DNA of 53,618 nucleotides from Acidipila sp. (GTDB lineage Bacteria; Acidobacteriota; Terriglobia; Acidiferrales; UBA7541): NCBI GenBank assembly GCA_010365215.1, contig JAAFGT010000017.1, positions 1-53,618 on the forward strand, read 5' to 3'. Below the pieces are notes generated by a model that did not search any database, was not told where the DNA came from, and was given only the letters and a program-made list of their open reading frames with translations. Below are positions 1-53,618 of the stretch, in pieces (position 1 is the stretch's first letter; the number at the start of each line of letters is the position of its first letter). A program made the position numbers and the translations under genes.

Positions 1-118
<118 letters not shown>

Positions 119-282
119 TCAGGCGCTGCTCTGAATTTTTTATGCCGGATTCAACGAATTGAAACCAGGCCGTGGTGCTGCGCAGTTCCCCCGAATGTCA
201 GTTTCGAATCTCGGTACCGAATCCCGATTGCGAATTTCCGCCCGCAACTACTTCAAGCTCTCTCGCTTTTCCCGGCGGCTGT

Positions 283-357
283 TGGAGCGGGGGACGGGAT
301 TCGAACCCGCGACCACCGGCTTGGAAAGCCGAGACTCTGCCACTGAGTTACCCCCGC
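283..357 (-). tRNA. tRNA-Gly (anticodon TCC)
   Basis: A cloverleaf reads on the minus strand from 357. The 7-bp acceptor stem is GCGGGGG/CCCCCGC, the anticodon loop CTTCCAA gives anticodon TCC, and the T-arm contains GGTTCGAATCC. The 3' CCA is encoded (283-285). It lies closest to tuf, whereas in the E. coli thrU-tyrU-glyT-thrT-tufB unit tRNA-Thr(GGT) holds that position. Confidence 0.96.
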
Positions 358-405
358 GTTCCACCGTCGAACCCTTCGTTCCGCCGCTCAAAACTTAAGA
401 CAAGC

Positions 406-481
<76 letters not shown>

Positions 482-619
482 CAATCGCAGCTCTTGTTTG
501 CGCCGCTCGCGAGCGGGTGGCACGCTTCCCTGCATATTTTGGGGGCGGCGCAGAACCAACAAAAGGGACTGCGAAGTTTTTAAATCCACGGATTTTTTCT
601 TCACGCCCTCGCCGGGAAC

Positions 620-708
620 TGGTGGACGGGGAAGGATTCGAACCTTCGTAGCCCGCAAGGAGCGGCAGATTTACAGTCTGCTGGTTTTAGCCACTCACCC
701 ACCCGTCC
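620..708 (-). tRNA. tRNA-Tyr (anticodon GTA)
   Basis: A class II tRNA on the minus strand, with acceptor stem GGACGGG/CCCGTCC, anticodon loop CTGTAAA (anticodon GTA), the long variable arm expected of bacterial tRNA-Tyr, and an encoded CCA at 620-622. It is the second member of the tRNA-tuf unit. Confidence 0.96.
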
Positions 709-837
709 GCTTGGGAATCCGTGGTTGACAACAAAAGGGCTGGCGTCAAAAGACACCAACCCCGTTTAATTTTTTTGCTGAATTTCGCTCCCTCGCCTGA
801 AACCCCACCCTTCCAAAGTCGGTTTTGAATCTGGCAA

Positions 838-910
838 AGCTGGCGGAGGGAATTGAACCCCCGACCCTCTGATTACAAATCAGATGCTCTACCAGCTGAG
901 CTACGCCAGC
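838..910 (-). tRNA. tRNA-Thr (anticodon TGT)
   Basis: The first tRNA of the cluster, on the minus strand from 910. The acceptor stem is GCTGGCG/CGCCAGC and the anticodon loop TTTGTAA gives anticodon TGT. Unlike its three neighbours it has no encoded CCA: the bases after the discriminator are TTG. CCA-adding enzyme must therefore finish this tRNA. Confidence 0.95.
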
Positions 911-926
911 CCACCCAAACCTTAGG

Positions 927-955
927 AGAATAACATCGCGGCATTTGAATTGCAA
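927..955 (-). promoter_or_regulatory. Sigma70-type promoter of the tRNA-tuf unit
   Basis: On the minus strand, a -35 box TTGCAA (955-950) and a -10 box TATTCT (932-927) are separated by exactly 17 bp. Transcription would start about 10 nt before tRNA-Thr(TGT). Position and spacing fit a strong stable-RNA promoter. Confidence 0.7.
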
Positions 956-1019
956 GAGGGTGTTCGCGGGACGCCCTGTGCAAACTGTGGAAAACCGTAA
1001 GGCTGCAGGGAGGGACGGG

Positions 1020-1904
1020 TTAGTCCCCGGAAGAGCTGCCGCGCAAGTAACGAGCCGGGTTCACCGGCGCGCCGTACATGCGCACTTCATAATGGACATG
1101 AGGCCCGGAAGAGCGACCGCTGACCCCTACGCGCCCGATTACTTCTCCCCTCTTGACGTGTTCACCGGGGGAGGACTTGAAGCCTGACAAGTGGCCATAC
1201 CAGGTGGTAACGCCAAAGCCGTGGTCCACAACTACGAGACGGCCATATCCGGAGCGCGTGTCCGTCGACTCAACGATCCCGTCCGCGGTGGCGCGTACCT
1301 CAGCTCCGTAGGGGGCGGAAATGTCCACACCAGTGTGGAACGCGCCTTCGCCGCTGAACGGGTCCAGGCGCTCGCCGAAGCTTCCGGTCATCGTACCGAG
1401 AACAGGCCAGAAGGAGGGCGTGTAGGACATGTCCTCCCAATTGCGGCCGGGCATGAACCTCAGTCCCTGGGCAGAGAGCGCCACCGAAGTGGCATTGCGC
1501 TTTAGAAAATTGAATTGTTCGACAGACTCGAGATACGATGCTCCCTGCTCGGTCGACGCGTTGGTGACGAAGAAGGGTGTCTGCGGCAAGCGTAGGATTC
1601 CGTAAGTCATGGCCACATCGGTGGCCAGCGACTGGAGCGAGGAGAGTTTCTGGTCGGAGTCTTTGGCCATCACCTGGAGGTGCATGTATTGCCGCTTGAG
1701 GTCTTCCTGGTCGCGGCGCAACGCGTTATAGCTGGTCGCTTTCCAGAGCATTCGCGTATAGGAACCGGTGGCGGCAAGCACCGTCACCCCACCGACCAGA
1801 GCGAATAAGGCGAGGAAATACAGGGCATAAAAGGGCACTTTTACCCTTCGCAACTGTCCCCGGTCACTGGATACAACTATAAACGTGAATGATTTGGACA
1901 TCAT
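1020..1904 (-). CDS. M23 family metallopeptidase (LytM/NlpD-type), membrane-anchored
   Basis: A 294-residue envelope protein. Residues about 25-46 form one hydrophobic segment (YFLALFALVGGVTVLAAT), so the protein should be anchored in the inner membrane facing the periplasm. A short helical region with coiled-coil character follows (about 60-100). The C-terminal third is a peptidase M23 domain with the zinc-binding signatures HTGVD and HVHYEVR, so it probably keeps catalytic zinc ligands and cuts peptidoglycan cross-links. It could instead act as an amidase activator like NlpD/EnvC, but those usually lack the histidines. Two adjacent ATGs (1904, 1901) are possible starts. It has its own promoter about 110 nt upstream. 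Nothing about its neighbours suggests a specific substrate. Confidence 0.9.
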   Translation of the reverse strand: MMSKSFTFIVVSSDRGQLRRVKVPFYALYFLALFALVGGVTVLAATGSYTRMLWKATSYNALRRDQEDLKRQYMHLQVMAKDSDQKLSSLQSLATDVAMTYGILRLPQTPFFVTNASTEQGASYLESVEQFNFLKRNATSVALSAQGLRFMPGRNWEDMSYTPSFWPVLGTMTGSFGERLDPFSGEGAFHTGVDISAPYGAEVRATADGIVESTDTRSGYGRLVVVDHGFGVTTWYGHLSGFKSSPGEHVKRGEVIGRVGVSGRSSGPHVHYEVRMYGAPVNPARYLRGSSSGD

Positions 1905-2017
1905 GCCGTAATTTTGGATCCCCGATCACGATTCAGGCCGAATGCCGCATGCCCCGACAGCGGCGGCAAAACAACCTGAGAAGTCTGAGCCGTTAGGTTT
2001 GGTTCGAGACAGCGGGC

Positions 2018-2047
2018 AGTCTACTGATTCCCATAGTAGGAAGTCAA
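2018..2047 (-). promoter_or_regulatory. Promoter of the M23 peptidase gene
   Basis: On the minus strand, TTGACT (2047-2042) and TAGACT (2023-2018) are separated by 18 bp. A CTACT/AGTAG inverted repeat lies across the spacer and the edge of the -10 box, which would suit a regulator site. The same two hexamers with the same spacing occur upstream of ubiX. Confidence 0.6.
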
Positions 2048-2170
2048 GGACGAATCTGAACAGGTCAAAAGGCCAGCTTTGATCGGGACCCTCGCGGCGG
2101 GGCTGTCCACAAGACCACAAGGTGCGCAAGCGGCGCGCTTGGGCGCAATTCTGGTGTACCGAAAGGGAAA

Positions 2171-2207
2171 GGCCCACCCTTTTTCACTTAGGAATAAAGG
2201 ATGGGCC
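2171..2207 (-). terminator. Hairpin terminator after the coiled-coil protein gene
   Basis: Arms 2171-2182 and 2196-2207 form a 12-bp stem with one mismatched or wobble position and a 13-nt loop. On the minus strand it is followed by TTTCCCTTTC. It lies 63 nt beyond the stop codon of the gene at 2270-3067. The T-tract is imperfect, so termination efficiency is uncertain. Confidence 0.55.
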
Positions 2208-2269
2208 GCCCTTCCAATACTTGCGGTGGCTATTTCGTTAGGTTCGCCACCGCAACTGCGGTTGTTGTG

Positions 2270-3067
2270 TTACTTGCCTTCGGCTGCGTACTGGGCCTTT
2301 AGCTGGGCGATTCTCTGGTCCAACTCCTGCGCGTGCTGCATGTCTTTTATGCCGGCGTCGTGAGCGCGCTGCAGCGCGAGGCGATCCTGTTCCAACTGAG
2401 CGTTGCTGGCGTGGTTCTTCTGGTCGGCCGCGTACTTTGCCTCGGCTACATTGGCGGCGTTTTTGTCGTTGTTGATTTCGGTGTTGAGCGCGTTACGCTC
2501 CGCTTCGAGCTTGCGGATTTGCATGTTCAGCTCAGTCCGATTGCGATTGTCCTGATTTTGGTCGGTCCGGTCATTCGCCTGGTCTCGGCGAGTTTCCGCT
2601 TCCTCGGTCTTCAGTTCCGCAGTGTCTTTGTTGCGCTGCGAGTTGTTGGATGCGAACTGTTCCTTTAGTTGGGCGATTTTCTGGTCGAGTACCAGGCGCC
2701 GCTGAATATCGCGCTCTTTAGCTGCGCGCACCTGTTCGATTGCCTGCTGGTCTTTCGCTAATTGATCGTTCGAGGCGTGACTTTTCTGATCGGCGGAATA
2801 TTTTGCCTGGGCAGTGGTCCACGCTCTTTCATCGACAATCACTTGGGCGCTTACGCCGTTGCGTTCCGCTTCCAGCCTATGGATCTGATCGCTTAGATCC
2901 CTAAGAGTGCGATCATCCTGGGTGCGAATCCCGCGTTCCTTCGCCAGATCGGCCTGGTCCTGCTTCATGGTATCTGGATTGGGTTCCTGGGCATACATGG
3001 CTGGTGCGACGGCGATAAAAACCCCCGCGGCCAGCATCGCCGTTTTATTGATAGCTTTATTTGACAT
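2270..3067 (-). CDS. Secreted coiled-coil protein made of two related repeats
   Basis: A 265-residue protein of no recognised family. Residues 1-26 look like a Sec signal peptide with an AMYAQ cleavage site. The rest is strongly charged and helical, with low hydrophobicity, and should form coiled coils in the periplasm. Two units of about 90 residues repeat: each has a LEAERN segment, then AKY(S/A)ADQK(S/N)HASN, then LDQ(K/R)IAQLK near its end. They are joined by an Asp/Asn/Arg/Gln-rich linker. The start is supported by a GAGGAG site 6 nt before the ATG. It could be a periplasmic spacer, chaperone or envelope tether; no catalytic motif is visible. A terminator follows it, so it is probably monocistronic. 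Confidence 0.75.
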   Translation of the reverse strand: MSNKAINKTAMLAAGVFIAVAPAMYAQEPNPDTMKQDQADLAKERGIRTQDDRTLRDLSDQIHRLEAERNGVSAQVIVDERAWTTAQAKYSADQKSHASNDQLAKDQQAIEQVRAAKERDIQRRLVLDQKIAQLKEQFASNNSQRNKDTAELKTEEAETRRDQANDRTDQNQDNRNRTELNMQIRKLEAERNALNTEINNDKNAANVAEAKYAADQKNHASNAQLEQDRLALQRAHDAGIKDMQHAQELDQRIAQLKAQYAAEGK

Positions 3068-3305
3068 AGACGTCTCCTCAGTTTGAATTTTGACTTCGGG
3101 GCTGGGCTGAAGTTGAAGAGGCGGCGAGTTCCCCCTCGCTCACCCGACTTCTGAAGCTTAGATGCATTCTTGTCCTGCTGCTGTCTCCTTTGACTCACCG
3201 AAGCCTAAAAATCTACTAAGCAACCTGAACTCATTAACTTGGCGTTCAACAGATTTAAGAAAGATTAAAGCTTCTGCGCGCGTGCCCAGCGGCCTGTATT
3301 TTTTT

Positions 3306-4133
3306 CTAGCTGGCCTTGCGCCGCTGACGGTGTGCCTCGACCGGGATGCCCTTGGACTGTTTTCCGGACTGTTTGGCGGCCAAGCTCTTCTTCAGCGCCT
3401 GCATCATGTCGATGACGGGTGCCCTGCCCGGCTGGGGAGCGGAGACGATTGTTTTACCTTTGAGTTTTGCCTGGATCAACTCGTTCAGGTGCGCTTGAAA
3501 TTCGTCTTTGTAGGCTTCGGGCTTGAATGGAGCGGAGAGGCTCTCGATTAATTTATCGGCGAGCTTCACTTCTTCCGGTTTTAATTTCACTTCATAGTTC
3601 TTGCCGTAGCCGGTCACCTGCGATATTTCGTTCTGGTAGTACATGGTGTGCATGGTCAAGCCGTTATTTCTGGCGCGAATGAAGATGGTGTACTCGCGCT
3701 GGTGCATGGTGACTTTGGCTACACCCATTTTGCGGGTGTCTTCGAGCGCTTTCAGCAGCAAGCGATAGGGCTTCTCGGCATTCTCCTCAGGCAAGGCCAG
3801 GAAGGAGGAATCGAAATAGATCGGATCGACACTGTCCTCGTCAAGGAAAGCGATAATCTCCATCAGCTTTCCTGAGGCCGGCGTGATCTTCTTGATTTCC
3901 TCACCCTCGATCAGCACGTATTGCCCGGTCTCGTATTCATAGCCCTTGATTACTTCGGCGCGATCGACGATGCGGTTGCAGCTTGGGCAGAAAAGCGGCT
4001 GCTTTAGCCGGGAATTGCACTCCTTGTGGATCTGGTGCAGGTAGGTACGCTTGGCCCGCGCGGCAGCGTGCAGACGGATCGGAATGGAGACCAGACCGAA
4101 CGAGATCATTCCCTTCCAGACAGATGCGGCCAT
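3306..4133 (-). CDS. ku: Non-homologous end-joining protein Ku
   Basis: A 275-residue bacterial Ku, which forms a homodimeric ring on double-strand DNA ends and recruits LigD. The N-terminus (SVWKGMISFGLVSIPIRL) is the typical Ku opening. A CPSC motif at about 50-53 and the beta-barrel core (KGYEYETGQYV, YYQNEI) follow. The C-terminus carries the conserved VIDMMQALKKSL segment and a short basic tail. The ATG at 4133 is preceded by GGGAGG at 9 nt. It is transcribed divergently from ligD, with 209 nt between the two start codons, giving the minimal two-component bacterial NHEJ system. Confidence 0.96.
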   Translation of the reverse strand: MAASVWKGMISFGLVSIPIRLHAAARAKRTYLHQIHKECNSRLKQPLFCPSCNRIVDRAEVIKGYEYETGQYVLIEGEEIKKITPASGKLMEIIAFLDEDSVDPIYFDSSFLALPEENAEKPYRLLLKALEDTRKMGVAKVTMHQREYTIFIRARNNGLTMHTMYYQNEISQVTGYGKNYEVKLKPEEVKLADKLIESLSAPFKPEAYKDEFQAHLNELIQAKLKGKTIVSAPQPGRAPVIDMMQALKKSLAAKQSGKQSKGIPVEAHRQRRKAS

Positions 4134-4156
4134 ACGAGCAATCCTCCCAGAGTGAC

Positions 4157-4184
4157 AGCATACTTAATGGGTCGGGCCGGGCAA
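4157..4184 (-). promoter_or_regulatory. Possible ku promoter
   Basis: On the minus strand, TTGCCC (4184-4179) and TATGCT (4162-4157) lie 16 bp apart. A start near 4150 would leave a short leader containing the GGGAGG ribosome site of ku. The hexamers match consensus only moderately. Confidence 0.35.
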
Positions 4185-4342
4185 TCGGGAGAACACTTTA
4201 GAAATTGACTCGCGAGGCAGTACGTGGCGCCTCCTTAACAGTAGGATAATAAACGACTTAACCTTACAGCCGGGAGCATTCAACTTGGGTGTTCGTACAC
4301 TGGAATTCTGAACTGCGGTCACTCGTCTTATACTTGGAAACC

Positions 4343-6976
4343 ATGGCCGGTTTGGTTGAATACAATCGCAAACGCAATTTTCAAAAGACTGCCGAACCCA
4401 AAGGGCGCGCGGGGCGGACGAACCAGTCTGTTTTCGTCGTCCAACGCCATGCCGCCCGGCGCTTGCACTTCGATTTCAGGATTCAGGTGAATGGGGCGCT
4501 GGCATCGTGGGCGGTACCGAAAGGGCCACCGCAAGAACAGGGAGAGAAACGGCTGGCCATCCATGTGGAAGACCATCCGCTGGACTACGCCGGATTCGAA
4601 GGCGATATCCCAAAAGGCAATTATGGCGCGGGACACGTCGACATCTGGGATGAAGGTACTTTTGAGGTGGAAGGGGCCGAATCCGCTGCCGCGCAAATCG
4701 AGCGCGGCGATTTGAAACTGAGGCTGACCGGAAAACGATTGAATGGAAGGTTTGTGCTGGTGAAGTTGCGCCATTCAGCGCGGCCTAACGAGTGGCTGTT
4801 CATCCACAAGAGTGATCCAGCAGTGAGTGCAGCTCGCTCCGACAGGAGCGAAACTCCGGCGGCCAAGCCGGAAGGCCAACGTGCCAATGCGAAACGAACC
4901 GGCGCAACCGGCGCAACCAGCGCCAAGATTTCTGATCTGGAGGCACTGCAAGGCGCCAAGAAGTCCCCCATGCCATCGCAGATCTCCCTCACACTGGCTC
5001 AGCTGCAGACCAAGGCGTTCTCCGGCGCGGAGTGGCTGTTCGAAATCAAATGGGATGGCGAACGCGCGCTGGGGATTTTGCGTCCCGGCGATTTCGAGCT
5101 GCGCGCGCGTTCCGGCAGAAACATAACCGCAGAGTATCCGGAACTGAAAGAGATTGGCAGGCAGTTCAACGCACGCGAGGCCATCCTGGACGGCGAAATC
5201 GTGGTGCTGGATGAGCAGGGCCGCTCGGACTTCAGACGGATTCAGCCGCGCTTTGGCGTTTTGAATCCGCCTCCCGCTTTGCAGCAGAAAAACCCGGTTA
5301 CCTATTACGCCTTCGATTTGCTTTATTGCGACGGCTACGATCTTCGCCGCGTAGCCCTGGAGGGGCGCAAAGCCCTGCTGCAAAAATTGTTGAGGACCTC
5401 GGACAAAATTCGCTTTTCAGATCACGTTATAGAAAACGGCGTGGAACTGTTCGCCATGGCCCGGGAGCAAGAACTGGAGGGAATCATCGCCAAACGCCGC
5501 GACAGCCGTTACGCGGGAAAGCGCACATCCGACTGGGTGAAATTGAAGATTGTGCACGATCTCGATGTGGTGATTGGCGGCTGGACCGCGCCGCGAAAGA
5601 CCCGCGACCACTTTGGCTCGCTGCTCATGGGCTTATACCAGGGAAGCGATTTGAAATACATCGGCAGCGTGGGCACGGGATTCGATCAGGAACTGTTGGC
5701 GAAAACCGCGGAAACCCTCCGCCAACTTGCCGCCGCAGTATGTCCCTTTTCCACCGTCCCGCAGCTCAAAGAAACGGCGCATTGGGTAACTCCTGAACTG
5801 GTAGCGCGGGTGAAGTACGGGCAGTGGACCAACGACAAAAAACTTCGCCAGCCGGTTTTTCTTGGATTCCAGGAAGATCGCGAAGCGCGGGATTGCCATT
5901 TCGAGACGCAGGGCACAGCCACCGCGCCGCAAGCCATGCCGCAACAGAAGCAGACCGTGCGCAGCCCGGAATCAAGCAGAGTCAAGGCTGCCGGAATTAC
6001 CGCCGGCGCCGCAGGAACCAGTTTGGCTCACGCAAAAAATCTTGAGCAGGAGCTGGCGGAGGGAAAAGGCGAGGCCCTCAACGTTGAGCTGGACGGGAAA
6101 AAACTTTCGCTGACGCACTTGAACAAACCGTTTTTCCCGCAGCCCCGCCTTCGTAAACGCGATGTGCTGCTCTACTACCTGCGCATCGCTCCCTGTCTGC
6201 TGCCATTCCTGAAAGACCGCCCGCTGGTCCTGAAGAGATATCCCGACGGCATCGCCGGTAAATTTTTCTTTCAGAAAGAAGCATCGGAATCGCGGCCCGA
6301 ATGGCTGCGTACCGTGGACATTTTTTCGAAAGAGCGCGGCGCAACGATGCCCTACATCATCGCCAACGACCGGGCCACTTTGCTTTATCTCACAAATCTC
6401 GGATGCATCGACCATAATCCATGGTCCAGCTGCTTTGATGACCAGGAGCACCCGGATTACATTTTTTTCGATTTGGATCCCACCGAGGGAACGCCATTCG
6501 AGTCCGCGCTTTTGGTGGCATCGGCAATTTATGCGCAATTGCAAGCGCTCGAACTTCGCTGCTATCTGAAAACCTCTGGAGCTTCGGGGTTTCATATCTT
6601 TGTCCCCATCGTTCGGAAGTACTCCTACGAGCAGGCCAGGCTTTTCGCTGGCGCTATCGGACAACGCGTGCAGACCGAGCTTCCCAAATTGGTGACCTTC
6701 GAGCGCATCGTCAGCAAGCGGCGCAAAGGCACCGTGCTGATTGACGCGCTGCAGAACGCGCTGGGCAAGCCGCTGGCCGCGGCGTATTCGTTGCGGCCCT
6801 TTCCAGGTGCGCCTGTTTCCACTCCGGTAACGGAGAGCGAGTTGGCCAAGAAAATGCGTCCTGAGCAGCTGAACGTCGAGACAATATTTCAGCGGCTGAA
6901 ACGCTACGGGGATTTATGGAAGGATTTCTGGGAAAACAGACAACTCCTCGATGAAGCAGTGAATCGCGCGGAATGA
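4343..6976 (+). CDS. ligD: ATP-dependent DNA ligase LigD (phosphoesterase-ligase-polymerase)
   Basis: An 877-residue NHEJ end-processing and sealing enzyme. The 3'-phosphoesterase domain (about 20-155) keeps H36, H42, D44, R46 and H78, matching the catalytic set of Pseudomonas LigD. After a low-complexity Ala/Lys/Thr linker (160-200) comes the ligase domain (about 210-520) with nucleotidyl-accepting K236 in the KWDG motif. The primase-like polymerase domain (about 575-865) has the DLDP acidic motif and SGASGFHI. The order is the Pseudomonas type. A longer GTG frame starts at 4289, with GGGAG 12 nt upstream. I prefer the ATG at 4343 because MAGLVEYNRKRNF aligns with family N-termini, although no clear ribosome site precedes it. 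It diverges from ku. Confidence 0.96.
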   Translation: MAGLVEYNRKRNFQKTAEPKGRAGRTNQSVFVVQRHAARRLHFDFRIQVNGALASWAVPKGPPQEQGEKRLAIHVEDHPLDYAGFEGDIPKGNYGAGHVDIWDEGTFEVEGAESAAAQIERGDLKLRLTGKRLNGRFVLVKLRHSARPNEWLFIHKSDPAVSAARSDRSETPAAKPEGQRANAKRTGATGATSAKISDLEALQGAKKSPMPSQISLTLAQLQTKAFSGAEWLFEIKWDGERALGILRPGDFELRARSGRNITAEYPELKEIGRQFNAREAILDGEIVVLDEQGRSDFRRIQPRFGVLNPPPALQQKNPVTYYAFDLLYCDGYDLRRVALEGRKALLQKLLRTSDKIRFSDHVIENGVELFAMAREQELEGIIAKRRDSRYAGKRTSDWVKLKIVHDLDVVIGGWTAPRKTRDHFGSLLMGLYQGSDLKYIGSVGTGFDQELLAKTAETLRQLAAAVCPFSTVPQLKETAHWVTPELVARVKYGQWTNDKKLRQPVFLGFQEDREARDCHFETQGTATAPQAMPQQKQTVRSPESSRVKAAGITAGAAGTSLAHAKNLEQELAEGKGEALNVELDGKKLSLTHLNKPFFPQPRLRKRDVLLYYLRIAPCLLPFLKDRPLVLKRYPDGIAGKFFFQKEASESRPEWLRTVDIFSKERGATMPYIIANDRATLLYLTNLGCIDHNPWSSCFDDQEHPDYIFFDLDPTEGTPFESALLVASAIYAQLQALELRCYLKTSGASGFHIFVPIVRKYSYEQARLFAGAIGQRVQTELPKLVTFERIVSKRRKGTVLIDALQNALGKPLAAAYSLRPFPGAPVSTPVTESELAKKMRPEQLNVETIFQRLKRYGDLWKDFWENRQLLDEAVNRAE

Positions 6977-7075
6977 ATCGGGCTTCAATGGTTTGGCGGT
7001 AGGAGAAATAAACGATGACCAGCAGGGTCCAAACTTCTTCCGCACACGCTCATGATGTGCCTCGCAATTTTGGTG

Positions 7076-7093
7076 GTTTCGACTAGTCGAAAC
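7076..7093. promoter_or_regulatory. 18-bp perfect palindrome between ligD and the TlpA-like gene
   Basis: GTTTCGACTAGTCGAAAC is identical to its reverse complement, in the 189-nt gap after ligD and 73 nt before the next ATG. It has no loop and no T-run, so it reads more like a dimeric repressor site than a terminator. No regulator is known for it. Confidence 0.4.
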
Positions 7094-7165
7094 TGAGCGC
7101 AAATGCGTTCAGCGGAGGCGGCCGGAGTAAATCTGGGTTATCCTTAATGGAGCGCTGACCGTTCC

Positions 7166-8011
7166 ATGATGCGACTAAAGCAAACCATCTTCGTGACAGC
7201 TGTGGGAGCGCTGCTGCTGTTGGTTGTGGCGTTCAGGCAACCGCAGCAAACCCTCGGAGATGCACCGGCCGGTGCGCAGCACGGACGGCCTACGATTCGA
7301 CTGATCTCCAACCCCGACCCCGCACCAAATTTCAAGCTTGCCGATGTAGAAGGGCAGCCCATCTCTCCCGCCGATTTCCGCGGCAAAGTGGTGCTGCTTA
7401 CGTTCTGGGCCACGTGGTGCGGGCCCTGCCGCGCGGAAGTGCCGGATCTGATCGCGCTCCAGGAACGTTATAAGGACCGCTTGCAGATTATTGCCCTTTC
7501 TGTGGATGACGGGCCGGCCGATTCCGTGAAGCAGTTCGTGAAGGCCAAGCACATCAATTATCGAGTGGCCGTGGCGCCCGATGAATTGCAAGACAAGTTC
7601 GGCGGAGTCCATGGCCTGCCCACGGTGTTCCTGCTCGACACCAGCGGACGCATGGTGCAGAGGCACGTGGGGCTGCGCGATCCCGCGCTCTACGACCTGG
7701 AAATTCGCGCGCTGCTGGGATTGCCGGTGGATGCCCAGGTCGAAGCCGTGGAAGACACCGGACAGATTTTTCTGGCCAATGCGCGCCGCGCTACGGAATT
7801 TCCGGGACTGGATCTGACCGCACTCAATCCCGACCAAAAGAAAGCGGTGATCAGAAAACTTAACGAAGAAAATTGCACCTGCGGTTGTGGGATGACCCTG
7901 GCGGAATGCCGGATTAATGATGCCAAGTGCGGTGTCAGCCTGGCCAGGTCGAAAAAAGTTCTGCAGGCAGCAGCGGGCGGAAATCCTGGCGCTGCAGCGG
8001 CTCCCCGTTAG
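7166..8011 (+). CDS. TlpA-like membrane-anchored thioredoxin with Cys-rich C-terminal module
   Basis: A 281-residue periplasmic thiol-disulfide oxidoreductase. Residues 8-23 are a membrane anchor or uncleaved signal. The thioredoxin/AhpC-TSA-like domain (about 50-195) holds the active site WCGPC at 84-88 and the cis-Pro segment GLPTVFLLD. Beyond it, residues 237-255 contain five cysteines (C237, C239, C241, C248, C255) in a CxCGC-x6-C-x6-C pattern with conserved-looking Thr, Asp and Ser positions, which suggests metal or cofactor binding. The tail is Ala/Gly-rich. Two ATGs at 7166 and 7169 are possible starts, with GGAG 13 nt upstream. The gene stands alone, converging on mgtE. It could serve cytochrome c or another metalloprotein maturation pathway. 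Confidence 0.88.
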   Translation: MMRLKQTIFVTAVGALLLLVVAFRQPQQTLGDAPAGAQHGRPTIRLISNPDPAPNFKLADVEGQPISPADFRGKVVLLTFWATWCGPCRAEVPDLIALQERYKDRLQIIALSVDDGPADSVKQFVKAKHINYRVAVAPDELQDKFGGVHGLPTVFLLDTSGRMVQRHVGLRDPALYDLEIRALLGLPVDAQVEAVEDTGQIFLANARRATEFPGLDLTALNPDQKKAVIRKLNEENCTCGCGMTLAECRINDAKCGVSLARSKKVLQAAAGGNPGAAAAPR

Positions 8012-8095
8012 TACAGTACGACCCCGATTTCGAGAACTCGCCGCACAGTTTACCCTCCGCAAATAACCGTAGATCAGCCGTTCCCTTTACGAACT

Positions 8096-9478
8096 TTACA
8101 GCAGAGTGCCCCGCAATATGACCAGGGCAACCAGGAAATAGATGCACAAGCCGGTAACATCCACGAGAGTGGCTACGAAAGGAGCCGAGCTTGTAGCGGG
8201 GTCGAATCCCAGGCGGCGAAGAATGAACGGCAACATGCTTCCCGCCAGTGTTCCGAACATGACCACGCCAATGAGGCTGGCGGAGACAGTGCAGGCCAGC
8301 AGGATGTAGTGCTGGCCGTAATTGGTGAGGTGTAAATGCTGCCAGGCGACAATGCGAACGAAGCCGATGACTCCGAGCATGGAACCGAGCGCCAGTCCGG
8401 AAATCAATTCCCTGCGGAACACTCGAAACCAGTCGCGCAACTTCAGCTCGCGGATCGCCAGCGCGCGGATAATCAGGGACGTCGCTTGCGAGCCGGAATT
8501 GCCGCCGCTGCTGATGATCAGCGGTACGAAGAGCGCCAGGACCACGGCGCGGGCGATCTCCGCTTCGAAGAAACTCATCGCCGTGGCTGTGAGCATCTCG
8601 CCGAGAAAAAGCGCCGAGAGCCAGCCGCCGCGCTTGCGGATCATGGACCACAGGCTCTCCTGCATGTAGGGCGCGTCGAGCGCTTCCGAGCCGCCCAGTT
8701 TCTGCATGTCTTCGGTCGCTTCCGACTCGGCGATATCCAGAATGTCGTCGGCGGTAACGATTCCCAGCATGTTGCCCTGCGCGTCGTTCACGGGAAGAGC
8801 TACGCGGTCATATTTTTCGAACATTTCCAGCGCGCGCGTGCGGTCATCGGTGGCCAGCAGGGATAGGAGCGGAGGATCGGCAATGGCGGTAACCGCCATT
8901 TGCGGGTCGGCCAGAACCAAAGAGCCCAGTCGCACGTCTTCCAGTAATTTTCCATTCTCGTCGAGGATGTAGATGACGTTGAGTGTTTCCATTCCGCGCC
9001 CTACTTTGCGGATATGCTCCAGCGCCTGGGATGCGCTCATCTGCGGGCGGATGGCCACGTAATTGGGAGTCATGAATCGCCCGACGCTACGCTCCGGATA
9101 GCCCAGGAGCTGGCGGGCGTTCTTCAGCTCCACTGGCGAAAGCACTTCCAGCAATTGCCGGGTTACCACCGCGGGCATTTCCTCGAAAAACCGCGTGCGA
9201 TCGTCGGGACGCATGTCGTCGAGGACGCTCTTAACCTCCTCCGAGGAGAGCGAGTGCAGCAGCTCCTTCTGCCCGCCACTGGGAAGATAAGCGAATACCT
9301 GGGCGGCCTGCTCGCGCGGTAGAAGGCGGAATAGCACGGCGCGATCCTTGGGATGGATTTGCGCCATGGCTTCCGCGATATCGGAGAAATGCGTCGCGGC
9401 CAACGCGGCGCGCAAATCCTCCCAGCGCTGGTTGTGAAGGAGGTCTTCCCACCCTGCAAGCGTCGCTGTTTCGGTCAT
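8096..9478 (-). CDS. mgtE: Magnesium transporter MgtE
   Basis: A 460-residue Mg2+ channel/transporter of the inner membrane. The cytoplasmic N-domain (about 10-125) has the superhelical DMRPDDRTRFFEEMP type of sequence. A tandem CBS pair follows (about 130-255). The membrane domain (about 280-460) has five helices and the MgtE signature GGNSGSQ, and the final helix carries the Asp of LVDVTG that lines the Mg2+ site. Length and order match the family. The ATG at 9478 is preceded by GAGGA at 8 nt. The 215-nt region shared with divergent ubiX contains a foldable leader close to the mgtE start. MgtE channels are gated by cytoplasmic Mg2+ through the N and CBS domains. Confidence 0.95.
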   Translation of the reverse strand: MTETATLAGWEDLLHNQRWEDLRAALAATHFSDIAEAMAQIHPKDRAVLFRLLPREQAAQVFAYLPSGGQKELLHSLSSEEVKSVLDDMRPDDRTRFFEEMPAVVTRQLLEVLSPVELKNARQLLGYPERSVGRFMTPNYVAIRPQMSASQALEHIRKVGRGMETLNVIYILDENGKLLEDVRLGSLVLADPQMAVTAIADPPLLSLLATDDRTRALEMFEKYDRVALPVNDAQGNMLGIVTADDILDIAESEATEDMQKLGGSEALDAPYMQESLWSMIRKRGGWLSALFLGEMLTATAMSFFEAEIARAVVLALFVPLIISSGGNSGSQATSLIIRALAIRELKLRDWFRVFRRELISGLALGSMLGVIGFVRIVAWQHLHLTNYGQHYILLACTVSASLIGVVMFGTLAGSMLPFILRRLGFDPATSSAPFVATLVDVTGLCIYFLVALVILRGTLL

Positions 9479-9490
9479 GTGTGTTTCCTC

Positions 9491-9543
9491 AAAAAATCCC
9501 CCGTGGTCTGGTTGGTGGCTCGTTCACCGAGTCCACGGCCGTG
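9491..9543 (-). promoter_or_regulatory. Structured mgtE leader with competing hairpins
   Basis: On the minus strand, CCGTGG (9538-9533) can pair with CCACGG (9506-9501), which is followed by GGGA and six T (9496-9491) just before the GAGG ribosome site. The GTGG half can instead join an 8-bp hairpin with a bulged A (9536-9528 with 9522-9515). Two mutually exclusive folds ending at a T-run resemble an attenuator. No known Mg2+ riboswitch consensus was recognised. Confidence 0.35.
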
Positions 9544-9633
9544 ATTATGAACTGGGAGAGTAGCAAGGAATGTGCGGGAAGTTACAGCATGAGCAATTTT
9601 GCGTGGAGCGGATACCGAATGCTCTGCCCTTCC

Positions 9634-9663
9634 TTGACTTTCGCGCAACCCGCTGCCTAGACT
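9634..9663 (+). promoter_or_regulatory. Promoter of ubiX
   Basis: TTGACT (9634-9639) and TAGACT (9658-9663) lie 18 bp apart, 31 nt before the ubiX ATG. The hexamers are identical to those upstream of the M23 peptidase. Confidence 0.6.
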
Positions 9664-9693
9664 GATTTTGCGGTTCTTTTCAAGGGCGAAACG

Positions 9694-10311
9694 ATGGCCA
9701 TGGTCATTACTGTCGCGGTGACGGGCGCGAGCGGCGCGGCGCTGGCGCGAACTATTGTGCGCATGCTCGATGCCGACACGCGCGTCTCCAAGGTTCATTT
9801 CATCATTACGCCCAGCGGTATGCGCGTGCTGGTCGACGAGCTGGAAATCACCGCGCGCGACGTCAAACAGATGCCGCAGATTCTGGCCGGCACGCCCGCG
9901 CTGAAATTCGAGGCGCTCCAGAACAACGACATCGGCGCATCTATTGCCTCGGGCAGCTATCGCGTCGACGGCATGGTCGTGCTCCCGTGTTCCATGGGAA
10001 CGCTCGCCTCCATCGCCGGAGGCTTGAGCGACGATTTGGTGGCGCGCGCCGCAGACGTCTGCCTGAAGGAAAGCCGGCGGCTGGTGCTCTGCGTGCGCGA
10101 AACGCCGCTCAACCGCATCCACCTGGAAAACATGCTGCGCGCAAATGCCGCCGGCGCGGTGATCATGCCGGTCACGCCGGCTTTCTATCTGGGCGCGAAG
10201 ACCATCGACGAGTTGGCCACGCAGTACGTCTGCCGCGTGCTCGCGCAACTCGATTTGGCGCAGCACGCGCAGCTCGTCTGGCGCGGCCACCTGGAAAAGG
10301 ATCCGGCGTAA
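9694..10311 (+). CDS. ubiX: Flavin prenyltransferase UbiX
   Basis: A 205-residue UbiX/Pad-family enzyme that prenylates FMN to make the prenyl-FMN cofactor of UbiD-type decarboxylases. The FMN-binding loop TGASGAALA lies at about 10-18, the SMGTLASIAGG loop at about 107-117, and the RETPLN segment and VITPVTPAFY-like C-terminal region are present. Length is typical. Upstream of mqnP and mqnE, it most likely supplies prFMN for the decarboxylation step of futalosine menaquinone synthesis (MqnL/UbiD-like enzyme, not in the window). A second ATG lies two codons downstream. A terminator overlaps its stop codon, so readthrough to mqnP may be limited. Confidence 0.94.
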   Translation: MAMVITVAVTGASGAALARTIVRMLDADTRVSKVHFIITPSGMRVLVDELEITARDVKQMPQILAGTPALKFEALQNNDIGASIASGSYRVDGMVVLPCSMGTLASIAGGLSDDLVARAADVCLKESRRLVLCVRETPLNRIHLENMLRANAAGAVIMPVTPAFYLGAKTIDELATQYVCRVLAQLDLAQHAQLVWRGHLEKDPA

Positions 10312-10329
10312 ACGCCGCGCCGGTTTTTT
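10303..10329 (+). terminator. Intrinsic terminator overlapping the ubiX stop codon
   Basis: CCGGCG (10303-10308) pairs with CGCCGG (10318-10323), followed directly by six T (10324-10329). The ubiX stop codon TAA (10309-10311) lies in the loop, so a terminating ribosome would cover the stem. Confidence 0.65.
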
Positions 10330-10412
10330 ATGGTCACCCCCGCACATTTATATTCCTCAGAACCATCCGATCACCGTAAGCAAGATGCACGCAAGCGTCA
10401 TTCACGCTGATC

Positions 10413-11318
10413 ATGCACGCGGATCAAATGATCGCAACTAAAAGCCCTCCAGGCAAAATCCGCACCACTCTGGAGATGATCAAGTTCGAGCACTCCGTCT
10501 TCGCTCTGCCGTTTGCGTTGATGGGCGCGTTACTGGCGGGGCGCTTCGCCGGGCCGGGCTGGCCCACTTGGCGGCAGCTCGCATGGATCGTGGTGGGCAT
10601 GGTGGGCGCGCGCTCCGCGGCCATGACCATGAACCGCATCGCCGATATCGACTACGACCGCCTCAATCCCCGCACCGCCTCGCGCGCGCTGGTCACCGGC
10701 GCGCTCTCACTGCAATTTGCCTGGCTGTTTACGATTCTTTCTTCAGCCGTTTTGAATCTTGCGGCGTGGCAGCTCAATTCACTCGCGCTGAAGCTTTCAC
10801 CCATCGTCCTGGTGGTTTTGTTCGGTTACTCGTACACCAAACGATTTACCACCTGGGCGCATCTCGTGCTGGGGTTCTGCCTGGGCATGGCCCCGGCGGC
10901 CGCGTGGGTCGCGGTTTCCGGCGCGCTCGATCGCCGCATGATTGTGCTCTGCGCCGCAGTCACGCTGTGGGTAGCGGGTTTCGACGTGTTGTACGCGCTG
11001 CAGGATATTGAATTCGATCGCCAGGCCGGACTCTTTTCCATCCCCAGGAAGTTCGGCATTGGCGGTGCGCTGGCCATCGCGCGCGTCATGCACGTCGTCA
11101 TGCTGGCCTTGCTGGCCGTAGCGGCGTGGAGCTTTGCTCTGCCCTGGCCGGCTTGGGCCGGACTGGTTCTGGTCGGCGCGCTGCTGGCCTACGAGCATTC
11201 CCTGGTAACCCCCGCAGACCTTTCCCGCATCAACGCTGCATTTTTCACGGTGAACGGTTATATTAGTATGTTGCTGCTCATCTCCTGGGGCGCGGCCATC
11301 TGGGTGTCGCGTTCGTAA
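10413..11318 (+). CDS. mqnP: UbiA-family prenyltransferase, probably menaquinone MqnP
   Basis: A 301-residue polytopic membrane prenyltransferase with about eight or nine helices. The two Asp-rich substrate motifs are clear: NRIADIDYDRLNPRT (about 70-84) and DIEFDRQAGLFSIP (about 197-210). It transfers a polyprenyl chain to an aromatic acid. The sequence alone resembles 4-hydroxybenzoate polyprenyltransferase UbiA. Immediate linkage to mqnE and ubiX argues for the futalosine-pathway prenyltransferase MqnP, acting on 1,4-dihydroxy-6-naphthoate. The ATG at 10413 is used here; an in-frame ATG at 10428 is an alternative, and neither has a strong ribosome site. The gap to mqnE is short, indicating cotranscription. 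Confidence 0.9.
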   Translation: MHADQMIATKSPPGKIRTTLEMIKFEHSVFALPFALMGALLAGRFAGPGWPTWRQLAWIVVGMVGARSAAMTMNRIADIDYDRLNPRTASRALVTGALSLQFAWLFTILSSAVLNLAAWQLNSLALKLSPIVLVVLFGYSYTKRFTTWAHLVLGFCLGMAPAAAWVAVSGALDRRMIVLCAAVTLWVAGFDVLYALQDIEFDRQAGLFSIPRKFGIGGALAIARVMHVVMLALLAVAAWSFALPWPAWAGLVLVGALLAYEHSLVTPADLSRINAAFFTVNGYISMLLLISWGAAIWVSRS

Positions 11319-11365
11319 AGCAGCCCGTGGGCGCGGGGAATGAGCAGAGCACAAAAGTAGACAAC

Positions 11366-12553
11366 ATGGCGGAACTTCAAAACACGGCGGCAATTCAAAT
11401 CCCGGCTCCTCTGCGAATCAACGACGCGCGGCTCAAGCCCATCGCCGAAAAAATCATGGTCGGCGAACGCTTGAGCTTCGATGACGGCGTCGCGCTCTAT
11501 CAATCACACGATCTGCTCGCCACCGGTTGGCTCGCCAATCACGTCCGCGAAAAACGCCATGGCAACGTCTGCTACTTCAACGTCAACCGGCACATCAACC
11601 CCACCAACGTCTGCCTGGCGCACTGCCGCCTGTGCGCGTTCGGCCGTTCGCCCGATCAGCCCGGCGCCTATACTTTTGGCCTGGAAGAAATCTGGCAGCG
11701 CGCGGCGGAAGGCGTAGCCGAGGGCGCCACCGAATTTCACATTGTCGGCGGATTGCATCCCGATCTGCCCTTCGAGTTCTACCTGGACATGATTCGCGGC
11801 CTGAAGCAGCGCTTTCCCCAGGTCCATCTCAAAGCGTTCACCATGGTCGAGGTCGGTTTCTATTCGCGTCTGTCGAAGCTCTCCATTCGCGACACGCTTT
11901 TGGCCATGAAAGAAGCCGGCGTCGATTCACTGCCCGGCGGCGGCGCGGAAATTTTTAATCCGCGCGTGCGCAAAATAATTTGCGACCACAAAACATCCGG
12001 GCGCATGTGGCTCGACATTGCCCGCACCGCGCACGAGTTGGGCCTGCGCTCCAACGCCACCATGCTCTACGGCCAGATCGAAACACTTGAAGAGCGCGTC
12101 GAGCACCTGCTGCTTCTTCGCGAGTTGCAGGACCAGACCCACGGCTTCGTCACATTTATCCCGCTGGCGTTTCATCCGGAGAACACCGCGCTCTCCCACC
12201 TGCCCAAACCGACCGGCTTCGACGACCTGAAAAACATCGCCGTGTCGCGGCTGCTGCTCGATAATTTTGACCACATCAAGGCCTACTGGATCATGCTCAC
12301 TCCGGCTATCGCGCAGATCGCCCTGCGCTTCGGCGCCAACGACATCGACGGCACGGTGGTCGAGGAAAAAATCTACCACGACGCCGGTGCCACCACGCCG
12401 CAAGGCGTCACTCGCGCCGAACTCGAGCGCCTCATCCGCGAAGCAGGCCGCGTCCCGGTCGAGCGCGACACCCTCTACCGCCCCGTCGACCGCGTTAAAA
12501 ATCCGCTGCCCCCCACGCGCCGTCCCACCACCCTCGTCACGCTGAACTCTTAA
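11366..12553 (+). CDS. mqnE: Aminofutalosine synthase MqnE (radical SAM)
   Basis: A 395-residue radical SAM enzyme that joins an SAM-derived adenosyl radical to a 3-(1-carboxyvinyl)oxybenzoate substrate to make 6-amino-6-deoxyfutalosine, the committed step of futalosine menaquinone synthesis. The [4Fe-4S] motif reads CLAHCRLC (CX3CX2C). The HIVGGLHP, GGGAEIF and FIPLAFHP segments are characteristic of MqnE/MqnC-type enzymes. A GTG at 11327 would add 13 residues; I prefer the ATG at 11366, because MAELQ opens closer to the usual family start. It follows mqnP by 47 nt and is probably in its operon. Its presence indicates menaquinone as the respiratory quinone. Confidence 0.94.
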   Translation: MAELQNTAAIQIPAPLRINDARLKPIAEKIMVGERLSFDDGVALYQSHDLLATGWLANHVREKRHGNVCYFNVNRHINPTNVCLAHCRLCAFGRSPDQPGAYTFGLEEIWQRAAEGVAEGATEFHIVGGLHPDLPFEFYLDMIRGLKQRFPQVHLKAFTMVEVGFYSRLSKLSIRDTLLAMKEAGVDSLPGGGAEIFNPRVRKIICDHKTSGRMWLDIARTAHELGLRSNATMLYGQIETLEERVEHLLLLRELQDQTHGFVTFIPLAFHPENTALSHLPKPTGFDDLKNIAVSRLLLDNFDHIKAYWIMLTPAIAQIALRFGANDIDGTVVEEKIYHDAGATTPQGVTRAELERLIREAGRVPVERDTLYRPVDRVKNPLPPTRRPTTLVTLNS

Positions 12554-12611
12554 AGCTGTATTCTTTCATTCCGGCAGCCATCGGCCGCGCTACTCTTCGT
12601 AGTGAATCCGG

Positions 12612-12641
12612 TTGACGGGACTCGCGCCGGCAGACTACTCT
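12612..12641 (+). promoter_or_regulatory. Promoter of hicBA
   Basis: TTGACG (12612-12617) and TACTCT (12636-12641) lie 18 bp apart. A start near 12648 leaves a short leader containing GAGG 6 nt before the hicB ATG. Confidence 0.55.
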
Positions 12642-12660
12642 TCAGTTAAAGAGGTCTACA

Positions 12661-12867
12661 ATGCGACAGATAATTCTTTATCCCGGCGAAGCTGGCTACT
12701 GGGTTGTGGAATGTCCCAGCTTGCCGGGCTGCCTAAGTCAGGGAAAGTCAAAGGAAGAGGCCATCCGTAATATCAAAGAAGCCATCGAAGGGTATATTGC
12801 TGCGCTCCAGGAAGATGGTCTCCCCGTCCCCACCGAGAATTTTGAGGCGCTCCTGCTGGCGGTATGA
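12661..12867 (+). CDS. hicB: HicB-type antitoxin (compact form)
   Basis: A 68-residue HicB-like antitoxin. It has the family's partially degraded RNase-H-like fold signature: GYWVVECPSLPGCLSQGKSKEEAIRN is visible in outline (PSLPGC and the EEA helix), then a helix AIEGYIAALQEDG. It ends at residue 68 without the C-terminal ribbon-helix-helix or HTH domain of classical HicB, so DNA binding and autoregulation may be absent or shared. A GAGG ribosome site precedes the ATG by 6 nt. The stop overlaps the hicA start by ATGA, so the two are translationally coupled, antitoxin first. Confidence 0.88.
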   Translation: MRQIILYPGEAGYWVVECPSLPGCLSQGKSKEEAIRNIKEAIEGYIAALQEDGLPVPTENFEALLLAV

Positions 12868-13085
12868 CCAGACTGCCCAGAATCTCCGGGCAAGACTGTC
12901 TTTCGGTACTGCAGAATCTAGGTTTCTTTCTACGCCGACAATCCGGCAGCCATATGATTGTTCGCCGCGATACTCCTCATTGTCAGGTCGTAATCCCAAA
13001 TCATAAAGAACTCGATCCGGGAACACTTCGCGCCATCATCCGTCAAACCGGATTGAGCGTTGACGACTTCATTCGTCTATTGTGA
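12864..13085 (+). CDS. hicA: HicA-type mRNA interferase toxin
   Basis: A 73-residue HicA toxin with a double-stranded-RNA-binding-like fold that cleaves mRNA. The catalytic His lies in GSHMIVRR (about residues 29-36), after the LGFFLRRQ strand. The C-terminal segment (GTLRAIIRQTGLSVDDFI) is typical. It overlaps hicB by 4 nt. Its last 9 nt also overlap the 3' end of the convergent GT87 gene, so transcripts of the two would be antisense at their ends. Confidence 0.9.
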   Translation: MTRLPRISGQDCLSVLQNLGFFLRRQSGSHMIVRRDTPHCQVVIPNHKELDPGTLRAIIRQTGLSVDDFIRLL

Positions 13086-14495
13086 ACCATGGCGACACCT
13101 CAACCGGGCGACATTCCCGCGTGCCCATTGCCACAGTAGCATCGCGCACGGCGGCCCGTAGCACAGCCAGGCGAAGAACGGCTGAAACTGAAAGCGATCG
13201 AACGCCGCATATTCAATAAGCACATGGTAGGAGAGAAACTGCAAGATGGTCAGCAGCAGCCACGCCGGGTGTGGAAAAAAACACAGCAGCGGAACAATCC
13301 AAACGAAATACCACGAAAAGGTATTTTGCGACAGCAGCAGGATTGCGCCAAACAGCAGATAAGCCGCGCGCAAAGGATCAAGTTTTCGCGCTGCCACCGC
13401 TACCGCCAAACCCGCCACAACCACCTCGCCAATCCGGCGCGCCCAGGCGATGGACCCGGTAAGCCAGCGCAGCACCAGAAACAAGCTGGCATTATCGATG
13501 AACGAATCTCCGAACTCGCGCAGCGTGCGCACAATGACGGTCAAGTCGTTTCGGTAAGGCCATACGCATGCCAGCGCAAATAGGGCGGAGCCCATCACCG
13601 CCGCCCAGGCACGTGGTTTTCGCGGCCAGCCAATCAAGCGCAGCCACAGCGGCGCCAGCACCACGGGAAAAAGTTTCGTCAACACCGCTGCGGTCAGCGC
13701 CAGCGTTGACAGCATCGGCTTCCGCCGTATAATCAGCAGGAGCGCAGCCAGGAGGGCGGCTACGGCGAGCGCGTCGTTGTGACCGCTGGCGGCAGACTCC
13801 ACCACCACGAGTGGATTCCACGCATACACCGCGAGCAGCGACATTCTCTTTCCCGTAGCGCGAAGCAGAAACGCCAGCAGGCCAACCACCAGCCATTCGG
13901 CGGCCATCAGCGGCAATTTGAAGGCGAATAGCGCAGTGGAAACGGAACCGATTCCGCGGAAAATAAGTTCCGTCAACGGCGGGTAGATGGCTCCGAGCCC
14001 AGGTCCAGGAATCCGGCGCCAGGCCGGGCCACGAAGAGCCACCGCGGCGGGGTCCGCAGGCGCAACACGATAAGCACTCAGCCCGGCGACCTGGATGCGC
14101 GCTTCCCACTGGTAGCGGTAGAGGTCGTCGGAAAGCGAAGGCATCAGCGGCAGCAGGGTGAGGCGAAAAATAAGCGCGCCGGCGAGAACCAGCCACAGCG
14201 TTCTTCGCGATTCCACCGTGTGCTCGAGCGCGAAAATGACCAGCAGATAAACGACGCCGGCGGCAAGTCCCAGCGCCATCGTTTCCACAACGTAAAGTTT
14301 CAGGTCGCCCAGCCGGTAGATGGCGAAGAAAATCGATTCCAGGCATAGTAATCCGGCCAGCGCGATAGTGGCTTGTCGGCCGGCGACGCGGCCAGCGGCA
14401 AAGTCGGATTTAGCGCCCGCACCCAAATTGGTGGAGGAAGAAGTTGCTCTCACTCGGTAGCCTGGCCATGTGGTTGGTAATCGCGCAGAGCCCAT
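13077..14495 (-). CDS. GT87-like integral membrane glycosyltransferase (GT-C fold)
   Basis: A 472-residue polytopic protein with about ten to twelve helices. It resembles polyprenol-phosphate-dependent mannosyltransferases of the GT87/DUF2029 type. After the first helices an acidic loop (LSDDLYRYQWEARIQ, about 118-132) is the expected GT-C catalytic and metal site, and IYPPLTELIF and WNPLVVVESAASGHNDA are family-like. It would move a sugar from a lipid-phosphate donor on the outer face of the inner membrane. The ATG at 14495 makes it overlap the divergent GT2 start by 52 nt. In-frame GTG 14453 or TTG 14426 are plausible shorter starts. The acceptor is unknown. Confidence 0.8.
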   Translation of the reverse strand: MGSARLPTTWPGYRVRATSSSTNLGAGAKSDFAAGRVAGRQATIALAGLLCLESIFFAIYRLGDLKLYVVETMALGLAAGVVYLLVIFALEHTVESRRTLWLVLAGALIFRLTLLPLMPSLSDDLYRYQWEARIQVAGLSAYRVAPADPAAVALRGPAWRRIPGPGLGAIYPPLTELIFRGIGSVSTALFAFKLPLMAAEWLVVGLLAFLLRATGKRMSLLAVYAWNPLVVVESAASGHNDALAVAALLAALLLIIRRKPMLSTLALTAAVLTKLFPVVLAPLWLRLIGWPRKPRAWAAVMGSALFALACVWPYRNDLTVIVRTLREFGDSFIDNASLFLVLRWLTGSIAWARRIGEVVVAGLAVAVAARKLDPLRAAYLLFGAILLLSQNTFSWYFVWIVPLLCFFPHPAWLLLTILQFLSYHVLIEYAAFDRFQFQPFFAWLCYGPPCAMLLWQWARGNVARLRCRHGSQ

Positions 14496-16075
14496 TGTCC
14501 GGCGCCTGGCGGAGGATGACCGACCGTACTTTTTACGGCGTTTACCAGGCCAATGCCTTCGACATGGCCATCATGGTGCCGTATTTCCTGATTCTGCTGA
14601 TTCTGGCAAGTTACGGGCTGCATCGGTACTGGCTGGTCTATAATTTTTTCAAATACCGCAAAAATATTCCTGGCCCTCCGCCCCCCGTCACCGAATGGCC
14701 CAAGGTTACCATACAGCTTCCTATCTACAACGAGCGCTACGTCATCGAACGTCTGGTCGAGGCCGTCTCGCGCTTCGATTATCCGCGCGACAAAATGCAG
14801 ATCCAGGTGCTTGACGATTCCACCGACGAGACGGTCGCTGTGGCGCGCGCCTGCGTCGAGCGCTACCACGCGCTGGGTCTCGACATCAGCTATCTCCACC
14901 GCAATAACCGCGAAGGCTACAAGGCCGGAGCGCTCGGCGAAGGCCTCAAGTCCGCCAGCGGCGAATTCATCGCTATTTTCGACGCCGACTTTCAGCCCTA
15001 CCCCGATTTCTTGCGCCGCACGCTGCCCTACTTCGCCGATCCGCGGATGGGCATGATTCAGACGCGCTGGACGTATATGAACCAGCACTACTCCGCGCTC
15101 ACTGAGGTGGAAACCATCCTGCTCGACGGCCACTTCGTCATCGAGCACGGCTCGCGCTCGCGCCGCGGCACTTTTTTCAATTTCAATGGCACCGCCGGCG
15201 TCTGGCGGCGCGCGGCCATCGAGGATGCCGGCGGCTGGCAGCACGACACGCTCACCGAAGACACCGATCTTTCCTATCGCGCGCAGATGCGCGGCTGGCA
15301 TTTTGTTTATCAACCCGAGGTGGAATGCCCCTCCGAGCTGCCCGTGGAAATGAACTCCTTCAAAGCGCAGCAGGCGCGCTGGTCCAAGGGGCTGATCCAG
15401 ACGGCCATAAAAATTCTCCCCCGCGTGCTGCGCTCCAAACAGCCGCTGCACGTCAAGGCCGAGGCATTCTTTCACCTCACCGCCAACATCAGCTACCCGC
15501 TGATGATTTTGCTTTCCACCATGCTGCTGCCCGCCATGATCGTGCGCTTTTATCAAGGCTGGTTTCAGATGCTGGTGATCGACCTGCCCTTGTTTCTCGC
15601 TTCCACCTGCTCGATCTCCAGCTTTTATCTCACCGCGCAGCGTGACCTCCGGCCAAAAACCTGGAAGCGCACCTTTCTCTATCTGCCGTTCGTCATGGCT
15701 GTGGGCATCGGTCTGGCCGTGCGCAATTCCATTGCCGTGATCGAAGCGCTCCTGGGCATTAAATCCGAATTCGCGCGCACCGCGAAATACCACATTCAGG
15801 AACAGGGTGATTCCTGGCTCTCCAAGACCTATCGCAAAAAGGCCGGTTGGCTGCCGTGGGTTGAAATCGCTCTGGGCCTCTACTTCGCCGCCACCGTGGC
15901 GTATGCCATCCAGAACGAAAATTACGCCACCATACCGTTTCTGCTTCTCTTTGTCGGCGGCTACCTCTACACCGGCCTCATGTCGCTCGGCCAGGGATAT
16001 TTCCACCGCCTGCGCTTCGGCGTATCCAGCGCCACCGAGTCGCGACCCGCCGCCACCGGCGCCCCCAGTTTCTAG
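14444..16075 (+). CDS. Processive GT2 glycosyltransferase (cellulose-synthase-like)
   Basis: A 543-residue membrane GT2 of the cellulose synthase/beta-mannan synthase-like group. A leading helix (about 40-60) is followed by a cytosolic GT-A domain. It has the DDS loop, the DADF metal site (about 184-187), TEDTDLSYR as catalytic base region (about 270-278) and QQARW (about 309-313). C-terminal helices (from about 340) form a channel. The product is probably a polysaccharide or glycolipid sugar. TTG 14444 has a well-placed GGAGG 6 nt upstream; ATG 14516 also has GGAGG but only 1 nt away, and ATG 14564 is where related proteins often begin. The start is therefore uncertain. It diverges from the GT87 gene. 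Confidence 0.88.
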
Positions 16076-16102
16076 CTTGCACGTATCTTCTTCCGGTCAT
16101 CG

Positions 16103-16129
16103 CCAACGCGGACTACAATACCGCGTTGG
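16103..16129 (+). other. Perfect 9-bp hairpin between the GT2 gene and the UXS gene
   Basis: CCAACGCGG (16103-16111) and CCGCGTTGG (16121-16129) pair perfectly around a 9-nt loop, 28 nt after the GT2 stop. No T-run follows, so it is either a Rho-type or processing stem, or part of the leader of the next gene. Confidence 0.5.
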
Positions 16130-16136
16130 TTCGCCT

Positions 16137-16169
16137 GAGCAGGAGCTGAGCAGGAGCTAATCAGGAGCT
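16137..16169 (+). repeat. Three 11-bp tandem repeats containing AGGAG
   Basis: Units at 16137-16147 and 16148-16158 are identical (GAGCAGGAGCT); the third (16159-16169) differs in two bases. Each carries an AGGAG Shine-Dalgarno-like core, 36 nt or more before the GTG of the next gene. Confidence 0.7.
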
Positions 16170-16204
16170 AATCAAGTTCTGGCGATTTTTCCGAGGAGAA
16201 CCTT

Positions 16205-17155
<951 letters not shown>

Positions 17156-17229
17156 CGTGGTAGCGGCGGCTACATGCCGCGAAGAAACGTGTCACTACCC
17201 CTGCCCTGAGTCAGCGGGCGGGCGCGCGC

Positions 17230-18411
17230 TCAGGACACCAATTTGAAACGCCCGTCGCGCAGCAGACTGCACCTGCGGCCTCTCCACTGGACGGAATTTC
17301 CAAAAAACCCCGCTACCCAGATGCAGAAACTCAGCAGGTCCTGGAGGGGAATCAGCGCCCAGTCGATCAGGGCGAGCCTTCCGCCCAGAACCCACACCGC
17401 GGTGGACCAGGCGGCGCCGGCGCGGAAGGCGGCAGCGATCAACAAAACTGGCCAGGCGCGTGGCTGCAGCAGACAGAGCGACATCGCGAGAGGCAGAGGA
17501 TTGGTGAATGCCTCGCCCCAATATCCGCGCGGCCGCGAACGGCGCGTGCTGCGTGCCCAGCGCAGCCGGTGGCGCAAATTGGCGGCGAGAGCCTGGCTGC
17601 CGATGCGATGCTCGATCACGTGAGAAGATAGCACCACGCGGTAGCCGCGTTCCGCCGCGCGCCGGCCCAGCACGAAGTCCTCAGCCAGAAATTCGCCGAG
17701 CTGCCCAAAACCGCCGGTGCGCTCAATTACTTCCCGCCGCGCGGCGATGGTCGGGCCCAGCGCAAAATTCATGCCCTCGAGCATCCGCGCCACCAGCACG
17801 CCGCCCACGAATTCTGTATTCATGCCCGCCGCTTCCAGGCGCGACCACAGGCTCCGTCCGGCCACCGCGCGATACGGGCAGGTGATCACGCCGACGGAGC
17901 AATCCTGAAATTCCGCAGCGAGCACGCGCACCATATCGGGTTTGGCGCGGACGTCGCTGTCGCTCATCACCAGCAGATCGAATCGCGACTCCTCGGTCAG
18001 GCGCTGAAGGCTGAAAGCTTTGGCGTTCGGCCCGGGCGATTCGCCGGTGATAATCAGCCGCGACGGTGGTTTAGTAGGAAATTCAGCGCGCACCTTGGCG
18101 AAAATTGCCACGGCGGGGTCGTCCGCATGGTGGACCGCGGCGAGAACCTCGAAATCAGGGTAGTCCTGCGCGAAATAACTCCGCAGATTCTCTTCCAAGC
18201 CTTCATCCACCCCATGGAGAGGCCGCAGAAGACTGATCGGTGGACAGAAAATCAATGCTGGCGGAACTACCGCTAGATAGCGTCGCGCGGCAACGATCGT
18301 CAGCACACAAAACACCAGCGAACCGCTTACAAGGACGACCGATAGCACCATGAGGGCGCCCCGCAACATCTCCGGAAAAGCCGATAGTATGCTGTGGAGT
18401 GTACTCGTCAT
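17230..18411 (-). CDS. HpnI-like / ceramide-glucosyltransferase family GT21
   Basis: A 393-residue inner-membrane glycosyltransferase. One N-terminal helix (about 17-42) leads into a GT-A domain with ISLLRPLHGVDEGLEEN, the DSD metal motif (about 151-153), AEDFVLGRR with the catalytic acidic residue (about 243-251), and RHRLRWARSTR, the (Q/R)xxRW motif. Hydrophobic segments close the C-terminus. The pattern is that of GT21, including hopanoid-associated HpnI, which adds N-acetylglucosamine to bacteriohopanetetrol. No hopanoid gene is adjacent, so a sphingolipid-like or other lipid acceptor is equally possible. It stands upstream of nothing obvious on the minus strand and converges with UXS. 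Confidence 0.85.
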   Translation of the reverse strand: MTSTLHSILSAFPEMLRGALMVLSVVLVSGSLVFCVLTIVAARRYLAVVPPALIFCPPISLLRPLHGVDEGLEENLRSYFAQDYPDFEVLAAVHHADDPAVAIFAKVRAEFPTKPPSRLIITGESPGPNAKAFSLQRLTEESRFDLLVMSDSDVRAKPDMVRVLAAEFQDCSVGVITCPYRAVAGRSLWSRLEAAGMNTEFVGGVLVARMLEGMNFALGPTIAARREVIERTGGFGQLGEFLAEDFVLGRRAAERGYRVVLSSHVIEHRIGSQALAANLRHRLRWARSTRRSRPRGYWGEAFTNPLPLAMSLCLLQPRAWPVLLIAAAFRAGAAWSTAVWVLGGRLALIDWALIPLQDLLSFCIWVAGFFGNSVQWRGRRCSLLRDGRFKLVS

Positions 18412-18640
18412 CTCGCGGTGATTTGGATCCTTCCACCAGTAATGACCCCGGCAGTCGGCCGGAGTTCCAATTTCGCGGATGTAAGTACGGTCGGAGGGCT
18501 ATTGGAGCTTGAGAAGCTTGAGGCGCTTGAGGCGCTTTCACGTTCTGAAATCGACGTGCGGGGCCACTGTTTTTCACGATTTTCGCCAAGACTGGCGGTG
18601 TCGGACCTTGGGTACCCACCGGGAGCGATCGGCCCCAAGC

Positions 18641-19756
18641 TTAGGGCGCTTTCGCCGAAACCACACCGATGTTAGCGATGTTGTCGCCCTTGCTCATCGA
18701 CGGCACAGCGCACACGTGCAGCACCACGCCGGAAACCGGAGCGCGCGGCTCGTATGCCACGCGGTCGAAATAATCGGTGACGTAGCCCAGTTTCATCCCT
18801 GCTTCCACATACGTCCCGCGCTTCACCAGCGGATAAAAAATCCCCGCCTGCTCGCTGGAGACGTCCACCACCTTTTCCAGCCACACCGGATGCTCCACAG
18901 GCCTCGCTTCGCCGGGCAGGATGTGCAAATAGCGCATCACGTTAAGCGATCCATCCACCAGCGCCGCTACATCCTCGCTCTCCACCGTGCCGGCGTAGCC
19001 GGCCTCGGCCGTAATGGCCGGCTTGCCGCGCGTTGACGCCGTGCTATCCAGATATCGCGAAGCCTTCGGATCGGTGGGCCGGTCGTCGGAAATAATAATG
19101 TGGTCCAGCCCAAACGCCAGCACCATCCCGCGCGATACGCGGTCCTGCTCCTCGCTCCCGGTCTTCAGCCAGTAGCTGTAGGTGCGCAGGCTTTCGTCCA
19201 GGTCGCCGCCGTGCAGATCGATCAGCGCGTCGCACCGCTCCACCACCTGCTGCGTGATCAGCCACGACGCGCGCTCCGTCTGCGTGCCGTCCTGCTTTCC
19301 CGGGTACATGCGGTTCATGCTCTTGCGGTCCACCGGATTCACGTGCGGCACTTTCTGGTCAAACGACGCGCGGTTCACCAGCGGCACCAGAATCACCGTA
19401 CCGGAAATTTCCGCCGCATCCAGCCGCGAGATCAATTTCTCCACCGCTAGGATCGACGCGTACTCCGTCCCGTGCGCTCCCGAAACAATGGCCAGCACTT
19501 TCCCCGGTTTCGCGCCGCGCACCACCACCACGGGAAGCTGCGTGCCCGCATCCATCCCCGCCGGCACCTCGATGTAGCCCATACCCTTCTGTCCCGCCGC
19601 AGCGCTGGCCGTGCCCACGGAAAAAGTCGTCTGCTGCGCCCCGGCGGAAACTGCAAGCGGGCACGTAACCGTGATCACCCCGGCAAGGGCAAATAACCCA
19701 CGCCGGCGCGGGACGAACCGGCGGAGTGGGCGGAACAAGCAGAACCATTTGGTCAT
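18641..19756 (-). CDS. Secreted succinylglutamate desuccinylase/aspartoacylase-family hydrolase
   Basis: A 371-residue zinc hydrolase of the AstE/AspA (M14-like) family. An N-terminal basic stretch and hydrophobic core (to about residue 40, ending SAGAQQ) form an export signal, unusual for a family whose best-known members are cytoplasmic. The zinc ligands appear in SGAHGTEYAS (His and Glu) and in ALIDLHGGD (His). A C-terminal beta-barrel-like segment (KRGTYVEAGMKLG to APVSGVVLHV) resembles the lipoyl-like domain of related proteins. The ATG at 19756 has GGAGG 5 nt upstream, so the longer frame from 19786 is rejected. The natural amide substrate is unknown; a periplasmic N-acyl amino acid or peptide is plausible. 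Confidence 0.85.
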   Translation of the reverse strand: MTKWFCLFRPLRRFVPRRRGLFALAGVITVTCPLAVSAGAQQTTFSVGTASAAAGQKGMGYIEVPAGMDAGTQLPVVVVRGAKPGKVLAIVSGAHGTEYASILAVEKLISRLDAAEISGTVILVPLVNRASFDQKVPHVNPVDRKSMNRMYPGKQDGTQTERASWLITQQVVERCDALIDLHGGDLDESLRTYSYWLKTGSEEQDRVSRGMVLAFGLDHIIISDDRPTDPKASRYLDSTASTRGKPAITAEAGYAGTVESEDVAALVDGSLNVMRYLHILPGEARPVEHPVWLEKVVDVSSEQAGIFYPLVKRGTYVEAGMKLGYVTDYFDRVAYEPRAPVSGVVLHVCAVPSMSKGDNIANIGVVSAKAP

Positions 19757-19895
19757 GGGAACCTCCTCCAGGCAGGCCACCCGCAAGAAGCAAATCCTCT
19801 CGGACCTTGCGCGCCACCCTGCCGCGGGATTATATCGTCGTGGTTATACCATGTATGATGGAAGGCTAGGCACACCGGTGGAAGGGGTAGTGGGG

Positions 19896-20066
19896 ATGCT
19901 CGACAAAGACGAAAAGCACTGGCGCGAACTGTGCGACCAGGCCTCCAACGAAAAAGACCCGGCCAAACTGATAAAATTGATGCAAGAAATAAACCGCCTG
20001 CTCACCGCCGAACACCACCGCCTCAAAGGCGAACCTGCCCCCAACGACCCTAAAGCCTCCAACTGA
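19896..20066 (+). CDS. Small conserved-looking hydrophilic protein, 56 residues
   Basis: Reads MLDKDEKHWRELCDQASNEK and continues as a charged amphipathic helix (KLIKLMQEINRLL) to a Pro-rich end. I recall similar small proteins with HWRELC and EINRLL segments near acidobacterial genes, but function is unknown. The ATG at 19896 is preceded by AAGGGG at 9 nt. An in-frame ATG at 19851 would add 15 residues of less helical sequence. It diverges from the secreted hydrolase. A weak hairpin with four T lies about 55 nt downstream. Confidence 0.6.
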   Translation: MLDKDEKHWRELCDQASNEKDPAKLIKLMQEINRLLTAEHHRLKGEPAPNDPKASN

Positions 20067-20223
20067 TTCACTCCGTCAAAATAATGGCAGGCGCCCGGAC
20101 CTGAAGAAATTCAAGCGCCCCGCACGGCGGTTTTATGTCTGCGGCCTCCCTTCCTGACCTGGCGGTGCCTGCCCTCACCCACGATGAATTTCAGTGGCTC
20201 CTCGCCGAATCCAACTCGGCTTC

Positions 20224-21159
20224 CTAGCAGAAAAGTCTTCGCCGCGCGGCACCTGCCATTGCCAGCATTCCACTCCCCAACAGTAACAGCGTGGAAGGCT
20301 CCGGGGTCGGAGTGGGAGTACCAAACTGATTATTCACGATGAGACCGCTCGCAGAGCTGAGCGTATACCCGGCTGGAAGGTTAGCCACCGGGCCGGTGGT
20401 CGGCAAACCGAAAGTATTTGCAAAATTTGAGATGGCGCTCGCAGTTCCCACACAACCACCATTGCAAAAATTGGTAGGGCCCGCGATGGAGCCTTCTTGC
20501 AGACCAAGGGTAAACGAGAAGGGCGTGCCCACGGTAACTGTGGCGACGCCCGTCCTGAAAATCGTATTGGAAATAGTGCCCTGGTTCGCGACGATGCCCT
20601 GTAAAATCCCGCTGGAACTGTAAGCTCCGTTGCTCGCCTGCATCGCGCCTTGGCCCGACGTGCCGGCCAGCTGATAGGTAACACCCACGGTCGATACGGC
20701 CAGCATATTGCTACCCGTGCTCTGGTCAATCAACGCCCCCGAGATGTCCAGGTTGAACGACACTGTGAGGATAGTCCCCACAGTTCCTACCGGTCCCGAA
20801 ATAACCAGATCGTTAAAACTGAAAGTATTATTATTGGCACCGGTCGCAATCTGACTCACCGAAGCGCCGAAGGCAAAGGCGGTGAGGGTGGGGACTGATG
20901 CGAACGCGTTCGTCATTGAGTGCAGCACTCCGAGGGTCACCTGGTCCGTGGCGCTTGCCGTGCCGGTGCCGTACCCTATGAGCGTTGGTGCGCTCACCGC
21001 AAGGCTCGACCCGCAAATTGCGGTAGACTGGTTTGAGGGAAGAATTATGCTCCCGAAGCAAGAGTTTGCTTCAGCGGGCTGGGCCACGGCGAAACCGCAC
21101 AGAAGTACTACAGCCATGACGGCGATATGCAGTTTTCCACGATATGATTGCTGTCTCAT
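20224..21159 (-). CDS. PEP-CTERM domain surface protein
   Basis: A 311-residue exported protein. It has a Sec signal (basic RGK, then AVMAVVLLCGFAVAQPAEA), a Ser/Thr/Gly/Asn-rich beta-type body without a recognised enzyme domain, and a C-terminal sorting signal: PEPSTLLLLG, a hydrophobic helix, then ARRRLFC. The PEP motif is read by an exosortase, which cleaves and anchors such proteins to the cell surface, often together with exopolysaccharide. No exosortase is in the window. The start at 21159 has GGAG 9 nt upstream; a longer frame to 21219 is unlikely. A 14-bp palindrome lies in its leader. It is divergent from the winged-helix regulator. Confidence 0.9.
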   Translation of the reverse strand: MRQQSYRGKLHIAVMAVVLLCGFAVAQPAEANSCFGSIILPSNQSTAICGSSLAVSAPTLIGYGTGTASATDQVTLGVLHSMTNAFASVPTLTAFAFGASVSQIATGANNNTFSFNDLVISGPVGTVGTILTVSFNLDISGALIDQSTGSNMLAVSTVGVTYQLAGTSGQGAMQASNGAYSSSGILQGIVANQGTISNTIFRTGVATVTVGTPFSFTLGLQEGSIAGPTNFCNGGCVGTASAISNFANTFGLPTTGPVANLPAGYTLSSASGLIVNNQFGTPTPTPEPSTLLLLGSGMLAMAGAARRRLFC

Positions 21160-21185
21160 GATGTCTTTCTCCTTTCTTGACTTAG

Positions 21186-21199
21186 TAGCTCTAGAGCTA
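21186..21199. promoter_or_regulatory. 14-bp perfect palindrome in the PEP-CTERM gene leader
   Basis: TAGCTCTAGAGCTA is self-complementary, 27-40 nt before the PEP-CTERM ATG and upstream of the divergent regulator. It could be an operator, perhaps for that regulator. No experimental or family link supports this. Confidence 0.35.
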
Positions 21200-21354
21200 A
21201 TCGGAATGAATAGGTTCATTGCGTGCTTACTTGGTGCAATTTCTTATTCCTACACTTGTTGCTGCCGTCCAAGCGTTCGGCTAGACTCACCCAGACTCCC
21301 AAACTGCTTAATCCAGCCCGTCTCCGCGTTCGCCTACGCTGGACTAAAATGGCT

Positions 21355-21383
21355 TTGAAGTCTTTTAAGAGTTTTCCTATTTT
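21355..21383 (+). promoter_or_regulatory. Promoter of the winged-helix/TPR regulator
   Basis: TTGAAG (21355-21360) and TATTTT (21378-21383) lie 17 bp apart. A start near 21390 leaves an 18-nt leader before the ATG at 21408. Confidence 0.6.
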
Positions 21384-21407
21384 GTTCGCAGATTTTTGAA
21401 AGCGTCC

Positions 21408-23363
21408 ATGCGACAGGAATCAAAGCACTTCTACGAGTTCGGCCCCTTCCGTCTCGATGCGCCAGAGCGCCTGCTCCTTCGCGACGGCAAGCCCGTCGAA
21501 CTTACCCCCAAGGCCTTCGACACTCTTGTCGCCCTAGTCGAGAACAGCGGCCACCTCCTCACCAAGGATGAATTGCTGAAGCGCTTGTGGCCGGATTCCT
21601 TCGTCGAAGAGGCCACCCTGGCCAAAAATGTCTTCACTCTCCGCAAGGCCTTGGGCAGCTCGCCCGGCAACGACGAATACATTGAAACGGTGCCCACCCG
21701 CGGCTACCGCTTCGTGGGCGACGTGCGGGAAGTAACCGAGGGTGGCCCCATTTTGCCGCTGCACGGAGTCGCACCTCTTCCAGCCGTTTCACCAGTTGCC
21801 CGTGAGCCGATTGAGACCGTTAAGCCAGAAACGCCGGTTGCGTCCGTCCGCCCAGGTCGTCTTGTGCTCCGAGCCTTATTGGCGCTCTCCTTGGCAGCGG
21901 CCGTTATTGTCGTCGGAATGCTAGCGCGGCAACGGTTCTGGCCGCCTCCGAGTCCTCCGCTTCGCATGACCAGACTCGCGGTTCTCCCCTTTGCAAACCT
22001 CAGCGGCGATCCGGCGCAGGAGTATTTCGCGGATGGCTTTACCGAGGAGATGATCACGCAACTGGGCGATCTCGAGCCGGGACGTTTGGGGGTGATCGCG
22101 CGCACCTCCGCCATGCAGTACCGCAACACGCAGAAACTCGCCGGCCAGATTGGCCGCGAGCTGGGAGTGGATTACCTGTTGGAGGGCAGCGTGCGCCGTT
22201 CCAGCGACCGCGTGCGAATCAGCGCGCAGCTCATCCGCGTGCGCGACCAGACGCATCTGTGGGCTGCCGATTTCGATCGCGACGACAAGGACATCCTGGC
22301 GTTGCAGAGCGACGTCGCGAAAGCGATCGCCGCAGAAATCAACCTGAAGCTTCTGCCGGAAGCGAGTGCCCACCGGTCGCCCGCGCGGCCTCTCGATCCC
22401 GAGGCCTACCGTTTCTATCTCCAGGGGCGCTTTTTCTGGAACAAGCGTACCGAACCCGGCTACGTCAAGGCGGTCGAGTACTTCAACCAGGCGCTTGCGC
22501 GCGATCCAAAGTACGCGCAAGCGTTCGCCGGATTGGCTGACGCCTACGCGCTTCTGGGATCTTTGCCCAGTGCGGAAATTCAGCGTCGCGAGGCTATGCC
22601 CCGGGCCAAAGCCGCTGCGCTCACCGCCCTCAAGCTCGATCCCTCTCTGGCTGCTGCCCACACTTCACTGGCGTTTGTCAGGATGCACTACGAATGGGAC
22701 TGGCCCGGCGCGCAGCAGGAGTTCCAGCGCGCCATCGAGCTCAATCCCGATTACCCCACGGCTCATCAATGGTATGCCTACTGGTTCGTGGCGCGGGGAA
22801 GGACCGGCGAGGCGCTCGACGAAATGCACCGCGCACAGCAGGCCGATCCGCTCTCCCTCATCATCCTCACCGATTCCTGCGAGATGCTGCTCTACGCCGG
22901 CCGCTACGATCAGGCCGCGCAACAGGCTCAGAAAGCGCTGGAACTGGATGCCAATTTCGCTCTGGCGCACGTGTTTCTCGCGCAAGCGTACGAGAAGAAA
23001 CGGATGTATCCGCAGGCCATTACCGCGTATCGGAAGGCGCTCGCTCTGAGTCCCGGCAATGGCTGGTCAAGCCTGGGGCTTGGCCGCATCTATTCCCTCG
23101 CCGGCCAGCGCGCGAAAACCGAAGCGATTCTCAAAGAAGCGCTGAAAGAAGCCCGGCACCGGGGCGGTATGGAGCTGATCATCGCGCCGCTCTGCGCCCT
23201 TCTCGGGGAAAAGGACCAGGCGTTTTCCTGGCTCGAAAAGGCCTACCAGAACCGCGAAGGCGGGCTGATTCTCCTCAAGGTCGCCCCGGTTTTTGATCCG
23301 CTGCGCGCCGATCCGCGATTCGCCGACCTCGAACGCCGCGTCGGCCTCCCCCAGGGCGATTGA
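21408..23363 (+). CDS. Membrane-bound ToxR/CadC-like regulator with TolB-like and TPR domains
   Basis: A 651-residue one-component signalling protein. Residues about 8-105 are an OmpR-type winged helix (FGPFRLDAPERLLLRDGK, then the GYRFVG wing). A Pro/Val-rich linker leads to one transmembrane helix (about 150-175). The periplasmic part starts with a FlgO/TolB N-like domain (AVLPFANLSGD to LWAADFDRD, about 190-295). Then come TPR repeats (about 330-640), seen as repeated A-x-A-L-x-P/LDP units such as YFNQALARDPKYAQAF. The family is abundant in acidobacteria. ATG 21408 is preferred over TTG 21396. It is 15 nt upstream of the nitroreductase gene and probably cotranscribed with it, and may also act on the divergent PEP-CTERM gene. 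Its ligand is unknown. Confidence 0.9.
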   Translation: MRQESKHFYEFGPFRLDAPERLLLRDGKPVELTPKAFDTLVALVENSGHLLTKDELLKRLWPDSFVEEATLAKNVFTLRKALGSSPGNDEYIETVPTRGYRFVGDVREVTEGGPILPLHGVAPLPAVSPVAREPIETVKPETPVASVRPGRLVLRALLALSLAAAVIVVGMLARQRFWPPPSPPLRMTRLAVLPFANLSGDPAQEYFADGFTEEMITQLGDLEPGRLGVIARTSAMQYRNTQKLAGQIGRELGVDYLLEGSVRRSSDRVRISAQLIRVRDQTHLWAADFDRDDKDILALQSDVAKAIAAEINLKLLPEASAHRSPARPLDPEAYRFYLQGRFFWNKRTEPGYVKAVEYFNQALARDPKYAQAFAGLADAYALLGSLPSAEIQRREAMPRAKAAALTALKLDPSLAAAHTSLAFVRMHYEWDWPGAQQEFQRAIELNPDYPTAHQWYAYWFVARGRTGEALDEMHRAQQADPLSLIILTDSCEMLLYAGRYDQAAQQAQKALELDANFALAHVFLAQAYEKKRMYPQAITAYRKALALSPGNGWSSLGLGRIYSLAGQRAKTEAILKEALKEARHRGGMELIIAPLCALLGEKDQAFSWLEKAYQNREGGLILLKVAPVFDPLRADPRFADLERRVGLPQGD

Positions 23364-23378
23364 AGGAATTGGCTACCT

Positions 23379-24515
23379 ATGGACATGGACCGACGTAAGT
23401 TTATCGCCCGCGGCGGCACATTTGCGGCACTAGTCTCGGTACCGGTGTTGAGTTGGTCGTACCGCCAAGCAGGGGAAGCACGCCCGGCTCAAGCGGACGA
23501 AAGCGCAGCACTGCTGGCAAAACTGGGGCGTCCAGCGTTGGAGGTCTTAACATTAGCTGCCCGTGCTCCCAGCGGGCACAACACACAGCCCTGGACGGTG
23601 CGAGTTCTCGACAGGGAGCACTGGATCATCGGCATTGATGGGTCTCGTCGCCTGCTGGCAGTTGACCCTACGGCACGGGAAACGCTGCTTTCGCTCGGAG
23701 CCTTCCTCGAAAATATTGTGGTAGCCGCCGCTCACTACGGGTACGGGGTCGAGTACGAGGTCATTGCACATTCGCCTGCCGACGCCGATGTCATTGATTT
23801 GCGGTTGCGCAAAACTGCTCCGTCACCCCAGCCTCTGGCTGAGATCAGCCTTCGCAGGACCGTTAGAAACGGCCATCTGGCGGGCGAAATCAAATCAACA
23901 GACCTTGCGGCGGTCACCGGCCGCGGCGAAGACTGCCACTATTTTCCCAGAGGCACGGCTGCGGCCAAGTATCTTTCGGAAGGTACCGTGGAGGCCAACC
24001 GCCAGCAGGCGTTTCGCGATCCGGCCCAAGAGGAACTCGCCAACTGGATTCGTTGGTCGGCTGGGGATGCCGCGAGGTACAGGAATGGATTGACGCCGGA
24101 CAGCATGGAAATCGAGGGGTTGACCGGATGGTATGTGAGCCATTTCTATGATCGCGCCTCCGTGTTGTCGAAGTCCTTCCGGGATACCACCATCAAGCAA
24201 GTGATCGAACGGGTCGGACAAGGCGGTGGCTGGCTTGTGGTATCAAGCCCAGGAACCGCAATCCCTACCCTGATTGAGACCGGAAGAAAAGTCGAGCTAA
24301 TGTGGCTGCGGCTTCGTGACCGGAAAATCGCCATCCACCCGATGACGCAGATGCTTGAGGAAGCCCCCTGGCGCGAACAGGTGGCGAAAAACTTGGGAAT
24401 CGATGGCGTGCCGCAGTTCCTCCTCCGCATCGGTTATCTCGTTTCTTATCCGAATCCCATGAGCGTGCGAATGCCGCCCGGCTGGATCATGACCTATGAC
24501 CCCCGCTTCAAGTAA
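23379..24515 (+). CDS. Acg-type nitroreductase-family protein with Tat-like signal
   Basis: A 378-residue FMN-binding oxidoreductase-like protein. The N-terminus (MDMDRRKFIARGG, then a hydrophobic stretch) is a twin-arginine signal, implying export as a folded cofactor-containing protein. The nitroreductase signature APSGHNTQPW lies at about 62-71, where FMN contacts are made. The body has two nitroreductase-like halves, as in Acg (mycobacterial Rv2032-like) proteins. Some Acg members bind FMN without known reductase activity, so the reaction is uncertain. It follows the regulator by 15 nt, with AAGGA 11 nt before the ATG, and likely shares its transcript. Confidence 0.82.
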   Translation: MDMDRRKFIARGGTFAALVSVPVLSWSYRQAGEARPAQADESAALLAKLGRPALEVLTLAARAPSGHNTQPWTVRVLDREHWIIGIDGSRRLLAVDPTARETLLSLGAFLENIVVAAAHYGYGVEYEVIAHSPADADVIDLRLRKTAPSPQPLAEISLRRTVRNGHLAGEIKSTDLAAVTGRGEDCHYFPRGTAAAKYLSEGTVEANRQQAFRDPAQEELANWIRWSAGDAARYRNGLTPDSMEIEGLTGWYVSHFYDRASVLSKSFRDTTIKQVIERVGQGGGWLVVSSPGTAIPTLIETGRKVELMWLRLRDRKIAIHPMTQMLEEAPWREQVAKNLGIDGVPQFLLRIGYLVSYPNPMSVRMPPGWIMTYDPRFK

Positions 24516-24650
24516 AGGTGCGTTTTCTATGGCTGGCGCGGTGGTTCGACAGGGCGGACTAACGATCGTACAGGCGTAAATGCATGATGGGGCTGAACTC
24601 TTGTGTAGCGACGCAGTTGCGACGGATAAAGCGAAGGATGAAGCGACGGA

Positions 24651-25487
24651 GTGGGCGCCGTGTGGAAGCGTAATATGTTGGTCGCCGTTGTCATACTTGT
24701 CAGCCTGGCTGGTATCGTCATCCTGACGATGCGCCACCAATTCGTTTCGCGTCTCGATAGGCTGGAAGCCCGAATCAAAAGCGCAAACGTACCGAACGGC
24801 TCGCGACGCGACCTCCCTCCTTCCGTTTTGGCCCTGGCCGCGCGCCTGGGGGCTCGCGGGGATGGTGCGCCGGGCTTCACCACCTTTGAGCAAAGCGGCC
24901 AGATGTGGCAAACGCAGGGTGGCAAACAGATGGATTTCACAGCCAGGCAAACGGTCAGTTCATATTCATCGGAGTACCTGTGGCGGGCGTTCTTTGCGCC
25001 TTTTGGGGCAAGTACGGCGGCCGACTATTTGATTGATGGGACCGGCGGATTGGAAGTAAAGCTGTTGGGTGCGGTGACCGTGGCGCGAGCCGTCGGCGGA
25101 GCCGATATAAATCAGGGCGAAGCTCTGCGCTACCTCGCCGAACTGCCGTGGAATTCCGATGCGATACTGAACAACAGATTCCTGGACTGGACGGTAATCG
25201 ACGACAACACTCTCAAGGTCGCGACGGGTAGGGGAGCGGATCGCGGCGAAGTCACCTTCAAACTGGACGGCAACGGCCTGATAACCACCGCCAGCGCGCC
25301 ATCCCGAATGTATGCCAACAAAGGCGGAACGATGACTCCGCGCCCATGGCATGGCCGGTTTTGGGACTATCAAAACGCAAACGGACGGCTCATCCCCTGC
25401 CAGGCCGAGGTGACGTGGACACTGGATGAGGGTGAGTTCATCTACTGGCGGGCCCGTATTATCCCCAACTCCGTTTCCGGGCCTTGA
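24651..25487 (+). CDS. DUF6544-like membrane-anchored protein
   Basis: A 278-residue protein starting at a GTG (24651). A second GTG at 24660 is possible. Residues about 9-27 form a single transmembrane segment. The remainder looks like a beta-rich extracytoplasmic domain with motifs I associate with DUF6544: an MDFTARQ segment, INQGEALRYLAELPW (about 146-160), GRFWDYQ and a final IYWRARI strand. Function is unknown for the family. It follows the nitroreductase after 135 nt and may be part of the same unit or independent. It converges with ugd. Confidence 0.65.
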   Translation: MGAVWKRNMLVAVVILVSLAGIVILTMRHQFVSRLDRLEARIKSANVPNGSRRDLPPSVLALAARLGARGDGAPGFTTFEQSGQMWQTQGGKQMDFTARQTVSSYSSEYLWRAFFAPFGASTAADYLIDGTGGLEVKLLGAVTVARAVGGADINQGEALRYLAELPWNSDAILNNRFLDWTVIDDNTLKVATGRGADRGEVTFKLDGNGLITTASAPSRMYANKGGTMTPRPWHGRFWDYQNANGRLIPCQAEVTWTLDEGEFIYWRARIIPNSVSGP

Positions 25488-25562
25488 ACCGGAGCGGGCT
25501 CGGGGTAAAGATGCGGACAGACTTGAATGGCGCTGGGCGATTGCCAACTGGCCATGATCAGG

Positions 25563-26909
25563 CTACGGCCGGCCAATGGACTGGTACTCGAAGCCCAGTT
25601 CCCTCATCTTCGCCGGGTCGAGCAAATTGCGGCCATCGAACACCAGCGGACGCATCATCGAATCTCGCACGCGAGCCCAGTCGAGCTTCTTGAACTCTTC
25701 CCACTCGGTGACGATCAGCAGCGCATCGGCTTTGTCGGCCACCTCGTAAGGATCCGCGTAGCGCACCTGCGGAAATGTCTCGCGGGTTCTCTCCATGGCT
25801 TCCGGGTCGTAAGCGCGCAGCGAAGCGCCTTCCGCCAGCAGCTTGCGGATCAAGTCGATGGAAGGAGCAAACCGGATGTCATCGGTATTCGCCTTGAAGG
25901 TGAGCCCCAGCAGCCCCACCTGCTTGCCCTTCAGCACCCACAGCGCGCGGCGAATCTTGGCCAGGAACTGCTCGATGCGATCCTTATTGACGTTTTCCGC
26001 CTCGCGCAATAACGAGAAGTCCACCCCGGCGCGCCGCGCCAGCGCCACGAACGCCTGCAAATCCTTCGGCAGGCAAAAGCCGCCGAAACCGATGCCGGCC
26101 TTCAGGAAAAACGGCCCGATGCGCGGATCCATTCCCATGGCCCGCGTCACCTCTTCAATGTTTCCGCCGAGTCGCTCGCAGAGGTCGGCAAGAACGTTGG
26201 CATAAGAAATTTTCAATGCCAGAAAGGAATTGCAGGCGTGCTTGATCAGCTCCGAGCTGTTGATCGTGGTCACCAGGTAGTGCGGCTTCTCCCCGGCCGG
26301 GCAGCCTTGCGGGTGCACCGGGCACTTGAACTTGCGATCGAGAATGGGCGCGTAAATTTCGCGCATCTGTTTTGCGGCGGCTTCATCTTCCACGCCCACC
26401 ACGATGCGGTCGGGATGCATGAAGTCCAGCACGGCCGTGCCTTCGCGGAGAAATTCCGGATTGGAGACCACGCGAAAATGCGCTCCGCTCTTGCGCCCGT
26501 AAACTTCGAGCGCCCGCTTCAATTGCTGGCCGGTCTGCACCGGCACCGTGCTCTTCTCCACCACCAGCTTCGGGCCATGCGCCTCCGCGGCGATGATCCG
26601 CGCCACCGAGTCGATTGCCGAGAGATCCGCCTCGCCATTTTCGAGGGGCGGCGTGCCCACGCAGATGAAGATCGCCTCGCCCTCCTGAATCGCCGACGGC
26701 AGGTCCCCGGAAAATTTAATGCGCCCATCTTTGCGGCAGGCGGCGATGACTTCTTCCAGATGAAGTTCGTAAATGGGGATGTGACCCGCTTCGAGAGCGA
26801 TGATTTTCTTGGGGTCATTATCCACGCAGGTAACGTGGTGGCCCACCGCGGCCAGGCAGCCGCCCGTCACCAGACCCACATATCCGCAACCGATTACAGT
26901 AATTTTCAA
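25563..26909 (-). CDS. ugd: UDP-glucose 6-dehydrogenase
   Basis: A 448-residue NAD-dependent enzyme that oxidises UDP-glucose twice to UDP-glucuronate. The Rossmann motif IGCGYVGLVTGGCLA opens the protein. The central dimerisation helix SFLALKISYANVLADLCE and the catalytic Cys in GFGGFCLPKDL are present, as is the C-terminal UDP-binding domain (LTFKANTDDIRFAPS). The start is TTG at 26909 with GGGA 5 nt upstream; no ATG fits. It is the last gene of the minus-strand polysaccharide locus, 122 nt after the fused oxidoreductase, and supplies UDP-GlcA for uronic acid residues and for UDP-xylose synthase. Confidence 0.95.
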   Translation of the reverse strand: MKITVIGCGYVGLVTGGCLAAVGHHVTCVDNDPKKIIALEAGHIPIYELHLEEVIAACRKDGRIKFSGDLPSAIQEGEAIFICVGTPPLENGEADLSAIDSVARIIAAEAHGPKLVVEKSTVPVQTGQQLKRALEVYGRKSGAHFRVVSNPEFLREGTAVLDFMHPDRIVVGVEDEAAAKQMREIYAPILDRKFKCPVHPQGCPAGEKPHYLVTTINSSELIKHACNSFLALKISYANVLADLCERLGGNIEEVTRAMGMDPRIGPFFLKAGIGFGGFCLPKDLQAFVALARRAGVDFSLLREAENVNKDRIEQFLAKIRRALWVLKGKQVGLLGLTFKANTDDIRFAPSIDLIRKLLAEGASLRAYDPEAMERTRETFPQVRYADPYEVADKADALLIVTEWEEFKKLDWARVRDSMMRPLVFDGRNLLDPAKMRELGFEYQSIGRP

Positions 26910-27031
26910 GGGAATCCCGTCCTCACGAAATGGAATAGGACCACTTTAGCAACCTCCCATTCTCCCGCACGTCTCCGACTGGGAAAAGAGAATTCTGCCG
27001 TTTACGTGTACGGGGAGCTACAGGGCGGGAA

Positions 27032-29167
27032 TCAGGACTGCGGGGTGAGAAAGGCAGTAAGACCAGTGGAAGCGGACTCGAGGAGTTTCAATGTGGCACG
27101 CGCGGACATAAACCATGACGACGCCGGAACCGGCGCCGTGCCGGAGGTCATTCCCGCCAGCAGGGCCGCGATCATTTCCGTCTGGCCTTTGCCCTGGAAT
27201 TTCCTCGTGGAGCGGCCCGTCGCGGAGCGTAGTTCCACGCTGGCGAAATTCTCGACAATGGCCGTGCAGCCTGCACGCGACACCTGGATGATTTCTTTAG
27301 GAAGGGATGCATGCGCGGACGTCTCGTAGGTGAGTGTTGCCGTTGTACCGCCCGGAAACTCGATGATCGCATGCAGGTTTTCATCCGGCGCGATGCCTTG
27401 CATGGCCGCAAACATTTTCACCGGTGCCGCGCCGGCCATTTCAATGCACCAATCCACAAAATGGCAGGCTTCGCCAAGAATTCGGCCACCCTGCAACGGA
27501 TCGTGCAGCCAGTGGTCTGGCGGCAGAGGACCAGCCTGCACATGGTAACGAATGCTGAGCGGCGCGCCCGCGGGGGTCGCCGCAAAAAACTCCTTCAGTG
27601 CCAAAGTGGCCGGCGCGAATCGCCGATTGTGCCCCACCATCAGCGGCAGCGGATGAGCGCGCCAGACTTCCTCCAAAGCGTCGAGCTGTGATTCTTCGAG
27701 GCACAGCGGCTTTTCAACGAACACCGCCTTTCCCGCTTGCAGCGCAGCTTGCGCCAGCGAAGCATGCGAGTCGTGCCGCGAGGCGATAAAAACCAAATCG
27801 ATTTCCGGATCATTCAAGACATCCGCGGGATTCGTGGAGCATCGCGCTATGCCAAATTGCTCGGCAACTTTTCGCGCGGAGAGGCCGCGTGTGGTGACCA
27901 CGCTGAGCAGTCTCACGTCGGCGCGCGATTTCAGCAAGGGAAGCAGCGTGCCGGCTGCATAGCTGCCCGCGCCTATAAAGCCTGCTCCGATTGTCCCGGG
28001 GCGACGCAGCTCCGGCGCTCGCAGGGAAATGCTGGCAGGCGGCTTGGCCTCCAGCACCGGATATTGCAGCACCACGCCGAGCGAGGGTTCGCCTCCGGTG
28101 ACAATGTCGTACGCGCGTGTGGCATCCTCGATCGGCAGGCGGTGGGTGATGAGCGGCGTCACGCTGATCTGCTTGCGCGCCAGCAGATCGAGAAAAGCTT
28201 CGAGGTTGCGCGCCAGGGTCCAGGGCACGTAGGCGCGCGGATAATCCATACCCTGCTCTTCATATGCCGGGTCGTAGCGCCCCGGGCCGTACGACCTTGC
28301 GTAAATCACGCTCAATTCTTTGAGGTAGGCTTCGGTACGCGGAATATCAGTGCGCACATCGCCCACCACAATGATGCGCGCGCGATCGGCGGCGGCCTTC
28401 ACGGCAAGTTCCACAGGAGCTGAACTCTTAGCAGCCGCAGCAATAAAAACGCGGTGAAATCCGTGTGTAAGATTCCACGCGCCCAGAGCATCTTCAAGCG
28501 CGTCCCCCTGCGCCGCAGCCGTGCGCTCGATGCCGAGCCGGCCAGCGAGAGCCAGGCGGTCTGAGCGGGGATCAAACCCGGCCACACGACAGCCTGCGGC
28601 GCGCAGAACTTGTGCCAACAGAAGCCCCACAAGTCCCATGCCGATCACAGCCACTTCGTCGCCGAGTTGTACTTCGCCCAGGCGCATGGCGTGAATCGCG
28701 ACTCCGCCGAGCGCAGCAAACGCGGCCTCTTCGAAACTGACCTCATCCGGAATCGTGGCGATAAGATTGCGCGGTACAAAATTAATTTCCGCGTGCGTGG
28801 CGGCGTCGGTGCCCGCGCAGGCCACGCGAGCTCCCGGCCGCTGTGCGGAGTCGCGCGATTCCAGAACAATGCCCGCGCAGCTATAACCCATGGCGCGCGT
28901 GACATCGAGGCGCTGCTGGACTTTCCGCACCGTCGGCCACACGCCTTCGCGGCGCACGCTATCGAGGACTTTGCGCACCTGGTCGGGCCGTCGCAGCGCT
29001 TTACCGAGCAATGTCGAGCGTCCCAGCTCCGCCGCAGCGCGCTCCGTGCCCGGGCTGAGTACCGAGCAGACCGTGGCGACTAGTACGCCGGGCGCACGCA
29101 GCCCAGGCGGAGGCACGTCTTCAATCTCAATCGTGCCGCTGCGCAGATTTTGCACCACTTGCTTCAC
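27032..29167 (-). CDS. Fused zinc-type dehydrogenase / Gfo-Idh-MocA oxidoreductase
   Basis: A 711-residue two-domain protein. Residues about 1-355 are a medium-chain dehydrogenase (quinone reductase/alcohol dehydrogenase superfamily) with VLSPGTERA and a GMGLVGLLLAQVL nucleotide motif. The multi-Cys structural zinc lobe of classical alcohol dehydrogenases is not visible. Residues about 380-711 are a Gfo/Idh/MocA domain with GFIGAGSYAAGTLLP and the catalytic EKPL motif. Both halves would use NAD(P). The GTG start at 29167 overlaps the heparinase stop by GTGA, so the two are translationally coupled. Such fusions recur next to heparinase-type genes in exopolysaccharide loci; the sugar substrate is unknown, and oxidation or epimerisation of a uronate or keto-sugar is plausible. 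Confidence 0.88.
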   Translation of the reverse strand: MKQVVQNLRSGTIEIEDVPPPGLRAPGVLVATVCSVLSPGTERAAAELGRSTLLGKALRRPDQVRKVLDSVRREGVWPTVRKVQQRLDVTRAMGYSCAGIVLESRDSAQRPGARVACAGTDAATHAEINFVPRNLIATIPDEVSFEEAAFAALGGVAIHAMRLGEVQLGDEVAVIGMGLVGLLLAQVLRAAGCRVAGFDPRSDRLALAGRLGIERTAAAQGDALEDALGAWNLTHGFHRVFIAAAAKSSAPVELAVKAAADRARIIVVGDVRTDIPRTEAYLKELSVIYARSYGPGRYDPAYEEQGMDYPRAYVPWTLARNLEAFLDLLARKQISVTPLITHRLPIEDATRAYDIVTGGEPSLGVVLQYPVLEAKPPASISLRAPELRRPGTIGAGFIGAGSYAAGTLLPLLKSRADVRLLSVVTTRGLSARKVAEQFGIARCSTNPADVLNDPEIDLVFIASRHDSHASLAQAALQAGKAVFVEKPLCLEESQLDALEEVWRAHPLPLMVGHNRRFAPATLALKEFFAATPAGAPLSIRYHVQAGPLPPDHWLHDPLQGGRILGEACHFVDWCIEMAGAAPVKMFAAMQGIAPDENLHAIIEFPGGTTATLTYETSAHASLPKEIIQVSRAGCTAIVENFASVELRSATGRSTRKFQGKGQTEMIAALLAGMTSGTAPVPASSWFMSARATLKLLESASTGLTAFLTPQS

Positions 29168-31269
29168 GCCGATGCCTCCCGCGGCGAGTGATTCTCGCCG
29201 AGAATACTGAATTCGAAAACAGACTTAACGCTTCCACTGGCCGTACCGGAAAAACTTAGAATCTTAGCGTGGATTTTTTGTCCGAAGCGCGGCGCCACCC
29301 AGCCCTCATCTACCCGTGCAACCAGCTTTCCGGGATCAATTGAAGACCAAATCCGCAGCCTGACAGGGCCAAGTCGCCAGGCCGAATTCCATTCTAGCGT
29401 AGCGCCAGCCTGCTCATTCAAATACGGTTTCGTCGGCGCGCCTGCCGCAGGCTCATCGGCTAACTCCGGTGTGATGCCCGGCGCCAGATGAAACAGCCAT
29501 TCGAGCGGAGCTGCGGCGCGCAGTGTCACTTTGTCGAGCAGCGTCAACACTTCCCGTTTCGCGTCAAACCGCAGTTCGCGCGCGACAAGGGCCTGCGCGG
29601 CGAGGCGCTCATATCCGAAATGCTCACCGGAAAATTCGACACCATCAAGAGTCGCCTCCCAACGCAACAGACGCGAGCGCGTGTCGTCCACGATTCGGAA
29701 GAGCAAAGCCGGCCAGAAGCGATTCTGCTCCGCTCCAGCTACCACGACACCATTGTGATAGCGAGTGGAGCGAAAAAGATTTCGCGCCTGAGGATCTCCG
29801 GAATAGCTCGGAAGTCCCGGATCCACCACTACCGGGCGCCCATCGCAGCAAAACTCCACGCTCAACTGATCGCAATGCGCGTGATTCGACCATCCGTTGG
29901 CTCCCAGCGGCCCACACCGGATACTGCCTCGCAACCGCGGCGACGAGAAGAAAAAAAATCCCGCCTGAGGAAAGGCGATGTAATCCGCAGTTGCGTTGTT
30001 CGAGGTGGCGGATGGCGGAATGAAACCCAGGCGCCAGAAAACATCCGCGGTTCGTTCAGGGCCGGGCGGAGGAGAAGCATAGCCATAAAGTGCAGCGCCG
30101 ACGCGGGCCATTGGAATTACGGCGCCGTCTCTGCCGTCTTCGAACGGAAGGAAGCGGCCATCATCTGCGTCGCCCCAAACGGGAGGGCTTTTCCGTCCCG
30201 CGCAGAGAGTGGCAACAAATCCAAACATGCGTGCAAGAGATTCCGCATACGGAGCGCCACAAGCCTTTTCAATAGCTGCACGAGTTTCCGCGGCATCGCC
30301 AGGCCGGCTGCCGTCAATTCTGGCCAGCAACAGCCCGCAGGTTAGAAATATCTCTGCGATGAAACAGTGATAACCCGAGGAGCCTTCGCGGGCCACTCCG
30401 TCCTCGCCGACAAGGTTGTTCATCTCAGCCAGGAGTTCCTGGCGCGCCAGATCGAACCAAGCGCGTCCTTCGGGCGTCTCCTGGAAGAGAATTCCTAGAT
30501 GCAAGAGGCCCGCTACGCACGACAAGTAATGATTTGCGCGCGCGACAGGATTCCATTCGCTATGAACAGCCAGATGCCGGCCGTGCAGGAAAAGAGTTTC
30601 CAGAAACTCGTTTTCGAACTGCGTATCAAAGCCGCCGTAACTTCGGAAAAATCCCGCCGCCGTGATCCAGTTAACCGAGCGAATCGCAACCTCCATGGGC
30701 ATCGCCCAGTGCGCGCCCCGCGGATAGGGATTGTTGCGAATCCAGTGGCGAACCTGGTCCTGAAATGTACTGGCATAAATGTTCTCACCAGTGGCCGCAA
30801 ATGCCTGACCCAACGCGAGCGCATGATGAAAACGCCCCAGCTCCCAGGGGCGCTTGATGTCGGTGCCTGCAGGCGCCCCGGCCTGAGAATCGAGCACGCT
30901 CAGTCCGGCAGCGCGTTCGAGCGGCCAGCGGTAGCCGGTCTGCCAGTCGCGATGCCAGTCGATTTCGGAACCCATGGCAATGCGTTCTCCGAATATTTCG
31001 AACTCATTGCGGCAGGCGCGGTCAGCGATCGCGATGATTCTTTCCGCATACGGCAGTTGGCGGAGGCGATCCAGCGCGTCGATGACCGGAGGTAGAAATA
31101 GCGCAAAATTTCTTCCCGCAAATCCATTTAAAAATTCGGGGAGATTCTGGTGGAGCGAATCCTTCCAGCGCAAGCGGCCACGCCGCCAAGCTTCCCCCGC
31201 AGCAAAGCGAAGCGTGTCGAGCGGTTGCCTGCGGGCCTGTGCTAACAGGTAGGAAAGCATTTCACTCAT
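29164..31269 (-). CDS. Heparinase II/III-family protein (alginate-lyase-like), no signal peptide
   Basis: A 701-residue protein. The first half is an all-helical (alpha/alpha toroid-like) Hepar_II_III_N domain (about 60-330). The second is a beta-sandwich heparinase II/III domain (about 370-650) with SNHAHCDQLSVEF (about 440), which carries the family's conserved His and Asp, then VVDPGLPSYSGD and RYHNGVV. Known relatives are polysaccharide lyases that cleave next to uronic acids. The N-terminus MSEMLSYLLAQARRQ has no export signal, so the protein looks cytoplasmic, which is odd for a lyase. ATG 31269 is preferred over TTG 31278. It lies in a coupled pair with the fused oxidoreductase. Confidence 0.87.
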   Translation of the reverse strand: MSEMLSYLLAQARRQPLDTLRFAAGEAWRRGRLRWKDSLHQNLPEFLNGFAGRNFALFLPPVIDALDRLRQLPYAERIIAIADRACRNEFEIFGERIAMGSEIDWHRDWQTGYRWPLERAAGLSVLDSQAGAPAGTDIKRPWELGRFHHALALGQAFAATGENIYASTFQDQVRHWIRNNPYPRGAHWAMPMEVAIRSVNWITAAGFFRSYGGFDTQFENEFLETLFLHGRHLAVHSEWNPVARANHYLSCVAGLLHLGILFQETPEGRAWFDLARQELLAEMNNLVGEDGVAREGSSGYHCFIAEIFLTCGLLLARIDGSRPGDAAETRAAIEKACGAPYAESLARMFGFVATLCAGRKSPPVWGDADDGRFLPFEDGRDGAVIPMARVGAALYGYASPPPGPERTADVFWRLGFIPPSATSNNATADYIAFPQAGFFFFSSPRLRGSIRCGPLGANGWSNHAHCDQLSVEFCCDGRPVVVDPGLPSYSGDPQARNLFRSTRYHNGVVVAGAEQNRFWPALLFRIVDDTRSRLLRWEATLDGVEFSGEHFGYERLAAQALVARELRFDAKREVLTLLDKVTLRAAAPLEWLFHLAPGITPELADEPAAGAPTKPYLNEQAGATLEWNSAWRLGPVRLRIWSSIDPGKLVARVDEGWVAPRFGQKIHAKILSFSGTASGSVKSVFEFSILGENHSPREASA

Positions 31270-31347
31270 GGAGATCAAACTTCAAATGGCGCTGGTTAAG
31301 CGTGACCGGGATAATTTGCCAGCAGATCGAGTGAATCGCGGCGCGCG

Positions 31348-32865
31348 CTAGCCGGCGGCCGCCTTGCGAACGGAAGGCACTACACCCGCCTCATCATCCA
31401 GCGGCAAGGTCTCGTGGTCCGCGAAATCGGTCATGCGGTTGCAGAAGGAACCGCGGAGCAGGTCCATCAGAGCGCTCAGCCGGAATAACATGGTGCTGCG
31501 CTCGAGCGATCGATAAAGAACCAGAGTGCCGCGCCCGATTCCACGATGGACCAGGGGGATTTCCATCATCCACTGCGACGACAAGGTATTTCCGCCCTCC
31601 TGCTGCGCCGCATTCCCCCAGTTGAAATGAAGACTACGACTGCCGTGGAATTCGCAGCGGGCGCCGCCGAAATCCAGTTGTTCGAGTAGATCCGTGACAG
31701 AGCACCACAGCTCATCGGCGGTAGCGGTGGCGCCGATCAGCGCCCCCGCTTTGCGGATGGAAATCTGATTGCGCAGCACCTGAGGCTGATTGCGCAGCGC
31801 CTGCCGGATATGCGAATCGAGCTCTGCAAATTCAGGGTACTGCATCCGGCTAACCACCAGCCAGGCCAGCGTGCCGCAGAGCAGCGCGATCACCGGTGAA
31901 AACGCGCCCGTGTAATTAAACACCAGCAGCGACGAGAGAGCGAACAGGGCGGCCAGACCGTAGAGGACCAGCACAGCGGAACGCTGCGTGCCGCCGATTT
32001 TCAGCAAGCGGTGATGCAGGTGTTCCTCATCACGACGGAAGAGCGGATGTCCGGAGAGAAGCCGCCGCAATGTGGTTACCGAAACCTCGAGCAAGGGCAG
32101 GCCGAAGATCAACAGGGGCACGGCCATGGTGATCAACACAGGCCCCTTCTGCGAGCTGGCGACCGACAGCGCCGCCAAGCACAGCCCCAGCGTCAGACTT
32201 CCCGAATCGCCAAGGTAGATGCGGGCGGGGTGAAAATTGTGCGGTAGAAAACCCAACAGCGCGCCCGCAAGGCATATGGCGGAAACTGCGGTAAACGAAT
32301 TTCCCACCAGGGCGGCGAGCAGGAAGAGAGCCAAGCAGGCGAACAGGCCAACGCCGGCGGCCAGACCGTCCAGGCCGTCAATCAAGTTGAAGGCGTTGGA
32401 GATCGCCACCAGCCAAAGCAAGGTCACAGGAACAGAAAGCCAGCCCAGCACAATCGGCGTGTGCGTGAATGGATTCGAGAGAATCTCCACGCGGAAGTCG
32501 GCCATGTACAGCCAGCCTCCGGCCAGCAACTGGACCAAAAGCTTTTCCCAGGGCCGCGCACCGCGCAGATCATCGTAGAGGCCCAGCAGAAAAACTCCGG
32601 TCGCCGCTCCCAAAAGCGCGAGTCCCCGCAGGCTTTCCTGCGTGACCCGCGAAGTCACCTGATTGTGTCGCAGGAATAGAATGCCCAGCGTCAACAGGAA
32701 GGCTATAAACACGGCCACCCCACCAAGGCGAGGTGTTCCATCGGCGTCCGGTTCATCGCCGTGGCGGCCGGCCCAGCCGCGCTCGGCCGCCAGGCGAGCC
32801 AGGGACAGCGTTAAGAAGTAAGAAAATCCAGCAGAAAAGAGCAGCAGGACAAGGTAAGTTCGCAT
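31348..32865 (-). CDS. WecA/MraY-family undecaprenyl-phosphate sugar-1-phosphate transferase
   Basis: A 505-residue polytopic enzyme that starts glycan assembly by moving a sugar-1-phosphate (commonly GlcNAc-1-P) onto undecaprenyl phosphate. Family motifs are present: TPRLGGVAVF (about 43-52), the DDLRGA Asp pair (about 97), NAFNLIDGLDGLAAG (about 156) and the cytosolic loop EEHLHHRLLK (about 283). The first ten or so helices cover residues 1-340. An extra soluble C-terminal extension of about 155 residues, without a recognised domain, follows. The ATG overlaps no upstream frame but its first base is shared with the TAA of the preceding GT4 gene (TAATG), and a 78-nt gap precedes the heparinase gene. 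Confidence 0.9.
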   Translation of the reverse strand: MRTYLVLLLFSAGFSYFLTLSLARLAAERGWAGRHGDEPDADGTPRLGGVAVFIAFLLTLGILFLRHNQVTSRVTQESLRGLALLGAATGVFLLGLYDDLRGARPWEKLLVQLLAGGWLYMADFRVEILSNPFTHTPIVLGWLSVPVTLLWLVAISNAFNLIDGLDGLAAGVGLFACLALFLLAALVGNSFTAVSAICLAGALLGFLPHNFHPARIYLGDSGSLTLGLCLAALSVASSQKGPVLITMAVPLLIFGLPLLEVSVTTLRRLLSGHPLFRRDEEHLHHRLLKIGGTQRSAVLVLYGLAALFALSSLLVFNYTGAFSPVIALLCGTLAWLVVSRMQYPEFAELDSHIRQALRNQPQVLRNQISIRKAGALIGATATADELWCSVTDLLEQLDFGGARCEFHGSRSLHFNWGNAAQQEGGNTLSSQWMMEIPLVHRGIGRGTLVLYRSLERSTMLFRLSALMDLLRGSFCNRMTDFADHETLPLDDEAGVVPSVRKAAAG

Positions 32866-34142
32866 TAAGACTCCGGTACGCTATTGATCTGCTTGCGAGA
32901 CTCCACGGTATTTAGACGGGTACGCGACAACACCAGGCGCTGCAGTATTTCGGAATACTCCAAGGCGAGCCGTTCACGAAGGAATTCGTGGGAAACAAAT
33001 TCGCGTCCATTCTGCCCCAGCGCGCGGCTGCGCGCCGCGTCGCGCTGCAGTTCGCGAATAGCAGCTACAAGCTGCGAAACGTTTTCCGGCTCTATGGCGA
33101 TTCCTGCGCGCGCACGGTCCAGCAAGCGCTTCGCCTCGCCATCGACGCCGAGCAGCAAAGGCCGTCCTACGGCCATGATTTCCAGCATCTTCGAAGGAAC
33201 TACGGTGCGAAACACTTCGTTCTTCCTCAGCAAGACAGCGCACACGTCGGATTCGGCGATCCAGCGCGGTACTTCGCCGCGTGGGCGTTCACCGATAAAA
33301 TCGACGTTGTCCAGGCGATTCTGGCGGGCGTAAGACTCGAGGGCGCCCCGCCTCGCTCCTTCGCCTACGATGCGGAAACACACGGAGGAGTCGCCACGAA
33401 ACTCGGCCGCAGCATCGAGCAGTGTTTCCAGGCGATGGGCCATCCCGAGTGTCCCGATGTAGGTAACGATAAAAGGACCGGAGCCTTTAGGGGGAGCGCC
33501 GCCCGCATCGAAAAATTCACGATCCACACCGTTGGGGATCACGCTGACGCGATCGCCCGGCAGCCCCCCATTTACAATGGCCTCGCGTTGCGCGCCTGTC
33601 ACGGTGACGATGTGTGCAGCACGGGAATAAAGCCCGTGTGCCAAAGCTTCGAGGCCGCGAACCAGGGGCGAAGCTTTCTGGGACGCTCCTACCGCCACCA
33701 GCGATTCCGGCCATAGATCGCGTACTTCCATCACCAGTGGGGCGTTGAAGCGGCGCGCGAGCACGGCGCCCGCTACGGCGCAAAGCAGTTGTGGTGAAGT
33801 GGCCACGATCACGTCCGGGCACGGCAGGCGAAGCGAACCCACCACGGAAGCAGACAGGAGAAACGACCCGTAATTCAGCGAGCGCCGGATTTTCCCGCGA
33901 TTCGCGGCAGGATAAATCCACGTGCGGTGCACGGTGACCCCGTGAAAATTCTCGCGCAGAAAACCACGACGAAACGCTTGCCGGTATTCGGCAGGAATGC
34001 GTCCGGTGGGATGGTGTGGAAAGCCCGTCAAAACATGGACGTCATGACCCGCAGCGGCCCAAAGACGCGAAAGGCCCGCCACTCGCCCGGCTGGGGCGCC
34101 CATCTCCGGCGGGAAGTAGTGGGTCACGTAGAGAATCCTCAC
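32865..34142 (-). CDS. GT4 glycosyltransferase, WbuB-like
   Basis: A 425-residue GT-B glycosyltransferase. It begins VRILYVTHYFPPEMGAPAGR, the WbuB-type opening with a Gly-rich phosphate-contact loop. The C-terminal half has YIGTLGMAHRLETLLDAA and VPSKMLEIMAVGRPLL, the donor-binding segment of this group. The start is GTG 34142, which overlaps the asparagine synthase stop by GTGA and has GGAGG 7 nt upstream. The open frame extends to 34337 but that part runs inside the synthase gene and is rejected. By analogy with WbuB it may add an early sugar (N-acetylfucosamine-like) to the lipid-linked acceptor, but the sugar cannot be inferred. Confidence 0.88.
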   Translation of the reverse strand: MRILYVTHYFPPEMGAPAGRVAGLSRLWAAAGHDVHVLTGFPHHPTGRIPAEYRQAFRRGFLRENFHGVTVHRTWIYPAANRGKIRRSLNYGSFLLSASVVGSLRLPCPDVIVATSPQLLCAVAGAVLARRFNAPLVMEVRDLWPESLVAVGASQKASPLVRGLEALAHGLYSRAAHIVTVTGAQREAIVNGGLPGDRVSVIPNGVDREFFDAGGAPPKGSGPFIVTYIGTLGMAHRLETLLDAAAEFRGDSSVCFRIVGEGARRGALESYARQNRLDNVDFIGERPRGEVPRWIAESDVCAVLLRKNEVFRTVVPSKMLEIMAVGRPLLLGVDGEAKRLLDRARAGIAIEPENVSQLVAAIRELQRDAARSRALGQNGREFVSHEFLRERLALEYSEILQRLVLSRTRLNTVESRKQINSVPES

Positions 34143-36106
34143 GCTCCCACCTCCGCTTTTCCGGCGAAGCGTGCGCGAGCGTCGTTTGCATTCGGAGCGC
34201 CGCCTGCGGGCTCGCCATCCAAATATTGCCGGCACCATTCCTCGAGCACGAGCAAGGCCCACAAGTGCAGCGAGTAATCGCGCCTGCCGGTCTGGAACTC
34301 GCGCACGATGCGCTCGACCGCCGCGGGTTGGAACCATCCGCGACGCTCCACTGATTCACGCGAAAGGTAGTGAGCCACCAGCGGAGCCAACTCGCGCCGC
34401 AGCCAGATTCCCAGCGGTGGATTCAGCCCCAGCTTGGGGCGTTCCAGAATTTCCGCGGGCAGCAGCGGCCGCATGGCTTCGCGCAACACATACTTTCCCG
34501 TGCGTCCGTGCAATTTTTGCCCTACCGGCAAGCGCAGGGCGAATTCCACCAGGCGATGATCCGTGTAGGGGAGACGAACCTCGAGCGCGTGCGCCATGCT
34601 CATGCGGTCGCCGTAACGGAGCAGGTTGTGCGGCAAGAAGGAGTGCAGATCGACGTAACTCGCCTGATCGAGCGGGTGGCAATCGGCGACGCGGGAAAAC
34701 AGCCCGTCAAGAAATTGCTCACCGGCATGGCCGCCCATAGCGGCTCGAAATTCCGGCGTGTAAAGTTCACCGCGCATACTCGGCGAAAAGTAGCTGACCC
34801 ATCCGGTATAGGCGCGCTGCCAGCTTTCGCCGCTCGCCGATAAGAATTCACGCAGACGCCGCCGCGCGTGAAAGCCACTGGCGCCTTCGGGAATGCCTTC
34901 GGCGAGCATAGCCAGTGCGCGCCGAAGCGGCCCTGGTACAGCATCCAGAAACCGTCGCAGACGCACACCCAAATGGCGCGGATAACCGAGGAACAGCTCG
35001 TCTCCCGCATCGCCGGCCAGGGCTACGGTCACGTGGTTGCGCGTGAGCTCGGCCAGAGAATAGATCAGGAGCGCTGTAGGATTGCCGAATGGCTCATCGA
35101 ACAGCGACACCATGCGCGGCAGCAGCTCGGCGCATTGCGGACGAATTTCCAGTTCGCGGTGCTCGGTATGGCAGTGCTCCGCAACTTTTCGCGCATACTC
35201 CAGCTCCGTGTAATGCTCTTCGCCAGCGCCAAATCCCAGGCTGAATGAACGCACCGGCTCTGCGCCGGCCTTCGACATCAGCGCCACGATGCTGCTGGAA
35301 TCGAGGCCGCCGCTTAAAAACGCTCCCAGCGGAACGTCACTGATGAGCCGCAGCCGCACCGATTCGCCCAGGAGTGGGCGCAGCTCTTCTTGATATGCAT
35401 CAGCGCTTCGCGCGCCGTTTTTTTCTTCGGAACCTTTCTCTGCGCGCGGCCGCGCGTCCCAATAGCAACCCGTAAACACAGCTCCCTCCTGCCATCGCAA
35501 CCAGTGCGCCGGAGGAAGCTCCTGGATTCCCGCAAAAATTGTCTGTGGCGGAGGAATGTAAAGGTACGTGAGATAGTCGTCGACTGCGGCAGCGTTCAGG
35601 CTGCGATTCACGTCGGGATGCTGAAGGAGAGCCTTCATCTCGGATGCAAAAAGCAGGCGCTGGCCGGCGCGCGCGTAATAGAGCGGCTTCACGCCAAGAC
35701 GGTCGCGAACCAGAATCAGGGAACGCTCGTGATGGTCCCAGACGGCGAAGGCAAACATGCCGCGCAGGCGTTCGAGCGCTGCCGTTCCCCAGCGCGCCCA
35801 AGCCTCCACCAACACTTCCGTGTCGGAGCGCGTGCGCAAAACGCAGCCGGCGCTCTCGAGCTCCTTTTGGATTTCACGGAAGTTGTAAATCTCACCGTTA
35901 AAAATAACCGTGCAACGGCCATCGGCGCTGGTCATCGGCTGGGCGCCGCCGGTTAAATCGATAACCGCCAAGCGGCGATGTCCAAAGCTCACCTCAGGCG
36001 TTGAAAGAAGGCCCTGGCCGTCCGGGCCCCGGTGAGCGAGGCTCAGCGTCATGCGCTCCAGAAGAGCGCGGTCGATTCCGGGAACAGCTCCTGCGATTCC
36101 GCACAT
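34139..36106 (-). CDS. Asparagine synthase (glutamine-hydrolysing) homologue 1
   Basis: A 655-residue two-domain amidotransferase. The N-terminal class II glutaminase has the catalytic Cys2 in MCGIAG, RLAVIDLTGGAQPM and NGEIYNF. The synthetase domain has the ATP-pyrophosphatase loop SGGLDSSS (about 266). It is about 100 residues longer than E. coli AsnB, as in homologues in surface-polysaccharide loci. Both active sites look intact, so it should move ammonia from glutamine to an adenylated carboxylate. In this locus the acceptor may be a uronic acid sugar rather than aspartate (inference; compare WbpS in Pseudomonas O-antigen loci). The ATG has no ribosome site but eight A residues before it, behind a hairpin. 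Confidence 0.92.
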   Translation of the reverse strand: MCGIAGAVPGIDRALLERMTLSLAHRGPDGQGLLSTPEVSFGHRRLAVIDLTGGAQPMTSADGRCTVIFNGEIYNFREIQKELESAGCVLRTRSDTEVLVEAWARWGTAALERLRGMFAFAVWDHHERSLILVRDRLGVKPLYYARAGQRLLFASEMKALLQHPDVNRSLNAAAVDDYLTYLYIPPPQTIFAGIQELPPAHWLRWQEGAVFTGCYWDARPRAEKGSEEKNGARSADAYQEELRPLLGESVRLRLISDVPLGAFLSGGLDSSSIVALMSKAGAEPVRSFSLGFGAGEEHYTELEYARKVAEHCHTEHRELEIRPQCAELLPRMVSLFDEPFGNPTALLIYSLAELTRNHVTVALAGDAGDELFLGYPRHLGVRLRRFLDAVPGPLRRALAMLAEGIPEGASGFHARRRLREFLSASGESWQRAYTGWVSYFSPSMRGELYTPEFRAAMGGHAGEQFLDGLFSRVADCHPLDQASYVDLHSFLPHNLLRYGDRMSMAHALEVRLPYTDHRLVEFALRLPVGQKLHGRTGKYVLREAMRPLLPAEILERPKLGLNPPLGIWLRRELAPLVAHYLSRESVERRGWFQPAAVERIVREFQTGRRDYSLHLWALLVLEEWCRQYLDGEPAGGAPNANDARARFAGKAEVGA

Positions 36107-36118
36107 TTTTTTTTGTGA

Positions 36119-36140
36119 GCCGGCAACTACTGTCGCCGGT
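36119..36140 (-). other. Short hairpin in the leader of the first asparagine synthase gene
   Basis: Arms CCGGC (36120-36124) and GCCGG (36135-36139) with a possible G-T closing pair flank a 10-nt loop, 13 nt before the asnB-like ATG. An A-tract, not a T-tract, follows on the transcribed strand, so it is not a terminator for this operon. Confidence 0.4.
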
Positions 36141-36178
36141 AGAAACGAAGCCAGGCTTGAGGCAGAGGTGCCATTACC

Positions 36179-37402
36179 CTAGGAGATCTGCGGAACAGCT
36201 TTACGGCCGGTTCTGCGGGCCGGCCCGCGCGCGGCGCGGCTTGCGGCCATTTCCCGCAAGAGGCCGAGTAGACGGTCGACGTGGTCTTCCCACAGAAACT
36301 GTTCTACACGGTGTGATCCACGCGCCGCGAGCTCTTGCCGGAGAGCGGGATTGCGGATCAGTGCGCCGAGCTGCGCGGCCAAAGCTTGGGCATCGAGCAC
36401 CGGAAAATATGAGCCGGCATTGCCGCAGATTTCTCGGTGCACGGCAATGTCGGAGGCGACGACCGGGAGTCCCGCGGCCATGGCCTCCACCAGCGGATGA
36501 CCAAACGATTCACAGAGTGATGGAAAGACGAAGATGTCCACCTGTTCGTAAGCGCGCCACGTGGCGTCATAGTCCAGCACGCCGATCGTTCGTACTGTGC
36601 CGTCGAGGCGCCGCAGCAAGTCGAGCTCCTCCTGGGGCATACGCGTGTGCTGCCCGTCCTGCCGCCAGGGATCGAGCGTAAGCTGCAGTTCGAAGGAAAC
36701 ATTTTGCTGCTTCAGAATTTCCGCCGCGCGGAGCAGCGTGGCGAGATTCTTGTGATCGGCGTAATGCGATACCCAGAGGATTCTGGCCGGCCGAGGGACA
36801 GTCTGCTCGCCCCGCGCGCTTTTGAGGCGGGCGATTTGCTGCGCCAGACGCGCTCGCGGCACACCGTAGGAATTAACACGCGCGTGGCTTTCATCGAGCT
36901 TTACAAACTGCCGCAGATCTTCGAGCATGGCCGCCGACGGAGTCACGACGCAATCGGCGGCGCCCACCGAGCGGCACACCAGCCAGCGGCGCAGCGCAGT
37001 TTCCGCGCGAAAAGAGGCAGACTTGCCGGGAAGTACCTGCTGGAGATACTCGCGCGAAAAATAGATAGGAATACGCACCAGCAGCACCTGCGGACAGGGA
37101 CACGCCAGCAAAGCGAAATTAGCGGAAGAGAAAAGCACATCCGGCTGCTCGCGCTCGAGCATTCGGCGCAGCCCCACCTGATCCCACCACAGACGCCGGG
37201 CATACGACCCGCCCGCTGCGCCGTCCGCGACCACGCGAAGCCGGGAATCCGTTGCCGGAATTTCCCGCGCTCTTTCTGGCGGCACTACAAAAACGAACTC
37301 CTCGCCCGGCCGCGCCTGCTCCAGCAGCGAGCCTGCCAGATTGCGGATATACGTGGCCGCGCCGCCCAGCTTTGCGGAGACTGCATTAACCAGAATTTTC
37401 AT
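36179..37402 (-). CDS. GT4 glycosyltransferase
   Basis: A 407-residue GT-B enzyme starting MKILVNAVSAKLGGAATYI, where the GGAATYIRNL loop binds the phosphate. The C-terminal domain has WVSHYADHKNLATLL and the E-x7-E donor motif in LCESFGHPLVEAMAAGLPVV. The ATG at 37402 overlaps the stop of the second asparagine synthase by ATGA, so the longer open frame to 37513 is rejected. A basic Arg/Ala-rich tail ends the protein. It lies between the two asparagine synthase homologues. Sugar and linkage unknown. Confidence 0.9.
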   Translation of the reverse strand: MKILVNAVSAKLGGAATYIRNLAGSLLEQARPGEEFVFVVPPERAREIPATDSRLRVVADGAAGGSYARRLWWDQVGLRRMLEREQPDVLFSSANFALLACPCPQVLLVRIPIYFSREYLQQVLPGKSASFRAETALRRWLVCRSVGAADCVVTPSAAMLEDLRQFVKLDESHARVNSYGVPRARLAQQIARLKSARGEQTVPRPARILWVSHYADHKNLATLLRAAEILKQQNVSFELQLTLDPWRQDGQHTRMPQEELDLLRRLDGTVRTIGVLDYDATWRAYEQVDIFVFPSLCESFGHPLVEAMAAGLPVVASDIAVHREICGNAGSYFPVLDAQALAAQLGALIRNPALRQELAARGSHRVEQFLWEDHVDRLLGLLREMAASRAARGPARRTGRKAVPQIS

Positions 37403-39291
37403 GCCGTCAGATGCTGCTCGCACCAGTTCTGTAAAACCACGAACACCCAGACACGCGACCAGTGCACCCGTCCGGCCAGAAACTCTTGCCAAAGTTTTTG
37501 CACGTACTCCCACCGCAATACCGGCTTGAGCGCTGCGCAGGGCTCCGCCAGCACTTCTTCAATCACCGGACGCAACTGTCCCTGCATCCACTGCGACCAG
37601 GGAAATTCGAAGCCGCGTTTTGGTTGGGCCAGAATTTCCGGCGGCAAGGGACGCCCAGCGGCATTCACCAGCAAAGGCTTGCGTTTCCGGCCGCTCACTT
37701 TCCACGCTCCCGGCATGCGGAGCGCGATTTGCGTAACCACATCGTCGACCAGCGGCACACGCACTTCGAGAGAGTGCACCATGCTCATGCAATCGGCGTC
37801 GCGCAGAAGTGTATTTCCGAGGTACACCAGCAGCTCGAGACATGAGACCCGGTTGATGGTGTCCTGGCTGCAGAGCAGGCGTTGCTGCCGGGCGAATTCC
37901 GCGGCATAGTCTTGAAAGCGAACCTGCATCAGCCAATCCGGCTGCAACAGATTCGCTACCTGCGCCGGCGCGAGCAAAAGCCGCGAGAGATAGAAAGGAT
38001 GCGGAAAGCCGTCTTGCTCCTGTAACCAGCCAGCCAGTCGCCGGCTCCTGCTGGAGGAAAGCAGTGGCGAGTCGAGCATGCTTCCAGCCAGATGACGGCC
38101 CCAGGCGGGAATCCAGCGTTCGGCGCGCTCCATGCGCGGCACCCAGGTGAAGCTACTGTATCCCGCAAAAAGTTCGTCGCCACCCAGGCCGGAAAGAGCA
38201 ACGGTTACTCCGCCCTGCTTGGTAGCGCGCGACACGAAATAAGTATTAATGCCGTCCACCGTGGGCTGATCCATGGCGGCAAGGGCGCCCGGCAGTGCGC
38301 TTAGCAAGTCGTCTTCGGAAACGGTTAGTTCGTGATGTTCGGTGCCCAGGAGTTTTGCCACGCGTTGCGCCATGGCCCCTTCGGCAAACTGCTGTTCGGC
38401 AAACGTCACCGAGAACGTCTTGACGGCTCCGCCATGCTGCGCTGCCAGGCTCGCCACCACCGTCGAGTCTATTCCTCCGCTCAAAAAAATGCCCAGAGGG
38501 ACGTCGCTTTCCAGGCGCAAACGGACAGCATCCGAGAGGGCCTGATGCATTTCCTCGACGCGATCCTCTTTCGTACGGCCACTTCCATTGAGCAACTCCG
38601 GCGCCGCTGGCAGTTCCCAATAGCGTTTGATGTGGTAGGAGCCCTGTTTCCATCGCAACAGGCAACCGGCCGGAAGCAGCCGGATGCTGCGCACCATGGT
38701 CAGTGGCTCTTGCACAGCTCCGAACTTTAAAAATGAATCGAGGCCCGTGGCGTCCAGCTCGCGCGGCACGAGCTCGCTTGCGAGCAGAGAGCGCAATTCG
38801 GACGCGAACATGAACCTGCCCGGCGCTTCATGGTAATAGAGAGGCTTGACACCCATCGGGTCTCGCGCCAGCAGCAGCCTCTGACGCGACTCATCCCAAA
38901 CGGCGAATGCGAACATCCCGCGCAGTCGCGCGAGCACTTCTTCGCCCCAGACGCGGTAGCCGGTAAGCAGCACTTCCGTGTCGCAATGGGAACGGAAGTC
39001 ACAGCCAAGATCCTGTAGTTCGCGGCGCAGTTCACGGAAATTGAAAATTTCGCCGTTGTAGGCCAGCCAATTTCCAGTGTCAGGATCCATCATCGGCTGA
39101 TGGCCTGCGGGAGAAAGATCGAGAATGGCCAGCCGGCGGGAACCCATCAGCAGGCGTCCTCCCGAGGTTGGAGAGATGGCCACGCGACCTTCGTCATCCG
39201 GGCCGCGCGGCTTCATCTGCAGGAGCATGGCGCCGAGCCGAGCCTCATCCTGCTGCGCGTCCTCTTCGAACCATCCGGCAATTCCACACAT
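37399..39291 (-). CDS. Asparagine synthase (glutamine-hydrolysing) homologue 2
   Basis: A 630-residue full-length AsnB-like protein, clearly diverged from homologue 1 rather than a recent copy. Cys2 is in MCGIAGW, the glutaminase domain has YNGEIFNFRELR, and the synthetase domain has SGGIDSTVVAS (about 274) and GLGGDELFAGY (about 375). All key motifs are retained. Two such enzymes in one glycan operon suggest two different acceptors or two amidation steps; neither is likely to be the housekeeping asparagine synthase (inference). It starts 2 nt after the stop of the preceding GT4 gene and is coupled by ATGA to the next. Confidence 0.92.
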   Translation of the reverse strand: MCGIAGWFEEDAQQDEARLGAMLLQMKPRGPDDEGRVAISPTSGGRLLMGSRRLAILDLSPAGHQPMMDPDTGNWLAYNGEIFNFRELRRELQDLGCDFRSHCDTEVLLTGYRVWGEEVLARLRGMFAFAVWDESRQRLLLARDPMGVKPLYYHEAPGRFMFASELRSLLASELVPRELDATGLDSFLKFGAVQEPLTMVRSIRLLPAGCLLRWKQGSYHIKRYWELPAAPELLNGSGRTKEDRVEEMHQALSDAVRLRLESDVPLGIFLSGGIDSTVVASLAAQHGGAVKTFSVTFAEQQFAEGAMAQRVAKLLGTEHHELTVSEDDLLSALPGALAAMDQPTVDGINTYFVSRATKQGGVTVALSGLGGDELFAGYSSFTWVPRMERAERWIPAWGRHLAGSMLDSPLLSSSRSRRLAGWLQEQDGFPHPFYLSRLLLAPAQVANLLQPDWLMQVRFQDYAAEFARQQRLLCSQDTINRVSCLELLVYLGNTLLRDADCMSMVHSLEVRVPLVDDVVTQIALRMPGAWKVSGRKRKPLLVNAAGRPLPPEILAQPKRGFEFPWSQWMQGQLRPVIEEVLAEPCAALKPVLRWEYVQKLWQEFLAGRVHWSRVWVFVVLQNWCEQHLTA

Positions 39292-39293
39292 GG

Positions 39294-40499
39294 CTAAGCT
39301 GCGCTGCCCTCGAACTCCGGCACGGGAGAATCCAAAGGAGCAAACGCGGCCGTCTGGCGGGCCAGGTAGACCGGCTCGGGCAAAACTTCCACTAACCAGC
39401 GCTGCCAGCGCTGCGAGAAATGCTCAAACTGAAAAGACTTCTGCACGCGTTGCCTGGCCGCGTCACCCAGCGCGCCGCGGCGGATTTCATCGCTGAGCAA
39501 ACTATTCAGGGTTTCCGCCAGGGTGTCCGGTTGTTCCGGGGCAACCAGCATGCCGGTGATTCCGTGACGCACTAGTTCCGGCGTGGCCGCGGAGCGCGCC
39601 GCCACGACGGGCAAGCCGTAGGACATCGCTTCCAGGAATACAATTCCAAATCCTTCTTTCTGGCTGGGCAAGACAAAGAGGTCGGCTTGCGAGTACAGGG
39701 CATGGAGTTCGGCACCTGTCACTTCCCCGCGAAACTCCACCTGGTTTTCGATGCCCAAATCGCTGGCGAGTTTCTGGAGGCGCGTACGATCATTGCCATC
39801 CCCCGCAATCCTGTAAGTGGCTTTCGGATGAAGCGTCAGCACCGCGGGCATGGCGCGCAGCACCAGTTCTATGCCCTTGTACGTGTCCGCTAGACCGAGG
39901 CGAGTTACGCTTAGCAGGCAATCGCCGGTGCGCGATCCGACTGCTCGCTCGACCACTTTCCACGAGGCATCCAGACCATGAGGCAAGACGGATACCCGCG
40001 ATGGGTAAACGCTATTCATCTCCACTATCTTATTGCGTGTGAATACGCTGGGAGCGATTACTGCATCCGCTTTCAGCATGAATTGGCGGATCGGCGAAGG
40101 CAAAGTCTTCCAGACCTCAATGCCGTGGCCGAGAACGGCAACTTTCGCTTTTGGCCGCAGCCCGCGAACCAGTCTGGCCAGGCGAATCAGGTTCGCGTGC
40201 GTGAAAAGAACCAGATCCGGTTCTGCACGCATGAGTCGCCAGGCCACGCTTGCAGCCATTACGCGGCGGGAACGCCCAAAGGCGTGCCAGCGGGATCGCG
40301 GTAGCGGGGCCAGAGCAGCAGCTGGCCTCGCTCCGGCTTGGTCAGCAAAAGAAAAGATCTCAACGTCGGTAGGCGTTGTGATCGAGAAATCAGCAAGCAT
40401 CTGCAGCAGCATGCAATTTACGCGCTGGATTCCCCCGGCTGTACCGAAAAATTCCGAGCCAACCAGAAAGATGCGCACAGGACGTTGGGCCAGTGTCAT
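39294..40499 (-). CDS. GT4 glycosyltransferase
   Basis: A 401-residue GT-B glycosyltransferase. The N-terminal domain opens RIFLVGSEFFGTAGGIQRVN, with the Gly-Gly acceptor loop. The C-terminal domain shows SVTRLGLADTYKGIELVL, YRIAGDGND and the E-x7-E motif in KEGFGIVFLEAMSYGLPVVAA, all typical of retaining GT4 enzymes. It overlaps the previous GT4 gene by ATGA at its start. Sugar specificity cannot be read from the sequence. Confidence 0.9.
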   Translation of the reverse strand: MTLAQRPVRIFLVGSEFFGTAGGIQRVNCMLLQMLADFSITTPTDVEIFSFADQAGARPAAALAPLPRSRWHAFGRSRRVMAASVAWRLMRAEPDLVLFTHANLIRLARLVRGLRPKAKVAVLGHGIEVWKTLPSPIRQFMLKADAVIAPSVFTRNKIVEMNSVYPSRVSVLPHGLDASWKVVERAVGSRTGDCLLSVTRLGLADTYKGIELVLRAMPAVLTLHPKATYRIAGDGNDRTRLQKLASDLGIENQVEFRGEVTGAELHALYSQADLFVLPSQKEGFGIVFLEAMSYGLPVVAARSAATPELVRHGITGMLVAPEQPDTLAETLNSLLSDEIRRGALGDAARQRVQKSFQFEHFSQRWQRWLVEVLPEPVYLARQTAAFAPLDSPVPEFEGSAA

Positions 40500-41755
40500 T
40501 TCAGGTTTTTGCGGGCGGAAGAGGTCTTTTCGGCCACGTCGAAAAGTTCAGTCAACACAGCTTGGTGGATGCGGTCCCAGGCATTTTCCCGCGCCAGGCG
40601 CAAACCATTTGCCACCAGCCGTTCCCGCAGCTCGCCATCGCTGGCCATGCGGCGCATCAGTTCGGCGAGTTCGGCGGTCTCTTTTGGATTTGACACGACC
40701 AGCGCATCCTCTTCGCCGACAATTTCGGCCACGCCCGTTTGCCGGCTGATAATTACCGGCAAGCCGCAGGCCATCGCTTCCATGGGCATAAGTGGAAAAG
40801 TGTCATATACCGATGGCGCAAGCAGCGCGTCGGCGGCGGCATAGTAATAGAGGATGTCGGACCGTCGCGGAAGGTAGGTGATTCGATCCGCGACGCCAAG
40901 CTCCCGGCTAAAGCGCTGCCAGGATTCGGGCCGCTCGGTCCCGACGCCGACTACAAGAAGCCGGACGCCGGGAACTTCGACCAGCGCGCGCATCACATGG
41001 TAAAGACCCTTAATCAGCCAGTTGTTGCCGACAAATAAAAATACAAACTCGCCATCTCGTAGTCCCAGCTCTCGCCTGGCCTGCGGGCGCAACGCGGTGC
41101 GCTCGGCGGGATCAAACGTTAGGGCATTCACGCCGCCGTGGGCCACGGCAACACGTTCCGGCGCGACTCCATAAAAATGCTGCAGGTCCCGCGCCAAAAG
41201 ATGCGACTGCGTTATTACTCGTTGGAGCCGCGGCCGGTGGTAAAACACGCGTTCCACTTTCTCCACGATCCAGGAATACGACCAGCGATGCATTAAGAGC
41301 AGCCAGTCCATGGCGCTAGCCGGCGGGGGACGATGGTCGCCGGAGCGGAATAGAGCGAGTTGCCTCGCCTGGCAGAACCACGCCGTCGAAACCTGCACCT
41401 GCAGACAGTTCGCTCCCGGCGAGTAGATTCCGTCGTAATGGCCATGACTTTTTTCGCCCCGGCGCACGGCGAGCGAGGCTGAAGCGAAGAAGCTCAGAAA
41501 TCGAACCAGGCCAGGCCATGGAATTACCGGCACCTTGTGGTAACAGATATTTGTGCCGGCATCGGGCACCCAATGGTGCGCGTAGAGACAGACGTCGTGA
41601 TCGCGGGCGAGTTGCCCGACCACTTCGGAATTTGCGCGCTCGGTGCCCCCGGTGCGGTGCAGCTCCGGGGTCACCACGGCAATTCGCAAGCGTATATCTT
41701 TAGCCGGCGCTCGCATGGCCATTACGGTTGGGTCAGAAGTAATTACTGCAGTCAT
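40496..41755 (-). CDS. GT4 glycosyltransferase
   Basis: A 419-residue GT-B enzyme. The conserved fold begins at about residue 23 (LRIAVVTPELHRTGGTER), so in-frame ATGs at residues 12 and 14 are alternative starts to the ATG at 41755. FVGNNWLIKGLYHVM and the donor motif in YDTFPLMPMEAMACGLPVI place it in GT4; here the first Glu of E-x7-E is replaced by Asp. A 97-nt gap separates it from the upstream methyltransferase gene, and it is coupled by ATGA to the next GT4. Confidence 0.88.
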   Translation of the reverse strand: MTAVITSDPTVMAMRAPAKDIRLRIAVVTPELHRTGGTERANSEVVGQLARDHDVCLYAHHWVPDAGTNICYHKVPVIPWPGLVRFLSFFASASLAVRRGEKSHGHYDGIYSPGANCLQVQVSTAWFCQARQLALFRSGDHRPPPASAMDWLLLMHRWSYSWIVEKVERVFYHRPRLQRVITQSHLLARDLQHFYGVAPERVAVAHGGVNALTFDPAERTALRPQARRELGLRDGEFVFLFVGNNWLIKGLYHVMRALVEVPGVRLLVVGVGTERPESWQRFSRELGVADRITYLPRRSDILYYYAAADALLAPSVYDTFPLMPMEAMACGLPVIISRQTGVAEIVGEEDALVVSNPKETAELAELMRRMASDGELRERLVANGLRLARENAWDRIHQAVLTELFDVAEKTSSARKNLK

Positions 41756-41852
41756 GAAAACTTCTACTCGGTCGCTTCAACTCGGTATCTAACAATTGCT
41801 GCAGGGGTAAGGACGCCAGCTTGTTCTTTAAGCTCTGCCCGCGATAGCGACC

Positions 41853-42623
41853 TCAGGCGCTTTTGCAACAAACTGCCACCAGCGCGTTGGCCTGATCAAT
41901 CTGGGAACGTTTGAATAACCAGGAGTCGGCAACCGCCTGATCGCCCACCGGTACGCCGAAGGACCGTTGTACGCGCTTGCGTTTGCTGTTCGATAAAAGG
42001 CGTAAGCGCAGATTAAATATATCGAGAGAACGCAACAATGAGTACATCCTGTTTCCACGGCGGCGCTGGCCGTAGAGGTCTACCGCGCTGAAATGCCGGG
42101 CGAGTATTCTCTGCAAGCTACGTTTGTCGTGATTGTTTACGTGAAATGGGTTCTCCATGCCGATAGAACTCATGTGAATGTCGGTGGTGATGGTGTTTGG
42201 CGTAGACAGAATGAGGCGTCCGCCGGGCTTCAACACGCGGACACATTCGCGCAGAAAACCATCCGGATCTTCCATGTGCTCAAAAACCTCAAAAGATATG
42301 ACCAGGTCGAATGCCTCGGAGTCGCAGGCCAGGTTCTGGCAGTCCATCACCGCATAGTAAATTCCGGCGCCTTCATAACGCCGCTTGGCATAATTCATGG
42401 CTAGGTGGGAATAATCCACGCCGAGTACAGAACGCGCCTTTGCGCGCAAGACATGCGATCCATAACCCGTGCCGCATCCGGCATCGAGAACTCGCTCGCC
42501 CCCTCTCATTTGACCGAGAGCGAAGCGGTAGCGCGCCAAGTGATGTTGGTAGGTAGCTTGATCCGGGCTGTCCGGACGCGGCCGCTCGTCGTCCAGTGTC
42601 TGACTTTTAGGTTTCGCTTGCAC
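41853..42623 (-). CDS. Class I SAM-dependent methyltransferase
   Basis: A 256-residue Methyltransf_11/25-type enzyme. The SAM-binding motif I reads VLDAGCGTGYGS, with motif II VLGVDYS and FEVFEHMEDPDGFLRECVRVLKPGG as motifs III-IV. The start is GTG 42623 with GAGG 4-5 nt upstream, giving a 17-nt overlap with the end of the preceding GT4 gene. The longer frame to 42734 lies inside that gene and is rejected. Within a glycan operon it probably O-methylates a sugar or a nonreducing end, but a small-molecule substrate cannot be excluded. Confidence 0.85.
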   Translation of the reverse strand: MQAKPKSQTLDDERPRPDSPDQATYQHHLARYRFALGQMRGGERVLDAGCGTGYGSHVLRAKARSVLGVDYSHLAMNYAKRRYEGAGIYYAVMDCQNLACDSEAFDLVISFEVFEHMEDPDGFLRECVRVLKPGGRLILSTPNTITTDIHMSSIGMENPFHVNNHDKRSLQRILARHFSAVDLYGQRRRGNRMYSLLRSLDIFNLRLRLLSNSKRKRVQRSFGVPVGDQAVADSWLFKRSQIDQANALVAVCCKSA

Positions 42624-43848
42624 GATGCCTCTGCGTGACGCGCAGCGGAGTGCGCGCGTAATTGGAAGATATCCTTTGCAGTTCTTTGCAAAGCAAGGCG
42701 GCGGCGCGCTCCGGATCGTACTCGCGCACCGCATGAAGTCTCGCTGCCGCCCCTATTTCCGTGCGCCAGTCGCAGCGGTTCAGCAACTCTTCCATAGCGT
42801 GTGCTAGCGCTTTAGAATCCCCGGGGGCAACCAGCAGTCCGTCTTGACGATCGGTGATCATCTCCAAGGGTCCGCCGGCCGCTGCAGCAATCACCGCTCG
42901 GCCCACTGCCATGCCTTCAGCAACCACGAGTCCCCAGGGCTCAGGTTCGATGGAAGCGTGCACTATCAAGTCGCAGGCGTTCATCATTTCCTGAGGGTTG
43001 GCGCGATTTCCCACAAACAGGACGCGGCCCCGCAAAGACGGGCGCTCCGCAAACTGTTTTAATTCTTCGGCGTATTCGGGTTCGATGCCGAACATCGAAC
43101 TGCCCGCAATCAGGAAGCGCGCCTTTGCATCGCCCGAGGAAAGGATCTCCGCCGCCTGTAGAAAGATGTGCTGCCCCTTCCATCTTTGCAGACGGCCAAA
43201 TATTCCTACCAGACGCTCGCCTGAACCGATTCCGAGCTCGCTCCTGATTTGTGCGCCGCTCTGCGGGTTAGGACAAAATTTACCGAGATCGACTCCCGGG
43301 CGTGCCACCTGAATCCTTGCGTTAGGAGAGAAATCCTGCCTCAGCACGGCCGCCGTATATTCAGAGTTCGCAAGGAAGGCATCCGCGCCAATGAGGCGTA
43401 GTACTCGATCGATCAGCCCGCCCGACGAAACCGCAGCGGGCACATAGCCGTGCACCCACCAGACGCAAGGCTTGTCTGCCCAGCGCGCCGCAGCGCGGGC
43501 AAAGAGCAGAGGATGGCCCGAATTCGTCATCACCAGGTCGATGTTTTCTTTGCGAATGAGCTTTTTCGTCGCAACAACAGCCCGTGCAGCCCGCAACAAA
43601 TGCCGGAAGCGTCCGGCAGGGATATGATGCGTGGGAATTCCGAGCGCCTCAACTTGGGATTGAATTTCTGACCGCTGTGGAGAGAAGGAAACGTAGGTGG
43701 GAGTTATTACGTTGCGGTCCAAGTGTTGCAGCATCGTGAGCAACGCGAATCCTGCTCCGCCCAACTCGGACTGGCTGTCGGCGAACAGGACCCGTAGCGG
43801 AGGCTGCGGCCGGTCGCTCGTATGGCCCGAATGGATTGGCCGATTCAT
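42607..43848 (-). CDS. GT4 glycosyltransferase
   Basis: A 413-residue GT-B glycosyltransferase. It opens MNRPIHSGHTSDRPQPP before the fold starts at LRVLFADSQSELGGAG. The C-terminal half has VGIFGRLQRWKGQHIFLQA and the E-x7-E motif in EPEPWGLVVAEGMAVGRAV. The ATG at 43848 overlaps the stop of the O-antigen ligase gene by ATGA; the open frame continuing to 44550 is antisense-free but lies within the ligase gene in another frame and is rejected. Confidence 0.88.
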   Translation of the reverse strand: MNRPIHSGHTSDRPQPPLRVLFADSQSELGGAGFALLTMLQHLDRNVITPTYVSFSPQRSEIQSQVEALGIPTHHIPAGRFRHLLRAARAVVATKKLIRKENIDLVMTNSGHPLLFARAAARWADKPCVWWVHGYVPAAVSSGGLIDRVLRLIGADAFLANSEYTAAVLRQDFSPNARIQVARPGVDLGKFCPNPQSGAQIRSELGIGSGERLVGIFGRLQRWKGQHIFLQAAEILSSGDAKARFLIAGSSMFGIEPEYAEELKQFAERPSLRGRVLFVGNRANPQEMMNACDLIVHASIEPEPWGLVVAEGMAVGRAVIAAAAGGPLEMITDRQDGLLVAPGDSKALAHAMEELLNRCDWRTEIGAAARLHAVREYDPERAAALLCKELQRISSNYARTPLRVTQRHRASET

Positions 43849-45308
43849 CCTATCTCCGACAGTTTTTCTTCCGTCAAGGCTTCGTCCAGCAGGGGAGCCC
43901 GAGCCAGGAATCCCACAAAAAACCAGATGTATACATTCGTCGGTGATGTATCGAACGGATTGCCAAGGATCACAGTGGCCAAGGTTACAATCAGAAAAGT
44001 AGCGCAGGCCGAGCTGAACCACCGGGTCTGAATGTCGCGAACCGCCATAGCTTGGCGAAGGCAATACAGCATCAACGAAAGGACAAACACTACGTAAAGT
44101 ACGAACCCGGGCAATCCGGCCTCGAAGCGCATGCGTGCCAGGCCGTTTTCCACTACAACGGTGTTGAGAGGGGTAACACCGATGTGACGCGAGGCCACCG
44201 TAGCGTAGCCCGCTCCGAGTCCCACCCAATCTGCTTTCATGGACTCCTTGATCCATCCGGTGAGCAACGGCATGTTGCGCCCACGCACGTAGTCCACATC
44301 GAACACCGAGGAGTAGCGCTCCATGAACCCCGTCCCGAATATCCCCACCGTGCCCACCAGCACGATCGGAAAGAGGACCAGAAGCGGGGCCAACTTTAAG
44401 GACCCCCGCTGAAGAATCAAAACCATCACGAGGGCGACTCCGAATAAAATCAACGAGGTGCGGCCACCGGTGGTGAGTTGAGCCAGGAACTGGATCAAGA
44501 ACGCAAACGCAATCCAAATCCGGCGGCGTTGCATTGCCGGGACGCCCCACAGGGCCAGGGTCACCAGCATGATAAAAGCAAGGTATAGCGAGAAACCTCC
44601 GGTATGCACAAAGGTCGAAAACGTGCGGAAATATCGGGCCTGGTCATTAACTCTCGAGCCGAACGCGTAGAAAACTGCCTTTTCGAACCCCGGGGACATG
44701 GCCAGCATCCATTGAGGCCCTTCCAAATACTGCAAAATTCCGAACAGAGATACGGGAATGGACAAAGTTACCATGAAGACAAAAAACTGCAGCACTCGCG
44801 CGCGATTCTCAAAAAACCAATAGGCCACCGGCACTAGCAGGAAGTACAGCAGCGTCACCCGCGCCCCGACCAAACCCACAAGAATTGTGGGTAGCGCCGG
44901 ATTGAATACTTCTGCCAGATAAATCACCGCGAAGGCGCCGAACGGTAAAAGCCATGACATCTTCGGAATAGGCGATGTGTGGCGAAGGATGAGGATGGTG
45001 GCCATGACGGTGAAGAGCACCACCACGAATGCGTCCTTCACCAGGTTTAACGCAGGAAATTCACTGAAGTAGTTAATCAGGAATCCTTCCATGATCACGT
45101 AGACCATGAACGCGTAGACGCTCTCCCGCCAGCGGGCCACGACCCAAACCACCTGACCCAGTAGAGCGGCCACTAGAAGATCCCGGTAGTTTCCGCTGGT
45201 CACGCGGGACGCCGCCCATAAAATAGCCGCGCCGGCGCACAGCACGGTCAGCATGGCCGGCAAAAGCGCGCTCCGGCGGGGCAGCGAATTGCTTGAAAAC
45301 TGATTCAA
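43845..45308 (-). CDS. O-antigen ligase/polymerase family membrane protein
   Basis: A 487-residue protein with about twelve predicted helices and the Wzy_C/WaaL-type region: a large periplasmic loop and LTTGGRTSLILFGVALVMV (about 305), followed by the loop with the Arg/His residues GYATVASRHIGVTPLNTVVVENGLA in outline. WaaL joins lipid-linked glycan to lipid A core, and Wzy polymerises repeat units; sequence alone does not separate them. Presence of a Wzt-type exporter argues for a ligase-like role (inference). I choose TTG 45308 because GGAAAGG lies 6 nt upstream. TTG 45359 is a longer alternative without a ribosome site. Confidence 0.85.
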   Translation of the reverse strand: MNQFSSNSLPRRSALLPAMLTVLCAGAAILWAASRVTSGNYRDLLVAALLGQVVWVVARWRESVYAFMVYVIMEGFLINYFSEFPALNLVKDAFVVVLFTVMATILILRHTSPIPKMSWLLPFGAFAVIYLAEVFNPALPTILVGLVGARVTLLYFLLVPVAYWFFENRARVLQFFVFMVTLSIPVSLFGILQYLEGPQWMLAMSPGFEKAVFYAFGSRVNDQARYFRTFSTFVHTGGFSLYLAFIMLVTLALWGVPAMQRRRIWIAFAFLIQFLAQLTTGGRTSLILFGVALVMVLILQRGSLKLAPLLVLFPIVLVGTVGIFGTGFMERYSSVFDVDYVRGRNMPLLTGWIKESMKADWVGLGAGYATVASRHIGVTPLNTVVVENGLARMRFEAGLPGFVLYVVFVLSLMLYCLRQAMAVRDIQTRWFSSACATFLIVTLATVILGNPFDTSPTNVYIWFFVGFLARAPLLDEALTEEKLSEIG

Positions 45309-45507
45309 GTCAGGCCTTTCCGCCAATTCCAGTCGCGCCTGCCACAGGTTTTCGGGCAATCATGGTCAGGAAAAATCGTCATTTCCGCTCGAGCTGACCG
45401 CGAAAAAAGGGCAGAGGAAAATACTTCAGATCGGTGCGGACAAATTGAAAATTTTCCTTGTCGGCACTCGCTGGGGCGTCCAAAGTATCCTCCACGTCGC
45501 CGTTCAT

Positions 45508-46713
45508 TCAGGATTTCGTTGCCGTTTGGGGGCTGCGGGGCGAATCGAGCGTGCTCGCATGCGACGCTTCTGCATCGCCGCGTGCGCCGGTTGTGACGGT
45601 CCAATCGAATTTGTCCCGGTACAGCCGCCCGAGATTTGTTCCCAGGCGTGCGGCAAGCTCCGGTTCGCGTTCGAGTGCTTCGAGCGCGGCGGTCAATTCC
45701 GCGGCATCACTCTTCTTGACCAGCCAGACATCTTCGCCGGGCGTGAACTCAGCCTGATTCTTCGCGTTTCGCACAGCGATTACGGGTCGGGCGTGCGCCG
45801 CCGCGGCCATGAATGCGCTACTGCGCGTCAGGTGGCCGTCCGGTTGAGGCAGCATGAAGATGTCGGCTGCTTGCAGGTGCGCGGATACTTCCGCTGGCGT
45901 CAGATACCCGGACCAGTAGACTTGGTGGTCGATCCGCAGTACATGGATGCGCTCGCGGAGCGCATCCATATCGCGCAGTGAAGCGCCGGCCGAATCGCCC
46001 AGCAACCACAGACGCAAGGTCCGTGAAGATTTGGCACTCGCCACGGCTTCGAGTAGTGCTTCCAGGTTCTTGCCGCGTTGAAACATTCCAAACGTAGCGA
46101 CCACGCAATCGCCAGGATTCGCTCCATGGGCGAGTCGAAGCTGCCGCCGGGCGTGTTCGTTCACCGGAGAGACGGGGATTGTGCTGGAGTTGGGCCGGTA
46201 ATGAATTCCGGCCCGGTGCCACGGCAGCAATCGGCGCATATTGCGGACGCGCTCCGGCATGTTCAAGTACACAGCGCCCACACTGGAGGCCAAAAGCAGG
46301 ATATGAATCCTTTGCAACACGGAGATCGCCGCCAGGCGCGGATGATCCGCAAACCTAAGGTAAGTTTCGTGCAGACCCAGACTGACGGGAGTACCGCGCA
46401 AGCGTAAGGCAATCACCAGAGCATTCAACCAGAAAGCGAATCCCCAACGGCTCCAGCCGTAGCCCGAGTATTCGATTTGGACGCGATCGATGCGTTCCTC
46501 GTTCAGGATTCGCAATAGCGAGCCCACATCACCCCAGCCCTTGAGAGGCGTCTCGACGACACGGATTTCCGGCGCGCGGGCGCCGCTGGCGGGCCGCGTG
46601 ATCGCTATCACGCTATGCCCCTGTGCGCGCAGAGCTTGGGCCAGGCCGATCGCGTAGTCCCCAACGCCGCAACACAGAGGAGGAAATTTCGGGGCGATTA
46701 ATGCAATGCGCAT
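45508..46713 (-). CDS. GT4 glycosyltransferase with atypical donor motif
   Basis: A 401-residue GT-B protein opening MRIALIAPKFPPLCCGVGDY, the loop form common in GT4 enzymes. VATFGMFQRGKNLEALLEA and the C-terminal domain follow. The donor-site region reads QPDGHLTRSSAFMAAAAHARPV, where the usual E-x7-E glutamates are not present, so donor binding may differ or activity may be reduced. The last 30 residues are a polar Ser/Thr/Arg-rich tail. A 199-nt gap follows (148 nt if the ligase starts at TTG 45359), containing no recognised element. It starts 13 nt after the zinc-ribbon methyltransferase gene. Confidence 0.85.
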   Translation of the reverse strand: MRIALIAPKFPPLCCGVGDYAIGLAQALRAQGHSVIAITRPASGARAPEIRVVETPLKGWGDVGSLLRILNEERIDRVQIEYSGYGWSRWGFAFWLNALVIALRLRGTPVSLGLHETYLRFADHPRLAAISVLQRIHILLLASSVGAVYLNMPERVRNMRRLLPWHRAGIHYRPNSSTIPVSPVNEHARRQLRLAHGANPGDCVVATFGMFQRGKNLEALLEAVASAKSSRTLRLWLLGDSAGASLRDMDALRERIHVLRIDHQVYWSGYLTPAEVSAHLQAADIFMLPQPDGHLTRSSAFMAAAAHARPVIAVRNAKNQAEFTPGEDVWLVKKSDAAELTAALEALEREPELAARLGTNLGRLYRDKFDWTVTTGARGDAEASHASTLDSPRSPQTATKS

Positions 46714-46726
46714 AGTAACGCCAGAC

Positions 46727-47602
46727 TCATACTCTTTCTGCCGCTACCAGTAATTCGTCGCCTTCGGTCTCAAGAGCATCGAATTGACCGCGCGCAACCT
46801 GGTCCGCCGCTTTTGCGGTAAAGGGTCCCGAGGCGCAGCGCACGTTAGTGAATCCGTGCGCCGCCAGGTTGCGAAGAAAAAACTCCCGAGTGGGCGCGAC
46901 AGGGTGCGCTTCGCCTATCCAGGAGAGAAAGTGGCCATTTCGCGCGGTTGTGCCGTTGAAGTTCGGCAGCACCAAAAACAGCATTCCCCTGTGACGCAGT
47001 AAGCCGCGGAAGTCATCGAAGACCTTGCCTAGCGTGGGCAAATGCTCGACAACATGATTGCTAAACACGACGTCGAAAGACTCAGGCGGAAGCTCCCGTA
47101 ATGCTCGCGGATTATCCAGAATCTCTACACCCAGAGTTCGCCGGCCGTAAGCCGCGCGAGGGGTAGAGACTTCGTAACCGATGGCGTCGAATCCTGCGGT
47201 GCGCAGTTGGCGGACCCCGTAGCCCCACGAGCATCCGTAGTCTAGCAAACGCTTGCCGGCCCCCAGGGCCTGTAGCATCAGAATCTTCCCGCTCACGTCG
47301 AGCGGCCCGCCGCGAAAGTTTCTGGCGCATAGTTGCGCAAGTTCACTTGGACTAGGAAGATCGGTGATTGTTCCTTCCTTGTACTCTTGCTGATAGAAAG
47401 CATTGAACTCTTCTGCTGTTTCCACAGGCCAGCGGAAGATCAGAAGGCACCGCTCGCATTGCAGGACTTCCATCACCACTTTTTTCCGCGCAATGTGCTT
47501 TAAGGATTCCGATTCCCCACAGTAGGGACAGGCCGGCTTGCGCCCGGACAGCCGCTGCCAGATCATTCGTTTCAGGAATGGAAGTTTGGCGGCCGAAATC
47601 AA
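46727..47602 (-). CDS. SAM methyltransferase with N-terminal zinc ribbon
   Basis: A 291-residue protein. CPYCG (about 25-29) and CERC (about 49-52) form a four-Cys zinc ribbon. The methyltransferase core has LLDYGCSWGYG as SAM motif I (about 118) and SNHVVEHLPTLGKVFDDF. The layout is that of C-methyltransferase-like proteins of sugar loci (the C-terminal domain is not the full sugar C-methyltransferase type). The start overlaps the stop of the next upstream methyltransferase by ATGA. The acceptor is probably an NDP-sugar or glycan, by context. Confidence 0.85.
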   Translation of the reverse strand: MISAAKLPFLKRMIWQRLSGRKPACPYCGESESLKHIARKKVVMEVLQCERCLLIFRWPVETAEEFNAFYQQEYKEGTITDLPSPSELAQLCARNFRGGPLDVSGKILMLQALGAGKRLLDYGCSWGYGVRQLRTAGFDAIGYEVSTPRAAYGRRTLGVEILDNPRALRELPPESFDVVFSNHVVEHLPTLGKVFDDFRGLLRHRGMLFLVLPNFNGTTARNGHFLSWIGEAHPVAPTREFFLRNLAAHGFTNVRCASGPFTAKAADQVARGQFDALETEGDELLVAAERV

Positions 47603-48447
47603 TTTTGGTTTCGCCTGTTTGACTTTAGCTGGGCAGAGGGTTGTGTCATCGGTTTTCGGAAGGCTACGGCCACGTTGATGGCCATGTAAGGACCGAGGAG
47701 CGAGTCAATGGCATCCCACATTGTTTCCCATCGCCTAGCAAGGGAACCAGGCTTGTAGCCGTTTGTCCCATTGCGACCGCGCCACTTCGCCACGCGCCGG
47801 TGCAGCATGCGGTGAGGGTGCATCAGCAGGCGATCGACCAAACGGCCATGCTGATAGCCCACCGCGCCATAAGTTTGCAGGCCATATTTCGGCGCCCAAG
47901 CTTTGAGTTCCGCCGCGCTGTACTCGGTCTCCCAACCCCAGGGCCAGCGGTTCTCACGCATAGCCTGGTGTTTGCGAAGCGTGTACAGGTTAAATTTCTG
48001 CGGTACGTCCACCACCAATGCCCCGCCCGGCCGCAACACGCGGATCTGTTCCCTCATCGCGGGGCCAGGGTCGGTGAAGTGCTCGAGAACCCCTTGGCTG
48101 AAAATGAGATCGAAGAATCCATCGGTAAACGGCAGCACGGTCAGGTCCCCGGCAAAGGTGAGGAGTGTAGCTCCCAATTCCTTGGCGTTCGTTTGCGCGA
48201 TCCGCGCGGCCTGTTCAGAGAGATCGCAAGCAAAGGCCTGAACCCCCGTGTGCGCCGCGGCCAGCAGGCAACTGTCGAGCGCCGTGCCGCAGCCCACTTC
48301 CAGAATGCGTCCGACTCCTCCTGCCGGCAGCATATCAGCCAGCATATTGAGCAACGGCCGCCGCGATTCCGTGTGAATCGCCAGTTGCATCGCCAAGGGG
48401 CTTGAAAATCCCGCCCAGAAGCGCTCGTAATAAGCGCGATCGTTCAT
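47599..48447 (-). CDS. Class I SAM-dependent methyltransferase
   Basis: A 282-residue Methyltransf_11 protein starting MNDRAYYERFWAGFSSPL. SAM motif I is ILEVGCGTALDS, followed by FACDLSEQA and FSQGVLEHFTDPGPAM. A C-terminal basic region (RMLHRRVAKWRGRNG) is present. The ATG at 48447 overlaps the stop of the membrane protein gene by ATGA, so the longer frames (ATG 48480, 48729) are rejected. The substrate is unknown; it is one of three methyltransferases in the operon. Confidence 0.86.
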   Translation of the reverse strand: MNDRAYYERFWAGFSSPLAMQLAIHTESRRPLLNMLADMLPAGGVGRILEVGCGTALDSCLLAAAHTGVQAFACDLSEQAARIAQTNAKELGATLLTFAGDLTVLPFTDGFFDLIFSQGVLEHFTDPGPAMREQIRVLRPGGALVVDVPQKFNLYTLRKHQAMRENRWPWGWETEYSAAELKAWAPKYGLQTYGAVGYQHGRLVDRLLMHPHRMLHRRVAKWRGRNGTNGYKPGSLARRWETMWDAIDSLLGPYMAINVAVAFRKPMTQPSAQLKSNRRNQN

Positions 48448-50012
48448 GAGGTTGCAGGCATCGCGGATGTTCGAGCGCATTCTCGCCCGAGTACTTTCCA
48501 GAGAACGAGATCTAAAAACAACAGTACGGCGATGACCATAAATAAAACCAAGCGCGTCGTTGGGCCGAGAGGGATGTTCAGCCACCAGAAATTGACCGTA
48601 TTGGCGGCCTGTTGGTGCAGCGGGCTGGCCCCGGGCACCACGTCCCATGAGCGCCGGCCGGCCATGCGCTGGATATTGCGTCCGACATTTTCGATAGCAT
48701 CCAGCCAGGGTGCGTGCGGCAAGCGCCATACCAGTTCATTCTCGGTGTGTCCCGACAGGCTGAGAATCTCGTAGCGATATTGCCAGTCGTTCCAGATTGC
48801 GGCTCCTTGCGATAACACACCCCACAGCAGGATGGTCATCCAGATGCGGCGAGTCCGCTTATGGGTATCCTCGGCTAGCCACAGCGCGGCGGGAATAAAC
48901 AAAGGCGCAATCAGCACTAGAAAATACCGTGGCCCCCAAGCCCAATCCCCTGTCCATTTTCTGCCGGCACAGTGCATCAAGAAATAGGGAACCACCAGCG
49001 CCACAATTGTCCAGGCCTCGGCACGATATTGGACGAACATCCGCCTCCAGCCCGGGACGGCGAGCAGCAGCGCAGGGGAGTACAAAAAAATACTTTTTCC
49101 GGGACTGAAAAGTACGCCGGCGATACCGTTGAAGATATTGCCACCGTGAAAAGTCATGATCCATGCCCATTGAGGTTGCAATACGGGGTAGCGCCAAAAC
49201 ATACCGGTGCGCAACTGGTTGTAAAAGCCCTGCCATACTCCTGCCAGCAAGAACGGCGAGCCGAAGAAGAGCAGCATTCGCACCCAGGCGCCCGGCGTTA
49301 AGTTTCGCCGGTAGGCCTGGTAAGCCAGATAACCGGCAATGGGGGGTGCACAAAGAAGGCACGTCGAGCGCGTGATAAACGCCAGGGCGAGCAGAATTCC
49401 TGCTGACAGCACCCAGCCCGCACGAGCATCTCGCATGTAACTGAAGGCGCAAGCGAGCGCCATCATGATCAGTGCTGAGGCCAGGAGTCCGTCGTATACG
49501 GTTTTGGAATATTGAAAAAATGTTGTGCCAAAGCCCAGAGCGATGGCAGCGGTCAGCGCGATGCGCGGCGCCAGCTCCAGGCAATAGGTGAGAATCCAAA
49601 ACAACGCCGCGCAGACCAGCGCCGCGGCAATGGGACCGTTGAGACTTACCAGGAAAGAGCTCAAACGGTCCGAACGATCGAGCGGCAGCCGTGAGCGCAA
49701 GGCCGCGGTGAATGCGTTGCCTACCGCTACCCACGGAAGCATAAAAAGCGTGTTGCCGAAATCGTGTCTCTCGAATTTACGACCATCGGGGCCGGGGTCG
49801 AAGGTACCGCTTTGCGGGTTGGCGATGCCCAGTTCGCCCTTTTGTAGAACTTGTTGCGCCAGCTCGTAGTGGCTTCGGCCTTCGGTGGAATCGAACCCGG
49901 CACTCACCAGGAAATAGGCTAGCGTAAACGCGGCGATGAGCAGCAGTGTCAAACGCACCAGGCGTGATGGATTTAAAAAATGCCTCGAGGAGGATGGATT
50001 AGGAGCCAGCAT
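48444..50012 (-). CDS. Polytopic membrane protein, probable GT-C glycosyltransferase
   Basis: A 522-residue protein with about eleven helices. After the first helix a periplasmic loop holds STEGRSHYELAQQVL (about 43-57), where GT39-type enzymes place their acidic catalytic residue, and FDPGPDGRKFERHDFG. Later loops (GGNIFNGIAGVLFSPGKS and WTGDWAWGPRYF) recall lipid-phosphate-dependent transferases. It probably moves a sugar from a polyprenol-phosphate donor on the periplasmic side. Family assignment is by fold pattern, not a clear signature. The last 14 nt of the upstream GT2 gene overlap its start. Confidence 0.7.
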   Translation of the reverse strand: MLAPNPSSSRHFLNPSRLVRLTLLLIAAFTLAYFLVSAGFDSTEGRSHYELAQQVLQKGELGIANPQSGTFDPGPDGRKFERHDFGNTLFMLPWVAVGNAFTAALRSRLPLDRSDRLSSFLVSLNGPIAAALVCAALFWILTYCLELAPRIALTAAIALGFGTTFFQYSKTVYDGLLASALIMMALACAFSYMRDARAGWVLSAGILLALAFITRSTCLLCAPPIAGYLAYQAYRRNLTPGAWVRMLLFFGSPFLLAGVWQGFYNQLRTGMFWRYPVLQPQWAWIMTFHGGNIFNGIAGVLFSPGKSIFLYSPALLLAVPGWRRMFVQYRAEAWTIVALVVPYFLMHCAGRKWTGDWAWGPRYFLVLIAPLFIPAALWLAEDTHKRTRRIWMTILLWGVLSQGAAIWNDWQYRYEILSLSGHTENELVWRLPHAPWLDAIENVGRNIQRMAGRRSWDVVPGASPLHQQAANTVNFWWLNIPLGPTTRLVLFMVIAVLLFLDLVLWKVLGRECARTSAMPATS

Positions 50013-51069
50013 GAAGATTCCCTGGTTTCCCCTGCATAGTGCTCGCTGGGAGGAGCGCTTCGCGCAGGTTAAGCAACCCGGCGCGCTCTCGATACACCTT
50101 TCTCAACGCTTCGCAGGCGTCATAACCCAGGCCGAAAGACGCGAAGGAAATCAGGCTGCGAAAAACGCGATACGGAAGCCGCCATTCGTGGCCGTATACC
50201 CCCTGGCGCTCCCGGAGGAATTGAAAATATTCCGACCGGTCCGGCGCCTGGTACTGGAAGCGTGTGGATTGTTCTTCCAATTCATAGCGCTTCAGATGCA
50301 GCAAAATGTTTGGCGACGGGCTGGCGAAGCCGTTGACCTTCAGCCAGGACTTGGCTGCTTCAATGGCCGCAGCGTAGCACTCCCAACGCTGGCGCTTCTT
50401 CGCGGAATCACCGGATGCAAACGAGGTTAGGTTGCTGCCATGGATGCGATACCTGGTGAGTTGTTCGGCAATCCCGACCACCGGCCCGAGAAACGGAAAA
50501 AGCAGAACGAGGTAGGTGTCTGCATAAATGCGTAATGTTTCGGGAATAGGTAAAAGCGCGCGCACAGTTGCGGCGGGCACAGTGATCCCGGACGTACCGA
50601 AATTCCCGTATTGCAGCACACTCTCTCGGGTGAGCAGCGCGTCACCACAGGACGGATAGAAATCCGAGGAATTCTTGAAGACGTTTTTCTCCAAGTCCCA
50701 GTATTGATTCGGATGGGAGACCACCACCGCTTCAGGATGTTTCTCGAATTCTTCCACCACGCGACGGACTTTGTTGGGCATCCACAGATCATCGCTGTCC
50801 AGCAGGGCCACGATCTGGCCTCGGGACTCAGCGAATCCGCAATTCAGCGCGGAGGCCTGGCCGCCGTTTTCCTTATAGATGTAACGGACGCGATCACCGT
50901 ATTTTGCGACGCGCTGCCGCGTGTCGTCGGTCGAGCCGTCGTCCACCACCAGGATCTCTATCTGGCTCGCTGGAAAATCCTGTGCCAGCACGCTGTCGAT
51001 GGCTTTGTCGATGAACGAGCCCTGATTGTAGGTGTCAATCAGCGCGGTGACGTAGGGTTTGGAGGACAT
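49999..51069 (-). CDS. GT2 glycosyltransferase
   Basis: A 356-residue GT-A enzyme with the TALIDTYNQGSFIDKAIDSV opening, VVDDGSTDDT and the DSDD metal motif (about 92-95). It is an inverting NDP-sugar transferase by family, anchored at most peripherally since no clear helix is visible. The C-terminal region (about 200-356) is helical and unassigned. It lies 32 nt after the SDR gene in the same direction. Confidence 0.9.
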   Translation of the reverse strand: MSSKPYVTALIDTYNQGSFIDKAIDSVLAQDFPASQIEILVVDDGSTDDTRQRVAKYGDRVRYIYKENGGQASALNCGFAESRGQIVALLDSDDLWMPNKVRRVVEEFEKHPEAVVVSHPNQYWDLEKNVFKNSSDFYPSCGDALLTRESVLQYGNFGTSGITVPAATVRALLPIPETLRIYADTYLVLLFPFLGPVVGIAEQLTRYRIHGSNLTSFASGDSAKKRQRWECYAAAIEAAKSWLKVNGFASPSPNILLHLKRYELEEQSTRFQYQAPDRSEYFQFLRERQGVYGHEWRLPYRVFRSLISFASFGLGYDACEALRKVYRERAGLLNLREALLPASTMQGKPGNLHAGS

Positions 51070-51101
51070 GGGAATTGGGTTTTGCCGGTATGTCCGTTGG
51101 C

Positions 51102-52205
51102 CTAGCGGACCGCCACAGCGTGGTTGGCGCTGCCATACATGACGCGCAAGTCGGCCTCATTCTCATCGACCCAATGGAGGATGCGGTCGTAACCTTCGTG
51201 GATGCCAACCAGCGGCTTCCAACCGAGCACGCGCTCCGCTTTGCGGTTGTCGCAGATGAAAATACAGTGATCGGCCTTGCGCGGCTCATCATGGGCGATG
51301 GAGACGTCCCGGCCGGTTTTTTCGCGCAGCAGCGCCGTGGCTTCCAGCAGGGAGAGGGAGTTAGCCACGCCACCGCCAATATTGAATACTTGTCCGGCGA
51401 CGCGATCGATGTTTTGAATTTCCATCTCCACCAGACGGCAGACATCGGCGGAAAAAACCACGTCGCGGACCTGCTTGCCGCCATAACCGATGTAGCTGAG
51501 CGGGAGACCAAAGCGGTGCGCCACCGCCCACCAGGTCACCCACCCCTGTTCGGACTTTCCGAACTGGCCCGGGCCGGCCACGCAGCTAAAACGGTTAATG
51601 ACCGTTTTTACGCCAAAAGCATTCGCATACTCCTGGCAGGCCAAGTCTGCCATCAGTTTGCTCAGTCCATAGATGCTGTGCTCGCCGCCGTCCACGCTGA
51701 GCTCTTCTGAAAAGCCCAGGTCGGGATCGAAGCCCGCAACGCCGCGGTCGCCCGCTTGAGCGCGAAACTTTTCTTTGGACCAGGCGAATCGGGTGGCACC
51801 TTCTTCCGACGGAAAGGAGTTGACCAGGTCGGCGCTATACACCCGGCTGGTGCTCCAGAAAATCACCGGCAGGTTGCGCGTCCGGGCAAACTCCAGCGCA
51901 TTCACCAGCCCCAATGCATTGTTGGAGAGATCGAAAGTTGGGTTGGCGTAACCGGTGATGGCCGAGGCCTGCGCACTGGTGTCGCAGAGCACATCGATTT
52001 CGCGCGGCAGCGCCGCGAAATCTTCACGGTTGCGCACGTCGCCGTGCAGAAACGTTATTCCCCGCCGCTTAAAATGTTTCAGATTAAGCTCCGAGCCGCG
52101 GCGCACCAGGTTGTCCATCACCACCACCTTGTGCCCGCGCTCGCTCATAAAAAATGCCAGCTGCGAGCCCATGAAGCCCGCGCCGCCGGTAATCAGAATT
52201 TGCAT
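51102..52205 (-). CDS. CDP-paratose 2-epimerase (RfbE/TyvE)-like SDR
   Basis: A 367-residue extended SDR. GGAGFMGSQLAFF binds NAD, STSRVY supplies the catalytic Ser/Thr, and YGLSK the Tyr-Lys pair. The region from NRFSCVAGPGQFG through EQGWVTWW to GKQVRDVV closely follows my memory of TyvE, which converts CDP-paratose to CDP-tyvelose. The usual partner genes for CDP-3,6-dideoxyhexose synthesis (ddhA-D, prt) are not in the window, so they lie elsewhere or the substrate differs. It sits 6 nt downstream of a GT2 gene in a polysaccharide operon. Confidence 0.8.
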   Translation of the reverse strand: MQILITGGAGFMGSQLAFFMSERGHKVVVMDNLVRRGSELNLKHFKRRGITFLHGDVRNREDFAALPREIDVLCDTSAQASAITGYANPTFDLSNNALGLVNALEFARTRNLPVIFWSTSRVYSADLVNSFPSEEGATRFAWSKEKFRAQAGDRGVAGFDPDLGFSEELSVDGGEHSIYGLSKLMADLACQEYANAFGVKTVINRFSCVAGPGQFGKSEQGWVTWWAVAHRFGLPLSYIGYGGKQVRDVVFSADVCRLVEMEIQNIDRVAGQVFNIGGGVANSLSLLEATALLREKTGRDVSIAHDEPRKADHCIFICDNRKAERVLGWKPLVGIHEGYDRILHWVDENEADLRVMYGSANHAVAVR

Positions 52206-52211
52206 GTTGGT

Positions 52212-53096
52212 CTAAACCTCACTAGACTGGATTCTTGAATGCGCCGAAGGAGCAGTCGCGCGCAACAGCCGCAGATCGCAATACGGCAAGTAGAAGCACA
52301 TTAAGGCGTCCACCCACAACAGGCCGAAGCGGCGCTCGCGCCAGTCCTGCTGAAACTCGTGACGTGCACTGCCAATGTGCTGATAGCGAAAACTGCGCCA
52401 GATCTTGGTCGCGGTCATCGGGCTGAAGTAATCGCGGCGGTAGCGCCAGTAGGTTTCGAGGACTGAGTGGACGGTGTCCTGCCGCAAATGCCGGACTACG
52501 GCACGGGGTTCGTAAAACGTGTGGTAGCCCAGGGCGGCGATGCGCATGGACATATTGGAATCTTCTCCATTGGTCCTCAGACGCTCGTCATAGCCGCCCG
52601 CTTCCAGCACCGCGGCTTTGCGGTAGACCGTGTCCGCGCCAAACAGGAAACGCGGATTGCGCACGGGCGCTTCCCCCCAGTTCTGCGCCATATGCGTCTT
52701 GCGCCAGCGGTCGGCTACGGAAGTTTGCACCGCTTCCTCGAGGCGTCCGTTTACGCCCGCCAGTTTCTCGTCGGAAAAATGACTCTCCAAAAGTTTCAGC
52801 CAACTGGGGTCTGCAACGCAATCGGCGTCAAGCGCTGCCACCAGTTCGTGCCGGGCATTGCGAAAGGCTGTGTTGCGGGCCGCGGCTAAGCCGCTATTTT
52901 GCTCGTGACGCAGAATTTTCACCGGATACTGCGAAGCGATCTGTACGGTGCGGTCGCGTGAGCCGTCGTCGATCACCAGGATCTCGTCCGGCGGACGCGT
53001 TTGCTTCAGAACGCCCTCGAGACACGCAGCGATATAGAGCTCTGCGTTGTAGCAGGGAACGTACAACGTAATCCGCTCCGAGCTTACTGCAGTCAT
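52212..53096 (-). CDS. GT2 glycosyltransferase
   Basis: A 294-residue GT-A glycosyltransferase with ITLYVPCYNAELYIAACLEG, VIDDGSRDRT and the DAD metal motif (about 89-91). The second half has GGYDERLRTNGEDSNMSMR, containing the ED catalytic-base motif. The ATG at 53096 overlaps the stop of the Wzt-type gene by ATGA; a GTG-type upstream frame to 53108 is unlikely. A C-terminal YWRYRRDYFSP segment may contact the membrane. It is the second gene visible in the locus. Confidence 0.9.
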   Translation of the reverse strand: MTAVSSERITLYVPCYNAELYIAACLEGVLKQTRPPDEILVIDDGSRDRTVQIASQYPVKILRHEQNSGLAAARNTAFRNARHELVAALDADCVADPSWLKLLESHFSDEKLAGVNGRLEEAVQTSVADRWRKTHMAQNWGEAPVRNPRFLFGADTVYRKAAVLEAGGYDERLRTNGEDSNMSMRIAALGYHTFYEPRAVVRHLRQDTVHSVLETYWRYRRDYFSPMTATKIWRSFRYQHIGSARHEFQQDWRERRFGLLWVDALMCFYLPYCDLRLLRATAPSAHSRIQSSEV

Positions 53097-53618
53097 TCCC
53101 AACTCCATTCGAGCTTTGGCTGGGTATAACCGGGGCGGTGGTCGGAAGCGCGCCCAAACTTGCCCGAGCCTTCCGACACCGTGAACGGGCCGATTGCGTA
53201 GATCCAGTCAATAAATTCCCAAGTACCCGTATTGAGAATCGCCGCCTGCAACACGTAGCCCCCTGGCTTGAGCGTGTTGGGATCGTACCGGCAAATTAAC
53301 TTGTAAGATTTGCCGGCGATTAATTCCACAACGTCGGCAGAATCCGAATGGTGCGAGCTCACGACATTCGTGCCATCCGAAGCAATAAAGGAAAGCCCCA
53401 CAAAACAAGCGCGCGTGGTTTCGATGCAGTGCATGTTGAACTCAATCGAGAACGGCTCGCCGAATTCAAAGCTGGTACGGTCCTGTTGGTCAGCGCCGCG
53501 CATTTTGATTGTATGAAAGAGGATGTGACCGTTGCCAACACGGTCGGTGCGGCTGGCCATGTCGAAGCAGCCGTTGCCTTCCAAAGCCTGCTGGTCAGCG
53601 CTAGCGGAATACGCGTCG
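53093..53618 (-). CDS. Carbohydrate-binding C-terminal domain of a Wzt-type ABC exporter (partial)
   Basis: At least 174 residues; the frame is open through the right edge, so the N-terminal part is missing. The visible part is a beta-sandwich like the Wzt_C domain: TSFEFGEPFSIEFNMHC, ACFVGLSFIASDGTNVV and a repeat of alternating strands ending in FTVSEGSGKFG. In E. coli Wzt this domain binds the terminated nonreducing end of the O-polysaccharide and triggers export by the ABC transporter. The expected ATPase domain would lie just beyond 53618. An apparent TTG start at 53584 is internal. Confidence 0.78.
   Translation of the reverse strand, partial: DAYSASADQQALEGNGCFDMASRTDRVGNGHILFHTIKMRGADQQDRTSFEFGEPFSIEFNMHCIETTRACFVGLSFIASDGTNVVSSHHSDSADVVELIAGKSYKLICRYDPNTLKPGGYVLQAAILNTGTWEFIDWIYAIGPFTVSEGSGKFGRASDHRPGYTQPKLEWSWE

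Follow-up and report, generated by a model that had tools for sequence, protein, structure and literature searches.

Genes for AsnB-family amidotransferases and for a heparinase-fold protein (HEP) recur together in acidobacterial loci: an AsnB gene lies no more than ~10 kb from HEP in 47 of the 62 loci sampled, whereas 2 of 40 control polysaccharide loci contain one (Fisher p 2.6e-13), and this linkage suggests that AsnB and HEP are partners in glycan building. The window, the whole 53,618-nucleotide stretch of DNA that was analysed, comes from an uncultured acidobacterium and carries one such locus, in which the amidotransferase and heparinase genes lie at the 3' end of a polysaccharide operon that is ~36.6 kb long and on the minus strand (Table 1). 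Its gene content and order, the intact catalytic residues and the recurrence of the pair can be read directly from the sequences. Our best explanation is that these genes make up the distal part of an operon for a surface polysaccharide exported by a Wzm/Wzt ABC transporter, in which Ugd, amidation by two amidotransferases (ASN1 and ASN2), a cytoplasmic HEP and the fused oxidoreductase BIDOM would all serve one exported glycan; to this model as a whole we assign slightly less than an even chance.

Table 1. Features of the polysaccharide operon, in window coordinates except where the contig is named
Feature	Position	Strand	Evidence and remarks
Ugd/TuaD-like UDP-glucose 6-dehydrogenase (UDP-Glc to UDP-GlcA)	25563..26909	(-)	last gene of the operon
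BIDOM, fused zinc-type dehydrogenase (Zn-ADH) and Gfo/Idh/MocA oxidoreductase	27032..29167	(-)	PF00107, PF01408 above cut-off
HEP, heparinase II/III (PL12-like)	29164..31269	(-)	PF16889 and PF07940, both above cut-off
WecA/MraY-type undecaprenyl-phosphate sugar-phosphate transferase	31348..32865	(-)	PF00953, 143 bits
Glycosyltransferase family 4, WcaI-like	32865..34142	(-)	PF00534/PF13579
ASN1, WbqG-like AsnB-family amidotransferase, 655 aa	34139..36106	(-)	motif AGDAGDELFLGY
Glycosyltransferase family 4	36179..37513	(-)	PF00534
ASN2, second AsnB-family amidotransferase, 630 aa	37399..39291	(-)	motif SGLGGDELFAGY; PF00733/PF13537
Glycosyltransferase family 4 pair	39294-40499, 40496-41755	(-)	PF00534
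Upstream part of the operon: methyltransferases, further glycosyltransferases, membrane proteins, SDR epimerase	41853..53108	(-)	
Operon beyond the window: Wzt, Wzm, NusG-like, Wzy_C, Wzz/kinase-like, Poly_export	beyond 53618, to contig ~62120		

The original prediction had placed Ugd, a heparinase-family gene and two AsnB-like genes among glycosyltransferases, and all of them were recovered as intact minus-strand open reading frames with their domains confirmed. BIDOM and the WecA-like transferase, absent from its gene list, also lie inside the interval. Three starts probably need correction. HEP probably begins at the ATG at 31269, the TTG at 31278 in the open reading frame list being wrong; the WcaI-like glycosyltransferase probably begins near 34142 and not at the listed 34337, its PRK10307 match starting only at residue 68 (the start context was also examined); and the real start of the second glycosyltransferase is probably downstream of the listed GTG, the Pfam match to its N-terminal domain starting at residue 50. 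The reading frames of BIDOM and HEP overlap by 4 nt. The operon carries the ABC-exporter genes wzm and wzt, so that modification of the chain before export is possible; a stretch of N at contig ~53.7 kb breaks the wzt gene, which we counted against our explanation.

We infer the substrates, the formation of the amide, the cell compartment and the order of the steps as follows. The WecA-like enzyme, which has nine hydrophobic stretches, would begin the chain on undecaprenyl phosphate, and the glycosyltransferases would lengthen it. Ugd would be the source of UDP-GlcA: it carries nucleotide-sugar dehydrogenase domains, scores 426 bits against the nucleotide-sugar dehydrogenase subfamily TIGR03026 (cut-off 190), and has UDP-glucose enzymes as its best match, the closest solved structure being the UDP-glucose dehydrogenase PDB 4a7p (384 bits). 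It is the top of four genome matches above the PF03721 cut-off, and it stays below the TuaD equivalog cut-off (441 bits of 700). ASN1, like WbqG and WbpS, would convert a uronate carboxylate to the uronamide using glutamine nitrogen and ATP, and ASN2 may amidate a second, different carboxylate. HEP would act in the cytoplasm before export, its target being a uronate or uronamide in a chain that is still nascent or lipid-linked; a Tyr/His pair of the heparinase III type would remove the C5 proton, so that the chain is either cut (trimming) or epimerised at C5. BIDOM may oxidise or reduce a sugar of the same repeat.

The catalytic residues of HEP are those of a lyase. Its family profile matched heparinase III in the PDB (5jmd, 4mmi and 4fnv, with 239, 218 and 173 bits), and Asn240, Tyr294 and His424 of heparinase III are kept as N249, Y303 and H466 (counted from the TTG). 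HEP thus resembles heparinase III (PL12) in its two-domain fold family, as judged by profile, and in its catalytic Asn/Tyr/His. It differs in that the single-sequence similarity reaches only 28 to 38 bits, in that a simple hydropathy scan found no signal peptide, hydrophobic N-terminal or membrane segment, and in its place in a biosynthetic operon. Against the curated HepC models it scored 46 and 29 bits, where the cut-offs are 700 and 600. The lyase of the glycan, as in the original prediction, is one of three readings of HEP, a protein of a biosynthetic operon in which no signal peptide is visible. An AlphaFold model built from three sequences was discarded (mean pLDDT 41.6).

One of the other readings is that HEP is a C5-epimerase and not a lyase, turning GlcA into IdoA (or a ManA-type into a GulA-type residue) in the nascent chain, with AsnB amidating one epimer. 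The precedent is dermatan sulfate epimerase, a eukaryotic enzyme of the Golgi. An epimerase review (PMC3717172) reports that its model was built on heparinase II and that a His abstracts the C5 proton; it is a heparinase-fold enzyme for making, not degrading, a glycan. The biosynthetic neighbourhood and the unseen signal peptide suit this reading, as does the consideration that an intracellular lyase would cut the product. The first matches of the HEP profile are, however, heparinase III; dermatan sulfate epimerase is not named among the 37 PDB sequences that it matched (E up to 1), and HEP retains the lyase set Asn/Tyr/His. We therefore hold epimerisation to be doubtful.

Comparison of the 62 distinct HEPs bears on the third reading, in which HEP serves for clean-up or editing: as a lyase it would destroy chains with uronates that escaped amidation, so that only amidated chains are exported. 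AlgL in alginate synthesis is an analogue. Such a role would account for the recurrence of AsnB with HEP, and the Asn that neutralises the carboxylate is present in the HEP of the window. While Tyr and His are invariant in the comparison, the third position is Asn in 39 proteins and Thr in 23, and an AsnB gene lies nearby in 25 of the 39 Asn-class loci and in 22 of the 23 Thr-class loci. An enzyme that senses free carboxylates would call for the reverse pattern, and we consider an editing lyase unlikely. Replacement of the Asn by Thr in the class that nearly always has AsnB nearby would be expected if the carboxylate has already been neutralised, as in the reading, judged improbable below, that HEP acts on uronamides.

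The linkage itself is broad. It holds for 37 of 51 loci outside the family of the window, for 47 of 61 once locus L079 is set aside, and, by family, for 16 of 22 in the acidobacterial sample, compared with 2 of 28 among the controls; in all nearest pairs the two genes are on the same strand. No AsnB was found nearby in 15 of the 62 HEP loci and in 8 of 12 plasmid places. The sample comprised the two HEP loci of the genome itself, 14 of the 15 other places of a first list and the best-scoring 46 further places; fragments were joined, one 56-bit fragment was left out, and weaker rows fell outside the sample. Sixty-four HEP rows correspond to 62 distinct proteins because L079 and L090 are overlapping stretches of a single contig, and the locus table shows HEP in 61 of 62 loci, that of L085 being hidden by the overlap filter. 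As controls, 40 PF02397 places were taken in order of score, with no more than one from any genome and with places less than 8 kb from the contig start skipped; one control, L141, shares its locus region with a HEP ~20 kb away. A HEP scan of named genomes returned two relatives only.

Other genes accompany HEP less regularly. BIDOM is present in 19 of 62 HEP loci (controls, 1 of 40) and the WecA-like transferase in 12 of 62 (controls, 0 of 40). A candidate role of BIDOM as obligate partner was rejected: among 27 BIDOM places (E up to 1e-60), 10 have a HEP match within 10 kb and 17 do not, as judged from two listings compared by eye and a single-sequence HEP search that may miss some. The name "bi-domain-containing oxidoreductase" led, in the literature, to nothing beyond one Streptomyces transcriptome paper. 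Enrichment of a sugar dehydrogenase near HEP in Acidobacteriota was not significant (13 of 62 against 4 of 40, p 0.18), and within the stretches read this enzyme was dropped as a member of the conserved core there. The amidated-uronate module originally proposed is partly supported: the linkage, the WbqG motif of ASN1 and the altered AsnB pocket described below speak for it, and the dehydrogenase count and the unlikeness of ASN2 to WbqG do not. On plasmids, 12 of 17 HEP places were read, and a nucleotide-sugar dehydrogenase is present in 11 of the 12 and AsnB in 4. All three Streptomyces plasmid loci, including that of Streptomyces sp. KN37, combine sugar dehydrogenase, AsnB, oxidoreductase and HEP, and Deinococcus aetherius has the order AsnB-HEP-sugar dehydrogenase.

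Alternatively, HEP and AsnB may be linked without working together, because common exopolysaccharide loci share an ancestor. Consistent with this, the Thr class has a single layout and the AsnB clades track families. Yet ASN1, ASN2, the HEP-adjacent clades and the Streptomyces and Deinococcus AsnBs occupy separate places in the trees (the plasmid rows being long branches), and the layouts differ between loci (HEP-ASN, BIDOM-HEP-WecA-GT-ASN, ASN-BIDOM-HEP and ASN-HEP-dehydrogenase), so that we give common descent a low probability. A functional partnership remains our preferred reading. The further claim that HEP acts on uronamides, in a widespread amidotransferase/heparinase-fold partnership of bacterial glycan biosynthesis, we judge improbable; if true, it would be new chemistry in glycan assembly, a uronamide lyase or a uronamide C5-epimerase. 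A full-text search of open-licence papers found none pairing heparinase with asparagine synthase in a polysaccharide context, and none on heparinase together with PEP-CTERM and exopolysaccharide.

The two amidotransferases were predicted to be intact and distinct, and they are: glutaminase and synthetase domains are complete in both, both start with MCG, and they share 36% identity. Their catalytic motifs (MCGIA/FLSGGLDSS in ASN1, MCGIA/FLSGGIDST in ASN2) include the N-terminal Cys and the SGGxDS common to the whole AsnB family. At the position of Glu-364 of human asparagine synthetase ASN1 has Asp and ASN2 has Leu, and at that of Arg-403 they have Tyr and Asp, a column that rests on the alignment. 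In a study of the human enzyme, E364A and E364Q are reported to be inactive, and Glu-364 and Arg-403 to be essential or substrate-contacting. Both proteins thus appear, from the alignment, to be without the asparagine-synthetase substrate pocket. The Asp of ASN1 is a conservative replacement, and this substitution is not among the human mutants of that study. A full-text literature search for Glu-348 of asparagine synthetase found no paper. Neither protein reaches the AsnB equivalog PRK09431 (272 and 275 bits, cut-off 499; E. coli AsnB, 1050).

That ASN1, ASN2 or both are ordinary asparagine synthetases, or amidate amino acids and lie among glycosyltransferases by accident, is very unlikely: they pass the asparagine synthase model TIGR01536 (464 and 444 bits, cut-off 267), which does not discriminate because E. 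coli O121 WbqG passes too (460), and the genome has AsnRS and no AsnA match, so that an enzyme for asparagine synthesis may be required, but the two pocket residues are replaced, the genome holds four other AsnB-family genes among six long matches, one of which (C7:171884) keeps the Glu and a Lys, GatA is present and makes a tRNA-dependent asparagine route possible, and the AsnB-HEP linkage is far above control.

The resemblance to WbpS-like enzymes, assessed by comparison with WbqG only, holds by motif for ASN1 and fails by motif and model ranking for ASN2. ASN1 shares with WbqG the motif GDAGDELF, whose GDAGDE core is otherwise confined to the ASN1 clade (5 of 76 rows), while ASN2 has SGLGGDE; judging from this one enzyme, the core may mark uronamide activity. 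WbqG matches ASN1 with 34.7% identity and 344 bits (E. coli AsnB against ASN1, 144 bits), and its matches to the AsnBs on contig C7 of the same genome are just as good (371 and 345 bits). Like WbqG (528 against 460 bits), ASN1 scores higher with TIGR03108 than with TIGR01536 (604 against 464), the reverse of ASN2 (419 against 444). All three stay below the TIGR03108 cut-off of 817, and the ranking is weak evidence for ASN1 because the same order is seen in 6 of the 10 further AsnB-family proteins tested, including Glu-keeping ones. In a tree made by a quick method, WbqG, ASN1 and ASN2 fall tentatively into one group of 26 rows (SH-aLRT 93, with the fork drawn open), but both WbqG and E. coli AsnB sit on long branches; ASN2 belongs to a distinct clade of four rows, all from the family of the window. 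Rows shorter than 500 residues were dropped from the first tree (74 of 76 kept), and the tree with WbqG also omitted the long rows own_C56_88167 and L176_asnB (73 of 77 kept). Most AsnBs directly beside HEP come from clades in which the 364 position is still Glu, so that the recurrent pair does not always involve a WbqG-like enzyme; membership of these proteins in the ASN1/ASN2 lineage was rejected on the tree. A tblastn search with ASN1 found matches in 245 plasmid records.

We regard the locus as a plausible, if unproven, variant of WbpS/WbqG-type uronamide biosynthesis. WbqG is reported as required for the E. coli O121 uronamide, and loss of a uronamide is reported for wbpS mutants of Helicobacter pullorum and P. 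gingivalis; for the wbpS mutant, the H. pullorum paper prints HexNAcAN in one results passage and HexNAcA in its discussion. The loci of WbqG and of WbpS (P. aeruginosa O6, H. pullorum, P. gingivalis PGN_1234) share with the window an AsnB-family amidotransferase and a sugar dehydrogenase in a surface-glycan locus. In the reported cases, WbqG and WbpS amidate N-acetylated uronates from WbpO/TviB- or Wbp-type pathways, whereas in the window Ugd is the dehydrogenase. The window is also set apart by its two amidotransferases, its heparinase-fold protein and BIDOM.

Several AsnB-like genes among glycosyltransferases are also found in XrtA/PEP-CTERM exopolysaccharide loci, the home of the TIGR03108 amidotransferase. 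In Rubrivivax psc1, three genes are labelled wbpS, and mutation of one is reported to have changed growth mode and colony form. Unlike such loci, the operon of the window has no exosortase and carries a WecA-type enzyme and ABC-exporter genes instead. In polysaccharide loci, genes annotated "asparagine synthase" or "alginate lyase / heparinase family" are easily taken for housekeeping or degradation genes; Streptomyces sp. KN37 and Deinococcus aetherius are carriers in which to look for uronamides and for tailoring enzymes of the lyase fold. The same genome has, on contig C7, an XrtA/PEP-CTERM-type locus with its own HEP and two AsnBs, and its only exosortase match lies there (C7:152591-153349), away from the operon of the window.

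The interval 25563-39291 is the 3' end of a single operon of ~36.6 kb, as follows from the tight gene spacing and the continuing gene series. Between 25563 and 53108, several adjacent genes share 4 nt, and intergenic gaps measure 148 nt at most. Read backwards from Ugd (UDP-glucose 6-dehydrogenase), the minus-strand genes encode BIDOM, a fused Zn-type dehydrogenase and Gfo/Idh/MocA oxidoreductase; HEP, a heparinase II/III (PL12-like) protein; a WecA-like transferase; a GT4 enzyme; the AsnB-family amidotransferase ASN1; another GT4; a second such amidotransferase, ASN2; and two more GT4 enzymes. The series goes on with methyltransferases, further glycosyltransferases and membrane proteins and, past the window end, with Wzt, Wzm, NusG-like, Wzy_C, Wzz/kinase-like and Poly_export proteins, to contig position ~62120. 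All genes named in the original prediction were found intact, and the clustering of Ugd, two AsnB-like genes and a heparinase-family gene among glycosyltransferases was confirmed; BIDOM and the WecA-like gene are additions to it. A run of N at ~53.7 kb, just beyond the window end, is probably an assembly gap within wzt, the two parts of which lie in different frames on either side of it, so that this gene is not assessable here. The genome comprises 4.1 Mb in 91 contigs, and the two nearest named relatives of the HEP gene come from metagenome genomes labelled Candidatus Acidiferrales, which points to an acidobacterium that has not been cultured. The window also encodes a radical SAM protein and, at a distance of 4-5 kb from the operon end, a PEP-CTERM-tailed protein, with the exosortase located on another contig.

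Coordinates of the features discussed, on contig C56, positions 1-53618 of which form the window
Feature	Coordinates	Strand	Remark
Ugd	25563-26909	minus	3'-most gene of the series
BIDOM	27032-29167	minus	
HEP	29164-31269	minus	from ATG 31269; TTG at 31278
ASN1	34139-36106	minus	
ASN2	37399-39291	minus	
Wzt_C part of wzt	53093 onward		
ATPase part of wzt	53359-54363		
PEP-CTERM-tailed protein	20224-21219		
Radical SAM protein	11327-12553		CofH/MqnC type
Candidate lasso-peptide locus	~85278-89297		outside the window

HEP and AsnB-family genes are strongly associated. Of 297 genomes from the phylum, 70 contain a HEP relative, as do 12 of 41 closer relatives. We compared 62 HEP loci, namely the two in this genome plus 60 taken from the top-scoring matches elsewhere, each read to at most 10 kb on either side, with 40 loci anchored on PF02397 initiating transferases. 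AsnB was nearby in 47/62 HEP loci versus 2/40 controls (Fisher p 2.6e-13), BIDOM in 19/62 versus 1/40 and a WecA-like gene in 12/62 versus 0/40, while sugar dehydrogenases showed no clear difference (13/62 versus 4/40, p 0.18). Because HEP loci and controls have different anchors and kinship among the genomes makes them non-independent, more reliance can be placed on the count by family: 16 of 22 HEP families versus 2 of 28 control families. Without the window's own family, AsnB is still nearby in 37 of 51 loci, and the nearest AsnB lies on the same strand as HEP in every listed pair. Four genomes from the window's family (L064-L067) repeat all or some of the order Ugd-BIDOM-HEP-WecA-GT-ASN1-GT-ASN2. 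Plasmids carry 17 places with a HEP relative; among the 12 read, AsnB occurs in four, BIDOM in three and a sugar dehydrogenase in 11, one of these dehydrogenases being truncated where the read sequence stops. Three Streptomyces plasmids show a sugar dehydrogenase followed further on by AsnB-BIDOM-HEP, and Deinococcus aetherius shows AsnB-HEP-dehydrogenase-GT4; AsnB, BIDOM and dehydrogenase are all absent from the HEP place of Candidatus Manganitrophus. BIDOM-type fusions were found at 27 places, including the window's own, in 26 of 119 genomes, and 10 of the 27 lie within 10 kb of a HEP match. In the literature, the 'bi-domain' oxidoreductase name led to a single paper, a transcriptome study. 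Uronamide synthesis by WbpS and WbqG is already known; no account of the strong HEP-AsnB partnership was found in searches of the open-licence literature on heparinase, asparagine synthase, polysaccharide and PEP-CTERM.

A profile of 32 HEPs matched PL12 heparinase III entries best (239, 218 and 173 bits), compared with 28-38 bits for the single sequence, and the window HEP falls far below the cut-offs of curated HepC models. Heparinase III uses Tyr294, His424 and the neutraliser Asn240, as listed in Table 4 of PMC12088678; the equivalents in the window HEP are Y303, H466 and N249, counted from the TTG start (the alignment chain numbering is offset by 24). The catalytic Tyr and His are invariant across 64 HEP rows, and a simple hydropathy scan of the window HEP revealed no signal peptide. 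The kept residues and the lack of a visible signal peptide suggest that HEP should be catalytic and is probably cytoplasmic; tailoring or editing is a more plausible role for it than degradation. Both lyase and epimerase activity would be compatible with the present sequence evidence. The lyase-like enzyme originally proposed can be narrowed down to a heparinase-fold protein with a biosynthetic role.

Among 62 distinct HEPs, the neutraliser column (249) shows Asn 39 times and Thr 23 times. In the Thr class, AsnB is nearby in 22 of 23 cases and BIDOM is absent from the stretches read. In the Asn class, which includes the window HEP, AsnB is nearby in 25 and BIDOM in 19 of 39 loci (26 and 21 of 41 by rows, two proteins being counted twice). 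Loss of the neutraliser where AsnB is near-constant fits an already amidated substrate, and we treat it as a lead rather than as statistics, because the change from Asn to Thr may be a single inherited event. The genome's other HEP, on contig C7, is of the Thr class and directly adjoins one AsnB. It belongs to a second exopolysaccharide locus (C7:145000-190000), which contains a second AsnB, a nucleotide-sugar dehydrogenase, a sugar transferase, Wzz, two carbamoyltransferases and, ~15 kb from HEP, the only exosortase match in a search of this genome.

ASN1 and ASN2 share 36% identity. Their closest solved relative is the hydroxyamidotransferase 7ylz (242/209 bits), ahead of E. coli AsnB (140/135 bits); they score 272-275 bits against the AsnB equivalog model, under its cut-off of 499, and both exceed the cut-off of the broader TIGR01536 model. 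In human ASNS, Glu-364 is described as a key pocket residue, E364A and E364Q being inactive (PMC6748925), and Arg-403, reported as conserved in known asparagine synthetases, has a modelled contact to the aspartyl part (PMC11615228). The aligned residues are Asp/Tyr in ASN1 and Leu/Asp in ASN2. Across 76 AsnB-family rows, the Glu-364 column, anchored by the GxGxDE motif, holds E 41, D 25, L 4, Q 4 and M 2, and the Arg-403 column, which is alignment-dependent, K 40, R 20, Y 7, D 4, V 3, Q 1 and T 1. The essential Lys (human 466) is present in all 76.

For the proposed comparison with WbpS-like enzymes we used WbqG, which PMC7468200 describes as needed for uronamide and as belonging, like WbpS, to TIGR03108. 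The asnB-labelled gene in the O-antigen cluster of E. coli O121 RM8352 (L192:18095-19987) was taken to be WbqG because of its cluster position and that report's statement. The motif region reads SGDAGDELFGGY in WbqG versus AGDAGDELFLGY in ASN1, and beyond WbqG the motif GDAGDE occurs in only 5 of 76 rows, all from the ASN1 clade. By this motif ASN1 looks like a uronamide enzyme; ASN2 lacks the motif and ranks TIGR01536 first. The TIGR03108/TIGR01536 scores are 528/460 bits for WbqG, 604/464 for ASN1, 419/444 for ASN2 and 245/510 for E. coli AsnB. This ranking is weak evidence for ASN1, since TIGR03108 also came first in 6 of 10 further proteins scored, Glu-keeping HEP neighbours included. Pairwise, WbqG gives 344 bits with ASN1, 277 with ASN2, and 371 and 345 with the two C7 AsnBs; E. 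coli AsnB gives 144 with ASN1 and 166 with ASN2. A quick tree places WbqG, on a long branch, inside a 26-row group with ASN1, ASN2 and other EPS clades (SH-aLRT 93). In the O121 chromosome (NZ_CP028110, 2.70-4.36 Mb), mrcA lies at 2.71 Mb, pnp at 2.90 Mb and galF at 4.32 Mb, an order that we take to be inverted relative to K-12 at these points.

Mutants described in the literature lend further support to the WbpS function. The discussion of PMC6025236 gives HexNAcA replacing HexNAcAN in an H. pullorum wbpS mutant, and one results passage there prints HexNAcAN. A P. gingivalis mutant in the WbpS function is stated not to make the uronamide (PMC7468200), and mutating a WbpS homologue is reported to alter the growth mode of Rubrivivax (PMC3684757). 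The uronamide glycan originally predicted is supported, by family and motif, for ASN1, one of the two enzymes.

In the mechanism we propose, Ugd would make UDP-GlcA, to be incorporated into a chain that the WecA-like enzyme would begin. ASN1 would amidate uronate carboxylates while the sugar is either nucleotide-bound or lipid-linked, and ASN2 would amidate another carboxylate. HEP would attack the C5 position of the uronate or uronamide ahead of Wzm/Wzt export. Such assembly of a uronamide-type glycan is our best overall explanation, held at just under even confidence, slightly reduced because the TIGR03108 ranking is non-specific. As AsnRS and GatA are present and AsnA has no match in the genome, another AsnB gene, perhaps the Glu-keeping C7:171884, may supply free asparagine. 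Four further long AsnB-family matches lie elsewhere in the genome. One of these is without the catalytic Cys and is nearest to lasso cyclases (best model 343 bits, cut-off 525); with its neighbouring NTP_transf_5 and Transglut_core3 proteins, it forms what looks like a lasso-peptide locus.
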